Positions 1 to 64,000 of a DNA stretch of 64,000 nucleotides are shown here, piece by piece (position 1 is the first letter of the stretch; the number at the start of each line of letters is the position of its first letter). The notes under the pieces are model-generated. The model did not search any database, had not been told where the DNA came from, and saw only the letters and a program-made list of their open reading frames with translations. The DNA is from Paramacrobiotus metropolitanus (taxonomy: Eukaryota > Tardigrada > Eutardigrada > Parachela > Macrobiotidae): positions 1-64,000 of the forward strand of contig NW_026570357.1 in the NCBI RefSeq assembly GCF_019649055.1. The letters run 5' to 3'. The translations under genes were made by a program, and so were the position numbers.

Positions 1-784
1 TCTTCTGTGCGTATCCCATTATGAATCCAGTGTATAATAATTTGCCAGTCCAAGGAATGACCTTAACTGCCTTTCCGTTTGAGGTCGTTTGAATTCTGAG
101 ACCGCGGTGACCTTTCCGGATCCATTCTGATTCCATCTTCGCTGAGTATATGACCCAGGAATCCCATTTGTCTCATTCCAAATTCGCATTTCGTTGGTTT
201 AATCGTGAATCCTTCCAACCAGACTCATTAAAACATTTCGCAGATTCTGCATGAAAATTCTCCCAAGTTTTTCCGGCGAAGATCACGTCGTCGATATACC
301 CGAAAACGCAACCTTTTCTTTTCGCTTTGAAAGTACTTTATCCATACACAATTGAAATGTTGCTGGTCCGTTGCATACGCCAAATGGCATTCTTTTAAAT
401 CGGTACATTCCATCTTGTGTTACAAAGGTCGTCTTGTTGATTGACGCTGGATCCATTGGGATCTGCCAGAATCCACTTTGTAAGTCCATTTTTCCGTAAT
501 ATTTGTTGCCTGCGCACGCGTCGAGCAACTCATCCGGATTTGGTAACGGGTAATTATTCTTTCCTCGTTAGCTTGTTAAGCGATGTAATTGACGCAAAAT
601 CTTGTTCCCATTGTTCCGTCGCCATTTTTCTTACTGCCAGCACGACTGGAAAACTCCACTCGGCATCTGACGGTTCGATCACATCTTGTGCCAACATCTC
701 TTCGATATGCTTCGTTATAAACTCACGGCCTGTCCAACTCGTTCTGGCCGGGTTACATTTAACTGGTTTCGCATCCCGTGTCAA
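1..784 (-). pseudogene. Ty3-type reverse transcriptase, partial and frame-broken
   Basis: The minus strand carries successive RT landmarks: an entry segment with the GREFITKHIEEML stretch (554-784), the DLQSGFWQIP palm segment with MPFGVCNGPATFQ (283-528), the YIDD catalytic box near 280-300 and an FLGH-type thumb motif near 140-150. They lie in different frames. Breaks fall near 550, near 315 (beside a short A run) and near 108-115 (inside an AAAGGTCA copy). The enzyme would copy element RNA into DNA. Either this copy is dead or the breaks are indel errors in the assembly. RNase H and integrase are outside the window. Confidence 0.85.
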
Positions 785-913
785 TTACGTGAGTGACCCT
801 TTCACATCTCCATACGGTTTCTTTGATGTGGGTAAGACTTTCCAGAATTCCCAAACGCGTTGTACACGTTTTTTCTGCTCTTGCAAGGTCAGGTCCCAAT
901 TTCAAGTTTTCGA

Positions 914-1282
914 TTATCTTTTAAGTTCAGCTTTCGTTGTCTCATCCACCTCAGGGTCTTCGAGTACGTTCTTTACTGTCCCTGCGTTGACCTTTACATT
1001 CTCCATATGTTCATACGGCTCAACGTAGCCGAGAAGCTGATTTTTCTTCACGATTCGGTATTTGCTACTGTGATTTGCGATGACGATTTCGAAGTATTTT
1101 CCCCTGTGGTCCGTCACTCCTGCCAACGGTTGCACTTCAGTTTCCACTTGTGGGACCGGTGTAAACATCAACTTGTTTTGAGCCGGTGCATATTTTCCCA
1201 TCTTGACCTTTACACGTGTGCAGTTTGACGGTTTCAATTTGATTCGCTGATCGCTGTAAACTTTGATCACGTCCTTCGACAT
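914..1282 (-). CDS. Pre-RT segment of the Element I polyprotein
   Basis: A 122-aa ORF with a beta-rich run ending in an ITN-like patch (IVIANHSSKYRIVKKNQLLGYVEP) and a charged tail. In Ty3-type Pol the stretch between protease and RT commonly has this form (an N-x-S/T patch followed by a KKNQ-G turn), so I read it as the protease-RT connector. It lies about 130 bases upstream of the first RT segment in another frame. The 5' limit is uncertain because the next upstream ORF (1557-2231) is in a different frame. Confidence 0.6.
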   Translation of the reverse strand: MSKDVIKVYSDQRIKLKPSNCTRVKVKMGKYAPAQNKLMFTPVPQVETEVQPLAGVTDHRGKYFEIVIANHSSKYRIVKKNQLLGYVEPYEHMENVKVNAGTVKNVLEDPEVDETTKAELKR

Positions 1283-1556
1283 TCTAGCTTTTCCACTTTC
1301 AATCTTCTGACTTTAATATCCTTTTCTTTTTTCCTCATCTACTTCGTCATCTTCATCCAAGTCCATTAAATCCTCTTGCTCCGAAAGGTCACTTACACCT
1401 GAATCTTCCGAAGTTGTTGAGTTATCGCTTGAACTCGTCCACTCGGAGTCGGAGTTACTGCTCTCATATTCTTGTGCAGTGGCTTGACCTTTGTTTGCCT
1501 TTTCGAGTGGACGCTCATCAACTCCTTCATCTTCTGATGAAAGGTCACTTTCGTTT

Positions 1557-2231
1557 TCATGAATCGCTAAGTTTTTTCACTTTCGAATTTTTGAGCAGGG
1601 GTTTGTCCCCTTCTTTTGCCTTTCGCCCATTTCGTGCGGCTACTCTCGGGTGACTCCTCGCTACCCGAATTCTCGTTGGTGACCTTTCTGATTGATCGGA
1701 GTTTGACCTTTCTTCGTCCGATTTTGACTTTTCCAGTTCATTTATTTCTTCGGGACTCGTTAATGGCTTTTCGGTCAACTCGACCGGCGGACATTCCTCA
1801 CCGTTATCGAGTGACCTTTCCCCGTTTTTTGCCTCAGTTGCTGGGTTTTGCTGCTCATTCGATATCCTTTCAACTTCCTCTTTGAACCTTTTCCACATTT
1901 CCCCTCTATCCGTTAACATCTGCGCAATATCGAAAGCCGACTTTGAACTTTCTTCCGTTTCGTTCGATCTTACTTCGACTATTCCATTCGTGTCTTCAAC
2001 TGGTTCCTCTTTGTCTGCTTCTTTTACAGTCCCTTTATCGACTTCACCCTGTCGAACTGTTTCGTAACCTTTAGGTCGTTTAGGACCAACAAAGATGCAG
2101 TTTGCCATCAGCTCTTCGGTGACCCATTCATCATTTGGAATCGTTTCATACATGCACCATGTATCACCGCCTCGTTCGGGGTAGTCCACTCCATCTGGAT
2201 CTGGTGCAAAGGTCACCTTTTTCTTTTGCAC
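1557..2231 (-). CDS. Acidic, Ser/Glu-rich ORF of Element I, function unknown
   Basis: A 224-aa ORF, very rich in E, K, S and D, with no domain I recognise. It contains KVTFAPDPDG near its start and several ERS and KVT tripeptides that are the translated form of the AAAGGTCA DNA motif. The sequence 1286-1556 just downstream is also Glu/Ser/Asp-like on this strand, so this is probably part of a long disordered linker in the Pro-Pol polyprotein rather than a separate gene. Confidence 0.5.
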   Translation of the reverse strand: MQKKKVTFAPDPDGVDYPERGGDTWCMYETIPNDEWVTEELMANCIFVGPKRPKGYETVRQGEVDKGTVKEADKEEPVEDTNGIVEVRSNETEESSKSAFDIAQMLTDRGEMWKRFKEEVERISNEQQNPATEAKNGERSLDNGEECPPVELTEKPLTSPEEINELEKSKSDEERSNSDQSERSPTRIRVARSHPRVAARNGRKAKEGDKPLLKNSKVKKLSDS

Positions 2232-2351
2232 TAATCCCGGTAACCTTCTTTCCGGGCAACCTGTAATTCTCGCATCTCTTTTACGTCAAATTTGGGGATT
2301 TCTTCCTCGAATTTCTTCCAGTATTTCTCGAATGCTTTTTTCGTTTCCTCT

Positions 2352-2853
2352 TTAACGCGTTGTAGTACACTTCAAGTGATTCGTAGACAGGTGTACCAAG
2401 TCCTGCCGGGAAGATGATCGTTCTCCTTCACCTTTATACATGTGGTTCACACGGAAGTCCCAGAAAAGATCAACTCTCGCTTCTTCCCACATTTCTCCTT
2501 CCTCGGTCATTTCTTCTATCTCTCGTTCAATCTTCCTTTCTGTTGCTACCGGATCGAGAGGATCTTGGATTCCTTCTCGACACGTTGCAACCAATGGTTT
2601 AGCCATCTGCCTCTTCCAATTATAAACTTTCCACACATGACAACCACGTTCGATATCTATTCCAATGATACCGTTCGATGTGTGGTTTCCACATTTCGTT
2701 TGTCCGCATGATGCTTTTCGCTTTCTTTTGGGCATGACCTTTAAGGTCTGCTAATGCGGCATTACATCTTGGCCATTCTGAAGGGTCATCTTGAGGCATT
2801 TTCACAACATTCCGCGCATTCCCATTGTGGTTGCACTCTGCACGGATCCTCAA
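2352..2853 (-). CDS. Cys-containing ORF pair of Element I (two overlapping frames)
   Basis: Two minus-strand ORFs overlap: 2620-2853 (77 aa, with spaced Cys and His) and 2352-2735 (127 aa, with CGQTKCGNH and a later C-H pair). The first reads well up to ADLKGH and the second from there on, so a frame break probably lies near 2735, at an AAAGGTCA copy. Spaced C and H residues could form a small zinc-binding module, but I cannot name it. The downstream half is charged and helical (RKIEREIEEMTEEGEMWEE). Confidence 0.45.
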
Positions 2854-2947
2854 AGTAACCGTGGTGACAACTCCCGGCTCGTTCTTCTGGAGTTAATGTC
2901 TTTGACTCGCTTCAGGTTTAACCTGTTCCTGTACTGTGGTATCTTCC

Positions 2948-3826
2948 TCACATTCTGATTGGAGTCACGCTTTTATCCTCAGAGGATATTTCAATGACCT
3001 CTGGTTCTTTTTCTGTTCGGTGACCTTTCAATTGTTCGAGTGCCTTGTCGCGGATTTCGCTTGTAAACATCTGTTCCTCTTCAACTATTCGTTTCAAAAC
3101 TCGTAACCTTTCACTCTTTTTATCCTTCCCCACTTTAGCCGTCTTTATTTCCAGTGCCTCTGGTACTGGGATAGGCTTTGCCCACTCCATGTCTGGCACA
3201 AGAGATTGTTTCGCTGCAACTGCCGCTTCTTTCTGTGTGGCAATTATCTCTTCAATCGTTGGTGACCTTTCAATCGTTGGTGACCTTTGAGAGTCACGTT
3301 CTGTTACTTCCTCTTTGGCTTTATCTGGTAGCCTTTCATTTTGGGTAGCAGATCGTGGTTCGAAAAGGTTCGAATTACGCTCTCGTTCCAAGTTCTCAGT
3401 TGCTGGTGACCTTTCGTCTTCCTTTCCCAGTGCCTCTGGTACTGGGATAACTTTTCCGACTTTTCCATTTTCATTTTTCGTTTCCAGTGCCTCTGGTACT
3501 GGGATAATTTCTTCCTGCTGCACTTTTGTCATTCCCGGTGCCTCTGGTACTGGGATGACTTTTTCTCTTCCCTTCTGTGCCAGCAAGGTCCGATTTAATG
3601 TCTTTTCGATCTCCTGCTGAATCATTTGCAACTGCTCAAATGGTGACAATTCTTTTCGCGTCATCTTTTTCTTTTCGTTTCCCGGTGCCTCTGGTACTGG
3701 GATTAGCGTTTTATTAACCATTTGAGCATTTCCCGTCTGTTTTACAAGTTCGGTGACCTTTCCGACTTGAACTTTGGCGACTGGTTTTGGGTCGTCTTCT
3801 TTCTCTTCTTCACCTTCGTTATCCAT
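2948..3826 (-). CDS. Repeat-rich linker ORF (IPVPEA repeats) of Element I
   Basis: A 292-aa ORF made of charged, disordered sequence with five copies of IPVPEA(L/P) and several ERSP and KGH peptides. Its ATG overlaps the stop codon of the protease reading frame (TAATG near 3826-3830), so translation could continue by stop-start reinitiation. No enzymatic domain is seen. It lies between protease and RT, where standard Ty3 elements have almost nothing, so it is either a spacer domain or a host-interaction segment. Confidence 0.6.
   Translation of the reverse strand: MDNEGEEEKEDDPKPVAKVQVGKVTELVKQTGNAQMVNKTLIPVPEAPGNEKKKMTRKELSPFEQLQMIQQEIEKTLNRTLLAQKGREKVIPVPEAPGMTKVQQEEIIPVPEALETKNENGKVGKVIPVPEALGKEDERSPATENLERERNSNLFEPRSATQNERLPDKAKEEVTERDSQRSPTIERSPTIEEIIATQKEAAVAAKQSLVPDMEWAKPIPVPEALEIKTAKVGKDKKSERLRVLKRIVEEEQMFTSEIRDKALEQLKGHRTEKEPEVIEISSEDKSVTPIRM
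3148..3702 (-). repeat. Five copies of a 22-bp repeat encoding IPVPEA
   Basis: On the plus strand the core GTGCCTCTGGTACTGGGAT recurs near 3155, 3431, 3487, 3538 and 3685, each preceded by CCA or CCG. All copies are in the same coding frame and give IPVPEA. Unlike the AAAGGTCA motif, this repeat therefore behaves like a protein-level repeat. Confidence 0.85.
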
Positions 3827-6029
3827 TAGTACGAATTTCTTTCCAAGAAGTCAAATCCCAATAACACTTGTACGTCGTCACACTTCGGTCGGACGTAGAA
3901 TGAATGTTCGCTAGTCTTTTCCTTAAGGACACTGGCGCTACACAGTAGTGCGTCACCAGGAATCCTGACGTTCCGCTAATTCCATTTATTTTCACCAATC
4001 TGTCAGGTGGCAATGGGAGCATGTGGAGTCCATTCTTCTCGCAAAACGGTTTGCTGATCAGCGACGTCTCAGCGCCGGTGTCCAACATTGCGTTGACCTT
4101 TATGTCTCCCACTTTCACTTCGTGTGTGTACGCTTCAATTCTCTTGGGCAGTTTTCCATTTTGAATCTTCAAAGTATGAATCTTACATTTCACAGGAATG
4201 AGCGATACTGGTCCCGGATCCATATCGGGAAGCACTTGTCCTTTTGCTGGAGTGCTATGACCTTTCAATATCTCGCTCAACTTATCAATCCTGTGTGGGA
4301 CGTCAGTTCGAACATCGTAATATTTTCGCGGCTTTGTCTTTTCCGATTGCTTCTCTGGAGCCATTTTACCACTGGTGGCCTTTTGCACATTCCGCACTTG
4401 CTCATTTGCTTTTGTGCTGTGCACGTGACCTTTAGTCACTTCATTTATCGTCTGATGGATTAGTTCCTCTTTACGGTTTTCATTTCGCTTATCTTGCATC
4501 TTCTCAATAACTTTGCTTGTTATTTGGTCAGCTTGTTTCAGTTCATCTGCTTCACTGTCTTTCATCTCATCTGGTGACCTTTCATATGTAACCATATCAT
4601 ATCCCTTTTCGGTCATCCATTGCATCACTTTTGCAGATACTTCATTGTTCGTTTTCGTTGGGTCAATTTGCGAAGACATCCCGTCTGTTCGGGCTGGTGA
4701 CTTGTCATTGGCATCTTTTTGCAGTGCTTGTGATAAGTCCCGTGACCTTTCAACTGCGCTACTCTGTTGCGTTTGCGCTATCTCATTTGACCGTCCTTTT
4801 TGTTCATTTTGCGCTAAGTCCTGTGACCTTTCGTTGCGCTTCATGACAAATCCGCCACCTGTCAGCTTTTGTATGGGGACTTTTTCTCCATAGTTCGGCG
4901 GTTTATCCTGTGGTGGAGCATTACGTGAATGATTCCAGTCAGCGAATGTCTTCTTATATTCCTCTGGATTGAATACTGGGACTGGGTTCGATGACCTTTG
5001 CGCTGGTTTCCCGGTAACCAACTCTTCCAGTCGCTTTCTTTCACATTGCGTTCGCAACTGTTGCATGTCCCAGTAGTCCTCTTGTGACATTCTCGCTTTC
5101 TGCTTTGCTTTCGGCGTCACAGGTATCCACATCCCGTGATTGCCATTCGGTCTGTAGGCCACTTTTTGCCACTTCTCCTTCTGTTGTAATGTTACTGCGT
5201 CCACAAGTGAGTCGTCGGAGTTCTGTGCCATTTCCTTATTCTTTTGCTGCGCTGTTCGCAGTGTCAAGTCTGTTTCTTGACCTTTTAACACGACGCTGTC
5301 GCCGTGACCTTTTGCATTCGCACTCGCTCCTTGACCTTTAACTTGGACTTTTCCAGTAGAAGGTGACCTTTCATCTTTACTAATGACGGTGATATTCTGC
5401 TTAATCCATTCTTGCCTTATTCGCTTCTCTTCTTCGTCTTCTGAACAATTCCAAAACTTTGGCTTTGGTTCCCCGTAACAATCGCACCTTGGCTCATTTG
5501 CCTTGTCGTTTTCTGCCAAAATTTTTCGGAATTTTGCGTGCTGTCTATTTTCCTCTTGCGCAGTGTCGTTCTGCGGTTTCTTCTGATTCAGGAGCGCCTG
5601 TTGAATCTTTGCATTTCGTTGTGCGCGTCGTTGCGCTAACACTTCTTCGCTGCAGTACGGTGACCTTTGATTTTGCTGCACTTTTTGCAGTGTCGCGCTA
5701 CCGTCACGACAATTTCCACTCGCAGTACCATTCTGCGGTGACCTTTGGTCCCGTTGCGCGTTTCCACTCGCAGTACCATTCTGCGGTGACCTTTTATCCA
5801 CTTGGATGTTTCCACTCACAGTGCCATTCTGCGGTGACCTTTCGCTTTGTGACGGTATCCCTATAACCGTTCCATTTCCTTTTTGCGATGACGGCATCCA
5901 TATAGCCGTTTCTCTTTGCTGTGGCGGCATCCATCTAGCCGTTTCTTGTGGTTGCGGCATCCATATAGCCGGTCCACTTTGCTTTTTCGCTGACGGCATC
6001 CATATAGCCGTCGCAGTGGTCACATTCAC
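3819..6029 (-). CDS. Protease-bearing ORF of Element I
   Basis: A 736-aa ORF. About the first 600 residues are low-complexity and repetitive (AIWMP near the N-terminus, then RSPQNGTASGN, then Q/K/E-rich sequence with many ERSP, KGH and ERS). Near residue 645 is VNAMLDTGAETSLIS, the catalytic loop of a retropepsin-type aspartic protease, which cleaves the element polyprotein. The rest of the protease fold continues in another frame from about 3955 (a GFDFL flap-end motif is visible), so the listed C-terminus is probably not the real one; a one-base break lies near 3950-3965. The start ATG at 6029 is 80 bases past the Gag stop in a different frame, so expression from Gag would need frameshifting or reinitiation. 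Confidence 0.75.
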   Translation of the reverse strand: MNVTTATAIWMPSAKKQSGPAIWMPQPQETARWMPPQQRETAIWMPSSQKGNGTVIGIPSQSERSPQNGTVSGNIQVDKRSPQNGTASGNAQRDQRSPQNGTASGNCRDGSATLQKVQQNQRSPYCSEEVLAQRRAQRNAKIQQALLNQKKPQNDTAQEENRQHAKFRKILAENDKANEPRCDCYGEPKPKFWNCSEDEEEKRIRQEWIKQNITVISKDERSPSTGKVQVKGQGASANAKGHGDSVVLKGQETDLTLRTAQQKNKEMAQNSDDSLVDAVTLQQKEKWQKVAYRPNGNHGMWIPVTPKAKQKARMSQEDYWDMQQLRTQCERKRLEELVTGKPAQRSSNPVPVFNPEEYKKTFADWNHSRNAPPQDKPPNYGEKVPIQKLTGGGFVMKRNERSQDLAQNEQKGRSNEIAQTQQSSAVERSRDLSQALQKDANDKSPARTDGMSSQIDPTKTNNEVSAKVMQWMTEKGYDMVTYERSPDEMKDSEADELKQADQITSKVIEKMQDKRNENRKEELIHQTINEVTKGHVHSTKANEQVRNVQKATSGKMAPEKQSEKTKPRKYYDVRTDVPHRIDKLSEILKGHSTPAKGQVLPDMDPGPVSLIPVKCKIHTLKIQNGKLPKRIEAYTHEVKVGDIKVNAMLDTGAETSLISKPFCEKNGLHMLPLPPDRLVKINGISGTSGFLVTHYCVAPVSLRKRLANIHSTSDRSVTTYKCYWDLTSWKEIRTNG

Positions 6030-6030
6030 T
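5690..6030 (-). repeat. Short tandem repeats encoding QNGTASGN and AIWMP
   Basis: Two repeat families lie side by side. On the plus strand GCAGTACCATTCTGCGGTGA recurs near 5718, 5768 and 5816 (diverged) and 6031 (variant), each leading into an AAAGGTCA copy on the coding strand. The sequence GGCATCCATATAGCCG recurs near 5892, 5924, 5956 and 5995. They encode the N-terminal repeats of the protease ORF. Confidence 0.8.
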
Positions 6031-6109
6031 GCAGTACCATTCTGCAGTGTTGACCTTTCCCTTTTATCCGGTGGTTTAGGGTCGGGTCGATCAATAGGCT
6101 CACCGGTGC

Positions 6110-7576
6110 CTACTGATCTTGCCCGTTTCCCTGAACCGGCGCCCCGACTTGTTGCGCGCCTTGCACATTTCCCTGCTGTTGTTCATTCACCGGGCCGCCT
6201 CCGTTTGGCTGGCCACTACCCTGTTGGTAGTTTCCGCCTCCATTTCCACCGCCTCTGTAATTTCCGCGGCCATAGCCTCTGTTCCTTCCTCTGAAGCCGC
6301 CGCGGCCGAAGCCACCGCCGCGATAGCCGCCGCCTTGGCCGCCCCCATTTCCATTTCCATAGTTCCCATTACCTTGCTGATTCTGAAAGTTTGCTTTCGC
6401 CTGGTACCATTGCGTGATCAGGTCATATCCATTTGCGACCGCTTGGCGCCAACCACCGAGCCCGCGCAGTCGTTGCCACTCGTTGAAGGCAAACAGGTTT
6501 GGGTTCTGTTCCGGTGGTGTGTTGGCGAATTTGCATCCCTGGGTCTGGTGGTTGCCATACATACAGTACTGGCACATCTGCACATTGTTCGCCACCCATC
6601 CGTCAATCATCTGGAACTTAAACTCAGTTCGTGACCCTTGGTTTTGCTGTTGATTCCCTCTGAAGTTCCCTTGACCTTGACCTTGTCCCTGATTCTGGAA
6701 GTTCCCCTGACCTCCATTCCAATTTCCATTTCCGTATCCATTTCCGCCAAAGTTTCCGTTACCCCCTCCTTGTTGTGGTAACACGACATTCATAGGGACC
6801 ATATTCTGTGGTGCGGGTGGGGCTACATTCTGGGGAGTCACATTCTGGGCTACTGGTCTCACTTGAGCTGCTGCCTGTATCGCCGCCACCATTGCATATG
6901 TTATCGGTTGTCCCGTCTGACTGTCGATAAAGGTCACCTTTTCGGTGACCTCTCTGACCGGAGTCTCCACGCGGTACTCAACCGGCTGCTGGACTGGCGC
7001 AGCTGCCATTCTCTGTTGCGGCACGTTTTCAACTTGGCCTTGGCGGATGGTCACGTATTCCTGATTACGTTGACCTTTTGGTGCCTTGTATTTTTCTTCG
7101 CCCGTTGCCCAATGTCGGAAGAAGTCCTTCACATCCGTTGGCGTCTTGCACTTCTGTATACGCAGTGCCTTGTAGAGTTCATTGTCCACTCTACATCCTT
7201 CAATTAGGAAGCCAACTGCTTGCTTCTCGGTGATGATCCGTTTTGCTTTGAATCGCATCATCGCCTGGTAGTACTGGTCAAGCGATTCCTTTCCCAGTTC
7301 GAATTTCCTTGCGTAGGCCTCACGTAAGCCTAAGACTTCTTCGTCTCTATCGCCATATTCATCTTTGAATTTCTCCATCCATTCAGTTATTGAATATTCG
7401 ATTCTATCTTCTGCTGCGATGTCCTTTTCTCCTTCGAACCAAATTTTGGCAGGACCTTTGACCGCACTAGCAATCTCAATCATAATTTGGTCGTCCGTTA
7501 GCTGGTAGGTTCTTTGGGTTTCTTTTACTAGTCGTGTCCAGCCGCTCACCGTGTCGCGACTGCCGTCAAAGGTCAT
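6110..7576 (-). CDS. gag: Gag of Element I
   Basis: A 488-aa ORF. Residues 1-160 form a helical capsid-like core of the retrotransposon-Gag type (starts MTFDGSRDTVSGW, then WFEGE, W-M-E-K-F and a DQYYQAM helix). A Pro/Gln linker follows, then a Gly/Asn/Gln-rich stretch (270-315), a single CCHC zinc knuckle CQYCMYGNHQTQGC (about 335-348) and an RGG-rich RNA-binding tail (about 415-445). Gag would assemble the particle and bind element RNA. The ATG overlaps the stop of the upstream 68-aa ORF as ATGA, so the start is probably reached by coupled reinitiation. The Gag of Element II shares TFDG...V.GW and the knuckle spacing. Confidence 0.88.
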   Translation of the reverse strand: MTFDGSRDTVSGWTRLVKETQRTYQLTDDQIMIEIASAVKGPAKIWFEGEKDIAAEDRIEYSITEWMEKFKDEYGDRDEEVLGLREAYARKFELGKESLDQYYQAMMRFKAKRIITEKQAVGFLIEGCRVDNELYKALRIQKCKTPTDVKDFFRHWATGEEKYKAPKGQRNQEYVTIRQGQVENVPQQRMAAAPVQQPVEYRVETPVREVTEKVTFIDSQTGQPITYAMVAAIQAAAQVRPVAQNVTPQNVAPPAPQNMVPMNVVLPQQGGGNGNFGGNGYGNGNWNGGQGNFQNQGQGQGQGNFRGNQQQNQGSRTEFKFQMIDGWVANNVQMCQYCMYGNHQTQGCKFANTPPEQNPNLFAFNEWQRLRGLGGWRQAVANGYDLITQWYQAKANFQNQQGNGNYGNGNGGGQGGGYRGGGFGRGGFRGRNRGYGRGNYRGGGNGGGNYQQGSGQPNGGGPVNEQQQGNVQGAQQVGAPVQGNGQDQ

Positions 7577-7779
7577 AGTGGTGTTTTCCTAGCCATCGAG
7601 TTGAGCGCTTTTGTCAATTGCACCGCTGTGTTTTCTGCTCTCTGGTCATCGTCTTCTTCGCTGCTTTCATCATCGTTTTGGTTTCGTCTCGCTTTCCCAT
7701 AACGGGATTTCCTTGGGCGCTCCTGCCGGCTGGGGGGTCTGTCCCGTCGTCCTTCATCAATGAACACATTTGTTTCCAT
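7573..7779 (-). CDS. 68-aa charged ORF immediately upstream of Gag
   Basis: A short ORF starting METNVFIDEG and ending SMARKTPL. It is rich in R, D and E, with a poly-acidic patch (ESSEEDDD) and no recognisable domain. Its stop overlaps the Gag ATG (ATGA), and its ATG lies about 30 bases after the coiled-coil ORF stop. It may be a true small protein, the N-terminal part of Gag, or a device to deliver ribosomes to the Gag start. Another ATG at 7805 opens a different frame and looks spurious. Confidence 0.5.
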   Translation of the reverse strand: METNVFIDEGRRDRPPSRQERPRKSRYGKARRNQNDDESSEEDDDQRAENTAVQLTKALNSMARKTPL

Positions 7780-7811
7780 GTGCGGGGGAAATTGTGAAGG
7801 GTCACCTCGAC

Positions 7812-9851
7812 TTATATGCGGGTAACTTTCCGATGGTGGCTCTTTGTCATCTTTGGCCTTTTCCTCGTCCTTTTCGTTTTGACACTTCCTCTGCCAGTAC
7901 CAGTTCGTAGCGGCATATCGAAGTGGAAGCTTTTACCCGTGCCCGTTTCATGCGCCTTGCTGTAACTGGGCGGAGGGGACTCCACTGTTGCCGTTTTAAC
8001 TCCATATTGTAGGAGTTGTTCATCTTTGTGCTTATTTGACGTCTGGAGCGCCTTGTTCTCATCTTCCAATCGTTTAGTCCTCAGTTGAAGTTCTTCTCTT
8101 TCTCTCTTTAGATCAGAATTTTCCAGGTTGACCCTTCGTAAGTGTTCCTGCAGTTTAAAAGACTCCTGCTGGGTGACCTTTTCATTTTCCCGTTCCATCT
8201 TTTTGATGTGCTCGACCAGCTCACTCGTTTCATTTTCGAGTTGCTGATACTGCCCAGCGGCTGATCTCAGCTGATCCTTGATTGCGATCAACTCATCATC
8301 TTTTGCCAATGCTGTGGTGGTCATCTCGACGAGGTCAGTGTTCAGCTTTGCAATCTCCTGACTCTTTTGAGCGACCTGTTGTTGCCACTCTTTGTCCTTC
8401 AGCTCCAATGTTGTGACCATTGTGTCCAGTCGCCGTGCTTCCTTCTGCCATTTGAGTCCTTCCTTAGTGACCTTTTCAATGTCTTCTGTGACCTTTTCAT
8501 TCTCCTGGTTGACCTTTTTGATTTCTTCTTTCAGGCGTTCTCCTTCAGTAGCTGTGATGTCTCTAGCCTCTCGCATCGCTTTGATTGCATCATTGCGCAA
8601 CTTCTCAGCTTCGTCCGCCCGTTCCTGATGACCTTTCGATTCTAGTTGCAGAGTACTGACAGCCTCCTCCCGTAGCTTCAGGTCATTCCTTAGTTTGAAC
8701 GTCTCCGTTGCCAATGTCGTTAACCGTTGTGTGACCTCTGCGAATTTGGTCGCGTATTCGTCCCGTTTAGTTTCAGCTTCAGTGACCTTTTGACGCAACT
8801 GGTCACACTCGTCCTTCAATTCGGCTAAGTGTCGTGACCTTTCAGCTGATTCTTCTGACATACTCTCGTTCAACTCGCTAACCGCAAGATGACCTTCCAT
8901 TTCTCTGTCATCTACCATTTTGAGGTACTCTTCAGCGAGTTCTTTTTGACGCTCGTATTTAATCTTCCATTCATCCGCTGCGCTTTCCAAGTCGGCCTGT
9001 TGTTGCTCCAGTTCATAGATACGAGCATCCAGAGTTCCTATCCGATTTTGATATTCCTGTTTCCTTTTCGTCACCAGGCCTTCCTTGGCTTCGAGTTCCT
9101 CTTCCAACTCCTTCACGCGTCTCTTCAGAGTTGACGTGGGACTGTTAGGTGACGGTGGTCGTACGTTGATGACCTTTCCTGTTTGTGTCCGTTCGATTAG
9201 GTGCTCCGGTATATCTTTGAAAGGTGTTATCCCTTCAGCACGGTCAGCCTCCTTCATCGCGGTTTGGAAGGACATATTCATCGTCGCTTCGTCATCCGTG
9301 AAGTAAGACTCATTCGATTCATCTGAGACCATTGGAGTTGACCAAAGGTCATCGCCTGCGGTCTTATCATTCAGTGAAAGGTCATCCAATCCCAGTTCAG
9401 TCAGTTCCTCTTCGGTGACCTTTGTGTTTCTCTCATCCACTTGAGCCAGGTTCACATTTTTATCCTGCTCATTCGTTCCACTAATGGTGGCATCAAGCTG
9501 TGATGCTCCAACTGGTTCCGCTCCCCTTTCTGTGGGTTTATCCTCCCCGGTGACCTTTGTCTGGTTCATCGGATGACTTCCCGCCGCAGATGCGGGAGTA
9601 TCCTTTCCGTCACCGCTGGAGCTCTCCTCATTCTGTGTAGCTCCAAGCGCCACTTGGTATGTGCTATCACTGCCTTTGCTGTCTTTTCTTGCAAAGGTCA
9701 CAGCCGCTCGGGTCTGTCTATCATGTCCGACTGGACGCGCGAGCGACTTGTATTCCTTCTTATATGGATCAACTGCGCTTTGTTGTGATCCTCGGGAGCT
9801 CCTGCTTCCCTGACTGCTGGTAGATGTCGGTTCCTCTTTGTCTTTATCCAT
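7812..9851 (-). CDS. Coiled-coil protein encoded upstream of Gag (ORF0-like)
   Basis: A 679-aa ORF with an acidic, disordered N-terminal third (about 1-235) and a long heptad-patterned coiled coil from about 235 to 620 (runs such as LEEELEAKEGLV and LDARIYELEQQQ), then a basic tail ending KVTRI. No enzymatic motif is seen. A large coiled-coil ORF ahead of Gag is not part of the usual Ty3 plan, yet decayed Elements II and III in this window have the same order. Possible roles are RNA binding, particle scaffolding or trafficking, none shown. KVT and KGH peptides in it are translations of the AAAGGTCA DNA motif. The start is the first ATG after the leader array. Confidence 0.75.
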   Translation of the reverse strand: MDKDKEEPTSTSSQGSRSSRGSQQSAVDPYKKEYKSLARPVGHDRQTRAAVTFARKDSKGSDSTYQVALGATQNEESSSGDGKDTPASAAGSHPMNQTKVTGEDKPTERGAEPVGASQLDATISGTNEQDKNVNLAQVDERNTKVTEEELTELGLDDLSLNDKTAGDDLWSTPMVSDESNESYFTDDEATMNMSFQTAMKEADRAEGITPFKDIPEHLIERTQTGKVINVRPPSPNSPTSTLKRRVKELEEELEAKEGLVTKRKQEYQNRIGTLDARIYELEQQQADLESAADEWKIKYERQKELAEEYLKMVDDREMEGHLAVSELNESMSEESAERSRHLAELKDECDQLRQKVTEAETKRDEYATKFAEVTQRLTTLATETFKLRNDLKLREEAVSTLQLESKGHQERADEAEKLRNDAIKAMREARDITATEGERLKEEIKKVNQENEKVTEDIEKVTKEGLKWQKEARRLDTMVTTLELKDKEWQQQVAQKSQEIAKLNTDLVEMTTTALAKDDELIAIKDQLRSAAGQYQQLENETSELVEHIKKMERENEKVTQQESFKLQEHLRRVNLENSDLKREREELQLRTKRLEDENKALQTSNKHKDEQLLQYGVKTATVESPPPSYSKAHETGTGKSFHFDMPLRTGTGRGSVKTKRTRKRPKMTKSHHRKVTRI

Positions 9852-9926
9852 GTTGATCGGATAACTTGGACGCTCCTGCCAATTGTTCTCACAAACACGT
9901 TATTGTATGGTTTATTCAATTGTCCT

Positions 9927-10472
9927 AAAGGTCACTTTCGTTCTGTGAAATTTTCTAAGTCCTTAGTAAAGGTCACTTTCCAGTTGGAAAATTTCGATTA
10001 AGTCCCGTTTAAAGGTCACTTTTTCGTTAAAAAGTTCGAGAGGTTTGCCCTAACGGTCACTCTTTAGACAAAACTTTCCGAAACCGTTTCTACGGTTAGA
10101 ACACATTAACGAATGAAATCCTACAGCTGCTGATGTCGCTGTATTACTATTCAGTTCAATTTCACTTCGGTAAAGGTCACCGTATGTCACTTTCGGATCA
10201 TAAAGGTCACTTAACTAGGTCAATCCGGTCGATTCCAACTTTTTGGTAAAGGTCACTTTTCTAAGTTAAAGGTCAACTTCTGGTCTCAAAAGCTTTCCGA
10301 CTCAATTCAACTCAAAAGGTCACTTTCTAACTCAATTTCTGTTAAAAGGTCACTTTCCCGCTCAATTCAAGTTAAAGGTCACTTTTTAAGCTCAATTCGA
10401 TCAAAGGTCACTTTCTAGCTCGGTTTTGATCAAAGGTCATTTTTCCTTTGTCAGAACTTAAAAGGTCACTTT
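9927..10472 (+). repeat. Leader tandem array of AAAGGTCACTTT
   Basis: Thirteen exact AAAGGTCA copies plus one variant (ACGGTCAC at 10053) lie between the coiled-coil ORF and the promoter-like region. Starts are at 9927, 9968, 10011, 10172, 10202, 10248, 10268, 10315, 10345, 10374, 10403, 10432 and 10461. The last six are spaced by 29-30 bp, with a semi-conserved CTCAATTC spacer; the first four sit 41-43 bp apart. All are in plus orientation, so the element RNA (minus strand) carries the complement AAAGTGACCTTT. Confidence 0.95.
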
Positions 10473-10560
10473 CCGTCTCACTTATCTCATCTCAAATCAA
10501 ATTTCCCATTATCGCTCAAGTTCAACGGAAAATCCCCATTCGGGTTGTTTACTTCTTTCT

Positions 10561-10771
10561 GATTGGTCCGCTAGCTCAAAATATTCAATTCAAATTTCGA
10601 CCAATCACAGCTCAAATAACTGACCAATCACGTTAGTCCATTTAAATTTTTATATTAGCCTGACGTCACGGTCAACGGCCAGACGTGCACACCGTGTGCA
10701 AAACTCCGCCTACTTTTACACTCAGCTCAGTACGGACCAATAAAAATTGCCAATTTTACCAACTAGCCAAT
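10561..10771 (-). promoter_or_regulatory. Promoter-like region for Element I (TATA, CRE, CCAAT)
   Basis: On the minus strand there is a TATA-like box (TATAAAAA, 10647-10654), a perfect CRE/ATF palindrome TGACGTCA (10661-10668) just upstream of it, and CCAAT pentamers near 10601, 10624, 10737, 10750 and 10767. A start site about 25-30 bp beyond the TATA would give a leader of roughly 770 nt containing the whole AAAGGTCA array. This could be LTR U3/R, but no second LTR is in the window. Promoter function is inferred. Confidence 0.45.
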
Positions 10772-12240
10772 CTCGTAATTATTAACGGTTTTCTACCTGT
10801 TAACCGTCCGTCCGTTCCGCGTTCCACGGGGAAATGATCCAAATGATCCAGATTCTTCTTCCACTATCCGTTCCCGCGCTGCCGCCGGTTTTACCGTAAC
10901 GGTGGTGCCGCACGCTTTTGATAAGTTACTGTGCCGGCTGACTGCCGTAGCAACAGTGGTGGCGCTCTACTCCAGTTTGGAGGAGTCTGATCGGTCTTTT
11001 CCCGTGCGCCCCTTTTGGCGCTTCGCCGCTTGTGGCCCACGGCTTAGGCTTCGCTGAAGCCTTGCCGAGTAACGGTGACACCAGTGCAGGTCTTCGCTGA
11101 AGACTCCGCACCGAGGAACACCGCCGACTGAACTCTTTGACTCTTGCACAGCTAAGGAAACAGTACGGTTCTTCGCTGAAGATCCCGTACCGAAAACCGA
11201 AGCTGGAAAATCCACGTCAGATGAGGCAGTTCACCGCTTGTGGTGTGCGCTTTGCTGTGAGTACAGACCTGTGCCTTACTGGTCGGGTTCCACGTCAATA
11301 ACAGGCCAACTTTGCCTGACACAAATCAAATCAGAGAACCGCTGTCGGCTCTGCTACCATCTAATGCTAGATCCAACTGTGATCCAGATACGGAGACCTA
11401 AACGGAATAGATCCCGTGGAGTGAGCTATGCGATAAGTATAGCGAACTACGCGGAATCGCGAAACGTCGCACCGCTAATAGCTAACTTTTAATAATATTG
11501 AAAATTCCGACAATCGAAAATCAATAATGATCGGCGCAGCTCGATCGTAAAGCGTGGAGCCCATTCAACAGCGTGCAACGCTGTGCAGCACGTGCTATGC
11601 CGCGCCCACTAACAAAACACAAGCCAATCAGAAGCGAGACACAACACAGGCCATAATCCAAAGGCGTAGCGCCTAGCGCCACTGACGTGAACGCTAGTGA
11701 TCCCGGTCTCACAACAGAAAAAAACTAAGTTTTTTTTTAATTTGCTGAAATTATTTACTGTACAATTTGACTACTACGGTACCCTTTTAGCGGAGTAACG
11801 TTACGATGGAGACTATGATACTGCAGCAGGCTGCAACTCGCATGCGGCAAGAGTATTTAAGCAACGGATTATCGTTGTTCCGGCTCGGGCTACGAAAGAC
11901 GGTCAACAGAACGAGACATAGTGAGAGAGGCTGAGTTAGAGCAAGCCTTTGCCCTTAGAGAAGGCGGCATTCCTTCGCTGCGACTGATCTCTCTGTTTCC
12001 TTCCATTTCTAGCGAGTGGTCTGCAGACTGCAGCCATGACTCGCCTTTCAGTCAGAGCAGCGTCTAAATCTAACTGACAGCCTGCCGGCACTGGCCACTG
12101 TGAATGGCCCATGTGCAAATTCTTCATCTGTTGGCTCACGGCAAAATTTTCTGAGAGTGAGAAGTTATCAAGCGAGTTGAAGCCTATACGACCAGCAGAC
12201 AACAGCCAGGCAACCACGTCAGCCTCAACCATCGACATCT
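10772..12240. other. Region without convincing genes (apart from the hairpins)
   Basis: Contains the three hairpins, GC-rich sequence near 10860-11060, AT-rich sequence near 11700-11760, and only short, unsupported ORFs. I see no tRNA, rRNA or recognisable protein. It may include Element I LTR sequence. Confidence 0.5.
11040..11190. ncRNA. Three tandem hairpins with one loop and compensating stems
   Basis: At 11040-11067, 11084-11111 and 11163-11190 the sequence folds as outer stem, small internal loop, inner stem, loop GCT. Outer stems differ but stay paired: CGGC/GCCG, GTGC/GCAC and GTACGG/CCGTAC. Inner stems are GGCTTC/GAAGCC, GTCTTC/GAAGAC and TCTTC/GAAGA around the constant core CTTCGCTGAAG. 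Each unit is exactly 28 nt. A minus ORF (10967-11215) runs through them, but the three cores fall in three different frames, so protein conservation cannot explain them. The transcript strand is unknown. They lie upstream of Element I and may belong to its LTR. Confidence 0.6.
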
Positions 12241-12910
12241 AGATCCCGTATGTAACCCAGGCTGCCAGCCTGGGATATATTCAGGATGTTGATGTCGAGC
12301 CCGCTAAATCCACCCCCGACACCGTCGAAAATGCAGCTGAGCTGATGTACCGCCGGAAAACTCCATTATATGCGCACGTGAAAAAGCGACAACTGGGTTT
12401 CGTTCTCGGTGAGCGGGGATGGTAAGCAACAAGCGACCAACAGCCGTTGACGGACAAATTAATGGGAGCGGAGAAGGGTTCGATCGTGTGCAACTGGTTT
12501 GCCAAACTTATTTCACTCAGTGGGCAGTTGTTTTCCCCATGGACCGAAAGTTACTGCTGCGAAGATGCATCATGCCCTACAAATACGATGACAGACGGGC
12601 ATTTCTATCCTCTGCTTGCAGAATTTGCTTTTGCATCCACAAAAGTCTCGACGGCTACGGCAAACCATGGCTTATCATGTCCCTTTTCCCGCAGGAAGCC
12701 CCGCTAAAAGCACCATTGACCATCGACCATCGGTGTCCTGAATGTATGCCAGCCTGAAAATCTGGCTGGGACACATTCAGGGCATTGATAGAGCGATAGC
12801 CCCACCGTTGTGAATACTGCTGGACCGATGGACTGCCTGAAAACTCCATCTTATGCTCCTGAACAGAACCGCCAACCCAAGTTCGTTCGCGGTGAACAGG
12901 AGGCCGATGG
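12241..12910. repeat. Diverged direct duplication (two about 180-bp copies)
   Basis: 12241-12425 and 12732-12910 align in the same order: a CAGCCTG-containing hairpin (perfect 8-bp arms CCCAGGCT/AGCCTGGG near 12256-12274), an ATTCAGG...GATG/CATTGAT segment, a GAAAACTCCAT motif and a TTCGTTC(T/G)CGGTGA segment. The intervening 300 bp has no recognised gene. Short ORFs cross both copies on the minus strand but are not conserved in frame. The origin is unknown. Confidence 0.6.
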
Positions 12911-13019
12911 GATATGAGTGCGCATTTTTCGGTCCATGCCTTGCAGTGCAATCGTACGCCTTATCCACATTTTTAATGAGATATTTTGCAATCTGATTTT
13001 GGCAGACTGATATTTTTCG

Positions 13020-13760
13020 TCCTTGATTGTCAGCGAATTTTCGACTGTGTAAGAAGTAAAACCTGCACAGATGCTAAAACTTAGCCGCAAGGTATATGGA
13101 CAGCGGAAATTACAAACTTTTGTACGCCACATCGGGGATTTCAGTGTATGATCATCTATTTAATTTAATTTAATCGCGATCAGAGCAGGTAGCCCATATC
13201 CGGCTAGGTTGACAGTATAGCATGGGATTCTAAACCTGGCTGAACATCAAGAAATAAAAACGGAATCGGAAGGTCTGCAGACTACAGGTATACCTCGAAT
13301 GCTGCCTTATATGGGCTCCCCTTATATTACTTTCCCTTATCTGGGCTCCCGAGCAATATGAGCAACCCTCTACATGGGCGGTTACGTTATTACTCACACT
13401 TTCGCAACCGTTATCAGTGTTATGCCTTAGTCAGCCTGACTGAAAATTTTGATTTATTCAAAATACTTATTTTGCCAGTACTTTGTAGCATTTAGTTTGT
13501 TTCAAAGTGCTCAGGTAGCATCAACGAGAGATTCAAAATCTTTCTAAAATTTACGGTTTCTTAAAAATTTATGGTTGAAAGAAGTAGAAAAGGGTTCTGC
13601 TATAAATCCGATAAATTTAATTTGACGGGCATTGCGAACTAGCCGGGAGCCCAGATAAGGGAGAGTTATATAAGGGGAGCCCATATAAGGCAGCATTCGA
13701 AGTATCGCTGACAGTGGCGATAGACGTCAGATAGTAGATACTCGTAGTCAAAAGCGCGAA
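13020..13760 (+). repeat. Dispersed repeat, copy 1 (second copy 17005-17200)
   Basis: Two segments match by eye between here and 17.0-17.2 kb. One is an about 80-130-bp block with CAAGGTATATGGACRGC followed by GAAATTACAA. The other is a later block GACAGTSGCGATAGACG followed by ATAGT..GTCAA. In the 17-kb copy they are contiguous and abut Element II's leader array; here they are separated by the MITE. This could be a solitary LTR or leader remnant of the Element II family, which is inference. Confidence 0.45.
13293..13696. mobile_element. MITE with about 58-bp terminal inverted repeats
   Basis: The left end (13293-13350) and right end (13637-13696) are inverted copies built around GAATGCTGCCTTATATGGG, CTCCCCTTATAT and CCCTTATCTGGGCTCCC. 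The 285-bp centre is AT-rich and non-coding. No transposase is present, so this is a non-autonomous DNA element. The target duplication is not clear. It appears to be inserted within a copy of the dispersed repeat also seen near 17.0-17.2 kb. Confidence 0.8.
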
Positions 13761-13855
13761 TTAATATAATTACAATTTAAAAATTATAATTAAATAACAC
13801 AGTCAAAATCCAGCCCGTTATCCATACGAATATAGCGGAAACCACTCCTATTACC

Positions 13856-15711
13856 AGCTCCAGATGAATGTGATGACCTGTGACCGAATCGGCAATCCGC
13901 GTCGACAAACGCGACAGATCGACCCCTCTCGGCACAACACGATTCCTCTCAAGGAACTCCAGCACCTGCATTTCCAGCTGCTCGGCCGCCTGACAGGTGA
14001 TCGAATCCTTCGATACAACGGCCCTCAGTAGGTGCAACTCAAAACGACACTGTGCCCAACATACGCGTTCGGCGGTGCTGCACATCCGCCGCAGAGAGTT
14101 CAGGGTTTGCGTCATATCCCAGCCATACCAGTCCGGCAGCCAACACCGATAAAATACCAGGGTTCTGACGCGGCTACGCCGCCCAATGACGTAGCGGAGC
14201 ATGGTGGCCGCATCGTCGCATTCGCTCATGTCCATGTGTATAAGAACCATCGTCTTGGTGCTTTGGTTAACGCAGTGGAGAAGACTGGCCAGTATCCAGA
14301 ACAAGGGCTCCCTGCGAAGCGACGGACAGTCCTCGTTGCGGCCAGAGACCCGCACATCGCGGAAGAAAGCGCCGGTGGTGAGGATAGCGTTCCAAAGGAC
14401 GCAGGTGCGCCGGCAACGGGTGCGGTGGACGCTGTCCAGCGACTGGAAGACTTCCGTTAGCAGCATGCTGGGTAGCGATTGGAACAGTGGACAGCAGGCG
14501 CTGGCATTCTTCCTTTCCTTTTCCTGTATAAATTGCTGCTCAGTTTCATAATGTAGAATGTAGGAGTAAAAATAGTAGATACTACGCTTTTACCGTTACA
14601 GCAGCCGTGGTATATTAACCATAATTGTTTCGTATTCGTTTTGGGACAACTCGTTGTGCCACGGTTTCGTTAGATGATATTTGGTCACGCGACTTTCCTG
14701 TATATCCCGAATAACCCGAACTACCCCGAATGAATATCCCGCGGGTTAGAAGTTTAGGAATTGTGTATAGCAACGAGCAGTTAAAATGACTATTCGGCAC
14801 GAAAACGAATTGTCCTTAAACGAAATGCCTGTAATACCCGTCCGTCTGTGCCGAATTGTACTTCGAACAAAAATCCCGCGGCAACATGTCGCATGGAGCC
14901 ATGCGGCAAGTTTTAAACGCATGATATGCAACCATGCATTAGTCCAAAACCGGGGCCGGCGATTTCTGCGTAATAGATTTCTTAGTGTTGCTACTTTATT
15001 AAATTTTGGAATCGCGTACCAATTTGCCCTTTCTGTAAAAGTGGATGCTGAATTACAGCTAGGCATCTAACAGCGACGCTCCGCTTACTAATAAAAAACG
15101 CACCTGTCCCAGTCGCCGCAAGATACGTTCCCCGCCGCGTTGTACTTCTAGCAGCCTGTCGACGTTCACCAGCTCGGTGAACCATGGTAGTTTCTGAAAA
15201 ATTCTTCTCGTCACAATCTGATGAGACGCGCCTGGACAGGCCGCCGACAAGCGTTTGCAAATTGTAATTTCAACCCTACACTGTCTTGTATGCAGCGACT
15301 GGCCAAGTCGGTTTCCGAGGGCGGTCGGCGCACTTGATTCGTGGGCAGCAGCTCCTTAACCACACCATGGGGCAGTTGCGCCTCCACGACGTACACACTG
15401 GCCAAGTAGCTCTCCTTCCCAAGGGACACTGCATTCGCGGGGTACCATTTCCAGGGGCTGTCGGGGCCAGCGCGCAGGAGGGACTGCACCTTAGGTTCAA
15501 AAGCCACACCCAGCTCCAAGTCATAGCAGGGTCTCCACGCGCGAAAGATACGGCCGTATGCGACAAATTGTGAGCGTTGTGCAGTACAGCCAAAATCAAT
15601 GATTAGTCCGTTCTCCACCGCGTCGACTGCCCTGCCCAACTGCATGAAGCCGTCAACAAGGACCTCCACGGCGTTCCACGGCGGGTCTTCGTCTTCTTCG
15701 TATATGAACAT
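13856..15711 (-). pseudogene. F-box locus C (Agenet-like module plus F-box)
   Basis: Exon 1 (about 15104-15711) starts at MFIYEEDED and carries the family N-module: WNAVEVLVDG...G.IIDFGC, then VQSLLRAGPDSPWKWYP and an LP.NQVRRPPS end. Its last part shifts frame near 15250-15260. The donor GTGCGTTT matches the donor in loci A and B. After a 580-bp intron, exon 2 (13856-14523, acceptor TATACAG) encodes the F-box LPSMLLTEVFQSLDS...CRRTCVLWNAIL and the family C-terminal repeat. The donor at 13855 is GTAATA, but I find no family last exon downstream; reading on gives a hydrophobic tail. Frame break plus missing exon suggest a pseudogene. F-box proteins recruit substrates to SCF ubiquitin ligases. 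Confidence 0.6.
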
Positions 15712-15779
15712 GGCCACAATTTTGTACTGGTCGGTTGGTGCAGCCCGGAGTTTCAACGGAACCACCGACAAAATGGCTG

Positions 15780-17004
15780 ATGGCGGGTAAAAAATGTTGC
15801 ATTCACGGCAGCAACTATTATTAACCGTGATCGCCGAAATCGGAATTTGACATATACGTTCCTCGAAAATCGAAACTCACTCATAATCAGGGAGAAAAGT
15901 TAGCTTGCAACGGCTGCATGCAAGGCGGAAAGAAAGGATATTTCTAAAGTAGTCGTCTTTATGGGCGGCAATCTGGCCCATCTCGTGATACATGGAATAT
16001 TGTAGCGATAGTATTTGTACGAACGATAAGACCGCCCAGTTATGATGAATCATTCCATCGCGTTATGAATTTGTCCACTTTACCGGCTAGTTTCCTTTCT
16101 CATGAACTTCTAGAATTCAGTCTTGACACTCGCTTGCTACAGCTTGCATCTACTTGATTGTTCCTCTTGCTGAAACTCTTGCCGTAAACCTTGCTCCTTT
16201 TCTTGAACGCCTTGTCATTAAACATGCCTTGAGTTACGTTGTTGCGTTTGACCGCTTGGGATGAACCAGTGTCATCCCAATCGGAGCCACCTGTGTAATT
16301 GAGTAACATCAGCAGTAGCGTCCTCGGCCAGCATCGTTGCCGGTCGTACCACCTTTCATCCTAACAGCCGACAGATCGTGGTAAGGTGGATTATCCAACC
16401 CACTAGAACAGTAGCCAGATAGGCCACTGTTACAATATTCAGTACAAAACTAACCACCTGTTGCCGAATTGAGAAACTTATCACTGAAAAAAAAGCCTTA
16501 TTGCCTGAAACTTGTTGCCTGAATTTAATCATGGAAGAACCGTTTACCTATCGGCGTTTTTAGTGCGAAACACTGCTTTTGCATAGCAAAGTTTTACGGA
16601 CAATCTCCCCCGAATCTTGAAGGGGTGTATTGTGGAATCTCGCGATTGTCCAGCTGTTATGGACATATGGCAACGGAAATTGCTAAGGGAATAATTTTAA
16701 TTGGTTTTAGTTTTAGTTATGAATGATTTTAGTTGGTTGTCTGTACGCTGTACGCCTAGCGGACGGTTAATATTAATAAATAATATTACGGCGTTACGTA
16801 TTCACACTTGATCTGTACATGTTAGATGTTAAGGTTGAATTTATTGAATAATCACATGGAATACAGGTTTCGAGAAAAAATCAGAACAAAAGTACATCTA
16901 TCAATCCGTAAAACTTGATAATCGAGATTAGCAGCAGATCAACAAAAGTCTAAAAGGCAGAAAAGCTTGAGGTGCTATTCTGGAGGTGGTTTGCGGTTTG
17001 CCCA
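15780..17004. other. Intergenic region, nothing recognised
   Basis: About 1.2 kb of mixed composition with only short, unsupported ORFs and no RNA gene or clear repeat. The upstream region of locus C would be at its left end. Confidence 0.5.
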
Positions 17005-17203
17005 CGAATTTCCGATTGAGTAGGGAGTATAACTTAGCCTAGCTGCTAACACTCACCGGCAAGGTATATGGACGGCCGAAATTACAACTCAAGCGTTACT
17101 TGTTCTACGGCACAACGGTTTATCAACATCTATGTCGCGGATGTCGGACAAAATCCACAGACAGTCGCGATAGACGATAGTCAAGAACCAAATTAAACGG
17201 AGT

Positions 17204-17373
17204 GGCTATTTTGCCCCAGTGTGTGGGGGGAAAATAACTACTGGGCTATTTTGCCCCAGTGGGGCCCGTCTAATAGTTAGTTGGCTATTTAGCCCCATAC
17301 TGGGGTTTCATAGTCCTTGGCTATTTAGCCCCATTGAGGGCGTCAGAGTAGCCTTCCGGCTATTTAGCCCCAT
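17204..17373 (+). repeat. Leader tandem array of Element II (GGCTATTTtGCCCCA)
   Basis: Five copies of GGCTATTTTGCCCCAGT or the variant GGCTATTTAGCCCCA start at 17204, 17244, 17283, 17319 and 17358, a period of 36-40 bp. The spacers between them are poorly conserved. The array sits about 370 bp upstream of the coiled-coil ORF, the same place as the AAAGGTCA array in Element I. Confidence 0.88.
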
Positions 17374-17740
17374 AACACTTTCGAAGGTAACGGAAAAAAT
17401 GTTATAGGTTGGTACATTACCGTGGCCAATCCTGGATTTTTTGGTATGCCAGTGCAGATATTCAGTTGTCAACTTCACCAGTGACATCGGATAGAAATAC
17501 AAACGGGAGTGCGCCGGTAAAATATTATAAACTGCTCGTATCCATCTCTCTCGCGCTGTTCCCGTTGAGAATGTTGTATAATAAACTCCAAGGTCAGATG
17601 CAAGAAATGGCAATAAATTGCAACGATTGTTTTGAAGTCGCGGCAACTCACTTACAAAATAATTAGAAAATGCTAAAAAAATGCCATAAAATGCGGGCCC
17701 GGTATAAACCCTCAACAGACACAAACTGTTTGCTCGGCAG

Positions 17741-18464
17741 GTGGGAAGTCGAATCATCATCGACGAAACTGACTCTGAGGCGGACCAACTTCAGACAGAA
17801 AACGATCGTCTTATCGATGACATGTCCAAGCTGCAGGACGAGATTTACCGCTTGCGCAACTGAATTGACCTGCTGTATGAGAATTATCAAACTCTCGTCC
17901 AGGTGACCCAACAAGGAGGACTATTGGACCAAACGGTTCAACAGAAGGCAGCACAGATCGTGCAACTACAGCATCAGATCGCTGCCCTCCCGAGCCAGCT
18001 CAGGACCGAATCAACGATTTGAGCCCAACTTGTGCAAAACAGCGCCGTTGGGCAACAGAATTTTGTCCTTTGAGCCGGCCTTCAGCCAAGCCAAACAGGT
18101 GATTCAGGGCCAACACAACCGGATCACCAAATTGGAGCCCAGCAATGCCGGCCTGGTCAAAGACTACCAGGCAGCCACCCAACGTATTACTGAACTTAAC
18201 GAGGACCTGGAAAGGCTAAGCACGGAGAACGCCTGCTTAGATGCGAAAAAATTACATCTCGAGAATTTACATTTCCAGATGTCCGCAGAACCATCGACCT
18301 TTCCGGACTCGGATACACAACGTCGACAAGAAAAAGTCAACGAGGCCCTGCGGCAGGACCAACGGTTCTACCAGCAGGCAGTGTATCATCATCAACGTTA
18401 CCACGTCAATGGTTCCAAACCGAGCCATCAACGGGACAACCGCAGACCATACCGACGCCCTTGA
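17741..18464 (+). pseudogene. Coiled-coil ORF remnant of Element II
   Basis: Heptad-rich sequence runs through 17750-17862 (ADQLQTENDRLIDDMSKL), continues in the same frame after a TGA to about 18021 (QKAAQIVQLQHQIAAL), and then in another frame 18030-18464 (TQRITELNEDLERLSTEN). It has two stops and a frame change. Position and composition match the 679-aa coiled-coil ORF of Element I, though it is only about one third as long. Confidence 0.65.
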
Positions 18465-18575
18465 GTTCAGTGAACCAGAGATCATCAACTGCGACAATAA
18501 CGCTGCTGTCACCACCAATCAGGGTCACCGCATCGGCAACTATGGGTCAGTAGACCATAGTGACGCCCGCCACTC

Positions 18576-19317
18576 ACCAGTAAAACCAGGATAGTGCCAT
18601 ATTCCTCAAAAACTGACTTACATCACTGCATAGGATAAAATCTGTACTATTTGAATAAATTTTTTGTTTTCCGGTAAGTTTTACCAGTTTTGTGTAATAA
18701 GCATGTGAAGTTAGTATGGGAAAACGTTTGGTGACGTCTACCTGCGCATATCAAAGATGCCGCCCATCGCGCATCTGAGATATCGATCTTCCTTACAAAT
18801 TTGAGCGCTGCCCTGCCCGTACGGCAAATACGTTAGCGATTAAACAAAATTTTTAAATTTTCTTTTATCAATTCAGTTTCAATCCACATAGAGTGCCGAC
18901 GGAATATTTCAATTGTTAATAGTTTTTGAATCCAGAAATCGTTGAATTACAAGTTTTTTGGTTGATGGAAAAAGAACTAAAAAGTACGCCGCTCAATGCT
19001 CAGCAGATACAGCTGACTTTACTTCAGCTCGCACTGAGTCGGGACATGATCTGCCGACTGATAAGCATGCGATGCGGCACATTCGCGATCAGCTTTACTG
19101 AAGATCGGTATCTCAGATGCGCGATGGGCGGCATCTTTGATATGCGCAGTTAGACGTCACCGAACGTTTTCCCATACTAACTTTACATGATTATTACTAA
19201 GAAATGGTAACACTTACCGGAAAACAAAAAATTTATCAAATTAGTACAGATTTTATCCTATGCAGTGGTGTAAGATACAATTTTTGAGGAATTTGGCACT
19301 ATCCTGGTTTTACTGGT
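18576..19317. mobile_element. Foldback-type element with about 215-bp inverted arms
   Basis: Arms 18576-18790 and 19102-19317 are inverted copies, for example CATATCAAAGATGCCGCCC against its complement and TAGGATAAAATCTGTACTA in both. Outer ends read ACCAGTAAAACCAGG on both sides. The 310-bp centre has a short ORF (18926-19153) that runs into the arm and is not protein-like. It splits Element II between the coiled-coil and Gag regions. A transcript through it would form a long near-perfect hairpin. Confidence 0.85.
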
Positions 19318-19410
19318 CAGACTCAACCGTCCGTGACAACCGGACCATTCTTTAGCCCAGCCAGCCGACGTCTCAGAACCAGGCGCCGAGCCGAGGATAC
19401 TTAGAACCAT

Positions 19411-20980
19411 GTCCATTGTACCCATCCCTGTTCCCGAATATGAACTTTCGCCTGAGCCCACATCTGGTATCAGGTCAAGCTCCAACAAGCAGCACGAAAC
19501 CAAACCGGACCAACCCGCCGAGCCCAATGTTCGGGCCATCAGCCCCAACGGGCCAAGCCCAACTACAGCTGGGCCAGAATGTGCCCAACCCACCCGGCGC
19601 ACCGCCAACGGCGGCGTCGCCACCCAGACCGGCAGCTCAGCCGAACCAGGGCCAGAATACGCCCGTGCTAGTTCAGCTGTCTGATGAAACATACGGGTTG
19701 ATGGCGTCCAACGGTCAATCCAATACCCGCCTCAACCGTTGTTGAACCCTCAACAGGGGCATCAGCCGGGCCCAGCGCCATAGGCACTGCAGCTACCGCC
19801 ACAAGTAGTGGTACAGCAGATAACGCCTGCACCGTTGCCAAGTGCCAGTCCCCAGTGCATGACCTGGCACACATGCAGATGCTGGCCGACTCGTATGCGA
19901 AGGCTAATGCAAAGACCAACGCCCGGACCATCCAGCTGACCTTCGACGGCGACAAGACAGCCGTGAAAGGGTGGATTGCCCAGATCAGAAGGATCTGTAA
20001 GCAGTCGTCCGACTTTAACAAGCCAGACCCGGACTTCATGAGCCGCATCTTCGCATCGTTGTCCAAGGTCAAGAAATGGTATAAGGGCCGGGCAAAGCGT
20101 GAAGAAGGCGTCGGCTGGACAGACGACGAGTTTCTTCAGAAGTTTGCCGCTCGATACGACGACGAGAACCAACAGGCCAATGCTCTTGGAGACTTCTCGC
20201 ATCGTACCTCCTGGCACGGTTTCGAGACGCCAGACCAGTACTGTGACGCAATCTTAACTCTCCAGGCACGCGCCAACTTAGACGACACAATGATTCTTCA
20301 TTTCCCGAAGACCAATATGACTGAGCCGGAACTGCGCCGTGCCCAAAACATCTGACTGCCAAAGTCTCCACAGAATTTCGAGACTATATTCGGCAGTTTA
20401 CGGCAGGTAAACCCGAATACGACGGGAAGGCGGGCTATGGATACCTGGTCATCCGGGCGGCCGCACCAACGCCACCTGCCCAAGTCGTACCGGCTTACTA
20501 TCCTCCATCCAACAGCCAACATCACCGGCTTACTATACTCCACAGACGCTTACACCAACCCAAGCCCAAATTGAAGCAACATATGTCGCTATCGCGGCTA
20601 TGAAGGTGGGCGCGCCACAACGTGGGTCCACACCGCCTAACGTTGGTGGTGGTGGTTATGGCCAGGCCCAGAACCAGTGCAATTTTGGCTATAGCCCGGG
20701 TAACGGTGACGGTGGAGAACAAAAAGGCGGATATTGCGGAGGTCAAAGCGCCAGCTTCAGCGGAAAGCGAGGCGGCGGCAATAGTAGCTCCGGACGACGT
20801 GGCCAAGAAGGCAGCGCAGGCCAAGAGAACATGTACATCGATAGGATCGAGCGCATGTTCGAACGGTGGGCCAGAGAAAGAACCATAATTTGCAACTACT
20901 GTCTCTGGGGAAACCACAAAACTGAAGGATGCGGCCACGCCAATAGAGATTACATAGACAATCCAAATCGGATATGGTAA
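19411..20980 (+). pseudogene. gag: Gag of Element II, frame-broken
   Basis: A Pro/Gln-rich start (19416-19745, e.g. PTAASPPRPAAQPNQ) is followed by a capsid-like core (19855-20355) with IQLTFDGDKTAVKGW, then a frame change. A Gly/Asn-rich segment follows (20600 on), with one CCHC knuckle CNYCLWGNHKTEGCGH near 20895-20945. Another Gly/Gln-rich tail is at 20982-21239 in another frame. Homology to Element I Gag is visible in the core start and the knuckle. Stops at about 19783 and 20353 and the frame changes mark it as dead, unless some are assembly errors. Confidence 0.7.
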
Positions 20981-21305
20981 CTTGATTTTGCAGAGTCGAT
21001 ACCAGAAGGGATTCCCGACAGGGGCACTAAATCCCAACCGCTTCGGCTTGGTGCCACCCAAACAACCCCGACAACAACGTGGCAACGGGGGGAATGGTAG
21101 CCGAAGGCAGTCCACCGGCTCAGGGAATGGGAACGGTGGCGGAAATCAACAAAGCGGCGCAGAACGGTATGGAGCGCTGGGATTACAAACACCCGCCAAC
21201 GAAAGAACCGCCTTTCCGCCATTGACCGATCAGCAGTAAAAGCCGAACAGCAACCGCGGCGGCTCCAACCGGGTCAGCCCTATTGTGGGACTATAGAGAA
21301 TATTA

Positions 21306-23220
21306 CTGTATTTTCACGAGTTTAAGGGACACGAAATTGCCCTAGGTCTGCTTGCAAGCACGCGGGGCGCGCAGCTACTTTCGAATCGGTTCACGAACAG
21401 CTGACTGGTGGTTAATTCAATTAAAAGTTACTAAAATCAGCAGTATCGCAATCAGAATAACTGATTTTTAAATTAATTCCGTTATAATTTGCTGATATCA
21501 AGTTTTTATGCGTTGATAATGGAAAAATCGCACCGCAGATCTTATCTTCAGTGGGAGATTAAGTATTATTTGAAAAGCTATCGGAGTAGCACATTGTCCC
21601 TTCGAGAGTTTTGTCGGAAGAAAAACCTTCCAAAAACGTGCATGAGGAGATGGAAATCCAACGAGTAAGTGATCAATCACTTAAAATTGTTATTGTTTTA
21701 ATCGAACAATCTTCTGAAATATTCAGAATAAATTTATTATTAATAAAAGTCCGTCGATTAGAGAAACTGATGCAAAATCGCGTAAGAGAAGGCCAGAAAA
21801 GCAGGCGAGATATCCAAAGCTGGAAGAAGATTTGCGACAATGGGTCGACGACGAACGCCAGAAAGGATATCCTGTAACTCGCACCGATCTTCGAAATCAA
21901 GCGTTCGAAATTGCAAAGGAGTCTGGGATTTTTGATTTCAACGCCTCCACAGGCTGGATATCCAAACTTATGTCTCGGAACAACCTGTCTTCGCGCGCAG
22001 TAACGCACACATGACGGAAGGAAGAGTGTTCTGAAAAAGATCTTGTACGCTGCCATCTGATTAAAATGTTTTTCGATTAATACAATAGAAAAACGCATAA
22101 AGAAAAAATCTGAATTAATATCTAATTTTTACCTTAAACTGCAGGAAGATCAAGAACGGTTTTTCGAAGAGCTGGTTGAAAATGTGGATATCCAGCAAAC
22201 ACCTGCGAAAGACATTTTGAATTTTGACCAAACTAACGTCAAGTACGTCCCGTCCAAAATAAGAACTATCAACCAGACAGGAGCGAAGCAAGTTTCTGTA
22301 GTAACTGCGGCTGGAGAAAAAGACCGGTTTACAATCAGTTTGGCAGTGGCTGGAAACGGAGAAATACTGCCTGCAATAATCGTCTTTAAAGGCAATCCAA
22401 AAACCGGAGTTCTTTCAGAAAGAATATTGCAACAGTTGGTTATCCCGAAAAATGTGCAAGTGGTGAGCTCAAAATCATCTTGGTGGAATGAGCAGTTGGA
22501 TCATAAATGGATTACTGAAACGTTTGACATTGTTGGATATCCAAAAATGCTGGTGCGCGATCAGTTTTCTGTGCATAAGATGCAGTCGTCGGCGGATCTT
22601 CTTGAAGAGTGAAATATTCGCCAAGTGTTTATTCCTGTGGCTATGACGGGGTACCATCAGCCTCTAGACGTCGGCGTTAACAAGCCTGTTAAGCAATATT
22701 ATCAGGACGAATACCGATATTGGCGAAAACAGCACCACGAAACTACGAAGTCGGGGTACCTGAAAAATCCTACCCGTCAGGATATCCTAAATTTCGTATC
22801 CGTGACATGGGAAAAGGTGAAACCAGAAACCATTATTAATTCCTTTGCTGCAGCAAAAATAATCGAAAAGCCAGAGGACAAACCGAACGATGAAGCTGCC
22901 CTTAACGATGAAAGTTGTCTCGATATCAGTTGTCAACTAAATTTAGACGAATCTGGTGATTTGGAGTTCAGTGATGAGCATAATTTGTAAAATAGTTATG
23001 TGGATATTCAGTAAACAAAAAACATATGATTTTAATTCCAATCCACAGTAATAGATGATCGAGAATTAAATGAGTTGATGGAGCCAACCTGGTGTGCGCA
23101 TTTTTGATGCGTCGCAGACTCGCAAACGCAGGTGAACCGATTTGAACGTAGCTGCGCGCCCCGGGTTTCTGCAAGCAGACCTAGGTCAATTTCGTGTTCC
23201 TTAAACTCGTGAAAATACAG
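21306..23220 (+). mobile_element. pogo/Tigger-type DNA transposon with about 90-bp TIRs
   Basis: The ends are inverted copies: left 21306 onward and right ending 23220, both beginning CTGTATTTTCACGAG and matching over roughly 90 bp through CCTAGGTCTGCTTGCA and GGGGCGCGCAGCTAC. A TA dinucleotide flanks each end (21304-21305 and 23221-23222), the pogo target duplication. The element is 1915 bp and carries one transposase gene. It sits directly after Element II sequence. Confidence 0.92.
21519..22990 (+). pseudogene. pogo-type transposase (DDE_1 family), broken
   Basis: Exon 1 (21519 to about 21664) encodes a basic HTH (LSLREFCRKKNLPKTC). A GTAAGT donor and the acceptor at about 21746 join in frame to a CENP-B/Tc5-type HTH ending DFNASTGWISKLMSRNNL. 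After a likely second intron (acceptor near 22144) comes the DDE catalytic domain: NFDQTNVKY, LVRDQFSVHK and PLDVGVNKPVK supply the three Asp positions. An in-frame TGA lies at 22610-22612 between the second and third Asp, and another stop near 22012 precedes the second intron. The product would bind the TIRs and cut and paste the element; this copy looks inactive. Confidence 0.88.
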
Positions 23221-23908
23221 TACATGGAAACTCCAAAAGCACTCCAACGGATGTGCTCGAACATCTTCAATGACATTATAAAACTTAAAAAGAAATTGGT
23301 CCAACATCCTGGCGTAACCGCCAGTATATGGCAAAAGTACTACTTGGGCCTGATCAACGTCAGGACCATACCGGAACCATTGCCAGAAGCAGCACCACAC
23401 ATAGCAACCAGAGTGCGCTTCAGTTGCGGCCCACATCCTGAACAGGGCCAACGAAGGGACACCAGCAACGAAATGCAGGACTCCGGCATTAATGTCGGAG
23501 TCCTGGACAACTATGAATTCGTTCCGGCAATAATCTCCCCCATGCCGGACAGCCATGAATTCACTCCGGTTTAATGTCCCCATACCGGGCAACTATGAAT
23601 TCACTCCGGCATCAATGTCCCCCATACCGGGCAACTATGAATTCACCCCGGCATCAATGTCCTTCATGCCGGGCAACTATGAATTCACTCCGGCATTAAC
23701 GTCCCCCATGCCGGACAACTATGAATTCGTTCCGGCAATAATGTCCCCCATGCTGGACAACTGTGAGTTCACTACGGCATTAATGTCGCCCATGCCGGGC
23801 AACTATGAATTCACTCCGGCATTAATGTCCCCCATGCCGGACAACTATGAATTCGTTCCGGCAATAATGTCCCCCATGCCGGTTAACAAGAAATTTGTTG
23901 TACGGTAA
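23194..23908 (+). CDS. ORF with 14-aa tandem repeats, function unknown
   Basis: The frame opened at 23194 (126 aa, partly in the pogo end) and the one at 23555 (117 aa) join through a one-base offset near 23570. The N-terminal part (METPKALQRMCSNIFNDI from 23224) is helical and unrecognised. The C-terminal part is nine tandem copies of (G/D)NYEF(T/V)PA.MSPMP. It lies just 3' of the pogo insertion and may be the displaced downstream part of Element II. I cannot assign a function. Confidence 0.4.
23506..23890 (+). repeat. 42-bp minisatellite, about nine copies
   Basis: Unit of 42 bp containing AACTATGAATTC and CCGGCATTAATGTCCCCCA. Two unit types alternate partly: those with ACTCCGGC (Thr) and those with GTTCCGGC (Val). 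The period is a multiple of three, so a frame stays open (14 aa per unit). One copy near 23565 lacks a base. Confidence 0.93.
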
Positions 23909-24639
23909 AACCTCTCTTTAAATACACTTCTTTATTAAATGCACTCCTGTATAACATTCGCACCCCTAAGGATTGTCTCGTAGAGTATATCATAGGGGGT
24001 TCTCTTTATAGCATTCACCATTTTATAAGGGCTATATACACTTTCCGCGGGACCGAACGCAGTTTTACCGGTGTAGAAAACCTGGACACAACATTCAGCT
24101 CCGGCTCCTCACAGTTACGGTACTGTCTTTACTTACCGTAAGCCGGATATACTTTGATGCAGTTAGATAATAACAACCAACGTTAACGTTTGAAGGCGTT
24201 ACAATTAGTAAACAACGATTGCTTTCGACCATTTTTTCAAAAAAAGCAGTTAGTAACAAGTTAATTTTATCCATAAATTTTATCTGCATTGTATTTATTG
24301 TACTTTTAATGTCATGTTAACTGTCATAGCAATAAATAGATTATGACAACCCCGCTCCTATTAACACGAGTGCCTCTGCCCCTTAAATACAACATTGCCC
24401 CTGGGGGCAGTCGTTCTTTATAAAATACACCCCGTCATAGCATACGAAACCGGTAGAACCGTGCTTGCATTTTATAGAGAGCTTTTTCACTAGCAGTCAT
24501 GTCCATTGGGTCACCATTTATCACAGGGAAGTGCCGCTCCCGGCAGTGCCGGGAAAGGCACAGCCGGCAACGGCACACCGCGTGGTCAATTTCTCCATCC
24601 CGGCAGTCTGGGAATTTCGGCCCAAGGAACTCGCTTTAA
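23909..24639. other. Intergenic region with a Tigger-like end and a GC hairpin
   Basis: Near 23904 the sequence GGTAAAACCTCT resembles the end of the Tigger-type MITE at 51329, but I find no matching second end. A perfect hairpin with arms CCCGGCA/TGCCGGG lies at about 24539-24553. Otherwise AT-rich, with no gene seen. Confidence 0.4.
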
Positions 24640-25479
24640 ATATTGTCTAAGAACGTTTGCAGCCTGTTTGGCGATTTGATTGTCTCGTTCCCCTGCCTTT
24701 AGTCGAATCCGTCATTCGGTTTAGAGGAAATCCATGTTTCCGTCTAGTCAAGCCGGTCGCCATCCTGTCTGCTGGACGGACTCCATCTGGCCGCTCAACT
24801 GTCCTTGCTGCACCGGAGCACATATTTGTCCGGACCAGTACATCAACGGCTGCTGGTTATCTGGCTGCTGCAGATATGTCATCTGGGCTGATTGGAACGC
24901 CGGCGCCGTTATCGCCGTCGTCCTGTAAACAAGAGCGTTTAATTTCCCAGGCTGCTGTTGCTTATAAAGAGGAGCACCCATGGATCCTGGCTGCACCGTT
25001 GGCGGCGGATGCTGAGTCGAAGACGGCAGCAGCTAGCGCATTGGAGGCATCCTCTGATGGTTTCCGCCAGGATCCCCAAAGCAACCACCACGGATATTCC
25101 AGTTGCCGATTTGATTATTCGATTTGCTAACGCAGCGTCAAATCCGATCGACATCGGCCCGGCTTCTCAGTTTCTCTTTCCGGTCGTGTCGTTGGTTTCA
25201 GTCGGCATCGACCTGGTCATCCCGTCGACCAGGGCGCTTCGCGTCCCGGCGATTCTCGCCGGGACAGCTGTCCGGCATGATGCAATACTGAAGGATGAAA
25301 TCTGGACAGCTTTTCGGCCGGATGTATCAGCAGGCCGTTTTGCACACGGGCTTAGTGCAGCATGGACAGCAACCCGGCTAATTCGGAGCGCTGAATCGGC
25401 TTTGACGGTCAGTGCGATGAACTCGGTTGACTCGACCATAGATTTTTGAGCTTTTCTTTGTACGCGTCTCTTCTTTCGT

Positions 25480-25760
25480 TTCCGTCCGAAGCTATCGCTG
25501 TAGCGTTTCTAACGCTTCGGTTCTTTTGCTGCACTCCTGCCTAAGGCAGGCCCCCTCGTTCACGAAAGTGTCCACCCGTTTTTGGAGTCGGTTGGTTACT
25601 TCTGCCATGTCCGTATTCTCCGTTTTCAGGGTGCTGATTGTCGCATCCTTTTCCGCCCAGCTAGCCTTCATGCGGTCGGTCTTGTACCGGGCGGCTGATG
25701 AGCCGATAGCTGGAATCCCAGATGGGCTGATTGTCCGTCTATCGTGCCATCGGTGACCTG
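25480..25760 (-). pseudogene. Coiled-coil remnant of Element III
   Basis: One minus frame reads KASWAEKDATISTLKTENTD, then a heptad-like VTNRLQKRVDTF and ECSKRTEALETLQR before a stop. It resembles the coiled-coil ORFs of Elements I and II in composition and position. Stops and frame changes flank it. Confidence 0.5.
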
Positions 25761-26506
25761 GTCCAGCGGCCCGCTAAGTTTCTGGAACTGCTGTCCTACC
25801 GGCGTCTGAAATACCGGCTCGTTCGGGGCGAGTTTTGACCGCCTTTGGTGTCGATTTTGGGCTGCCGTCTACTAGAGACACTGGTACAAATCCGGCTCGA
25901 ACAATGTCGACCGGCGACGGTATGGTCGACTCGCCCGTCAAGCGGTCGACTGAGCTCTCGGTTGAACTCTGCCGAGTGACCGTTGATGTAAGCTGGTCCG
26001 CTCCATCCGGGCCGGGTGATCTGGCAGCCGTGCCGGGTTACGATCCACCCACTGCGGTTTCCGCTATTCGTTCTCCGGATTGTGGGTTCACCGGCTCAGC
26101 TTGGTCCGCAGTGTCCACCGGGACGCTCGGTTTACCGAGCGGGCGTTTGTGATGCTCGCCCTTCTTCAGGTTGCTGTCCATGCGTGCCCGGAGGGTGTTC
26201 CGTCCGTTTAACTGTGGTCTGACTAAAGTGTCAGCTGGCTACAAACGTGTGTAACCGTCCAAAACGACCGCCGATCATTTTGGACGGGTATAGACGCGCA
26301 TTACGCAAATGTTGCAGTGAATGACTAATATCTGTCTGGTGTTAGTTCGTTATGGCGGACAAAAAAATTGCTCGGACTGGTTGTCAGTGCGGGCAATCTG
26401 ATGCCGAGGGAGCCGATACTAGTGCGGCAGTTTAAGGGAATGTGTTGGCAGAGATGCCCCTTATTACCGAGTGTCCCTTATTATAATTATCCATTTCCCG
26501 TCCATA

Positions 26507-26641
26507 GTGCGGCAAAATAGCTAACGAGCTGTTTTAACGCAGTGTGCGGTAAAATAGCCAACTGGCTATTCCGGCGCAGTGTGCGGCAAAACATTCTGAG
26601 GGCAATTAAGACCCCTATTGCGCTACTGCGGCAAGATAGCC
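26507..26641 (-). repeat. Leader tandem array of Element III
   Basis: On the plus strand GTGCGGCAAAATAGC or a variant starts near 26507, 26544, 26581 and 26625 (period 37-44 bp). On the element's coding strand this reads GGCTATTTTGCCGCAC, which shares GGCTATTTTGCC with the Element II leader core, in the opposite orientation in the window. Confidence 0.75.
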
Positions 26642-26764
26642 ATAGACTAAAATTATTGAGAGTTTAACCCGTTTAGGGTAACTAAGACATTGCTTCCCTG
26701 TACCTTCCCTTAAAAGCGAAAACAAAGATTTCGAATATTTAGACGCTGCAACAGCCTGTGATAC

Positions 26765-27190
26765 CAATGGACCATATGGAACTCTATTGGAACTTATTGG
26801 ATCTGTTGGAACTACTGTACATCGTTTAATTGCGAACTAACGTGACACCAGTGGAACCTATGAAACTCTATTGGCACTTATTGGAACTGTTGGAACTACT
26901 TTTACACCGTTCAATTGCGACCTGGTGTGACACCAGTGGAACCTATGGAACTCTATTGGAACTTATTGGAACTGTTGGAACTACTTTTACACCGTTCAAT
27001 TGCGATCTGGTGTGAAACCAGTGGAACCTATGGAACTCTATTGGAACTTATTGGAACTGTTGGAACTACTGTACATTGTTCAATTGCGCCCTGGTGTGAC
27101 ACCAGTGGAACCTATGGAACTCTATTGGAACTTATTGGAACTGTTGGAACTACTGTACATCGTTTAATTCCGACCTGATTTAACATCACT
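26765..27190 (+). repeat. 84/85-bp minisatellite, left array
   Basis: About five units, anchored by GTGACACC at 26842, 26927, 27012 (variant) and 27096. Each unit contains the perfect palindrome CTGGTGTGACACCAG and an internal run of TTGGAACT sub-repeats of 9-12 bp. The inverted counterpart is at 35291-35640. Confidence 0.93.
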
Positions 27191-27609
27191 GGAACCTATG
27201 GAACCCGTTGGAACTGTTAAAATTTCTGAAACTAACAGCACTGCGCCCTTTTGTGATACCAAGGGGAAGCATCGAATGCTGTTAGAACTCATTGAAAATA
27301 ATATCAGTATTTACTAGGTTTCTAATTATGTTTCTAATATTTTAGTAGCTAACGCTACTAGAAAATACCGGTGATGCTCAAGCTGATATCATTAGGAAAG
27401 GTTTTACGACGTTTTATGCCTAATTAATTCGGTAAAATGGGAAAACACAGAAGCACTGCAGAAAATCAAATCTATAATTTAGAGCATTTTAGCTAAGCAT
27501 ATGAAGAGCTAACTGCAAAAATCGATATTTCATATTTAATTGATAATTAATCGATAATTATTAGTAATTAGTTTTTATCGCTTAGAACAGTACGGAAATT
27601 TCCAAGGTT

Positions 27610-30600
27610 TCTGTTTTGGTGGTGGTTTTCCTGATCGGGTAACACGAGTGACAGATGCGCACATATGATGGAACGCATGTTGGCAGACTGTGCAGCGCAA
27701 CCACGGTTTATCTTTGTTGTCCGGAATAAGAGCCGCATGACACTTCCCGCATTTTATGATCTTGTTGGATTCGCTTACATTGGTGTCGTCTTGGCTGAGT
27801 TTTCCGAAACGATGATGAATGGCACGTTTTGTAGCTTCGGGATCATCTGCATTAAACTTCCGTGAGTTTCAGGTCGAAGGTTTATAGTTATGTACAGTTT
27901 GCTTCACTAGCAAGTCATTACGATTCACCTTCAGAAACAACGGAAGCGGAAAATGATCGAATTTTGTTTCCTGTGTGGCCTCTATCTGCAGCGTAACGTA
28001 ACATTATAAAATTTCGAAGAAACTTAAATACAAGCTCGATTTATAGTTTCTAGTTAAACTCTACCTTTTACAGTCATTTTCTTTGGAGTGCTGCTAGATA
28101 GTGGTGAGAAGTCACTGTCGTTAGCTGGAAGTGACTGATCCATGTTAGCATTTTGCGTTCCAGATTCAGTAGCTTCCATGGCGCTGCTTTTGCGCTTTCC
28201 CATGCCGCTGGACGTTTGCGAAGCTAAATCCACAATTAAAAGTACAAGGAGGATTGGTGTTGAGTCTGCAGCGAATTTTTCGCCTAAAGTTAGTATGAAC
28301 ACCCAATCCACTGGAGTCTTATTAAGCCGTCAACCGTGGATGGTTGCCTTTCCTAGCATGCGCAACCGCCAACCGAGGTATGATGGTAGCCAGGTAGCGT
28401 CATGTAATATACTGCAGCTGGCATATTACGGAGCTGTTGATTAGTGCAGCCAATTACGGTTGACGGCCAAATCAGCCTCCAGTGGATTGGGTGTTCATAC
28501 TAACTTTAGGCGATAAATTCGCTGCAGACTCAACACCAAGGTGGAGCTGCTGTATCGCAACGAGATTCGCTTTGAATTCAGGACAAGGCCTAAGTGTACA
28601 CCGGTCTTACCATCCAAATGTGGCCTCGCTTTACATGTTGCAGCAGCAGGATTACCGGCCAAGCTCACCTCGGGCGCTTCGTCTAAGGAAACTTGCAAAG
28701 CACCGACGATACCATCAATCTTTGCAAGTTGCTCTGAAGTAAAGTGCTCGCGTGGCAAAATTAAGCAACGCCTCCGCACACCCTTCAGATTCACTTGGTG
28801 CTGCTTGTCTGCCCAAGCAATCTGGTCAATGCACCAGCGATTTTGTTGCAACGGGTCCTCTTTTGTTGCATCAAGGAACAAGTCCTTCCGAACAGCCAAA
28901 CAAAGCACGTCTTCCGCAATATCTTCAAACTTCACCGAGAGAACGTTCTTAAAAAACGTATTCATCTGAAAGAATATATCGTCAAATTTGTATAATGAAT
29001 TCGAGAACTAGATAATTAATTTTGTTGTACTGTAAAGGGCGTTTTATTAGGCATTGTCATCTAAATATAACAAAGTGCAAAGCGTAAGTACACTACTTTA
29101 CCGTACAGACTAAATCACATTTGTAGTATTTAGATAAGATTTTTTAGCCTGGTGTCAGTTTCGATAATTTGTGTCACATGTTCTGTGAGCAGTTTACTTG
29201 ACGAAATACATCGTTGAGCAACTTACCTTTTCGGCATGAGTTGTCTTGCGTAGTGCTTCTATCAGTTGAGCAAAACTTCCTTTGGCCAAGCAGCTGCTTC
29301 GGTCGGGAAGTAAAGATAGCGTTGTACGCGCGGTCAAACCATTGCGCGGTAAAGTTTGATATGGCGCGGCTTTTGAAATATGCCGTAGCAGGCACTGGAG
29401 AGCTTCTTCTTGGTCGTACTCGCAAGCAACTTTACGGGCAATCTGCAGAAATATTTAGGAAAAACATAATGGATGCAGAGTCATCTAGCGCTATGGAAAT
29501 AACGTTGTATAGTACCATATCCCCAACAGACGACAGTATAGAGTATAAGGTTGCAATTCGGTGAGTGCAGCTAACCATCCCCGCTGATAATAGTTTTGGT
29601 TTGATGATTTCGTATTTGTCATTAACCGCATTAGTCAGTTCACGGCATCCTTCTTCGCCAAAATGAAGCAGTTTCCGAACATCTTTGGATGCACGTTGCT
29701 GCGCTTGCTCCAGAAGTGTGAAAACAGTGTTATCGATGTCGGTTATCTCGTTATCCATGGTCAAAATAGCTACCCGACTCAATGTCCGCATTCTCTAAAA
29801 ATCTCAGGTTTTCGTGCGTGATGGCACAATCGAGTAGATTACAGAGCTTAAAGAGCGAAATTTATTGAGACTGACTTGTCTTTAGTTGCGGCAGCGATAT
29901 CATCCAGGCCATCGGAATTCATGGTAAGCGCACAAGACGAAGTAGGATGCACACCACCGCTGTTTTTGTTGCGATAGTTTAGATATAGTTTTCTTTCGTA
30001 CACGCATCCAAATATACGTGGCATTAGCTTAGGAAATGGATTATCGTGGATTATTAAAGGAACGTGCAATTTTGTCCAGCGATCAAGGCCTGCGGAATCA
30101 GTTATTTCCCCTAAATTGCAAATGTCTTCCATATTTGTCCCGAAAACTGACACGCTCAGATTCAGAAGGAGCGTTTTCCACGTGTCTGGGAGTCCTACTA
30201 CGATCAAGCTTTGCAAACCTTTGAAGTGCCTGATCAGGACTCCGTAAAACATGCTGATCCAAGAATGTGCTAAAAATTATTTCCAATATTCAAACTTATA
30301 CAAATTCAATTTAAAAGTATTTCTGTTTTTTAGACAACCAATACAAATGATTAAAGTAAATTCTGGTGGACGCGATATCAGTGGATATGGTTACAATAAT
30401 ATCTTTTTATAACAGTGATAAATATTTCACTCACCACACATTAGTACGAAGGTGTAGTAGACATCTAATGGCAAATGTTGTCTTATAATGGCAAACAGTC
30501 TGGCCTTCTTTTTTCCTTGATAGACCTCGACAGTGCGGGAATTAAAACGGATGACAAAGGTGTCCACACATATGCACATTTATCGGTGTCGGCTAACACC

Positions 30601-31506
30601 ATTCCACCCTCAAAAGGGACGAAAATTATGTCCGGACCAAAAACGAAAGTAACACCGTCTTCTTGCAGTCCCAGGTGCGAAACCGCTTGCCGCTTTAGCG
30701 GAATTTCTTTGTCTTCGCATTTCCTGTAAGAAATGAAAAAACATGCATACATGTGCGTTGCGTCCCCACAAATGGGTGCTTCATTGCGTCCAGTCCTTAC
30801 ATGTATACTAGTACTTCTGTGTAGCTACATAATAACATCACAAAAGCACTTGATCCATTATTATTAGTATACTTTCTGTTGTGTTTTTTTATATACAGCT
30901 TTCTTATGTAGTTTTTCAATATATTTTACGTACTCAATATACCGTTGGTGATACCACTCCCCTAACTTGGCGAGAACCTTGTTGCTCATGTTGGAAAACG
31001 CGGACGAGCCGCCTTTGATATGCAGATCCGAGGAGAAATCTTTAAAATTGTTCCACGACTTGCTACGAATGTAAACCTTCCTGCAAACCAGAATTGGCCG
31101 ATATACACAAAATATAAGTACCTGATCGTCTAAAGCGTATAAAAGGCCATTTAGGTTCGCCGCCGTTATCGTTACAGTATCAGTTTTAAAAGTCTGAGGG
31201 TTACGGTACGAGCTGCGCTATTCTTGTATGTAAACCGAGTTGCAAGTTATAGCGCGAGTTTAGGCTACCGTAGAATCGCAGATACCATACAATAGTGCAT
31301 ATAATATAATAAATAAATCTGTACCTCGTGCAGCTGTCGTCCTGCATTTCAAACAGCGTTCCAGATTCTGTTGTTTTTCCTTCCACTTCTGCAATGGGCG
31401 TTAACACAAATGCCATAATCCAGTCGTCCACTGCTCGTTTTTCCTTCTTTTTAAAATAATAGGTACGACCATCCTTCTCTTTAAACCGGTATTCAGCTGC
31501 CGTGAA
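27610..31506 (-). CDS. DUF927-like P-loop ATPase gene with C-terminal zinc finger (multi-exon)
   Basis: Exons on the minus strand include 31325-31506 (YYFKKKEKRAVDDWIMAFVL) joined in phase to an exon ending at 31080 (KVYIRSKSWNNF). They are followed by 30483-30735 (GLQEDGVTFVFGPDIIFV), by 29848-30283 with the ATPase core, by charged exons at 29432-29791 and 28495-28965, a Ser/Lys-rich exon (28054 to about 28250) and a finger CGKCH...WLRCTVCQHAFHHMC (about 27630-27750). The core reads SLIVVGLPDTWKTLLLNLSV followed by FG, close to the Walker A region of DUF927 helicase-like proteins, but Gly before Lys is Trp. Later PLIIHDNP could be the acidic strand. A frame change near 30560 and a MITE at 28256 suggest decay. 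A replication role in the KDZ element is inference. Confidence 0.5.
28256..28537. mobile_element. Small palindromic MITE inside the DUF927-like gene
   Basis: Arms 28256-28352 and 28441-28537 are inverted copies (GGTGTTGAGTCTGCAGCGAA outermost, CCAATCCACTGGAG further in, GCCGTCAACCGT near the centre). The total is about 280 bp with no coding capacity. It separates exons of the minus-strand ATPase gene. Confidence 0.8.
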
Positions 31507-32423
31507 CTGTAATAAAGCGCTACTCTATAAGCGGCTAAATTCCTCCAGTTATTAGTAGACTGTGCACAAACACGCATAAGCTACTTACACAAAACGAATC
31601 TGAAGCCGATTGGTTAGACATTAGAAAGTATCTGTAAGCCTGTTCACAGGATGCAAAAGCCAAATTACAAATGCCAGCAACTTCCTTAATTATTTAATTA
31701 GAATGCGTTTGTCAAAAAACTTGCTGTTTCCAAAGGATTACAATTTACGGCTCATTTTTATTGGCACGTTCCCACAAAAAAAATTCAAGGTTGGATACAG
31801 TTTACTGTGTTTCAGCCTGGTTATTTGTACAAGAAGTACGTTTAATCACTTTAATGACAAATTATATGTTGACTAAGCTGGTACTGCATTGATTACAGTA
31901 ATAGTATTACGTATACCTAATCTAATAAACGATCTATGGGTGCATACTGCCTTTGTAGCTGTGATTTCATGGCCAGTCGATGAGTTTGGCGCTCGCTGTG
32001 CAGTGAAAGTGCAGTCAGCCTTCCCCTCCCCAATGATGATTGGACTTTTGGGTGAAGTACTGACTAAAAGGTGAGCACAATTCTCCACATAGGGCTGTTT
32101 ATGTGGGCAACAGTGTGGCACAGCTCGCTGCTGGAATATATAGTCTGTCCTTTAGTGCTCTTTATACAGCAGTATCACATGAGCAGCTACTTATACAGCA
32201 GTATAACTTGAGCAGTTCAACAGTTTCTGCCCGACGTTTAATAAGTCCTCAAGAGCTTTATCGGTAAAATCAGGAAAATTACGTGACCTTAATTTATGCA
32301 GTGTGTCTCGAACGTTTTGCTATGGAAAAAAATTATTTTGACAGTAATGGTATTTACTGTTTAATCAGAACGTACAAGTGCATTTGATAGATATGAACTG
32401 CTTCTGTAGATAAAGTGAAAATC
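31507..32423. other. Divergent intergenic region between the two KDZ-element genes
   Basis: About 0.9 kb, AT-rich, between the ATPase gene (leftward) and the transposase gene (rightward). It may hold a shared promoter and further short exons of either gene. A short duplicated GAGCAG..TATACAGCAGTAT segment is near 32165-32210. Nothing else recognised. Confidence 0.4.
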
Positions 32424-34956
32424 ATGACATACGAAGAGCAGAACGGTTCTTTAAGATTATTACTCAGCAAGTATTCACTGGACGAAATCCTGAAGTTGTG
32501 CACCGTTTGCACAGCAAACCGATCACTGGACATTATGGATACGGTTCTTTTGGAAGTATGCCAAAATGTGTGATGTATCTACATATTTTTTGAAATATTA
32601 GTTAGCTATTGCTTTTAATTAACTACTGCAATATCATTGTAATAAATGATATACTGCATGTAGGAACTTGCACACCGTGTACAGCTGGCACCTGATCGGC
32701 TTAGAGATATGTATATCCACGTGATGAACGAAGCGCCGTCTCTCCTTGATTTGATTTCGCCATCGGATCCAAGGAGTATCGTTGTAATTACTCCTCCAGT
32801 GAAAACGTGCACGGAAGGCTGCGTGTACCAGAGGGGCTCTAAAACAGGTCTACCTTTGGAACTCGGTCTTCATAATAAGCCAGCTTGGGTAAATATATAC
32901 CTTTACGTAGTCACAGTTACTAACAACTCGTTAGTTATATTTCTTGTTCAGTGAACTGTCTACTGTCTTGAGTACACACACTTTTACGTTAATTTCAATC
33001 GGTATTTATTAGTTATTATTAACTGCTTTGAAATACAACTGAATATTGCGGCAAAAATACAGTACCCGAAGCATTTTTTCAGGGCACACTGCACGACATT
33101 AACGGAATGAGCCGATCTTTCGTTCGCCTATCGTATAGATGTCCAACCTGCCGTAGTATATACAAGTACGACATGTTTCAATCCAAAAAGGGTGGCAAAT
33201 ACCGCTTTTACGAGCACGAACGAACGCATGTGCGCGTGACCCAGACAACTTATTGGTCTAGAACGTTATGCAAATTCTTAGTAGAAAGCGTGTAAGTGCT
33301 CTAATTAAATACCTTATAAATAAATCACATTTATCTTAACAAAACTAAAATTAACTGATTACACTGGAAATAGTGCTCTTTTCTCTTCTTTGCTACACAA
33401 CTGCCAAGTAAAGCCAACTTTGTTTTACAACTTCCTTTTCAAGATTGCATTTCAAGATTCAACGGGTTCTGCGAAACGTACCTCGAGACATACGGAAAAG
33501 CTGCCGGTAAAATTTTCCCAAAACCATTGGCTTTTTTCACTTGAAAACTTTTATCTACTTTGTAGGATTTGATGTACAGAACGTGTCCGAAGCGTTTTTC
33601 CGCTATGAAACGGAAAATGAAGTTCGGGAGAATAATTTGCTTTATTTCGGGTTCTCTTCGGACAAGGACGTTGACCAAGCTTTTCCTGAACTCGACAAAC
33701 TTCGATGCGAGCGTCTATACCCTCATGTCTGCCATCCGGCGTGCGCTTCCAGAGGTTGCGGAGTGTTGTTCTCGGTTGACGGCATCTGGAAAGCACACTT
33801 CCAGCACTGTGCTTTTGTTCAGCAGGCAAGTGACTTTTAGCAGGAATCAAAAGATCGTGTTGCTCAGCATGTATACAATTAAGTCACAGCGACCATGACA
33901 GGACCACCAGAGCGTAGAATAACCTAATAAAGAGAATACCTTATCTATTAAAAGTTTTTAGAATACCGTTGCAAACGTTCAGCTGGTAAACTTTCCAAAT
34001 ATTTGTCCAGAAGAACCGTTGTCTAAACGTGGCGAAATGTATTGCGGGCCACATTCTCTTGCTGCACAACTGGCGAATATTCCAACAAACAAAAGAAAGG
34101 TCACGCTGCAACATGCTGCAGCTAGCGCATTTCATCTTCAAGGTAAACTTTCTGTATTGGTGCAAGAATCGTACTTTTATCCGATTATTCTTGCAGCGTC
34201 TGACCGGGTTTTGAAAAACTTTTGCGCTGATGAAGTGACGCTTCCCGGCGAAACAGTGGAAGTAGAAATCATGAACGAAATCTCAATGCCGGAAAACAAT
34301 GATTCAGCAAGTGAACTGGTTTGCACAAAAAACCTAGGTGAACCAAAAATGCAGCCAGTTCGGTCACGAGGATACATATTTGTGGTGCGAGCGGGTGGTC
34401 ACATCGACATGTTCTCTCCTATATATAAGTGCGTATTTATAGGTGATTCGGCAGTTAGTGACACATGTACCGAACCATTGCTTTCCTGTTACAGGTCTGA
34501 GTCTCCATCCCAGGTATTCCTTATACTGATTTCTTGGATGTATCAGGTCTTACAAACAGTTCCCTCATGCGACTGGCCAAAACTTTTTTTGGCATATGAT
34601 AACATGTGCAATCTGGAGCGACTGAAAGCCACGCTTCAAAACTTTCGCTACCACCGCCATATGACGAGCTTTGGACCAAGGGGATGACGAAAGTAATCGA
34701 CGGCTTCCACTTGGGCAACCACAAAGGCCATAAATGCCACACAAAGTACAATCCAGACCAAATCCGGGCGGCCTATCCCAACCTGCTCAGTGCTAATACA
34801 CAGAGTTGTGAGCAGACATTCCGTTGGCTGGGAGCATTCCAGCATGCTATGTTCAAAATGACTAAGTACCGTCAACTCTTCTTTCTACACAGGATCGTTA
34901 AGCGCAGAAACTTGTATCTGGAAAAAGTTGCAGCCAGTACGCGCTCTGACTCATGA
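32424..34956 (+). CDS. KDZ-type transposase with Cys clusters (eight exons)
   Basis: Phase-consistent exons: 32424-32556, 32664-32888, 33083-33291, 33457-33506, 33566-33825 (GC-AG donor), 33962-34142, 34197-34438 and 34495-34956. Features in order: CVYQRGSKT and CPTCRSIYKY (CxC5/CxC6-type Cys clusters), HPACASRGCGVLFSVDG, CGPHS, a VRSRGYIFVVRAGGHI strand and SESPSQV, then the RNase-H-like core with AYDNMCNLERL and the C-terminal HLGNHKGHKCH, NTQSCEQTFRW and FFLHRIVKRRN. These are hallmarks of KDZ (Kyakuja-Dileera-Zisupton) transposases, which mobilise their own element. One frame break near 34640, at a four-A run, separates the DNMC and H-x3-H-x3-C parts; it could be real decay or an assembly error. 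Confidence 0.78.
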
Positions 34957-35290
34957 ACATTCAGCAGATGATGATATTACTTATAATATGTATTTTCAGC
35001 TTTTCAAAGCATCAAACTGCTACAAAGTTTAAACTGCTCACTCCTGCTACTAATGAGGTAATAAAATTACGATCAGTATTCGCAAACGATGTCTCATGTC
35101 CTCAGTTTCTGTGAGCTATAGTACGCCTCACTAACATTATTTTCGAAAATACTTCTAACTACAGCAATTTTTGAAGTAACTTTTAGTTCAACAGGTTTCA
35201 ACAGCAACAGGTAAAGATAGCATAAGAGCCCGAAGGCATATTTGCAGTGTTTCCTTCGGTTCCAACGGGTTCCAAAAAAGTTTCACAGGC

Positions 35291-35640
35291 TTAACTGGTG
35301 TCACATCAGGTAGCAATTAAACGATGTACAGTAGTTCCAACAGTTCCAATAAGTTCCAATAGAGTTCCATAGGTTCCACTGGTGTCACACCAGGTCGCAA
35401 TTAAACGATGTACAGTAGTTCCATCAGTTCCAGTAAGTTCCATTAGAGATCCGTAGGTTCCACTGGCGTCACAAAATGTCGCAATTAAACGGTATACAGT
35501 AGTTCCATCAGTTCCAATAAGTTCCAATAGAGTTCCATTGGTTTCACAGGTGTCACATCAGGGCGCAATTAAACGATGTACAGTAGTTCCATCAGTTCCA
35601 ATAAGTTCCAATACAGTTCCACAGGTTCCACAGGTGCCAA
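35291..35640 (-). repeat. 84-bp minisatellite, right array (inverted)
   Basis: Four units anchored by GCAATTAAACGATG at 35313, 35397, 35481 (variant) and 35565, exactly 84 bp apart. It is the reverse complement of the array at 26765-27190, including the CTGGTGT/ACACCAG palindrome and AGTTCCAA sub-repeats. Confidence 0.93.
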
Positions 35641-35662
35641 AGGAGGGCGCTCTGAGATAGGG

Positions 35663-35704
35663 CGCTAATCGAACCCACAGTAGTTTCTTTGGGTTCGATT
35701 AGCG
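35663..35704. repeat. Perfect 15-bp-arm hairpin
   Basis: Arms CGCTAATCGAACCCA (35663-35677) and TGGGTTCGATTAGCG (35690-35704) with a 12-nt loop. It lies between the right minisatellite and the presumed right end of the KDZ element. No counterpart was seen at the left end. Confidence 0.85.
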
Positions 35705-35837
35705 TAACCCTTGTTACACTATTCTCGCCAAAGAACGATGTACGAATATTTGCAGCAGCGGAACTTATGGAACCAATGGAACTACCGGAACTAATGGAAC
35801 TTTAATGGAACCCCCTTCTTACCCTAAACGGGTTAAT

Positions 35838-35988
35838 CTATGAAATTATTAGTAGCGCTCATTGCCGCTCACCATCAAACACGGCTGTAGATCTGCGAGA
35901 TTACAACCAAAACCATAATCTCTGACACTTGAAAAAAATTTCCAATAGCTTCACGTAATTCAAGATTTATGCATTTTCATGTGGCAGC
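35838..35988. other. Short AT-rich spacer
   Basis: Lies between the presumed KDZ right end and the last exon of the DUF3987-like gene. Nothing recognised. Confidence 0.4.
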
Positions 35989-37636
35989 TTATCGTGAGAC
36001 GTGCCGATAATTGTGGCAGCTGATGTTGCGCTTGTGTTGAGTTGTATGTGGATTATCGAGATTTGGCTTATGTAGATTATCGAGATCGAAATTTTCAGCG
36101 CCAACTCCGTATTTCCGTTTTTTAAAAAATGCGGCAGGGTAGGCTGTTCCAGGTAAGCGCAGAATCTTAACCCACGGACAAGTAGTCATCCTTGCCAAAG
36201 CCGCTTCGTCGGTCGGATAAGAAAGTTCCTATTAATAACGCGTACATTACCACTAAATATGTTTGCCAACATATATTATTTATACGTTGAGCATGCCAAC
36301 TTTCCGAGACACGTTAACTTGTCTGCTGAGGATTTGTCAAGATAAAAAAATAAAAAATGAATAAGCAATAAAATAACCAATTTTTAAGCAATAAAAATGA
36401 AATAAACGAACATTACCGTTAGGTAAGCCCCCTTAGCTTTTTCTGTAAGGTCGTAGAACGGGGTCACAGATTCGCAGATACCAAGTTGTATGAGTACTTC
36501 TGGAAAACGCAATACTAATCCAAATGTATCAATCATATAATACCGAACGATCTTGTACAAACCGTTGGTCATTTCCAAGATTTCAATCCCTCTGTTCTCA
36601 AATGCAATCTGATATGTCGTTACGAAACATTCAACCATAACATGGGTCACGAACGCCAGCCTTGACATTTTTATGCCGTGTTTACTGCCGCGAGTGCAGA
36701 AAATGTTAGCGGCGGTCGTCAAAGTGGGCGCCAAGCGCTCACGTTCTTCTGATTCTAAACTGTAAAAATATTTTTTACGATAGTGTAACCAATGATTTAT
36801 CTGAACACATACATGTATTTATCATTCAATTTGATCAAAAATGCTTCGCTTCTTTGGACATCCGAAATTTCTTCCCATTAAACACGCTCTTGGCCATTCT
36901 TAAAGCCGACTTCATTATAATTTCCATATCAATATTTCCATTTTTCAATTGCTTTGCAGAACTGGTAACGAGTTTTGCAGGAACTTGAGACTTAGCGCCA
37001 CCAACAACCAACTGTCTACTCACAAGCCCGTCCATAACCCCCAGTTTCGAATTAAGCAATTTCAAAAACCCATCCGGATGCAGCACTAAGAGGCTGTTAA
37101 AGTATATGTCATCAGTTTCCTATTACAAAAAAAAGGTTAAATAGCGCTCCCTTGGTAAGACGCGTACTTCCAAATTTAACGTACTAGAAAACCATTTTTG
37201 CCATCTAAAGACGACCATTTACATCCGTTATGCATCTGTAGCATAAAATCTTTTATGCCACTCTCTTTATTGCTGAATAGTTTGTGCGCGGCCTGCTCAA
37301 AGTCATCACAGTAGAGCAATATGTTTTTTCGACTTTCCCCTGTGGTATCTGAACCAAAAACCAAATTTTGCAGACCGGCTTTTGTTGGTGCCCGTATCCT
37401 GAAGAAATCATCTCGGTATGATTAGCACCATATTACACACTTATGCATTATGCGAGGCGTTTATTGCGTTATGTTATATAACGGGTTAAATACCCATTTC
37501 GATATACCTTGCGTAATTTTCGTCTTCGCGCATGACCTCGTCAACCCAATCAAGAATCTCCATTGGGCCTGTTTTTCCGCACCCATTCGGCCCGACCACA
37601 AGCAGACTTAAATTGTCTTCTTTAGTCCAAATGGTA
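35989..37636 (-). CDS. DUF3987-like P-loop ATPase gene, partial (five exons seen)
   Basis: Minus exons: 37508-37636 (LLVVGPNGCGKTGPMEIL, a clean Walker A), 37185-37400 (TKAGLQNLVFG, LLYCDDFEQAAHKL), 36813-37119 (NSLLVLHPDGFLKLL, MDGLVSRQLVV), 36417-36759 (ERLAPTLTTAANIF) and about 35989-36227 (LSYPTDEAALARM). The order of Walker A, T..GL, L..CDDFE, N.L...PD.FL and DGL.SR matches what I know of DUF3987 primase-helicase-associated ATPases. Introns are 54-108 bp. The 5' part is not identified, and the gene ends beside the KDZ element. Whether it belongs to that element, another one or the host is open. Confidence 0.6.
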
Positions 37637-38030
37637 TCTTGACAAAAATTACATTATTATTTTCACCTACAACGCCACTGCTTTTTCTATCCAATTCAAA
37701 GAGAGTCGTCGTACGTCAAAATCAACAAAGTACAAAGATTAGAACTATTTATTCAAAATGTATTTTATTCCTCCCTTATTCCAAATATAATTGATCCATT
37801 TTTTCAAACATAAAAAATTCAAACTGCATCGCATAAAAAGCTTCCTGCATCGAGGAACATAAAATATGTGGTTTTGGTTAGTTTAATTCACAATTAACTG
37901 AAATCTCAGAAACAGCTTGAGTATTCTGTTACGGTCTACTAAACTCTGCAGTTAAAAATGTTTGTATAACCATTTATACATTTATGTATTTATTTCATTT
38001 TATGACCACAAAATGTAAACAACGTAGAAC
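37637..38030. other. AT-rich stretch, nothing recognised
   Basis: May contain further 5' exons of the DUF3987-like gene; none could be supported. Confidence 0.4.
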
Positions 38031-38280
38031 ACAAATCTGAATTTTTTGGACATAACGTGTGCCTACTAATATAATACTATGCCTCATACTACCTCAGCGC
38101 TGCATTTGTCAAGCACAACAGCGAACGCGGAAGCCATCACTGCGAAGAGTATTTCACAAATCTGAATTTTTGGACATAACGTGTGCCTACTAATATAATA
38201 CTATGCCTCATACTACCTCAGCGCTGCATTTGTCAAGCACAACAGCGAACGCGGAAGCCATCACTGCGAAGAGTATTTCA
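38031..38280 (+). repeat. Perfect tandem duplication of a 124/125-bp unit
   Basis: 38031-38155 and 38156-38280 are identical apart from one T in a T run. The unit starts ACAAATCTGAATTTTT and ends GAAGAGTATTTC. The near identity shows a recent event, or an assembly duplication. It is not the same sequence as the 123-bp satellite that follows, although the lengths are close. Confidence 0.93.
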
Positions 38281-38343
38281 GGCGTGCTCCCTACTGCCTT
38301 CGCATACCATTGCAATATATTCCCTGTTAACGATTAACTTTAA

Positions 38344-38490
38344 TCAAGCGAGCGAGCGAAGCGAGCGAGCGTTTTTAATATGCGGTGCGACATGCGGAGA
38401 GCTGGGTCCCCGGGGTCCAGGGGCGAAGCCCCTGGCCGGGGTTTGGGGCGGAGCCCCAATAAGCAGGGGGTGAGGGGGGCGCAGCCCCCC
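38344..38490. repeat. GC-rich block with three GCGNAGC-capped hairpins
   Basis: After a GCGA-rich run (38346-38372) come three perfect hairpins: 38417-38435 (arms CCAGGGGC/GCCCCTGG, loop GAA), 38443-38459 (TTGGGGC/GCCCCAA, loop GGA) and 38474-38490 (GGGGGGC/GCCCCCC, loop GCA). All cap as GCGNAGC, a family known for exceptionally stable single-stranded DNA mini-hairpins. Arrays of this kind are found beside repeats in many genomes. No gene is seen. Confidence 0.88.
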
Positions 38491-38629
38491 GCTAAAGCAA
38501 TTGAGAAGGTAGTCAAAAAATCGAAAAACCAACCGGGTTATTTTTGACGGACCTGCTGCAGTAAATGAACAGGAGGCCGTAAATTTGGACCCGGTACACT
38601 CATACAGACCGGCCCTGGTGGATCGATTT

Positions 38630-41060
38630 TGAGGAACCGACATGCGGGGAACCACCGTGGCATTTTTCACGAACCCGCCATACATATAGTATGGAGGGCC
38701 CGTTTTTTAGAACCCGGTCCGGAAATTTTGCCCGCCCCGGTTGATGCGTTTTTGGGGAACCGACATGCGGCGAAACACCGGGGCATTTTTCACGAACCCG
38801 CCATACATATAGTATGGAGGGCCCGTTTTTTAGAACCCGGTCCGGAAATTTTGCCCGCCCCGGTTGATGCGTTTTTGGGGAACCGACATGCGGCGAACCA
38901 CCGTGGCATTTTTCACGAACCCGCCATACATATAGTATGGAGGGCCCGTTTTTTTGGACCCGGTCCGGGAATTTTGCCCGCCCCGGTTGGTGCGTTTTTG
39001 GGGAACCGACATGCGGGGAACCACCGGGGCATTTTTCACGAACCCGCCATACTTATAGTATGGAGGGCCCGTTTTTTTGGACCCGGTCCGGGAATTTTGC
39101 CCGCTCCGGTTGGTGCGTTTTTGGGGAACCGACATGCGGAAAACCACCGGGGCATTTTTCACGAACCCGCCATACATATAGTATGGAGGGCCCGTTTTTT
39201 AGAACCCGGTCCGGAAATTTTGCCCGCCCCGGTTGATGCGTTTTTGGGGAACCGACATGCGGCGAACCACCGGAGCATTTTTCACGAACCCGCCATACAT
39301 ATAGTATGGAGGGCCCGTTTTTTAGAACCCGGTCCGGAAATTTTGCCCGCCCCGGTTGATGCGTTTTTGGGGAACCGACATGCGGCGAACCACCGTGGCA
39401 TTTTTCACGAACCCGCCATACATATAGTATGGAGGGCCCGTTTTTTTGGACCCGGTCCGGGAATTTTGCCCGCCCCGGTTGGTGCGTTTTTGGGGAACCG
39501 ACATGCGGAAAACCACCGGGGCATTTTTCACGAACCCGCCATACTTATAGTATGGAGGGCCCGTTCTTTTGGACCCGGTCCGGGAATTTTGCCCGCTCCG
39601 GTTGGTGCGTTTTTGGGGAACCGACATGCGGAAAACCACCGGGGCATTTTTCACGAACCCGCCATACATATAGTATGGAGGGCCCGTTTTTTAGAACCCG
39701 GTCCGGAAATTTTGCCCGCCCCGGTTGATGCGTTTTCGGGAAACAGACATGCGGCGAACCACCGGAGCATTTTTCACGAACCCGCCATACATATAGTATG
39801 GAGGGCCCGTTTTTTAGAACCCGATCCGGAAATTTTGCACGCCCCGGTTTATGCGTTTTTGGGGAACCGACATGCGGCGAACCACCGGGGCATTTTTCAC
39901 GAACTCGCCATAAATATAGTATGGAGGGCCCGTTTTTTTGGACCCGGTCCGGGAATTTTGCCCGCCCCGGTTGATGCGTTTTTGGGGAACCGACATGTGG
40001 CGAACCACCGGGGCATTTTTCACGAACCCGCCATATATATAGTATGGAGGGCCCGTTTTTTTGGACCCGGTCCGGGAATTTTGCCCGCCCCGGTTGGTGC
40101 GTTTTTGGGGAACCGACATGCGGGGAACCACCGGGGCATTTTTCACGAACCCGCCATACATATAGTATGGAGGGCCCGTTTTTTAGAACCCGGTCCGGAA
40201 ATTTTGCACGCCCCGGTTGGTGCGTTTTTGGGGAACGCCATGCGGGGAACCACCGGGGCATTTTTCACGAACCCGCCATACATATAGTATGGAGGGCCCG
40301 TTTTTTAAAACCCGTTCCGGAAATTTTGCCCGCCCCGGTTGATGCGTTTTTGGGGAACCGACATGTGGCGAACCACCGGGGCATTTTTCACGAACCCGCC
40401 ATACATATAGTATGGAGGGCCCGTTTTTTAAAACCCGTTCCGGAAATTTTGCCCGCCCCGGTTGATGCGTTTTTGGGGAACCGACATGTGGCGAACCACC
40501 GGGGCATTTTTCACGAACCCGCCATACATATAGTATGGAGGGCCCGTTTTTTTGGACCCGGTCCGGGAATTTTGCCCGCTCCGGTTGGTGCGTTTTTGGG
40601 GAACCGACATGCGGGGAACCACCGGGGCATTTTTCACGAACCCGCCATACATATAGTATGGAGGGCCCGTTTTTTAGAACCCGGTCCGGAAATTTTGCCC
40701 GCCCCGGTTGATGCGTTTTTGGGGAACCGACATGCGGCGAAACACCGGGGCATTTTTCACGAACCCGCCATACATATAGTATGGAGGGCCCGTTTTTTTG
40801 GACCCGGTCCGGGAATTTTGCCCGCCCCGGTTGGTGCGTTTTTGGGGAACCGACATGCGGGGAACCACCGGGGCATTTTTCACGAACCCGCCTTACATAT
40901 AGTATGGAGGGCCCGTTTTATAAAACCCGGTCCGGAAATTTTGCCCGCCCCGGTTGGTGCGTTTTTGGGGAACGCCATGCGGGGAACCACCGGGGCATTT
41001 TTCACGAACCCGCCATACATATAGTATGGAGGGCCCGTTTTTAGAACCCGGTCCGGGAAT
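38630..41060. repeat. 123-bp satellite with four-unit higher-order pattern
   Basis: About 20 tandem units of 123 bp, each with GACATGCGG, a palindrome CCATACATATAGTATGG, a GGGCCC site and a CCGGTCCGG core. Two unit types differ at linked positions: A (TTTTAGAACCCGGTCCGGAAA, with GATGCG) and B (TTTTGGACCCGGTCCGGGAA, with GGTGCG). From 38630 to about 40150 they run AABBAABBAABB; after that the order decays. Edge copies at 38547-38629 and 41060-41210 are strongly diverged. Because 123 is divisible by three, long ORFs exist on both strands; they are artefacts. Confidence 0.95.
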
Positions 41061-41210
41061 TTTGCCGGCTTCGGGTGAATCGTTTCTTTAGAGCTGACAT
41101 GCGGGTTGCCACCGGGGCAGTTTTGTCGAACTTGCCTTTCATTTGTATAAGGCGTTAGTTTTTCAGGACCGCTTCCGGAAATTTCATCCGGCCCTGGTGG
41201 TACGATTTCA

Positions 41211-42450
41211 ATGTTACAGTTAGTTTAACGAATCACCGTAAAAGAATGCCGTTACCAGTACCTAAATACTGTAACAAATAACGTAACCATGAAGAGTCGG
41301 TTACATTGTTACCATAGCCGTTCAGTCACTATCGCTATCATAGCCCATTACGCTACAGTTGACGCGGATTACCGTGCGCTGTAACGGGTAACCATTATTC
41401 GCAACGTATTACCATTACGACAGTTTTGTAACGATTTACCGTTAGCGTGACAGGTAACCGTTGTGACGGGTTACTCTGACGCTATACCGTTACCTGTTAC
41501 CGTAACCGAAACGGTTTACCGTACATATTACGTAACTGTTACCGTTAGCGTAACGAGTTACAAGAAAGAGATACTGTTGTTTAAGAATATCCCGTTTCTA
41601 TAGAGAGGGATCAAAACGACGCCGAGCAGGAGCAAGCGCAGCAAAGCACCTGGTGCAGCAAGTACAGCGGAAGCACTTTGTTGTTCTTTTTTCAGAAACA
41701 TATCCGTTTTTCTTTTGACTTGCGTTTGATGGTTTGTTTGTAAAAACTAAAACAAAAAATCTTGAAAAATTATCTGAAATTCTTACCCCGGTATTCACCA
41801 ATGGGAAGTTTCGAGGCTTGCGCCCTACAGAAGCTTGCATATTGTGTCTTTAATTGTAAGGGTGTGGCTGAGAGACACATTTCCGCGGGGCGAAACTTCG
41901 CAACAAATTTCACAACATTCTAAGGCTTTAAACAAATGTTTGAAATACTCGAAGGACCTGAACCAGTATATAAGTGATATAACTCTGCAGACCAGGGGTG
42001 TTGAGTTTGGGCATTTAGGCCAAACATCACCAAGAGGTCATAATGGGTAACATTACTTTGAAACGAAGACGTAGCAAACCATGCTAATCGAAGTCAAGAA
42101 CCGTTACTACTATTACTATCGTTAGGACTTTTACGTGCATTACCACTTGCTTTACAGGATCAACTGAGTACTTTTTATATTATAATAGCTCATGGTAACG
42201 CGTTACCATTACCAGCTTTTACCACTCTAATTAAGCGTTGCCACTCTAATTAAGTTATGCTAGCGTAATAATAAATGTTGCGCTAACATAACCGTAACAA
42301 GTTATCGCAACCGTCTCAGTTTCTGTCACGGTAAGGGCTACCGTAACAACTATTTTTAACGGTTTGCTATCACCCTTGCTGTTGAAACTGAAAGTGCAGT
42401 CAAAGCTTACCACGCTGAGCTGTGGTGTAAGCGAGCGGAGCAGCAAGTAA
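41211..42450. repeat. GTTAC/GTAAC-rich low-complexity region
   Basis: 41211-41575 and parts of 42040-42440 are densely filled with GTTACC, GGTAAC and CGTAAC, often paired as near palindromes (about 20 pentamers in 360 bp by eye). There is no fixed period. The two blocks are separated by ordinary sequence with a GACGCCGAGC..AGCAAGCGCAGC motif near 41617 that recurs near 42573. No gene recognised. Confidence 0.6.
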
Positions 42451-43661
42451 AACCAAAGGGTTCTATTCTGTTTTCTTCCTGAAAGATTTTTTCTGAAAGA
42501 TCACGGTGTAGTTCAAACGTTCCATTATCGTGATAATACTGTAGCAACGGAAATCAAAGGCGGAGCCGAAGGCGACGCCGAGCTGCGGCGCGAGCAAGCG
42601 CAGCGCAGCGAGCGGAGCAGCAAGTAGATCCAAACGACTTTTTTCTTATTGCTTTCTTCAACTTTTGTTTCACGAAATTTAACAAAATTTAAGCAATAAC
42701 TCTATCAAAGTTCCGATCTGACGTCTTTTAGATAAAATGCGAATTTGATTGATTGATTGAGTTCCTTATTTTGTGCTAACTATTAGATTTGAACTTCTAA
42801 CATAAGTTCATTTATAGAGGTCCATATAATTTAATTTTAAAAATAATAAGACAAACCTGAACGGTAAACATTTTTGCTTCTTTGCGGAGAGAAACTAATG
42901 GCGATCTTTACGAAGGGTTTTTATTATTACAGAAACTGGTATCCATGACAGGTGAATTACGGTGTCTCGCTTTCACAAGCTTTGCATGCAATAGTCGCTT
43001 TTCACAGAAACATTGATAAAACTCCTATTCCTGGACCACTGCCAACAGCATTGAATGAATTACTGAGATGATAAATCATTTCTGCGACATATGAGTCGAA
43101 AAATATTGGACTCTGAAATTCAAAATCTCCGCCGTTGTTTTTCAGAACCAGTGCGATTCCATCGGCATTAGCTTTTTCTTTTGTAAATCGTTGTGCGAAT
43201 GCATCCGCAGCGAAAAAAACGCTCTAAATTGCGGTTGCGTTTAAAAATTTTTCCGGTAAATGATTCATCGTTTTTGCCTTCGCAAGGGGTGGCTTTCAAA
43301 TCTGATCCTGTGAAAACGATTGAACCTGACTGACGACGGCCGGGACCGGAGTTGGGGTTCTCGATCGGGCTCTAACACTTCCGAATAAATATAAACGGAG
43401 AAGCTGAGTGTAGCCACTAAATCGGCTCGGGCGGTGATCTGAATAAGTTTTATCGGTAGTGGGAATGAGAAATTGAAGAATTGATATCAGTATCCCAAAA
43501 TAAATAATTCGGTGCGGCGGAAAACCAGCGGAATGGGCGGCCATGTGCGGTACAGTATTAGTGGTGCCCGCGCCGTAATTGCTAGCGGAATCGTTTTAAA
43601 AATAATATATCGTATCGGCATAATTCCGTAAAACGTCATAAAAATAATGGTATCGCGTCGG
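42451..43661. other. Intergenic region upstream of the LTR element
   Basis: GC-rich microhairpins (GGCGGAGCC and GGCGACGCC near 42560-42580) are followed by AT-rich sequence. No supported gene. TCGG at 43658-43661 is the left target-site duplication of the LTR element. Confidence 0.45.
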
Positions 43662-44011
43662 TGACGGAATATAGCTGTACAGTACGTAAAGTGACGGCTT
43701 TACTCGTACATTCTACTTTCTCGACGTTTCTCTTTTGTGTTCGGGTTTACTTTTGGTTGTTTCAACACGGATGCGCCGTGTCTATATAAGTCCGTGAGTG
43801 GCAGTACTTTGAGGATCAGTTCTCTCACTACGAGTTTTGGCAGTTTCGGAGTTTCTAATTAAATTATCGTCGGAGATGCAGTTCTCGCTTCGCGTAGATT
43901 CGTAGACTTAGCTATGCCACATTGCGATTATTAGCTCATACTCTGTCGTTGAGTAGGTCGGTAGGATAGATTATTACGGTAATTATTCCTATCGTACTGA
44001 TCTTTCCGTCA
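43662..44011 (+). repeat. 5' LTR (350 bp)
   Basis: Starts TGACGGAATATAG and ends CTTTCCGTCA, giving perfect 8-bp inverted ends TGACGGAA/TTCCGTCA. It differs from the 3' LTR at two sites (near 43886 and 44004). Confidence 0.96.
43783..43822 (+). promoter_or_regulatory. LTR core promoter (TATA and possible initiator)
   Basis: TATATAAG at about 43783-43790, with a TCAGTT initiator-like element about 30 bp downstream (near 43816), in the middle of the 5' LTR. The same motifs lie in the 3' LTR near 47765. They would set the U3/R border. Confidence 0.65.
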
Positions 44012-44034
44012 TGGCGCCCACCGATGTTCGAACC
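44012..44034 (+). other. Primer binding site, tRNA-Lys-like
   Basis: Starts directly after the LTR terminal CA. TGGCGCCCACCG matches the complement of the tRNA-Lys(CUU) 3' end (TGGCGCCCAACG) at 11 of 12 positions, and CGAACC follows a few bases later as in that tRNA's T arm. Tardigrade tRNA sequences were not available to check. Confidence 0.75.
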
Positions 44035-44817
44035 TAACCGATGGCTAGCTAAGAAAACTGTGATTGAATGGTGATTGTGAATGTTGGCTTCTAGAAAGTG
44101 CTCAGTCCGGGTACAACTGTACTGACTGGACGGATGTCCGGGCAGCTGGTCTGCCGTCTGGACGCCTAAAAAATTAGTAGTCCGGGTACTGGCGACGGGT
44201 AGGTTGGTGGTGAGCCGATTCTGCCCGTGCCTGCGACCCAAGACGAAAACTTGTCAATGTCCGGGGGCTTTGCCCTGTCTGGACGCTGAGCAGTTTGTCC
44301 TGCCAGCAGGGCGATGCAGGGATAACCTGCAGATCGACCCATGAGCACGAATGAGAACTGAATGGAAATGATGAAGTGAATTGATTCTAAAGTAGGTGCT
44401 CGTAGCTACTGGCCAGAGCACGAGTTTCCGAGAATCTGAAGCGTAGCGATTACGTAATCGTCTGCAAGTAGACAGAGTTTGAAAGCAGTTTTCCTTGAGC
44501 TAAAGTTTTGTTTGCCAGAGCAGTGCCTGTGCATTCAAAGTGTCGACACAAATCTTGAGCTATAGTTTTGTATGCGAGAGCGAAAAGCGAGAGCATACAG
44601 GTGCACCATATCGTAGCGTAGCCATACAGCCAGAGCAATTGCGAGCGCTGTGAGCGGTGAGAGAACACCGGAGATCAAAATCTCGAACTGAAAAGCCAAA
44701 GTATCCGGGTGAGAACAAAAGAGTCTACCTGGAAGTCAGTGTAACAAACACTGAACAACAAAAGCGTAGCTAAAGTTTCCGGGTAAGAACGGTACAGTTC
44801 CTCGGAAAGCCAGTGCA
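44035..44817 (+). other. Leader of the LTR element with short internal repeats
   Basis: About 780 bp without an ORF. Imperfect tandem repeats are visible: GAGCTAWAGTTTTGT near 44498 and 44558, and AAGTWTCCGGGTRAGAAC near 44699 and 44774. These also look like 5' splice sites (GGGTGAGA, GGGTAAGA). It likely contains the packaging signal; that is inference. Confidence 0.5.
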
Positions 44818-46962
44818 ATGGACACGGCTAAACTGAAAACAATGGAAAGCGATGCGTCAACTGCATACGATAATGCAGCAAAACGAAAGGAAAATGAATG
44901 TACTGATTCATCTGTAAATGAAAACGCCGTACAGTTCGGTGGTATTGCCGATAACGAAGAATTGTGGCATGATATGCACCCGTTGCAGTCGGAGCTGATT
45001 GAATGTTCGCTTAACCAATACAGGTTTGAAGCAGCAGTTGAAAACTGGGAAATCAGAATTGAAGAAGAATTCAATGTTGATGAATTGAAAGAGTTAGCTT
45101 GGGCATCTCTATATGCCGCGCTTGCACTTCAAAGGAAGTACAGCAACGCGAACCGTATATGTCATGCGTTAAACAGCCGCAATACAGATATGGAAGTTGA
45201 AAACAGTGCGCTGAACGCTGAACTGAATAAACTGCGTAATAAAACTGAAAGATTTGAAAACGAATGTTGCGTTGAAAGAACACGAGCCGATAAACTGATG
45301 GAGCGTCAACTAGCGCTCATGTTAAAAATGGAAGAAATGCAGCGATCGCCTAAAGCAAGTGAAAAAATACAGTACCCGCAAGTGTTTGAAGGTACCCAAG
45401 AGAGTGGTAAAGTTGAACGGTTTATTCTTGATTGCGAAAGGTGCAAAGATTTAAATGGTTGGAACGAAACACAGTTGATTGAAAAGGGACTGTCATATGC
45501 ATTGAAAGGCGATGCATATTTGTGGTATGCGGAAAACAAGAAATTAAATCCAGATAAAGACTGGATTTACTGGAAGACATTGTTAGTTAATCACTTCTCA
45601 TCGGAGAGTGACCCGGCCGAAATACGGCAAGCGATGTACGCACGTGTCTTCAAAGAGGAAGACACGGTAAATTCGTATGTTGATGGGTATTTAAATTGGT
45701 TTAATTCGCTGAATACAAAAGAAGAGGAACGAGTTTCAGTACTCGTTCAGGGACTGAAGAAAACCCGAATGGAATGGTATGGCAAGCTGGTAATATCAAA
45801 ACCGAAAACTGTGGAAGATGTTATGGCACAGCTAAAAACGCTGTACAGTTTGAAAGTGCAAAAGGAAACGCACGAAAATGAAGACTCTTGTGAATATGAG
45901 GATGATTGTGAAAATGTGTACGATGAATATGGAAATGATTGTTTGAATGAAGACGATTATGGCGAATACGATAATGAGTACGACACTTATGAAAACTACG
46001 GTATAAAACCGTTTGTAATTGGAAATGTGGAGATTGAAGTGCATAAATGGCGAACCGATAGCGGTCAGCCGATATGCTTCAAGTGTCATGAGCTGCACCC
46101 AGCAAAGTACTGTACATTTACTGGTAAATGGAAAGAGGTGTCAAAGGAACCGCCGGTTGAAGTTTTGAAGCGGTACAATCTGAGAAATGCGGAAGCGCGT
46201 TCATTGGAAATTCGTACTGTACAGTGCGATTCAAAAATTAGTGGAAATGTGAAAACGGAAGTGCGGCAGCAGTCAAGTTTGCGGGGGCGAACAGTGCCCA
46301 ATGTCATACCGCCCGATACGTTGCAAACGACTGTGACCAGTCAAGTTTGCGGGGGTGAGCCCGATAATACTGAAATGCCCTTTATGGCTGAAAACCTTGA
46401 AAATGCCGAAAATTTCATAAATGCAGAATTTTGGAAAGCCGAGCAGCGCAAGTACAAAGATACCAAGCACTGGTATTATTTGTACAAAAACCCAGTTAAA
46501 GCGAAAAACAAATTTGAAAATGAAGAAATTTATCATATGGTTGTGGTAAATGGGTTGTTGTGTCGTAAACGTTCTGGAAATGGAATCGACAGAATTGTGG
46601 TGCCTAAACAATGGCGTGAAAAACTGATTAATTCAGTGCGTGAGCGATGTGCAAAAAATGAATTAATACCGCGCGGCGTGTCAGTTCACAAGTATCTGAC
46701 CACTCGGTATTATTGGTGTAATATGGTGAAAACTATTGAAAATGTTTTGTTGAAATGCGGTAGCGCTGAAGTTTTTGAAAATGTATTTAGGAATGTGTAC
46801 GATTGTGCGGAAAAGCGCCATGTTGAATGCTTAGCTGAAGTGTGTGAAAATTCGCAGAAGAAAAAAGTCGAAAATCCTGTTGTTCACAATACGCAGCTGC
46901 GGTGTGAAAGCCCATGCACTACAAGCTCGGTTCAGTACGTGTATAATGGGACTGCCGACTGA
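44818..46962 (+). CDS. Gag fused to degenerate integrase zinc-binding domain
   Basis: A 714-aa ORF. Residues 20-170 are helical/coiled coil. About 185-345 is a retrotransposon-Gag capsid core (YPQVFEG...AYLWYAENK...YVDGYLNWF). An acidic Tyr/Asn-rich stretch (350-395) is followed by a knuckle-like CFKCHELHPAKYC (about 420-432, CX2CX3HX4C, one residue shorter than canonical). Residues about 571-650 follow the integrase H2C2 pattern (VNGLLCRKRSG, IVVPKQWREKLI, TTRYYWCNM) but lack the usual His pair and second Cys pair. The whole Pro-RT-RNaseH block is missing. The product could package RNA; the zinc-domain remnant has probably lost its metal site. The start is the first ATG after the leader. Confidence 0.82.
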   Translation: MDTAKLKTMESDASTAYDNAAKRKENECTDSSVNENAVQFGGIADNEELWHDMHPLQSELIECSLNQYRFEAAVENWEIRIEEEFNVDELKELAWASLYAALALQRKYSNANRICHALNSRNTDMEVENSALNAELNKLRNKTERFENECCVERTRADKLMERQLALMLKMEEMQRSPKASEKIQYPQVFEGTQESGKVERFILDCERCKDLNGWNETQLIEKGLSYALKGDAYLWYAENKKLNPDKDWIYWKTLLVNHFSSESDPAEIRQAMYARVFKEEDTVNSYVDGYLNWFNSLNTKEEERVSVLVQGLKKTRMEWYGKLVISKPKTVEDVMAQLKTLYSLKVQKETHENEDSCEYEDDCENVYDEYGNDCLNEDDYGEYDNEYDTYENYGIKPFVIGNVEIEVHKWRTDSGQPICFKCHELHPAKYCTFTGKWKEVSKEPPVEVLKRYNLRNAEARSLEIRTVQCDSKISGNVKTEVRQQSSLRGRTVPNVIPPDTLQTTVTSQVCGGEPDNTEMPFMAENLENAENFINAEFWKAEQRKYKDTKHWYYLYKNPVKAKNKFENEEIYHMVVVNGLLCRKRSGNGIDRIVVPKQWREKLINSVRERCAKNELIPRGVSVHKYLTTRYYWCNMVKTIENVLLKCGSAEVFENVFRNVYDCAEKRHVECLAEVCENSQKKKVENPVVHNTQLRCESPCTTSSVQYVYNGTAD

Positions 46963-47158
46963 TTGTCGCATCGACACAGATGATTGTGGAAAATCTGAGT
47001 TTGTAGATCAGACTTTAGCTGACTTGGAAAATGCAATATTTGACGTTGACGGTCAGGAAGTGTCAATGGTGTATGAAGAGAAGTCCAGTGATGTTGACAG
47101 ATCGCGAAATGCGCCTGAGAAATTCCTGGGATTTTATTCCCGGAGATATCCATTGTGA
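46948..47158 (+). CDS. Short downstream ORF overlapping the Gag-integrase stop
   Basis: An acidic ORF (GLPTDCRIDTDDCGKSEF... to FLGFYSRRYPL) in another frame, overlapping the end of the 714-aa ORF. It could be a C-terminal extension separated by a one-base break or the leftover of deleted pol or env sequence. No domain recognised. Confidence 0.35.
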
Positions 47159-47643
47159 TTGCCGTACTACGGTGATCGCTTGTTGCTTGCAATGGTGACT
47201 ACGTGCGTTTAGTTGTGGTTCGCATTTCTCAAAAAGTGGTGTTTTCTTTTATTTTCATTTTTCATCGCGGATGTTTTTTGCGTTAATTTTTCATCGGCAA
47301 TGTAACTTAAAATCGTTAATTAATTTTGCCACTAAAAATCTTCATTTATTTTATTCCGACGTTTTCCTGTTCATTTCACTCCGACTGCCGTGCTGCCAAC
47401 CTTCTCACTATCCTGCCTGCGCTCAATCTCCATCCCGTCCAGGATCCTCTCCTCACTTGCCATATCATTCAGTCACCCGTGGAGGAGGCTCAGGAGGATC
47501 AGTCACTCATTCTTGGACGGTGGATGGAATGCCCGCCTTGCCCAGTCGAGAGCGTGAGACATCTTCGTTTAGTTTTTTATTCCTGTTTTGCTTTTCTTTT
47601 CGGTTCTTTTTGTGTTGGGTTCCCCAAAAGCCGTTTGCGGGGG
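47159..47643 (+). other. 3' untranslated part and polypurine tract of the LTR element
   Basis: No protein recognised; ORFs here are unsupported. The last bases before the 3' LTR are TTTGCGGGGG (47634-47643), a short G-rich tract in the position of the plus-strand primer. Confidence 0.6.
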
Positions 47644-47993
47644 TGACGGAATATAGCTGTACAGTACGTAAAGTGACGGCTTTACTCGTACATTCTACTT
47701 TCTCGACGTTTCTCTTTTGTGTTCGGGTTTACTTTTGGTTGTTTCAACACGGATGCGCCGTGTCTATATAAGTCCGTGAGTGGCAGTACTTTGAGGATCA
47801 GTTCTCTCACTACGAGTTTTGGCAGTTTCGGAGTTTCTAATTAAATTATCGTCGGAGATGCAGTTCTTGCTTCGCGTAGATTCGTAGACTTAGCTATGCC
47901 ACATTGCGATTATTAGCTCATACTCTGTCGTTGAGTAGGTCGGTAGGATAGATTATTACGGTAATTATTCCTATCGTACTGATCTCTCCGTCA
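47644..47993 (+). repeat. 3' LTR (350 bp)
   Basis: Same length as the 5' LTR. Two substitutions relative to it: CTTGCTTCG in place of CTCGCTTCG, and CTCTCCGTCA in place of CTTTCCGTCA. Confidence 0.96.
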
Positions 47994-48000
47994 TCGGCAT

Positions 48001-48516
48001 CGCAGCGTGGCAAAAACTGATATCGGAACAGATCTGTTTATAACTCTTCTGCACCATATGCAGAGCTACAAAAAGCTAGGCAGACTCTCAACTACTTAGG
48101 TTACAGTCTCACCCTGCCAAGTCTTTTACTAACAAAAAAATTTACACGCTCGCTCGCTTGCACTAAGGGCGGTTACGACCTTCTGTACTAGTAATTTGAT
48201 TATCTGTTGCATTTTGTGGAATCTGGTTACCATACGTCCTCCCAAAAATTTTTCGAAGGTCGATCGTCGAATTAGCACACTTGGTGGCGGCCGTGTAGCA
48301 AGAGACTTTAAAAGCACTATTGCGAGTGTTCGGCATTCTACTATTTCCGCACGTTTTCTTCCTTCACTTTTACGTCGTCTGCCGAAACATCGTCTAATTA
48401 AGTGTTTTGTTGAGCCACGCTCCGAAAAGGTCTACACCAAAATATATTTCTTTGATCATCGTTAGCATAAAAATATGGTGCCGCGGAGAACCTGCGCTGC
48501 AAAGTGATTAAAATCT
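48001..48516. other. Spacer, nothing recognised
   Basis: About 0.5 kb right of the LTR element, with ACGCTCGCTCGCTTGC near 48148 recalling the GCGA run at 38346. No supported gene. Confidence 0.4.
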
Positions 48517-49410
48517 TTATAATCTCTTACAAGATGATAGTACAGTAAGTACTAAGGAAGTGGGCCGCAGTTTACAAGCAATGAAAGCCCTAAGTCTGTA
48601 CATAGACCTAATGCAATACATGCCAATCATTATACCTAATACCATGCCGCGAAGAAGCTGCGCACAATTAGGTATCAGATTGGCATTACGTCTACAAGAT
48701 ACAGCATTCATTTACTAATATATGTCTATCAATTTACTACTATATATCTATGTCCTACAAGTTGATAGTACAGCACTACGCAAGCCCACTGCAGTTTGCT
48801 AAGACTGAAACACCTAGGTCAATACATGGACCTAATCGTAAATGCCAACTACTATACCTAATACCGTGCCGCGAAGAAGCTGCGCACAATTAGCTATTAC
48901 ATTGGCATTACGTCTACAAGATGCAGCATTAATTTACTAGTATAAGTCTATCTCCTACAAGCTGATAGTACAGTACTAGGGAAGTGCAGCGCGGTTTCCT
49001 AAGACTGAAAGACCCAAGTTTGTACACGCACCTAATCATGAATGCCAATTATTCTACCTAATACCGTGCCGCGAAGAAGCTGCGCACAATTAGCTATTAC
49101 ATTGGCATTACGTCTACAAGATGCAGCATTAATTTACTAGTATAAGTCTATCTCCTACAAGCTGATAGTACAGTACTAGGGAAGTGCAGCGCGGTTTCCT
49201 AAGACTGAAAGACCCAAGTTTGTACACGCACCTAATCATGAATGCCAATTATTCTACCTAATACCATGCCGCGAAGAAGCTGCGCACAATTAGGTATTAC
49301 AATGGCATTACATCTACAAGATATAGCATCGATTAACTAGTATATGTCTATCTCCAACAACATAACAGTACACTACTAGGGAGCTGCACCGGAGTTCGCT
49401 AGCACTGAAA
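48517..49410. repeat. About 200-bp satellite with a compound hairpin per unit
   Basis: Units are marked by GATAGTACAGTACT-like starts at 48533, 48771, 48961, 49161 and a diverged one near 49360 (periods 238, 190 and 200). Units three and four are almost identical. Four units contain a hairpin (48621-48685, 48842-48907, 49043-49107, 49243-49307): TGCCAAT/ATTGGCA, then ACCTAAT/ATTAGGT, then (G)TGC/GCA(C), around CGCGAAGAAGCTGC. Some arms carry mismatches. There is no coding potential. Confidence 0.85.
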
Positions 49411-49520
49411 GACAGACGATGATAGTAGAGTAATACTATTATATATCGTATATGATCTGAAATATGTAACCAATCTCTAACTCACAACTCGTGGTATTTA
49501 TTCTATGCGAACGAAGACAA

Positions 49521-50207
49521 TCAAACATGCTTAGTAATAGACAACAACTTATGACGCAAAGCAGTTGCAAATGCACGACGAGGCGATCCAACAGAAGAGT
49601 ACTCTGCATACCTAAGATGAATACCATCTTCTGTAAGATTATCATCTTTAAACAAACCCGAAGGAATCAAGACTGATATATTTCGTGCACTGCAACATTC
49701 CCGGAGACACTGATTGTACACCTTAATCACAGTATCAGCAAAGTTTTGCATATGCTCCCCCTTATGCATGTGCCGATTAAACAAGCCTAACACAAGAAAT
49801 TTGTCGCTGCTTTCGGAATTGTCCTCACAAAACTTCACGAATCTTGTTACAAGATTGGCAACAAATGTACAAACTTCATCCTCCGAAGCACCCGCTGTAT
49901 GCTTTTTCAGAAATGCAGTGAGGTCATTCGCGCCTGCTTCAATTACGACGACTTTTTTCCGGCACGAATTATTTAAGTTCCACTGGGCAGCATCTAATAC
50001 ACCCGATGCGAGAGCACCAGATTTGCTTTCGATGTATACAAACATGTCGCGAATTTTCACAATCTTTCTTATCCAGTAGCGAGCGAAACTGTCTCCGTAA
50101 ATCACTATGGGGAACGAAGGTATGCCTTCTCGAGTAGCATCTTTCATGACACGTTTTGCTTCGTACTGGTCACCGTAAAACGATTTTGTACGGTAGAAAC
50201 ATTCCAT
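49521..50207 (-). CDS. SGNH-hydrolase-type protein, single exon
   Basis: A 228-aa ORF with the ordered SGNH/GDSL blocks: IVIYGDSFARYW (Ser nucleophile, about residue 38), VVVIEAGANDLTAF (block III Asn in GxND form, about 93) and LTEDGIHLRYAEY (block V D-x2-H, about 195). This family hydrolyses esters or acyl groups. No signal peptide or membrane segment is seen, so a cytosolic protein is likely. The lack of introns, while the other genes here are split, and the repeat surroundings suggest a retrocopy or a transposon-borne esterase like those in some CR1-type retrotransposons. The substrate is unknown. The ATG at 50207 opens directly into the conserved part. Confidence 0.75.
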   Translation of the reverse strand: MECFYRTKSFYGDQYEAKRVMKDATREGIPSFPIVIYGDSFARYWIRKIVKIRDMFVYIESKSGALASGVLDAAQWNLNNSCRKKVVVIEAGANDLTAFLKKHTAGASEDEVCTFVANLVTRFVKFCEDNSESSDKFLVLGLFNRHMHKGEHMQNFADTVIKVYNQCLRECCSARNISVLIPSGLFKDDNLTEDGIHLRYAEYSSVGSPRRAFATALRHKLLSITKHV

Positions 50208-50778
50208 TTGTTACCTACAAGTACCTATTTATATGAAATTGGAACCCTTTTTATATCAAACTGAAAATTTACTGCAAAACTTAGAACTGACCATTAATAT
50301 CGTGTAAATACAATGATTTTATACTGTACATATTTGCAATATGCAAAATCACAAAACAAATTCAGATCACGCATTAGGCAAACAAATTACAGAAACCCTG
50401 ATAACAGAAAACTCAATCCACCCAAACAATTTATCACTGTAAAAAATAGCCATACGCAATAATATCATAGAAATTCAATAATATTATAGAATTGCAATAA
50501 TAATATTATAGAAATGTTTCTATATTATAGAAATTAGCCGTACCATTTGATAAACGCCGTACGATAAGTTAAACTCCTGCCGTCCTGCCTGCCATAGACA
50601 GCCTCCCTAGACATTTAACACTGTGCTATGCAGAGTTCCGCTACAGTCTGCAATCGTTTTTCTGCTCGTAACCCTTACACTTTTGTGTTCAATTTAAAAT
50701 TACTAAACTGATTTCAATTACATTAAAATAAATTTTTACTAAGAACGATGGAGAATTGTGTGTTCGATATGAGGATAA
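50208..50778. other. AT-rich intergenic, nothing recognised
   Basis: Contains AATAATATTATAGAA repeats near 50455-50535. No gene. The promoter of the SGNH ORF may lie at its left end. Confidence 0.4.
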
Positions 50779-51318
50779 TCCTTCTTTGTTTCGTTTGTTA
50801 AGCTGTACAGCGCCGGTGTGTCGCTAAGGACTAACGACATACAATACTGCAGCCTGTAGCCTCTAACTCTACGGCCTATCCATGGTGACTTTTGCTGACT
50901 TTACTTACTGTCATAACATTCTGAACCCAGAATGCCAAATAATCCAGCAACAAAACAGCAAATCACCCAGGAACAGTTAGTCCGTAAGTCATCACACTAC
51001 AAGCTACAGCGCAAAAAGAGCAGTTTTACTACTAGAGTAGTATTTTGCCCAACTCCGCAACTTCCCCCTCTTAATAGAGTGATGTTCTGTTCCTGGATTA
51101 TCTGCTGTTCTTGTTGCTGGATGATTTGGCATTCCGGGCTCCGAATCTAAAGACACTAAGTAAAGTCAGCAAAATCTGCTAACAAGTTGGCAATAGATAG
51201 ACCGTAGAAGCTACAGGCTACAGTACCATAGAAAAGCAATATGTACTGTATTGTACATCGTTAGTCCATAACGACACACAGCCGCTGCTCAGTTTAACAA
51301 ACGAAACTAAGAAGGACT
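50779..51318. repeat. Long inverted repeat (arms about 200-230 bp)
   Basis: Left arm 50779-50976 and right arm 51087-51318 are inverted, diverged copies: CTTTGTTTCGTTTGTTAA, GGACTAACGAYRTACAATAC, TTTTGCTGACTTTACTTA and ATGCCAAATMATCCAGCAAC recur in both. The centre is 110 bp. A 72-aa ORF (50932-51150) exists only because of the palindrome. Probably a foldback/MITE-type element. Confidence 0.85.
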
Positions 51319-51328
51319 GAAATATGTA

Positions 51329-51505
51329 CAGTAAAACCTCCCTGATACGCACACTCTTATGTACGTACACCCTCTGTATTAAGTACACCAAAACGCTAAC
51401 CAAAATTACTTTTCACTGCAAAAAACACCTCTGAGTTCCGTACACCCTCTACATTACGTACGAAATTTTCTTAACGGACGTGTACGTATAAAAGAGGTTT
51501 CACTG
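51329..51505. mobile_element. Tigger/pogo-type MITE
   Basis: 177 bp, starting CAGTAAAACCTC and ending GAGGTTTCACTG, with TA on both sides (51327-51328 and 51506-51507). Internal arms also match (ACGCACAC against GTGTACGT). There is no coding capacity. Ends differ from the pogo element at 21306, so a different autonomous partner is needed. Confidence 0.85.
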
Positions 51506-51507
51506 TA

Positions 51508-53292
51508 CTCCTAAGTTCCAAAGATTGCTGTTTTGAAAAAGTTATGCCAACTCAATCAAACATTGCGCGCCGCCAGTACCCAATATAAACTTGAAAACCT
51601 TTTTTTCGCCCACCCACTACTGTACAGTGACGAAAAAAGAATATTATTTTGCACATTACAGCTGTAACAACACCGAATTCACTGCGGTACCTGAGTGTGA
51701 CCTATACCCTACGTGCTGCTCACTCCAGTCCGTGCCAAAATCCTGTCGGGAACCGTTTCGCACAACTTATCCCGTCGTGGATAACGTCGCTATGAAATGG
51801 CAATCGGCCTAACTGAATTGTTCTCCACGTGTGGTACTGATCTTCAGGGATGTTATGAAATCCAGTAGTGATGCGGTACACAAATCAATACTAGACCGTC
51901 AGTCGTACTGACGCCTACATAAACTTGCTTAAATTACCAACTTTGGTTGAAAAACCCAGGTAATTGTTCTCATTCTGTGTGCGAACCTGGCGTTTACTTA
52001 AATATATCGTTGCCCAGCAATTACTTGCCGCCTTGTGATAAATGGTCTTCAAGTTAACTGTCGCAACTCGTAACGTTTATTCCTGTGCGCATAAATGTGC
52101 AATACTGTCGCATTCTTTCGCTAACTAAAACTCAAGCAAAAAATTTAAAAATAATAAAACCACGGAAAATAATGACTTATGTTTGGAGTTGTCTTAATAA
52201 CAAATTAATATAAGAGCTTAAAAATTAGAATGTACGATTCAGTACGAATGAAAGATGTTATGATTACAATTTACGTAAAGGTACGTTTTTTCGTCTGTTA
52301 ATGTTAACCGACATGAGCTACATGGATTATTTTGAATTTTTTTATTCGTGCTTTGTTCATACGCATATCCGTGGTAAAGCTGGAAAATTACTCATGTCAC
52401 TTAATAATACATATTAAGTATCATAAAGAACTGCCTAAAAAACATGGATAGTATAACGATTTAAGTAACGTTCGATCGGGTGTTATGGACTTCTTAAGTT
52501 CTTAGTAACCATTAGCGATGATAGTGGTTAAGGGTGCTCAGTAAGTGGAACGTAAAAAAATCACCGCCTCTCTCGAGTGATTGCCGACCCTTCACTGGCG
52601 CTGTCTGCTGCTAACCAGCCAGGGATCCCCGTCCCGGAACTGCATCCACACTCACACAACTCTACGTATGCTGTACACACCGACAACTTGATCCCAGCAT
52701 ATAATTCCAAATAAAATTATCAGCAAATCTCATTAACTGAGTCAATACCATCACGTATTACTCGATATGCCGGTTGGTGCTCTCTTGGCACAGCGCATCA
52801 CGCTGCACTGCGGGATTAATCTCTGGAAGATGCCCTTCAAGTATTGAGTTTCCTCCGGCCTTGTATCCAGCATTACAGCGCCAGTTACGTGCCGACGATA
52901 ACGAATCACTGCCTCGCAGCAATCTTCCCCTCTACGCAAACGTTTCTATTTTTATAGCGAGTGTACTATTTCGCTGCTTTTCGCAGCAGTATATCAGAAA
53001 TTATTATCTAGCCCAAACTAGCTCTCTTGATATCTATTATTAATTCTGCACGAAAAAAATGAATATGTCAAATAAACAATGACGGTACGCATTTTAAAAC
53101 AAATACCCTACGGTAAAGTAAAACCAAAGGAATCAAACAAAGCGGCATGCAAACAAAACACCGAGAAACGCTTCAGACGGCGAAAAATTGACCTTTTTAA
53201 TGCAGACACTGCGGCTCTTTCAACCTATACAAAAATCAATAAGGGCAATGTGCATGTCTTCCTCGGATTCACTCACCCATATGGATAAACAT
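51508..53292. other. Intergenic region, no supported gene
   Basis: Mostly AT-rich. Short ORFs at 51591, 52774 and 53079 (69 aa, basic, FLGFTHPYG end) lack recognisable features. No RNA gene or clear repeat was seen. Confidence 0.45.
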
Positions 53293-53800
53293 TATTTCTC
53301 CATATTCTAACCATTTTCTCTACCCAGTTTCTCTACCCTATTTCTCTACCTTATTTCTCTACCCAATTTCTCCACCTTATTTCTACACCCTATCCCAGTA
53401 CCATTTTTCACTCACCATTTTCTCAACCAATTCTCTATCCTTTTTCGCTGCCCAACTTCTCCATCTTATATCTGTACCCTAATTCACCCTATTCACTACC
53501 ACTTTTCTCTGACCATTTTCACGACTTTATTTCACTACCATTTACTCTCTAACCATATTCTCAACCCAATTCCTCTACCCTGTTTCTCTACCCTTTTTCT
53601 CTACCCAATTTCTCCACCTTATTTCTACACCCTATCTCACTACCATTTTCCACTTACCATTTTTTCAACCAAATTCTCTATCCTATTTCTCTACCATTTT
53701 TCTCTAACCATTTTCTCAACTTTATTTTTCTCTAACCATTTTTTCTACCCAATTACTCTACTCCATTTTCTCTCCACTTTTTCTCTACTCTATTCCAATC
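53293..53800 (+). repeat. Pyrimidine-rich minisatellite (TTTCTCTACCCTA)
   Basis: About 500 bp of imperfect 13-16-bp units such as TTTCTCTACCCTATT, TTTCTCCACC and CATTTTCTC. The strand is almost purely C/T with A. It could adopt triplex structures. No coding. Confidence 0.9.
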
Positions 53801-54557
53801 CGATTTTCCCCACGCTTTTATACGACGCTATGCACAATTCCACATTACTACATCCAATAAAACAACTCATATTACTACATGCAATAAAACTCTCACACGC
53901 ATATAAGTGAGAGTAGAGTACCATTTTGTACTGGTACTGCACACTGTGCAGTGCACAGCCCTCAGTACACTTATCTGATGCTGCACGTTTTGGAGATAGT
54001 GGCAGTCGGAGACTCGGAATCAGGTCGAGACTAATACACGCATGCGCGTACGCGAGGTGGTTGCACTTGCCGCATACTATTTCGCAACAATAGCCGTCCA
54101 GCTTGCACTCAGGCAATCTTCCCGTAAACAACTCCACAACAGAAGTTTTTTACAGTTATTATGTAATAAAACCCGTCCTTCGGAACAGTCCCCACGAGGG
54201 GACGCCCCGCTAGGGTTTTCTTGCTGTAACCACTTTCTACATAATTCAGAATTATGGAACAACCCATGTTGGGCGCCTGCCGGAAGAATTTCGGGGGATT
54301 ACAAATTAGAATTGTCTTGCCTTGTCTAAAAGGAATGGAGTCGGTTGCTGTACCTTATGATCTGCCAGATTTGGTCCTTATCCCATCCAGAAATAATTTA
54401 GCGTTTTACTTCTCTAATAAACGCGCTGGCCGCTGTTCAGCGTTAAACGTTTTTTGTGCGGGAAATTTTTAATGGGGAAAATCTATCCATTGGCTGTGTT
54501 TTGGTTGCGCTAAGAATCAAACGTTGCAGTTCAATTTAATCTGGCAAGCACATAATT
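53801..54557. other. Region upstream of F-box locus A
   Basis: Contains CAATAAAACTC duplicates near 53852 and 53881 and hairpin arms GTCCCC/GGGGAC at about 54188-54203. It should hold the locus A promoter. No other gene recognised. Confidence 0.4.
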
Positions 54558-56618
54558 GTGACCATGTTAGTGTACTATAACGACAACAAATCGCAGTCCA
54601 TGTACGCGTGGAACGCCGTGGAGGTACTCGTCGACGGCCTGCTGCAGCTGGGAAGAGTGATCAATGTGGTGAAGAAGGGTCTACTAATTGACTTTGGCTG
54701 CGCTAGTCACCGCAAAAAGTTCTTCAAATGGGAGCACGTCTTCCACGCGACGCGAGTCTTTGATCCTTTGGATACTCTCCTAGACCCAAATGTCCAGGTT
54801 CTCCTCCGCGCCGGTGCCGACTGCCCCTGGAAATGGTATCCCGGGATTGCGTTGTCGCCCGGGGATGAGCGCTCGTATTTAGCTAACTTATACATCGTGG
54901 AGGCGCAGCTCCCCCACGGCACCGTCCGGGAGCTGCTCCCCCGGAACCAAGTGCGGCGTCCACCCTCGGACGCCGACTTGGTTAGTCGCCGCGTGCAGGA
55001 AAACGACTTTGTTCTCCGTAGCTGTCCCATGCCGTCAGCGTGGCCCGGCGCAGCAGATCTGCTCCGCGAGATTTTCCCATTAATCCTGCCCCGAGCGCGG
55101 CGAGTGTTGTACAGGATGGTGCAGAATGATTCGTTACTGTATGTTCAGCTTGGAAGCGACTGTGCCCTGCTACCGAATGAACTGGTGCGTTTCGTAAATC
55201 ATTATATTTTTATAATAATATAATTAAAGTATTTATTGATGAGTAATGCCCATATGAGCAAATCGGCTGGATTTCCTTTCCAGGAAGAGCTGTTCCATCG
55301 CACTAAAGAAAAGCTTGCTGGGGTTGGCTTCCCAAACGACGTATGGGTTCGGACCTCACTGGGGCGTCAGCTAATTGAGTCAATTCGGAAGTCGAGGCGA
55401 TTAACTTTCGTCCGGATTAAACTAGACGAACCCTTACCCAACAAGTTGTTAGTGGAAGCCTTCCAGTCGCTGGACAGCGGCAGCCGCACCCGGTGCCGTC
55501 GCACCTGCCCCTGTGGAACGCTCTGCTCACCACGGAAGCCGACTTCCCCGATGTGCGCGTCTCCGGCCGCAAAGAAGACTGTCCCTTGCCCACGATGCAG
55601 CCCTTGTTCTGGATGTTGACCTGCCTTCTCCACTGCGTCAACAGCAACACCAAGACTGTGGTGCTCATGCACGCGAAAATGGATGAGTGCGAGGACGCGG
55701 CCGCGATGATCCGTTTCGTGGTCGGCCGCACCGGTACCCTGGTCTTCTACCGGTGTTCTTTGCAGTACACGGGCCGGAATATGGTCACTAACGCCATCGG
55801 TTACTCGATGAAGGAAACCTTGGGGGGATTGTTGCGGATCTGCCGATGTGCGCAGCGAGCGGTATGGATAAAGTGTCGCATGGCCGAGCAGTATTTGGCC
55901 GCCTTCGTTTCACGGAGCACCATGACCTGTCAGCCAGCAGGGCAGTTGGAGATGCAGCTGTTTGATCTCTTTGAAGCGAATCTCATTGTGCAGAAACCCG
56001 TAAATTTGGCGGTGTTGGCGGACTGGATTGCCCATGCGGTGGAGTGTGACCTTTGTAACCCATCCAACCAACTTGAGCGGGTAAGGCAATCTCATTAATC
56101 TTTCCCGACGTTCAATCAAGTTTTGGCTGTAAGAAAGCGTTCGGTTCCTAAGAGGTATTTACAACTCGTATTTCAGTTAAATCAATAAACGTACAATATT
56201 ATTTGGTTTGACCAACAACATTTTCCAGCAGCCGGACAAAATCCCTCCATGTAAAAAGCTATGATAACATTAAAAATAATGGATGCTGGATATTTTGTGA
56301 TGACAGAGTTTAGACATGACCTGTTTTTTTTTGTTAATAAAACCCAAACAGGTGGAATTCGGTGTTATTAATAACTTGATCTCGTATATCGTTGTTTAAA
56401 ATATGTTGTAGATTCTCGGCAACTATCAGAGCGTGGATCCGCGTTGTTTAACGCCCTATCGCGGGTGTCAGTGGACGGCGTCCGATATCGCTCATGTCGA
56501 TGTCGAAAAATTGACCACAATCACTACCACCGCTTTGTGCCATACAATGAAGAAAACGCACTGGCTGGCGGAACGTTGCCGGCCCACATCAGCGGCTGAC
56601 TTTTGTATGCTGTTTTAA
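54558..56618 (+). pseudogene. F-box locus A (Agenet-like module, F-box, conserved last exon)
   Basis: Exon 1 (54558-55194) encodes the N-module (AWNAVEVLVDGLLQLGRV, IDFGC, VQVLLRAGADCPWKWYPG, LLPRNQVRRPPSDADL). Donor GTGCGT at 55195. Exon 2 (about 55245-56080) encodes GFPFQEELF, the F-box LPNKLLVEAFQSLDS and the C-terminal repeat region (LVFYRCSL). Donor GTAAGG. Exon 3 (56412-56618) encodes NYQSVDPRCLTPYRGCQWTA and ends TAA. The F-box is broken by one missing base in a C run near 55507-55510; paralogue B is intact there. So it is either a recent pseudogene or an assembly error. The tandem Agenet/Tudor-like reading of the N-module is inference from FMRP. Confidence 0.7.
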
Positions 56619-57979
56619 AGCTACACTGAAGCGGAAGTCGATGGCCTTGCCGTTTATTCTGGGAATATAAGTGGCTGGTCCGGTTGGCTATCGCTGGTTT
56701 TAGCGATGTCGTGTTAGTTAGTTAACCTAGGTCTGGAGTCAGCGTCAAAAAATGCACGGTGGAGCGCCAGTTTTTACCATAATCTACTTTGCATACTGTT
56801 CGAATTCGAAAATTTTTGAAAGTTAATGAGTGGCCGGTAATATGGCCGCATTATAAATGTATTCCATCTTCAGCTCCGTTTTAGCCTGTCTCGTGCTTCG
56901 TAACGTCCGTGTATTTGAAGTAAAATTAATATTACTGTAAAGTACAGTACATGTCTGGTGGCGCCGGGTGTTTTGCACTGTTAGAGGCACGCCACTTTGC
57001 GCCACTTTGCGTATGCGTATCACTGCACACATGCTGATTCGCCCTCTCTTGTACGTACGTGAGTGGCTGCACTGCACTCTCCGCCTAGCGGATACACCGC
57101 GGGCGCACTCACTGAGCATACTTGCTCTCTCGCTCCTCTCTCTCGCTGTATGACTCAGCGCATATACGCTCGCGTTGGATACGAGTCCAGTCTGCGCACT
57201 CACATTCCTTGTGTCTGGACAGCGTGACGCCGTTGCCGCCAGCACATTTCTTTCTCTACATTTCATTACGCTCTAGAACTAGCTCGCAGCAACTTGACTT
57301 GCTGATTTCTGCCAGACACTGGCCTTTGTTGTGTTTTTCCCCGCATTCACGCGGCATTTGCTCCACTTTATTTGTACAATAAAGTCACCTGTGAGCTCTC
57401 TGTGCTTGCCTGTCACAGCACTTACAATTTCCCTGCTGATGACGACTTATTATTATTATCATTTTGTTATTTGTTCTTGGAGCAGGTTGATCATAAATAA
57501 ATTACGTCAATATCAGCAAAATGGTGCTGCAAACTCGCACTCGAACTTGTCGGCTCGCCTGGGTAGCAAAGAACTACTCGTACTTCCGGTTCACTATTTT
57601 ATGTTGGTACATGATGATGCCGTATATCAGAATTACAGGAATAAGAAACTGCATTTGGCCGCCGTGTTCATACGTTGGTATTTCTTGGTGTGACACACTA
57701 TCTACTTGCTAAACCGATCAGCAAAATATTTGGCCGCACCCCTAGTTAGATCTTTAACCAAATCGAATAGCGGTGCTGTTCACTTTATGACCAGACTCAG
57801 AGACTACGGCACATTTGCCATAATACATCACATTTCCGCAGCATGTTATAGTACATCCATCACAAGATTACACCAGAAGATCGGAGAATGTAATAAATTA
57901 TATACTATTGAATATATGTTAACGATATATTATTACAATAATTAAATCATAATTTTCGCGTAACCAGCCTCTAAATATG
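56619..57979. other. Intergenic region between loci A and D
   Basis: About 1.3 kb; a short direct repeat GCCACTTTGCG sits near 56991 and 57001. ORFs on both strands here (e.g. 56823-57266 minus) are low in quality and unsupported. No RNA gene seen. Confidence 0.4.
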
Positions 57980-58213
57980 TTAGGATCGCCGCCAGTCGGA
58001 TGTCTTCAAGACATGGTACACGCCCGCCGCGGCCAGGCTGCTCAGCTCCTTCACATCTACCCCGTTTAAATCCGGCATCGCCCATGGAAATCGGTGATCA
58101 CGCGCCCACAAACGCGGATCCATGCCGTGGTAATCGCATAAAGCCTGTACAAACACAATAATCGAATACGGCCGGAATCAAATAAAAAAGTAATATCCAC
58201 CATCAAGAGTTAA

Positions 58214-58448
58214 GGGAAGTGACTCGGTACATGGTACCAAATCCGTTTGGGAAATGCAATTAAACTTTTTGGAGCTTTCTTACAGTTATAACTTCCGAAC
58301 CGGATGTTGCGCGCACAAACGGTTTTCACGCTTATGTATTCAAATCATCTGGCTACAGGATGCGCGAAAGTGAAAATTCGGGAATGCGCGAAAGTGAAAG
58401 TTTTCGTACATGCACACGAATTTGCTACCATGTACCGGACCACTTCTC
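58214..58448. mobile_element. MITE with TTAA target site, copy 1 (in locus D intron)
   Basis: Inverted ends GGGAAGTGACTCGGTACATGG and, on the other strand, GAGAAGTGGTCCGGTACATGG, flanked by TTAA on both sides (58210-58213 and 58449-58452). TTAA is the piggyBac-type target. The internal GCGCGAAAGTGAAA is repeated. No transposase. Confidence 0.85.
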
Positions 58449-59346
58449 TTAAAAACGTGTTAAGAACTGGCCTCACCTGCTGTGCAAGCTTAAATATCTC
58501 TGGATGTTCGATCGCACAGGCGATCCACGTCGACAAATGCTGCAGATCCACCGTTTTCTCGACAACGAGGTTCGCTTCAAAGAGATCCCACAACTGCATT
58601 TCCAGCTCCTTCTCCGGATGGCAGAGGAGTGAGTGCCGCGATACATCCGCGGTCAGACGGTTGTCCGCGATGCGACACTGCGCCCAGCACGCGCGCTCTG
58701 CCACGCTGCATATCTCCACTAGAGAGTCGATGGTTGATGACAAACTCCAGCCTTCGTGGTGACACAATGAGCACCGGTAGAAAACCAGCGTCTCCATGTG
58801 GTTTCCGTCGCCGCGAATATGCCCGATCATTCGAGCAGCACGGCCACATTCAGCCAGGTCCATCTGCCCGAGAATCACCCGCTGCGTGTGGCGGGTGACG
58901 CAGTGCAGCAGGCTGGCCAGCGCCCAGAACCGTGCTGGGTTGCGGGAGGGCAAGGTGTACTCGGTCCGGCCGGAGACCCACACATCCGCCAAGCAGGCCT
59001 CCGTGCTGATGATGGTGTCCCACAGGGCGCAGGTGCGCCGTATACGGCTGCGGTTAATACTGTCCAGTGAAGCGAAGACTTCCGTCCAAAGCTCACTCGG
59101 CAAAGACGAACACTGGTCGAGTGCATTACCGTCACCGCCCACGCAACCTTCAACAGGAAGCAGATTCCGCCTGACTGGTTCCGTTGATAATTCGTTCTTG
59201 TCCTGCTGTTTCTTCAGCCGCATGTACCGGCGTTCCTGCATAATTTTTAGACAGGTATAAAGAATTTTATTAAAAACAGATACACTAAGCCCTTGCGGAT
59301 CGTATATATAGTACATGTACCGGAAGAGTTGAAAGAACAGACTTAA

Positions 59347-59672
59347 GGGATTTGACCCGGTACATAACACCAAATTTGTGTACATCCACGGGAACTTTCG
59401 CTGCGTATGCGCATTTACTAGGGTAGCAAAATTTTAAGAAGATCGGGTTATAATGAAACTTTTAGTATATCTGAGTGCATTCAGTCTTGTTGAATTCTGA
59501 TTCTACTTTCCAACCGGATGTTGCGTGCACAAAACGGTTATTACGCCTGTGTATACAAATCATCTAGCTATAGAATGTTATAAGACAAAGCAAAGAAGTG
59601 TTCGGGAGTGCCCGGAAGTGAAAGTTTTCGCCCACGAACACGAATTTGGTGCCATGTACCGGGCCACTTCCG
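59347..59672. mobile_element. MITE, copy 2 (in locus D upstream intron)
   Basis: Related to copy 1 at both ends and in the internal block AAGTGAAAGTTTTCG; shares CCGGATGTTGCGYGCACAAA. The left flank has TTAA (59343-59346); the right flank reads GGTAAT, so its end is altered. It is about 90 bp longer than copy 1 and in the same orientation. Confidence 0.75.
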
Positions 59673-60465
59673 GTAATCAGCTAAGACAAAATCATATCAA
59701 TTATATAACTACTGAAGTTTCCGATAACGCTGACAGCTAGTTAGCATCTGCTATGTTGGAGAAAAATAACTACGTTGTGCAACGCACTCGTTCCCTTCGA
59801 TTCAGGGGTAGGTGGCGTAAGTAGTTTTGCTCTATTTCCAGCATCTCGAACCGCACCGCCGCCATACAGCGCACTTCCGGTACGTTTATTTTACCGCTCT
59901 CCTCGAGTGAAGGAGACCCGTCTGTGCCGTCTGACGTAGAGGAACTGTCGCTGACGAAATAATCCCCTGCCACCACGCGGAGCGCGTCCAACTCGGCATC
60001 CGAGGGCGGCCGGCGCACTTCTTGCTGGGAATCAGCTCCTTAACAGCGCCCTGGGGCAACTGCGCCTCCACGATGTACCCACTGGAATAGCAGCTGTTGT
60101 CATCCAGGGATACCGCCGTCCCGCGATACCATATCCAGGGGCAGTCGCGGCCCCCCCCGCAACAGCACCTGGACATCCGCGTCCTGGTGTACATCCAAAC
60201 GGCCACAGTGAAGCTGCAAATGGAAGATGGATCCGTATTCTACAGTCTCTGCGTGCTGTGTCTCGCAGTCGAAATCAATGATCAGTCCGTTCTCGGCTAC
60301 GCCGACTACCTCCCCGTGCTGCAGCTGGCCCTTGACGAGGACGTCGACGCCGTTAGAAGCGTACACGGGACTGCGCCGTTCACTGTCTTCATAGACCTGC
60401 ATATTGTTGCCTCGGTCCCTGTTAACCGTGTACCACTGTCATATTTAAGTACTGGTAGTGCCACC

Positions 60466-60513
<48 letters not shown>
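60466..60513 (+). repeat. (TAA)n microsatellite
   Basis: About 16 TAA units, uninterrupted, just 5' of locus D (minus strand). Confidence 0.97.
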
Positions 60514-60516
<3 letters not shown>

Positions 60517-61576
60517 CTTTAATGTCCTTTGTAACGGAGCATCTGCCACCTCGAGGCTACAGGCACAGGATCAGTGAATAAACCGGAACGTAAAGATTAG
60601 CGAAGATGAAAGTAACAAAAGTCTGAGCAACCGCAAAAGTATCGCAAATATCCATCGTAATCCACGCGCGAACCGGTGAGGAAGAAAAAATTTAGAGAGC
60701 GATAATGGTATATCCTATAAATCTGCAACGGCGTGAAACACGGGTGTCCCTAAATAATAGTTTTATGCATAGGGGGAACAAATGCCAGAAAATGCATAAA
60801 AATGGGTAATTCATAATTCCCAACAGAGACACTGACATTCCAGCCGGAAATGCATCTACAGGGGCATTTTTATAAGTAATCGTCACAATGGGCGGTTATA
60901 AGCTACGCTGTAAAACACGGCGCCTGCGCTGCCCGCGTGCCCCGGAAGGCCAGTGCCCAGTGGGCGAGGCCATTGAAATTTATCACGTTGCTCTCTGCAA
61001 AAGTTGAGTACCGAGAGAGAGTGGTGACTGGTGAGTATCGCATCGATTGCCGTTGCAGCTGGCCACTGAGATATGACTGAGCTACCCACCTGCACCACGT
61101 GGCTCTGTATTCTTATATGGCCATGTCATTTTTGCCCAGTTTCACGATACGGATGCAGTCTGTTTCATCCAGCACCCATCCAGAAAACATCCATCCTCTA
61201 ATTTCAGCGTAGATATCAACTGTTTGGATGAGCAGTTTTCCCGTATTTTATAAACTGCAAAACGGGCGTGACTACATGTATCGTGTAGGAATGCAGTATC
61301 GCTCTTCTAAGCATTTATTGCTGTTTGCTTTTAGTCTTTAGGATATGACTGCACGGGAATGTTTGGTTCCCGATGTTGTTTCTATTGATATCCTGTATCA
61401 CTGTTTGAATACCTTTAATATAAATTATATAATCCATATATAGAATACATCTGTAAAGCTGATTAGTGCTGTGGTTGCACTTTTAACCTTGGGACCTTGG
61501 ACGTCGTATAGATTTATCGGGTAATATCGTTTCATTGCTGATAGTTGCGAAATTTGAGGACGACAACAACGCCGCC
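60514..61576. other. Intergenic region between divergent loci D and B
   Basis: About 1.06 kb. No supported ORF; the minus ORF at 60883-61098 is not protein-like. It would include the locus B promoter. AT-rich near 61370-61450. Confidence 0.4.
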
Positions 61577-63822
61577 ATGTTTGTTTACGAAGAGGACAAC
61601 CAGTCGCATTCCATGTTCGCGTGGAACGCGGTGGATGTCCTGATCGATGGCCTGCTGCAGCTAGGCAAAGTCATAAACGTGGTGGAGAAGGGTCTGATCA
61701 TTAATTTCGGCTGTACTGGCCAGGGCTCCGAGTTCATCGAATACGAACACATCTTTCACGCGACAAGAGTCTTTGATCCCTTGGATACTTTCCTAGACCC
61801 GAATGTGCAGGTTCTCCTGCGCGTCGGTCCCGACTGCCCCTGGAAATGGTATCCCGGGATTGTCTTATCCCCGGGAGACGAAGGCGGGTATTTAGCTGGG
61901 TTGTTCATCGTGGAGGCGCAGCTGCCCCACGGCACCGTCCGGGAGCTGCTCCCCCGCAATCAAGTGCGACGCCCTCCCTCGGACGCCGACTTGGACGGTC
62001 GCCGCGTGCAGGACAAAGACTTTGTTATCCGTAGCTGTCCCATGCCGTCAGCGTGGACCGGCGAAACGGGTTTGCTCCGCGAGATCTTCCCATTAATCCT
62101 GCCTCGAGCGCGGGGGGTGTTCAACACGATGGTGCAAAGCGATTCGTTACAGTATCTTCAGCGTGGAAGCGACCGTGCACTGCTACCGGATGAACTGGTG
62201 CGTTTCGTAAATCATAGAATTTGCAATAAATAAATCAATTAAATCAATACAGCTAACTTGGAAATTTTTTTGACCTGATGGTGAAAAACAAGGGTAGAAG
62301 TATGGCTTATAAGATACACAACCTTACAGCGAATGATAATGCCTCGGGTCTGTACATTCATATACATCCATTCAGAAGTTTAAATTTGAACCAGTGTGCA
62401 GCGGAAGTACAGCAAATACACTGCGCGTACAAGCACACAAACTACAGTAAACTAAAGGCAGAAATTACTAAATGGGCTGGATTTCCCTTCCAGGAAGAGC
62501 TGTTCAATCGCACTAAGAAGAAATTTTATAAGTGCGCCATCCCACAAGACGTCTGGCTTCAGACTTCGCTCTGGCATAAGGTATTGCGGGACAGGAAGCG
62601 ATATACCTTTCCCTTTCTTGAACCAGACGAATCCATACCCAGCAAGCTGTTAGTGGAAATCTTCCAGTCGCTGGACAGCGGCAACCGCACCCGGTGCCGG
62701 CGCACATGCACCCTGTGGAACAATCTCCTCACCACGGAAGACGACTTCCCCGATGTGCGTGTCTCCGGCCGCCAAGACGACTGTCCGTCGCCCGGCATGC
62801 AACCGGTGTTCTGGATAATGACCTGCCTCCTCCACTGCGTCAACAGGCGCACCAAAACCATGGTGCTCATGCACATGACACTGGATGATTGCGAGGACGC
62901 GGCCGCCATGGTCCGCTTCGTGGTCGGCCGCACCGGAACACTGGTATTTTACCGGTGCGCGCTGCATTTCACTGACGCGTATATGGGCATTCATTCCGTC
63001 ACCCCATCCATCAAGGATATTGTGGGCTGTCTGGTGCGGATGTGCCGCAGTGCGGAGCGGGTGGAGTGGATCCGGTGCCGCCTGGCCGATCCGTATATGT
63101 CCGCCGAGGTGGCACATAACGCCCTTCCTTATCAACCAGCAGACCAGCTGGAGAGGCAGCTGTGGGATCTCTTTGAAGCGAATCTCGTTGTGGAGAAAGC
63201 GGTGGATTTGAAGCGGTTGTCGCAGTGGATTGACCATGCGCTGGGGTGTGCCCGGTGCAATCCGTTCGATCAGCTTAAACGGGTAATGCGATTTCGTTTT
63301 TTTTTCGATTGGTTCATCAGCTGGCTTTGAAACTGTAGACAGCGCGTTCTGTTCCTAGAGCTGATACTTCTCTTTGATACTGAAATATTATGTAAACAGA
63401 AAAAGTAACAATTTTCAAAATTGACCAGCTGCCAGCGAAATTTTCCAGTTGGCTGCTGAAATATATAGTCAGATGCTGTACTAGGTCGATAATAATGTCA
63501 ACGATAATTATACGCGCTGATGTTTTCTGATATTATCTGATTATCAAAAAGAAAATCTCAATTCAAATTTAAAAAAAAAATTGTTATTTGGGTTTTCTTC
63601 TTGGCTAAGTTATGAAGAAAATAAAATTATTTGTGCGTTTTCTAGGCTCTTTGCAGTTACCAGAGCGTGGATCCACGTTTTTTAACACACTATCGCGGCT
63701 GTCAGTGGACATCGTCCGATATCGGCAACATGGATGTGAACCAACTGAACAAAGTCACCGCAGCGGCCTTGTTCCAAGCCATGCAAGGAACGCACTGGCG
63801 GTCCAAGTCGCGTCAGCCCTAA
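61577..63822 (+). CDS. F-box locus B: Agenet-like module, F-box, conserved last exon (intact)
   Basis: Exon 1 (61577-62197) starts at MFVYEED in a good context (GCCGCCATGT) and has no break: WNAVDVLIDGLLQLGKVI, IINFGC, VQVLLRVGPDCPWKWYPG, LLPRNQVRRPPSDADL. Donor GTGCGT. Exon 2 (start uncertain, about 62413, to 63282) carries GFPFQEELFNRTKKK, F-box IPSKLLVEIFQSLDSGNRTR, CTLWNNLL, DVRVSGR and the C-terminal helical repeat region ending FDQLKR. Exon 3 (63646-63822) reads ALCSYQSVDPRFLTHYRGCQ and ends SRQP. F-box proteins link substrates to Skp1-Cullin ligases; the N-module resembles the tandem Agenet domains of FMRP, which read methylated chromatin or protein. The substrate is unknown. Closest paralogue: locus A, 7 kb upstream in the same orientation. 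Confidence 0.75.
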
Positions 63823-64000
63823 TTACTCAACGTGCCTTTAATAAGTATCATATTCCGGAAACAATTTAAACTAAGTACCAATAACAAAATTTATAACAGA
63901 AACACTTCCTCTCTGCTGTCCTGGTCAGGGATTGTTCCCATTACAGTATTACACATATTGCACGGTTTGCACCCTAATCGCGAATGTGTGCCGATGATTT
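63823..64000. other. Right edge, nothing recognised
   Basis: Short 3' flank of locus B, with AATAAAA-like AT-rich sequence near 63880. Confidence 0.4.

What the first reader, a model, noticed from the sequence alone, without database searches (positions are those of the whole stretch)
1..10472. An 8-bp motif (AAAGGTCA) saturates a retroelement in all three reading frames
Seen: about 61 exact copies in 10.5 kb against about 0.3 expected, and only three in the other 53 kb. In coding regions it is read as KGH, (E)RSP and KVT according to frame, so many ORFs are peppered with these peptides. Because the DNA word is kept while the peptide changes, selection or copying acts on nucleic acid. Known: AAAGGTCA is the NBRE, the monomer site of NR4A nuclear receptors, and AGGTCA is the general nuclear-receptor half-site. 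Inference: the element may be a dense receptor-binding platform, or the word may be a packaging or processing signal in its RNA.
Basis: partly seen in the sequence, partly recalled or inferred. Interest (0 to 1): 0.92.

Follow-up and report, generated by a model that had tools for sequence, protein, structure and literature searches.

The report
Giant tardigrade retroelement saturated with AAAGGTCA
A very large jumping gene of a tardigrade carries about a hundred copies of one exact eight-letter DNA word, kept by selection even inside its protein-coding genes and in both directions, which suggests the whole element is built as a landing strip for a DNA-binding protein.

Summary
Confirmed, and stronger than reported. 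The window (tardigrade Paramacrobiotus metropolitanus) holds the 5' part of a Ty3/gypsy-type LTR element, 24.7 kb in one complete copy. AAAGGTCA or its complement occurs 61 times in 1-10472, 3 times in the rest, and 94 times in that complete copy. Synonymous shuffles of six of its ORFs give 5.7 forward and 0.37 reversed words against 60 and 11. Between copies, fourfold third positions change in 12/455 comparisons inside the word and 2264/9330 outside; conservation stops at exactly 8 bp. Both orientations fill about as many of the places the proteins permit: 60/80 and 11/15. A second subfamily, 63% identical, keeps 7 of 13 alignable sites and has others of its own. Two copies of a sister family have none in 8.3 kb. 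So selection acts on the DNA word, orientation-blind in ORFs, in one lineage. I favour double-stranded DNA binding along the element, serving expression or resistance to silencing. The word equals the NR4A monomer site and the host has an NR4A-like receptor; the binder is unproven. RNA signals are less supported, though noncoding sites nearly all point one way.

The parts
11360..11713 (-). 5' LTR, about 354 bp; no copy of the word
   Evidence: 19 other copies cut out become alike with the window at 11713-11721; the stretch recurs as 3' LTR in 3 of the 22 loci L021-L042; in copy C1 the two LTRs are identical, 359/359, with 4-bp target duplication ggca
11347..11359 (-). putative primer-binding site, TGGTAGCAGAG..., directly after the LTR
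   Evidence: read; its match to the initiator-Met tRNA 3' end is recalled, not tested
10473..11359 (-). leader of about 890 nt without the word in any of 20 copies (the window's own included)
   Evidence: first site 1240-1252 nt into the extracted 5' region, which begins about 7 nt before the LTR in the window's copy
9927..10468 (-). 5' untranslated array: 13 words, all TGACCTTT in the element's sense, 9 of 13 as AAAGTGACCTTT, 6 of 12 spacings 29-30 bp
   Evidence: the paired 12-mer pattern has 123 places in the genome and 0 for the reversed control
7812..9899 (-). first Gag-type ORF (stop to stop, 695 aa, coiled-coil-like by eye): 10 words in sense, 3 reversed
6110..7588 (-). second Gag-type ORF (492 aa) with one CX2CX4HX4C knuckle: 1 word in sense, 2 reversed
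   Evidence: knuckle read by eye from the translation, no Pfam match
3819..6182 (-). ORF with aspartic protease (PF13650): 16 words in sense against a mean of 1.8 in synonymous shuffles (max 7 of 1000)
2948..3850 (-). continuation with IPVPEA(L/P)G repeats; 5 words (shuffle mean 0.44, max 4)
914..2750 (-). three further ORF pieces (2352-2750, 1557-2285, 914-1312) leading towards the reverse transcriptase, which lies beyond the contig end; the frames are interrupted in this copy
   Evidence: reverse transcriptase follows in copy C1
108..10468 (.). 61 exact AAAGGTCA/TGACCTTT sites

Best explanation
The 8-bp word is a binding site recognised in double-stranded DNA and spread over most of a giant Ty3/gypsy-type retroelement, densest in a 5' untranslated array and otherwise written into the ORFs wherever the proteins allow. 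Shown here: exact 8-bp selection at synonymous positions, in all frames, in both orientations within ORFs, over long divergence, and absent from a sister family. Inferred: the ligand is a protein binding the integrated (or cDNA) duplex, and many bound molecules together keep the 24.7-kb element transcribed or unsilenced along its length. Most likely candidates are a host nuclear receptor of the NR4A/HR38 kind, whose monomer site is exactly this word, or a protein encoded by the element itself.
For: Word kept in 361/411 alignable site-copy pairs against 0.436 for other 8-mers; substitution rate 0.015-0.054 at the 8 positions, 0.042-0.252 at the 20 positions on either side. Third positions: 12/455 and 12/588 changed inside, 2264/9330 and 2778/12820 outside, 641/3038 for fourfold sites outside but within 40 bp; with codon held equal, e.g. 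GGT 0/78 inside, 120/325 outside. Orientation: enrichment 60 against 5.7 forward, 11 against 0.37 reversed; permitted places used 60/80 and 11/15, second subfamily 14/19 and 6/7, sister ORFs 0/7 and 0/4; retention 300/338 and 61/73. Gain and retention between subfamilies at 63% identity: 7/13 in place against 7.1% of control 8-mers, with sites found on one side only. Spacing of 74 gaps in copy C1 is like random placement, so number rather than position seems to matter. NBRE identity and host NR4A-like exons. A precedent for dense short motifs bound by an element's own protein exists in VANDAL21.
Against: No binding data of any kind. Noncoding sites are strongly one-sided: 237 TGACCTTT and 0 AAAGGTCA in the 5' regions of 20 copies, 5:1, 7:1 and 6:2 in the last 1.4-1.8 kb before the 3' LTR of C1, C8 and C43 (for C43 the end of the last ORF was not checked). 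Tandem duplication can explain much of the 5' array but not all 3' sites. The 5' array also conserves an AAAG-like prefix that coding sites lack, and some of its sites are variable (one is exact in only 3 of 19 other copies). The reversed word is less protected in its Asp-Leu frame (GAC 5/36, CTT 4/36 changed). The LTR and the first ~890 nt carry no site. No recognisable DNA-binding domain in three extra ORFs beyond a sub-threshold linker-histone match.
Confidence: 0.5

Rival explanations
1. RNA-level signal: the word acts in the genomic RNA, as dispersed packaging sites for Gag, or as an all-to-all pairing network in which UGACCUUU of the untranslated ends pairs with AAAGGUCA of the ORFs and folds or dimerises a 24.7-kb RNA.
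For: Noncoding ends carry almost only TGACCTTT while ORFs carry mostly AAAGGTCA, which a pairing network would predict; Gag has a zinc knuckle (by eye). Dispersed packaging signals are known in RNA viruses (listing and starts of abstracts).
Against: Reversed words inside ORFs are enriched 30-fold, conserved and used about as fully as forward ones, which a one-strand RNA site does not predict. G-U-compatible changes are not favoured: 23 over 5 positions against 17 over 3 incompatible transitions (my tally). The word is not more open than same-GC control words. Stem-loop context site by site was not examined.
Confidence: 0.25
2. DNA-level, but not transcription: the word serves the cDNA or the duplex in another way, such as coating or compaction, nuclear transport, recombination (as Chi or uptake words do in bacteria) or chromosome behaviour.
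For: Same density-driven pattern on both strands of the ORFs; exactness over 8 positions resembles such scattered words (recalled comparison).
Against: No specific evidence; the densest cluster lies in the 5' untranslated region, where regulatory arrays such as gypsy's sit.
Confidence: 0.15
3. Peptide selection, codon bias, tandem duplication or assembly artefact makes the word look frequent.
For: The 5' array is partly tandem; peptides such as ERSP recur.
Against: Three frames and two orientations; codon-matched comparison; sharp 8-bp edges; synonymous shuffles; different contigs and a diverged subfamily.
Confidence: 0.02

Closest known systems
VANDAL21 transposons and VANC21 anti-silencing protein (Arabidopsis; PMC5735166, passages read)
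   Same: A short word at high density marks one TE family and is rare in others, partly as tandem arrays in one orientation.
   Different: That motif lies mainly in noncoding regions of a DNA transposon and has a known element-encoded binder; here it fills the ORFs of a retroelement and no binder is known.
gypsy insulator, 12 Su(Hw) sites in the 5' untranslated region (PMC2374998, passages read)
   Same: A gypsy element with about a dozen protein-binding sites clustered in its 5' untranslated region.
   Different: Different and longer consensus, and confined to 340 bp; here the word continues through some 20 kb.
NBRE, the NR4A monomer site AAAGGTCA (PMC7901948, one passage read)
   Same: Identical 8-bp word; host has an NR4A/HR38-like DNA-binding domain.
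   Different: That passage speaks of promoter regions of target genes; binding here is untested.
Dispersed RNA packaging signals of small RNA viruses (PMC6281560 and others, listing and starts of abstracts only)
   Same: Many copies of one recognition signal spread through coding RNA.
   Different: Here both orientations are kept, as an exact linear word.
Giant gypsy-like elements Burro and Ogre (PMC6431247, passages read)
   Same: LTR elements of 16 to over 30 kb with extra ORFs.
   Different: Short LTRs of 354-359 bp here; no saturating DNA word is mentioned in the passages seen.

Membership tests
Ty3/gypsy-type LTR retrotransposon | PR-RT-RNaseH-integrase order | tested here: met
   Pfam PF13650, PF00078, PF17917/PF17919, PF17921, PF00665 in this order in copy C1; PR alone in the window
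Ty3/gypsy-type LTR retrotransposon | Two LTRs and short target duplication | tested here: met
   C1: 359/359 identical LTRs, 4-bp ggca on both sides; 3' LTR also in C8 and C43
Ty3/gypsy-type LTR retrotransposon | tRNA primer-binding site after the 5' LTR | tested here: inconclusive
   TGGTAGCAGAG directly after the LTR; match to a tRNA recalled only
VANC-type anti-silencing system | High-density short word specific to one TE lineage | tested here: met
   94 in C1; 0 in 8.3 kb of two sister copies, L043 and L044; other TE families of the genome not surveyed beyond the window
VANC-type anti-silencing system | Word confined mainly to noncoding regions | tested here: not met
   at least 71 of 94 words of C1 lie in six long ORFs
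VANC-type anti-silencing system | Element-encoded sequence-specific binder that relieves silencing | not testable with these tools
   three extra ORFs without a domain above its curated cut-off; no solved-structure relative for two of them
NR4A (NBRE) response platform | Exact AAAGGTCA, 8 positions | tested here: met
NR4A (NBRE) response platform | Host NR4A receptor present | tested here: inconclusive
   two neighbouring stretches, 83% and 76% identical to a recalled NR4A DNA-binding domain, at C45:296815-297648; the exact A-box region was not seen and orthology by tree not tested
NR4A (NBRE) response platform | Binding in the cell | not testable with these tools
   needs ChIP or gel shift
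Dispersed RNA packaging signal | Signal present on the RNA strand in one orientation | tested here: not met
   reversed words in ORFs 11 against 0.37 expected, conserved 61/73
Dispersed RNA packaging signal | Recognition by capsid protein | not testable with these tools
   none

The most novel reading that the evidence does not exclude
A eukaryotic retroelement has turned most of its body, ORFs included, into an orientation-blind code of about a hundred exact protein-binding sites, so that a captured host nuclear receptor (or its own protein) covers the element and shields it from silencing: selection on a DNA word overlaid on the genes of a mobile element.
Probability: 0.35. Interest if true: 0.95.

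Novelty: new variant of a known kind. Interest (0 to 1): 0.86.

Why it matters
Recognition sites of mobile elements are usually found in LTRs, untranslated regions and introns (general knowledge). Here third codon positions inside an exact 8-bp word change eight to eleven times less often than those outside, through the coding regions of a 24.7-kb element. That gives a clean, testable case of selection on a DNA word written through proteins, points to a specific ligand, and offers, with a word-free sister family in the same genome, a natural control for how elements stay active.

Tried and rejected
Rejected: codon bias and peptide selection; tandem duplication as full account; 10-bp helical phasing of sites in copy C1 (no signal among 40 gaps under 200 bp; the period-3 signal is expected from codons); regular spacing (CV 0.97, random mean 1.04); open RNA at the word; another over-represented 8-mer in the sister family (top count 5); a microRNA seed site, because both strands are used (reasoning only). 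Led nowhere: Rfam and tRNA scans of the window; solved-structure searches with two extra ORFs; the linker-histone-like end of one ORF stayed below its cut-off and was not found in the seven relatives scanned, weakly in 2 of 4 isolated ends; the paired 12-mer has no exact match in the viral and prokaryote contig collections; no paper with 'tardigrade', 'retrotransposon' and 'Paramacrobiotus', and the only two with 'retrotransposon' and AAAGGTCA do not look related from title and start of abstract. Whether the sister family lacks the extra ORFs could not be settled: the search scored only 62 of 693 candidates. Relatives in other tardigrades could not be searched as DNA; the protein searches found P. 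metropolitanus only (11 of 11 and 12 of 12 hits).
Full report
WHAT IS THERE. The window lies at the start of contig C137 of a 169.8-Mb genome. All 11 protein relatives of the second Gag ORF are named Paramacrobiotus metropolitanus, a tardigrade (taxonomy), and several of their contig lengths equal those of G000 contigs (e.g. C1, C101, C104, C181, C473). Window 1-11713, minus strand, is the 5' part of an LTR retroelement. The 19 other copies that cut out become alike with it at 11713-11721, and the 354-bp stretch 11360-11713 recurs downstream in copies C1, C8 and C43. Copy C1 spans 24,663 bp, has identical LTRs (359/359) and a 4-bp target duplication. Its ORFs hold protease, reverse transcriptase, RNase H and integrase in Ty3/gypsy order, followed by at least three further long ORFs without a domain above its curated cut-off, one of them rich in RS/SR peptides. 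The window copy is cut by the contig end before the reverse transcriptase, and its frames are interrupted.

THE WORD. AAAGGTCA/TGACCTTT occurs 61 times in 1-10472 and 3 times elsewhere in the window. Copy C1 has 67 forward and 27 reversed, 94 in all, counted piece by piece, so a word across a piece boundary would be missed; the density of the backwards control word predicts about 2.3 (my arithmetic). Ten copies were read downstream of the 5' region: eight are rich in the word over all of the 17-19 kb read, C43 up to its 3' LTR (it is internally shorter), and C76 only over its first 4 kb, where it is truncated. Genome-wide the word occurs 42,562 times against 15,522 for its reversal. In the reverse-transcriptase search 150 of 1425 candidates were scored: 137 are at 84-100% identity and 13 at 73% (my count).

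SELECTION ON THE WORD. Synonymous shuffles that keep protein and codon usage give 5.7 forward and 0.37 reversed words for six long ORFs of C1, against 60 and 11; for the window's ORFs, where the smallest ORFs carry too few words to tell. In an alignment of 11 copies (about 9.8 kb each, C76 4 kb) C1 has 48 words. Of 480 possible site-copy pairs 411 were alignable (local identity above 0.5, no gap); 361 keep the word exactly, against 43.6% for other 8-mers. The substitution rate is 0.015-0.054 at the eight positions and 0.129 one base before and 0.131 one base after; over the 20 positions on each side it runs from 0.042 to 0.252. At third codon positions, comparing only codons with the same first two bases and local identity of at least 0.6, and leaving out the last gag codons, fourfold sites changed in 12/455 cases inside, 2264/9330 outside and 641/3038 outside but within 40 bp of a word; the other sites in 12/588 and 2778/12820. 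Held by codon, GGT changes 0/78 inside and 120/325 outside, AGG 0/117 and 40/139, TCA 0/114 and 36/328; protection is weaker for GAC (5/36, outside 218/774) and CTT (4/36, outside 33/136), the codons of the reversed word in one frame. Copies are related, so pairs are not independent and I give no P values. Two other 8-mers are also well kept (48/59 and 56/70); by eye they belong to one peptide repeat, IPVPEA(L/P)G.

DEEP RETENTION, GAIN, AND A WORD-FREE SISTER. Two copies of a second subfamily (L045, L046) have 20 words each in 3 kb. Between C1 and L045, 62.8% identical over the aligned columns, 7 of 13 alignable words are in place, against 7.1% of other 8-mers; each side has words the other lacks. 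L045 and L046 are 97.3% alike, so they count as one observation. A family with 73% identical reverse transcriptase has no word in 4,191 and 4,124 bp just upstream of it, and no other 8-mer above 5 copies. The saturation is therefore a property of one lineage as far as sampled, old within it, and renewed by gain and loss.

DNA OR RNA. If the word were read on one RNA strand, the reversed word should not be favoured in ORFs. It is: 11 against 0.37; it is retained 61/73, the forward word 300/338. Counting every place where the protein as it stands could be encoded with the word, C1 uses 60 of 80 forward and 11 of 15 reversed places, L045 14/19 and 6/7, the sister ORFs 0/7 and 0/4. The excess of forward words in ORFs thus fits what peptides the proteins tolerate. 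The proteins were themselves shaped by the word, so this measures equal retention, not equal origin. RNA accessibility gives no support: in all five comparisons the word is less open than same-GC controls. G-U-compatible changes are not in excess. Against this stands one unexplained fact: in the 5' regions of 20 copies (the window's included) all 237 words are TGACCTTT, and in the last 1.4-1.8 kb before the 3' LTR the ratio is 5:1, 7:1 and 6:2 in C1, C8 and C43. The 5' array is partly tandem with many 28-31-bp spacings, its sites are not all fixed (one is exact in 3 of 19 other copies, another is missing in 18), and VANDAL21 arrays too run in one orientation; the 3' sites sit in mostly different contexts. 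A pairing network between untranslated ends and ORFs would predict this bias and remains open.

WHAT BINDS. The word equals the NBRE, bound by NR4A receptors. A recalled NR4A DNA-binding domain finds 37 stretches in the host; the best E-values belong to other receptors at 52-61% identity, but two neighbouring stretches on C45 are 83% and 76% identical and read CAVCGD..CEGCKGFFK and then RTVQKGSKYVCL..CQFCRYQKCLAVGMVKE. Orthology was not tested by a tree, and the region after the zinc fingers was not seen. Among the element's extra ORFs only a weak linker-histone-like stretch was seen: E 8.5e-4, below the curated cut-off, in one copy, absent at E 0.05 in seven relatives, not all of which reach that end, and at best E 0.062 for isolated ends.

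MECHANISM. Best reading: a duplex-binding factor recruited at about a hundred sites, by number rather than by position (spacing in C1 is like random), with the 5' array as the strongest cluster, keeps the element expressed or unsilenced. Comparable designs are gypsy's 12 Su(Hw) sites in its 5' untranslated region and the dense VANC21 motifs of VANDAL21, mainly in noncoding regions. I know of no retroelement whose ORFs are saturated in this way; the listings of searches showed none by title and start of abstract, but only part of the matches was listed and the library lacks most subscription papers.

Noticed in passing
window ~3300-3800 (-); L043, L044: A peptide repeat IPVPEA(L/P)G, with related IPIPEAPG in the word-free sister family, seems well conserved in DNA too (48/59 and 56/70 for two 8-mers assigned to it by eye); perhaps a processing or docking peptide.
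   Followed up: partly
P0004-P0026: Public gene models name several pieces of this element golgin, myosin, paramyosin, ATRX homologue and the like: misannotation.
   Followed up: no
window 38612-41066: Twenty copies of a 123-bp unit (94% matches), much of it open in frame, the longest frame being 572 aa on +.
   Followed up: no
window 26757-27215 and 35251-35636: 84-bp tandem repeats that look like reverse complements of each other, about 8 kb apart.
   Followed up: no
window 19702-20980 and 44770-46962 (+): Two other Gag-like ORF regions, the first resembling the word-free sister family by eye; neither has the word.
   Followed up: partly
window 13777-14589, 55421-56098, 58345-59433, 62257-63330: Several related F-box-like ORFs; the first matches PF12937 just below its cut-off, the others resemble it by eye.
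   Followed up: no
copy C1, ORF P0002 (L041:6778-9000, -): An extra ORF rich in RS/SR dipeptides like splicing factors, partly written with the word.
   Followed up: no
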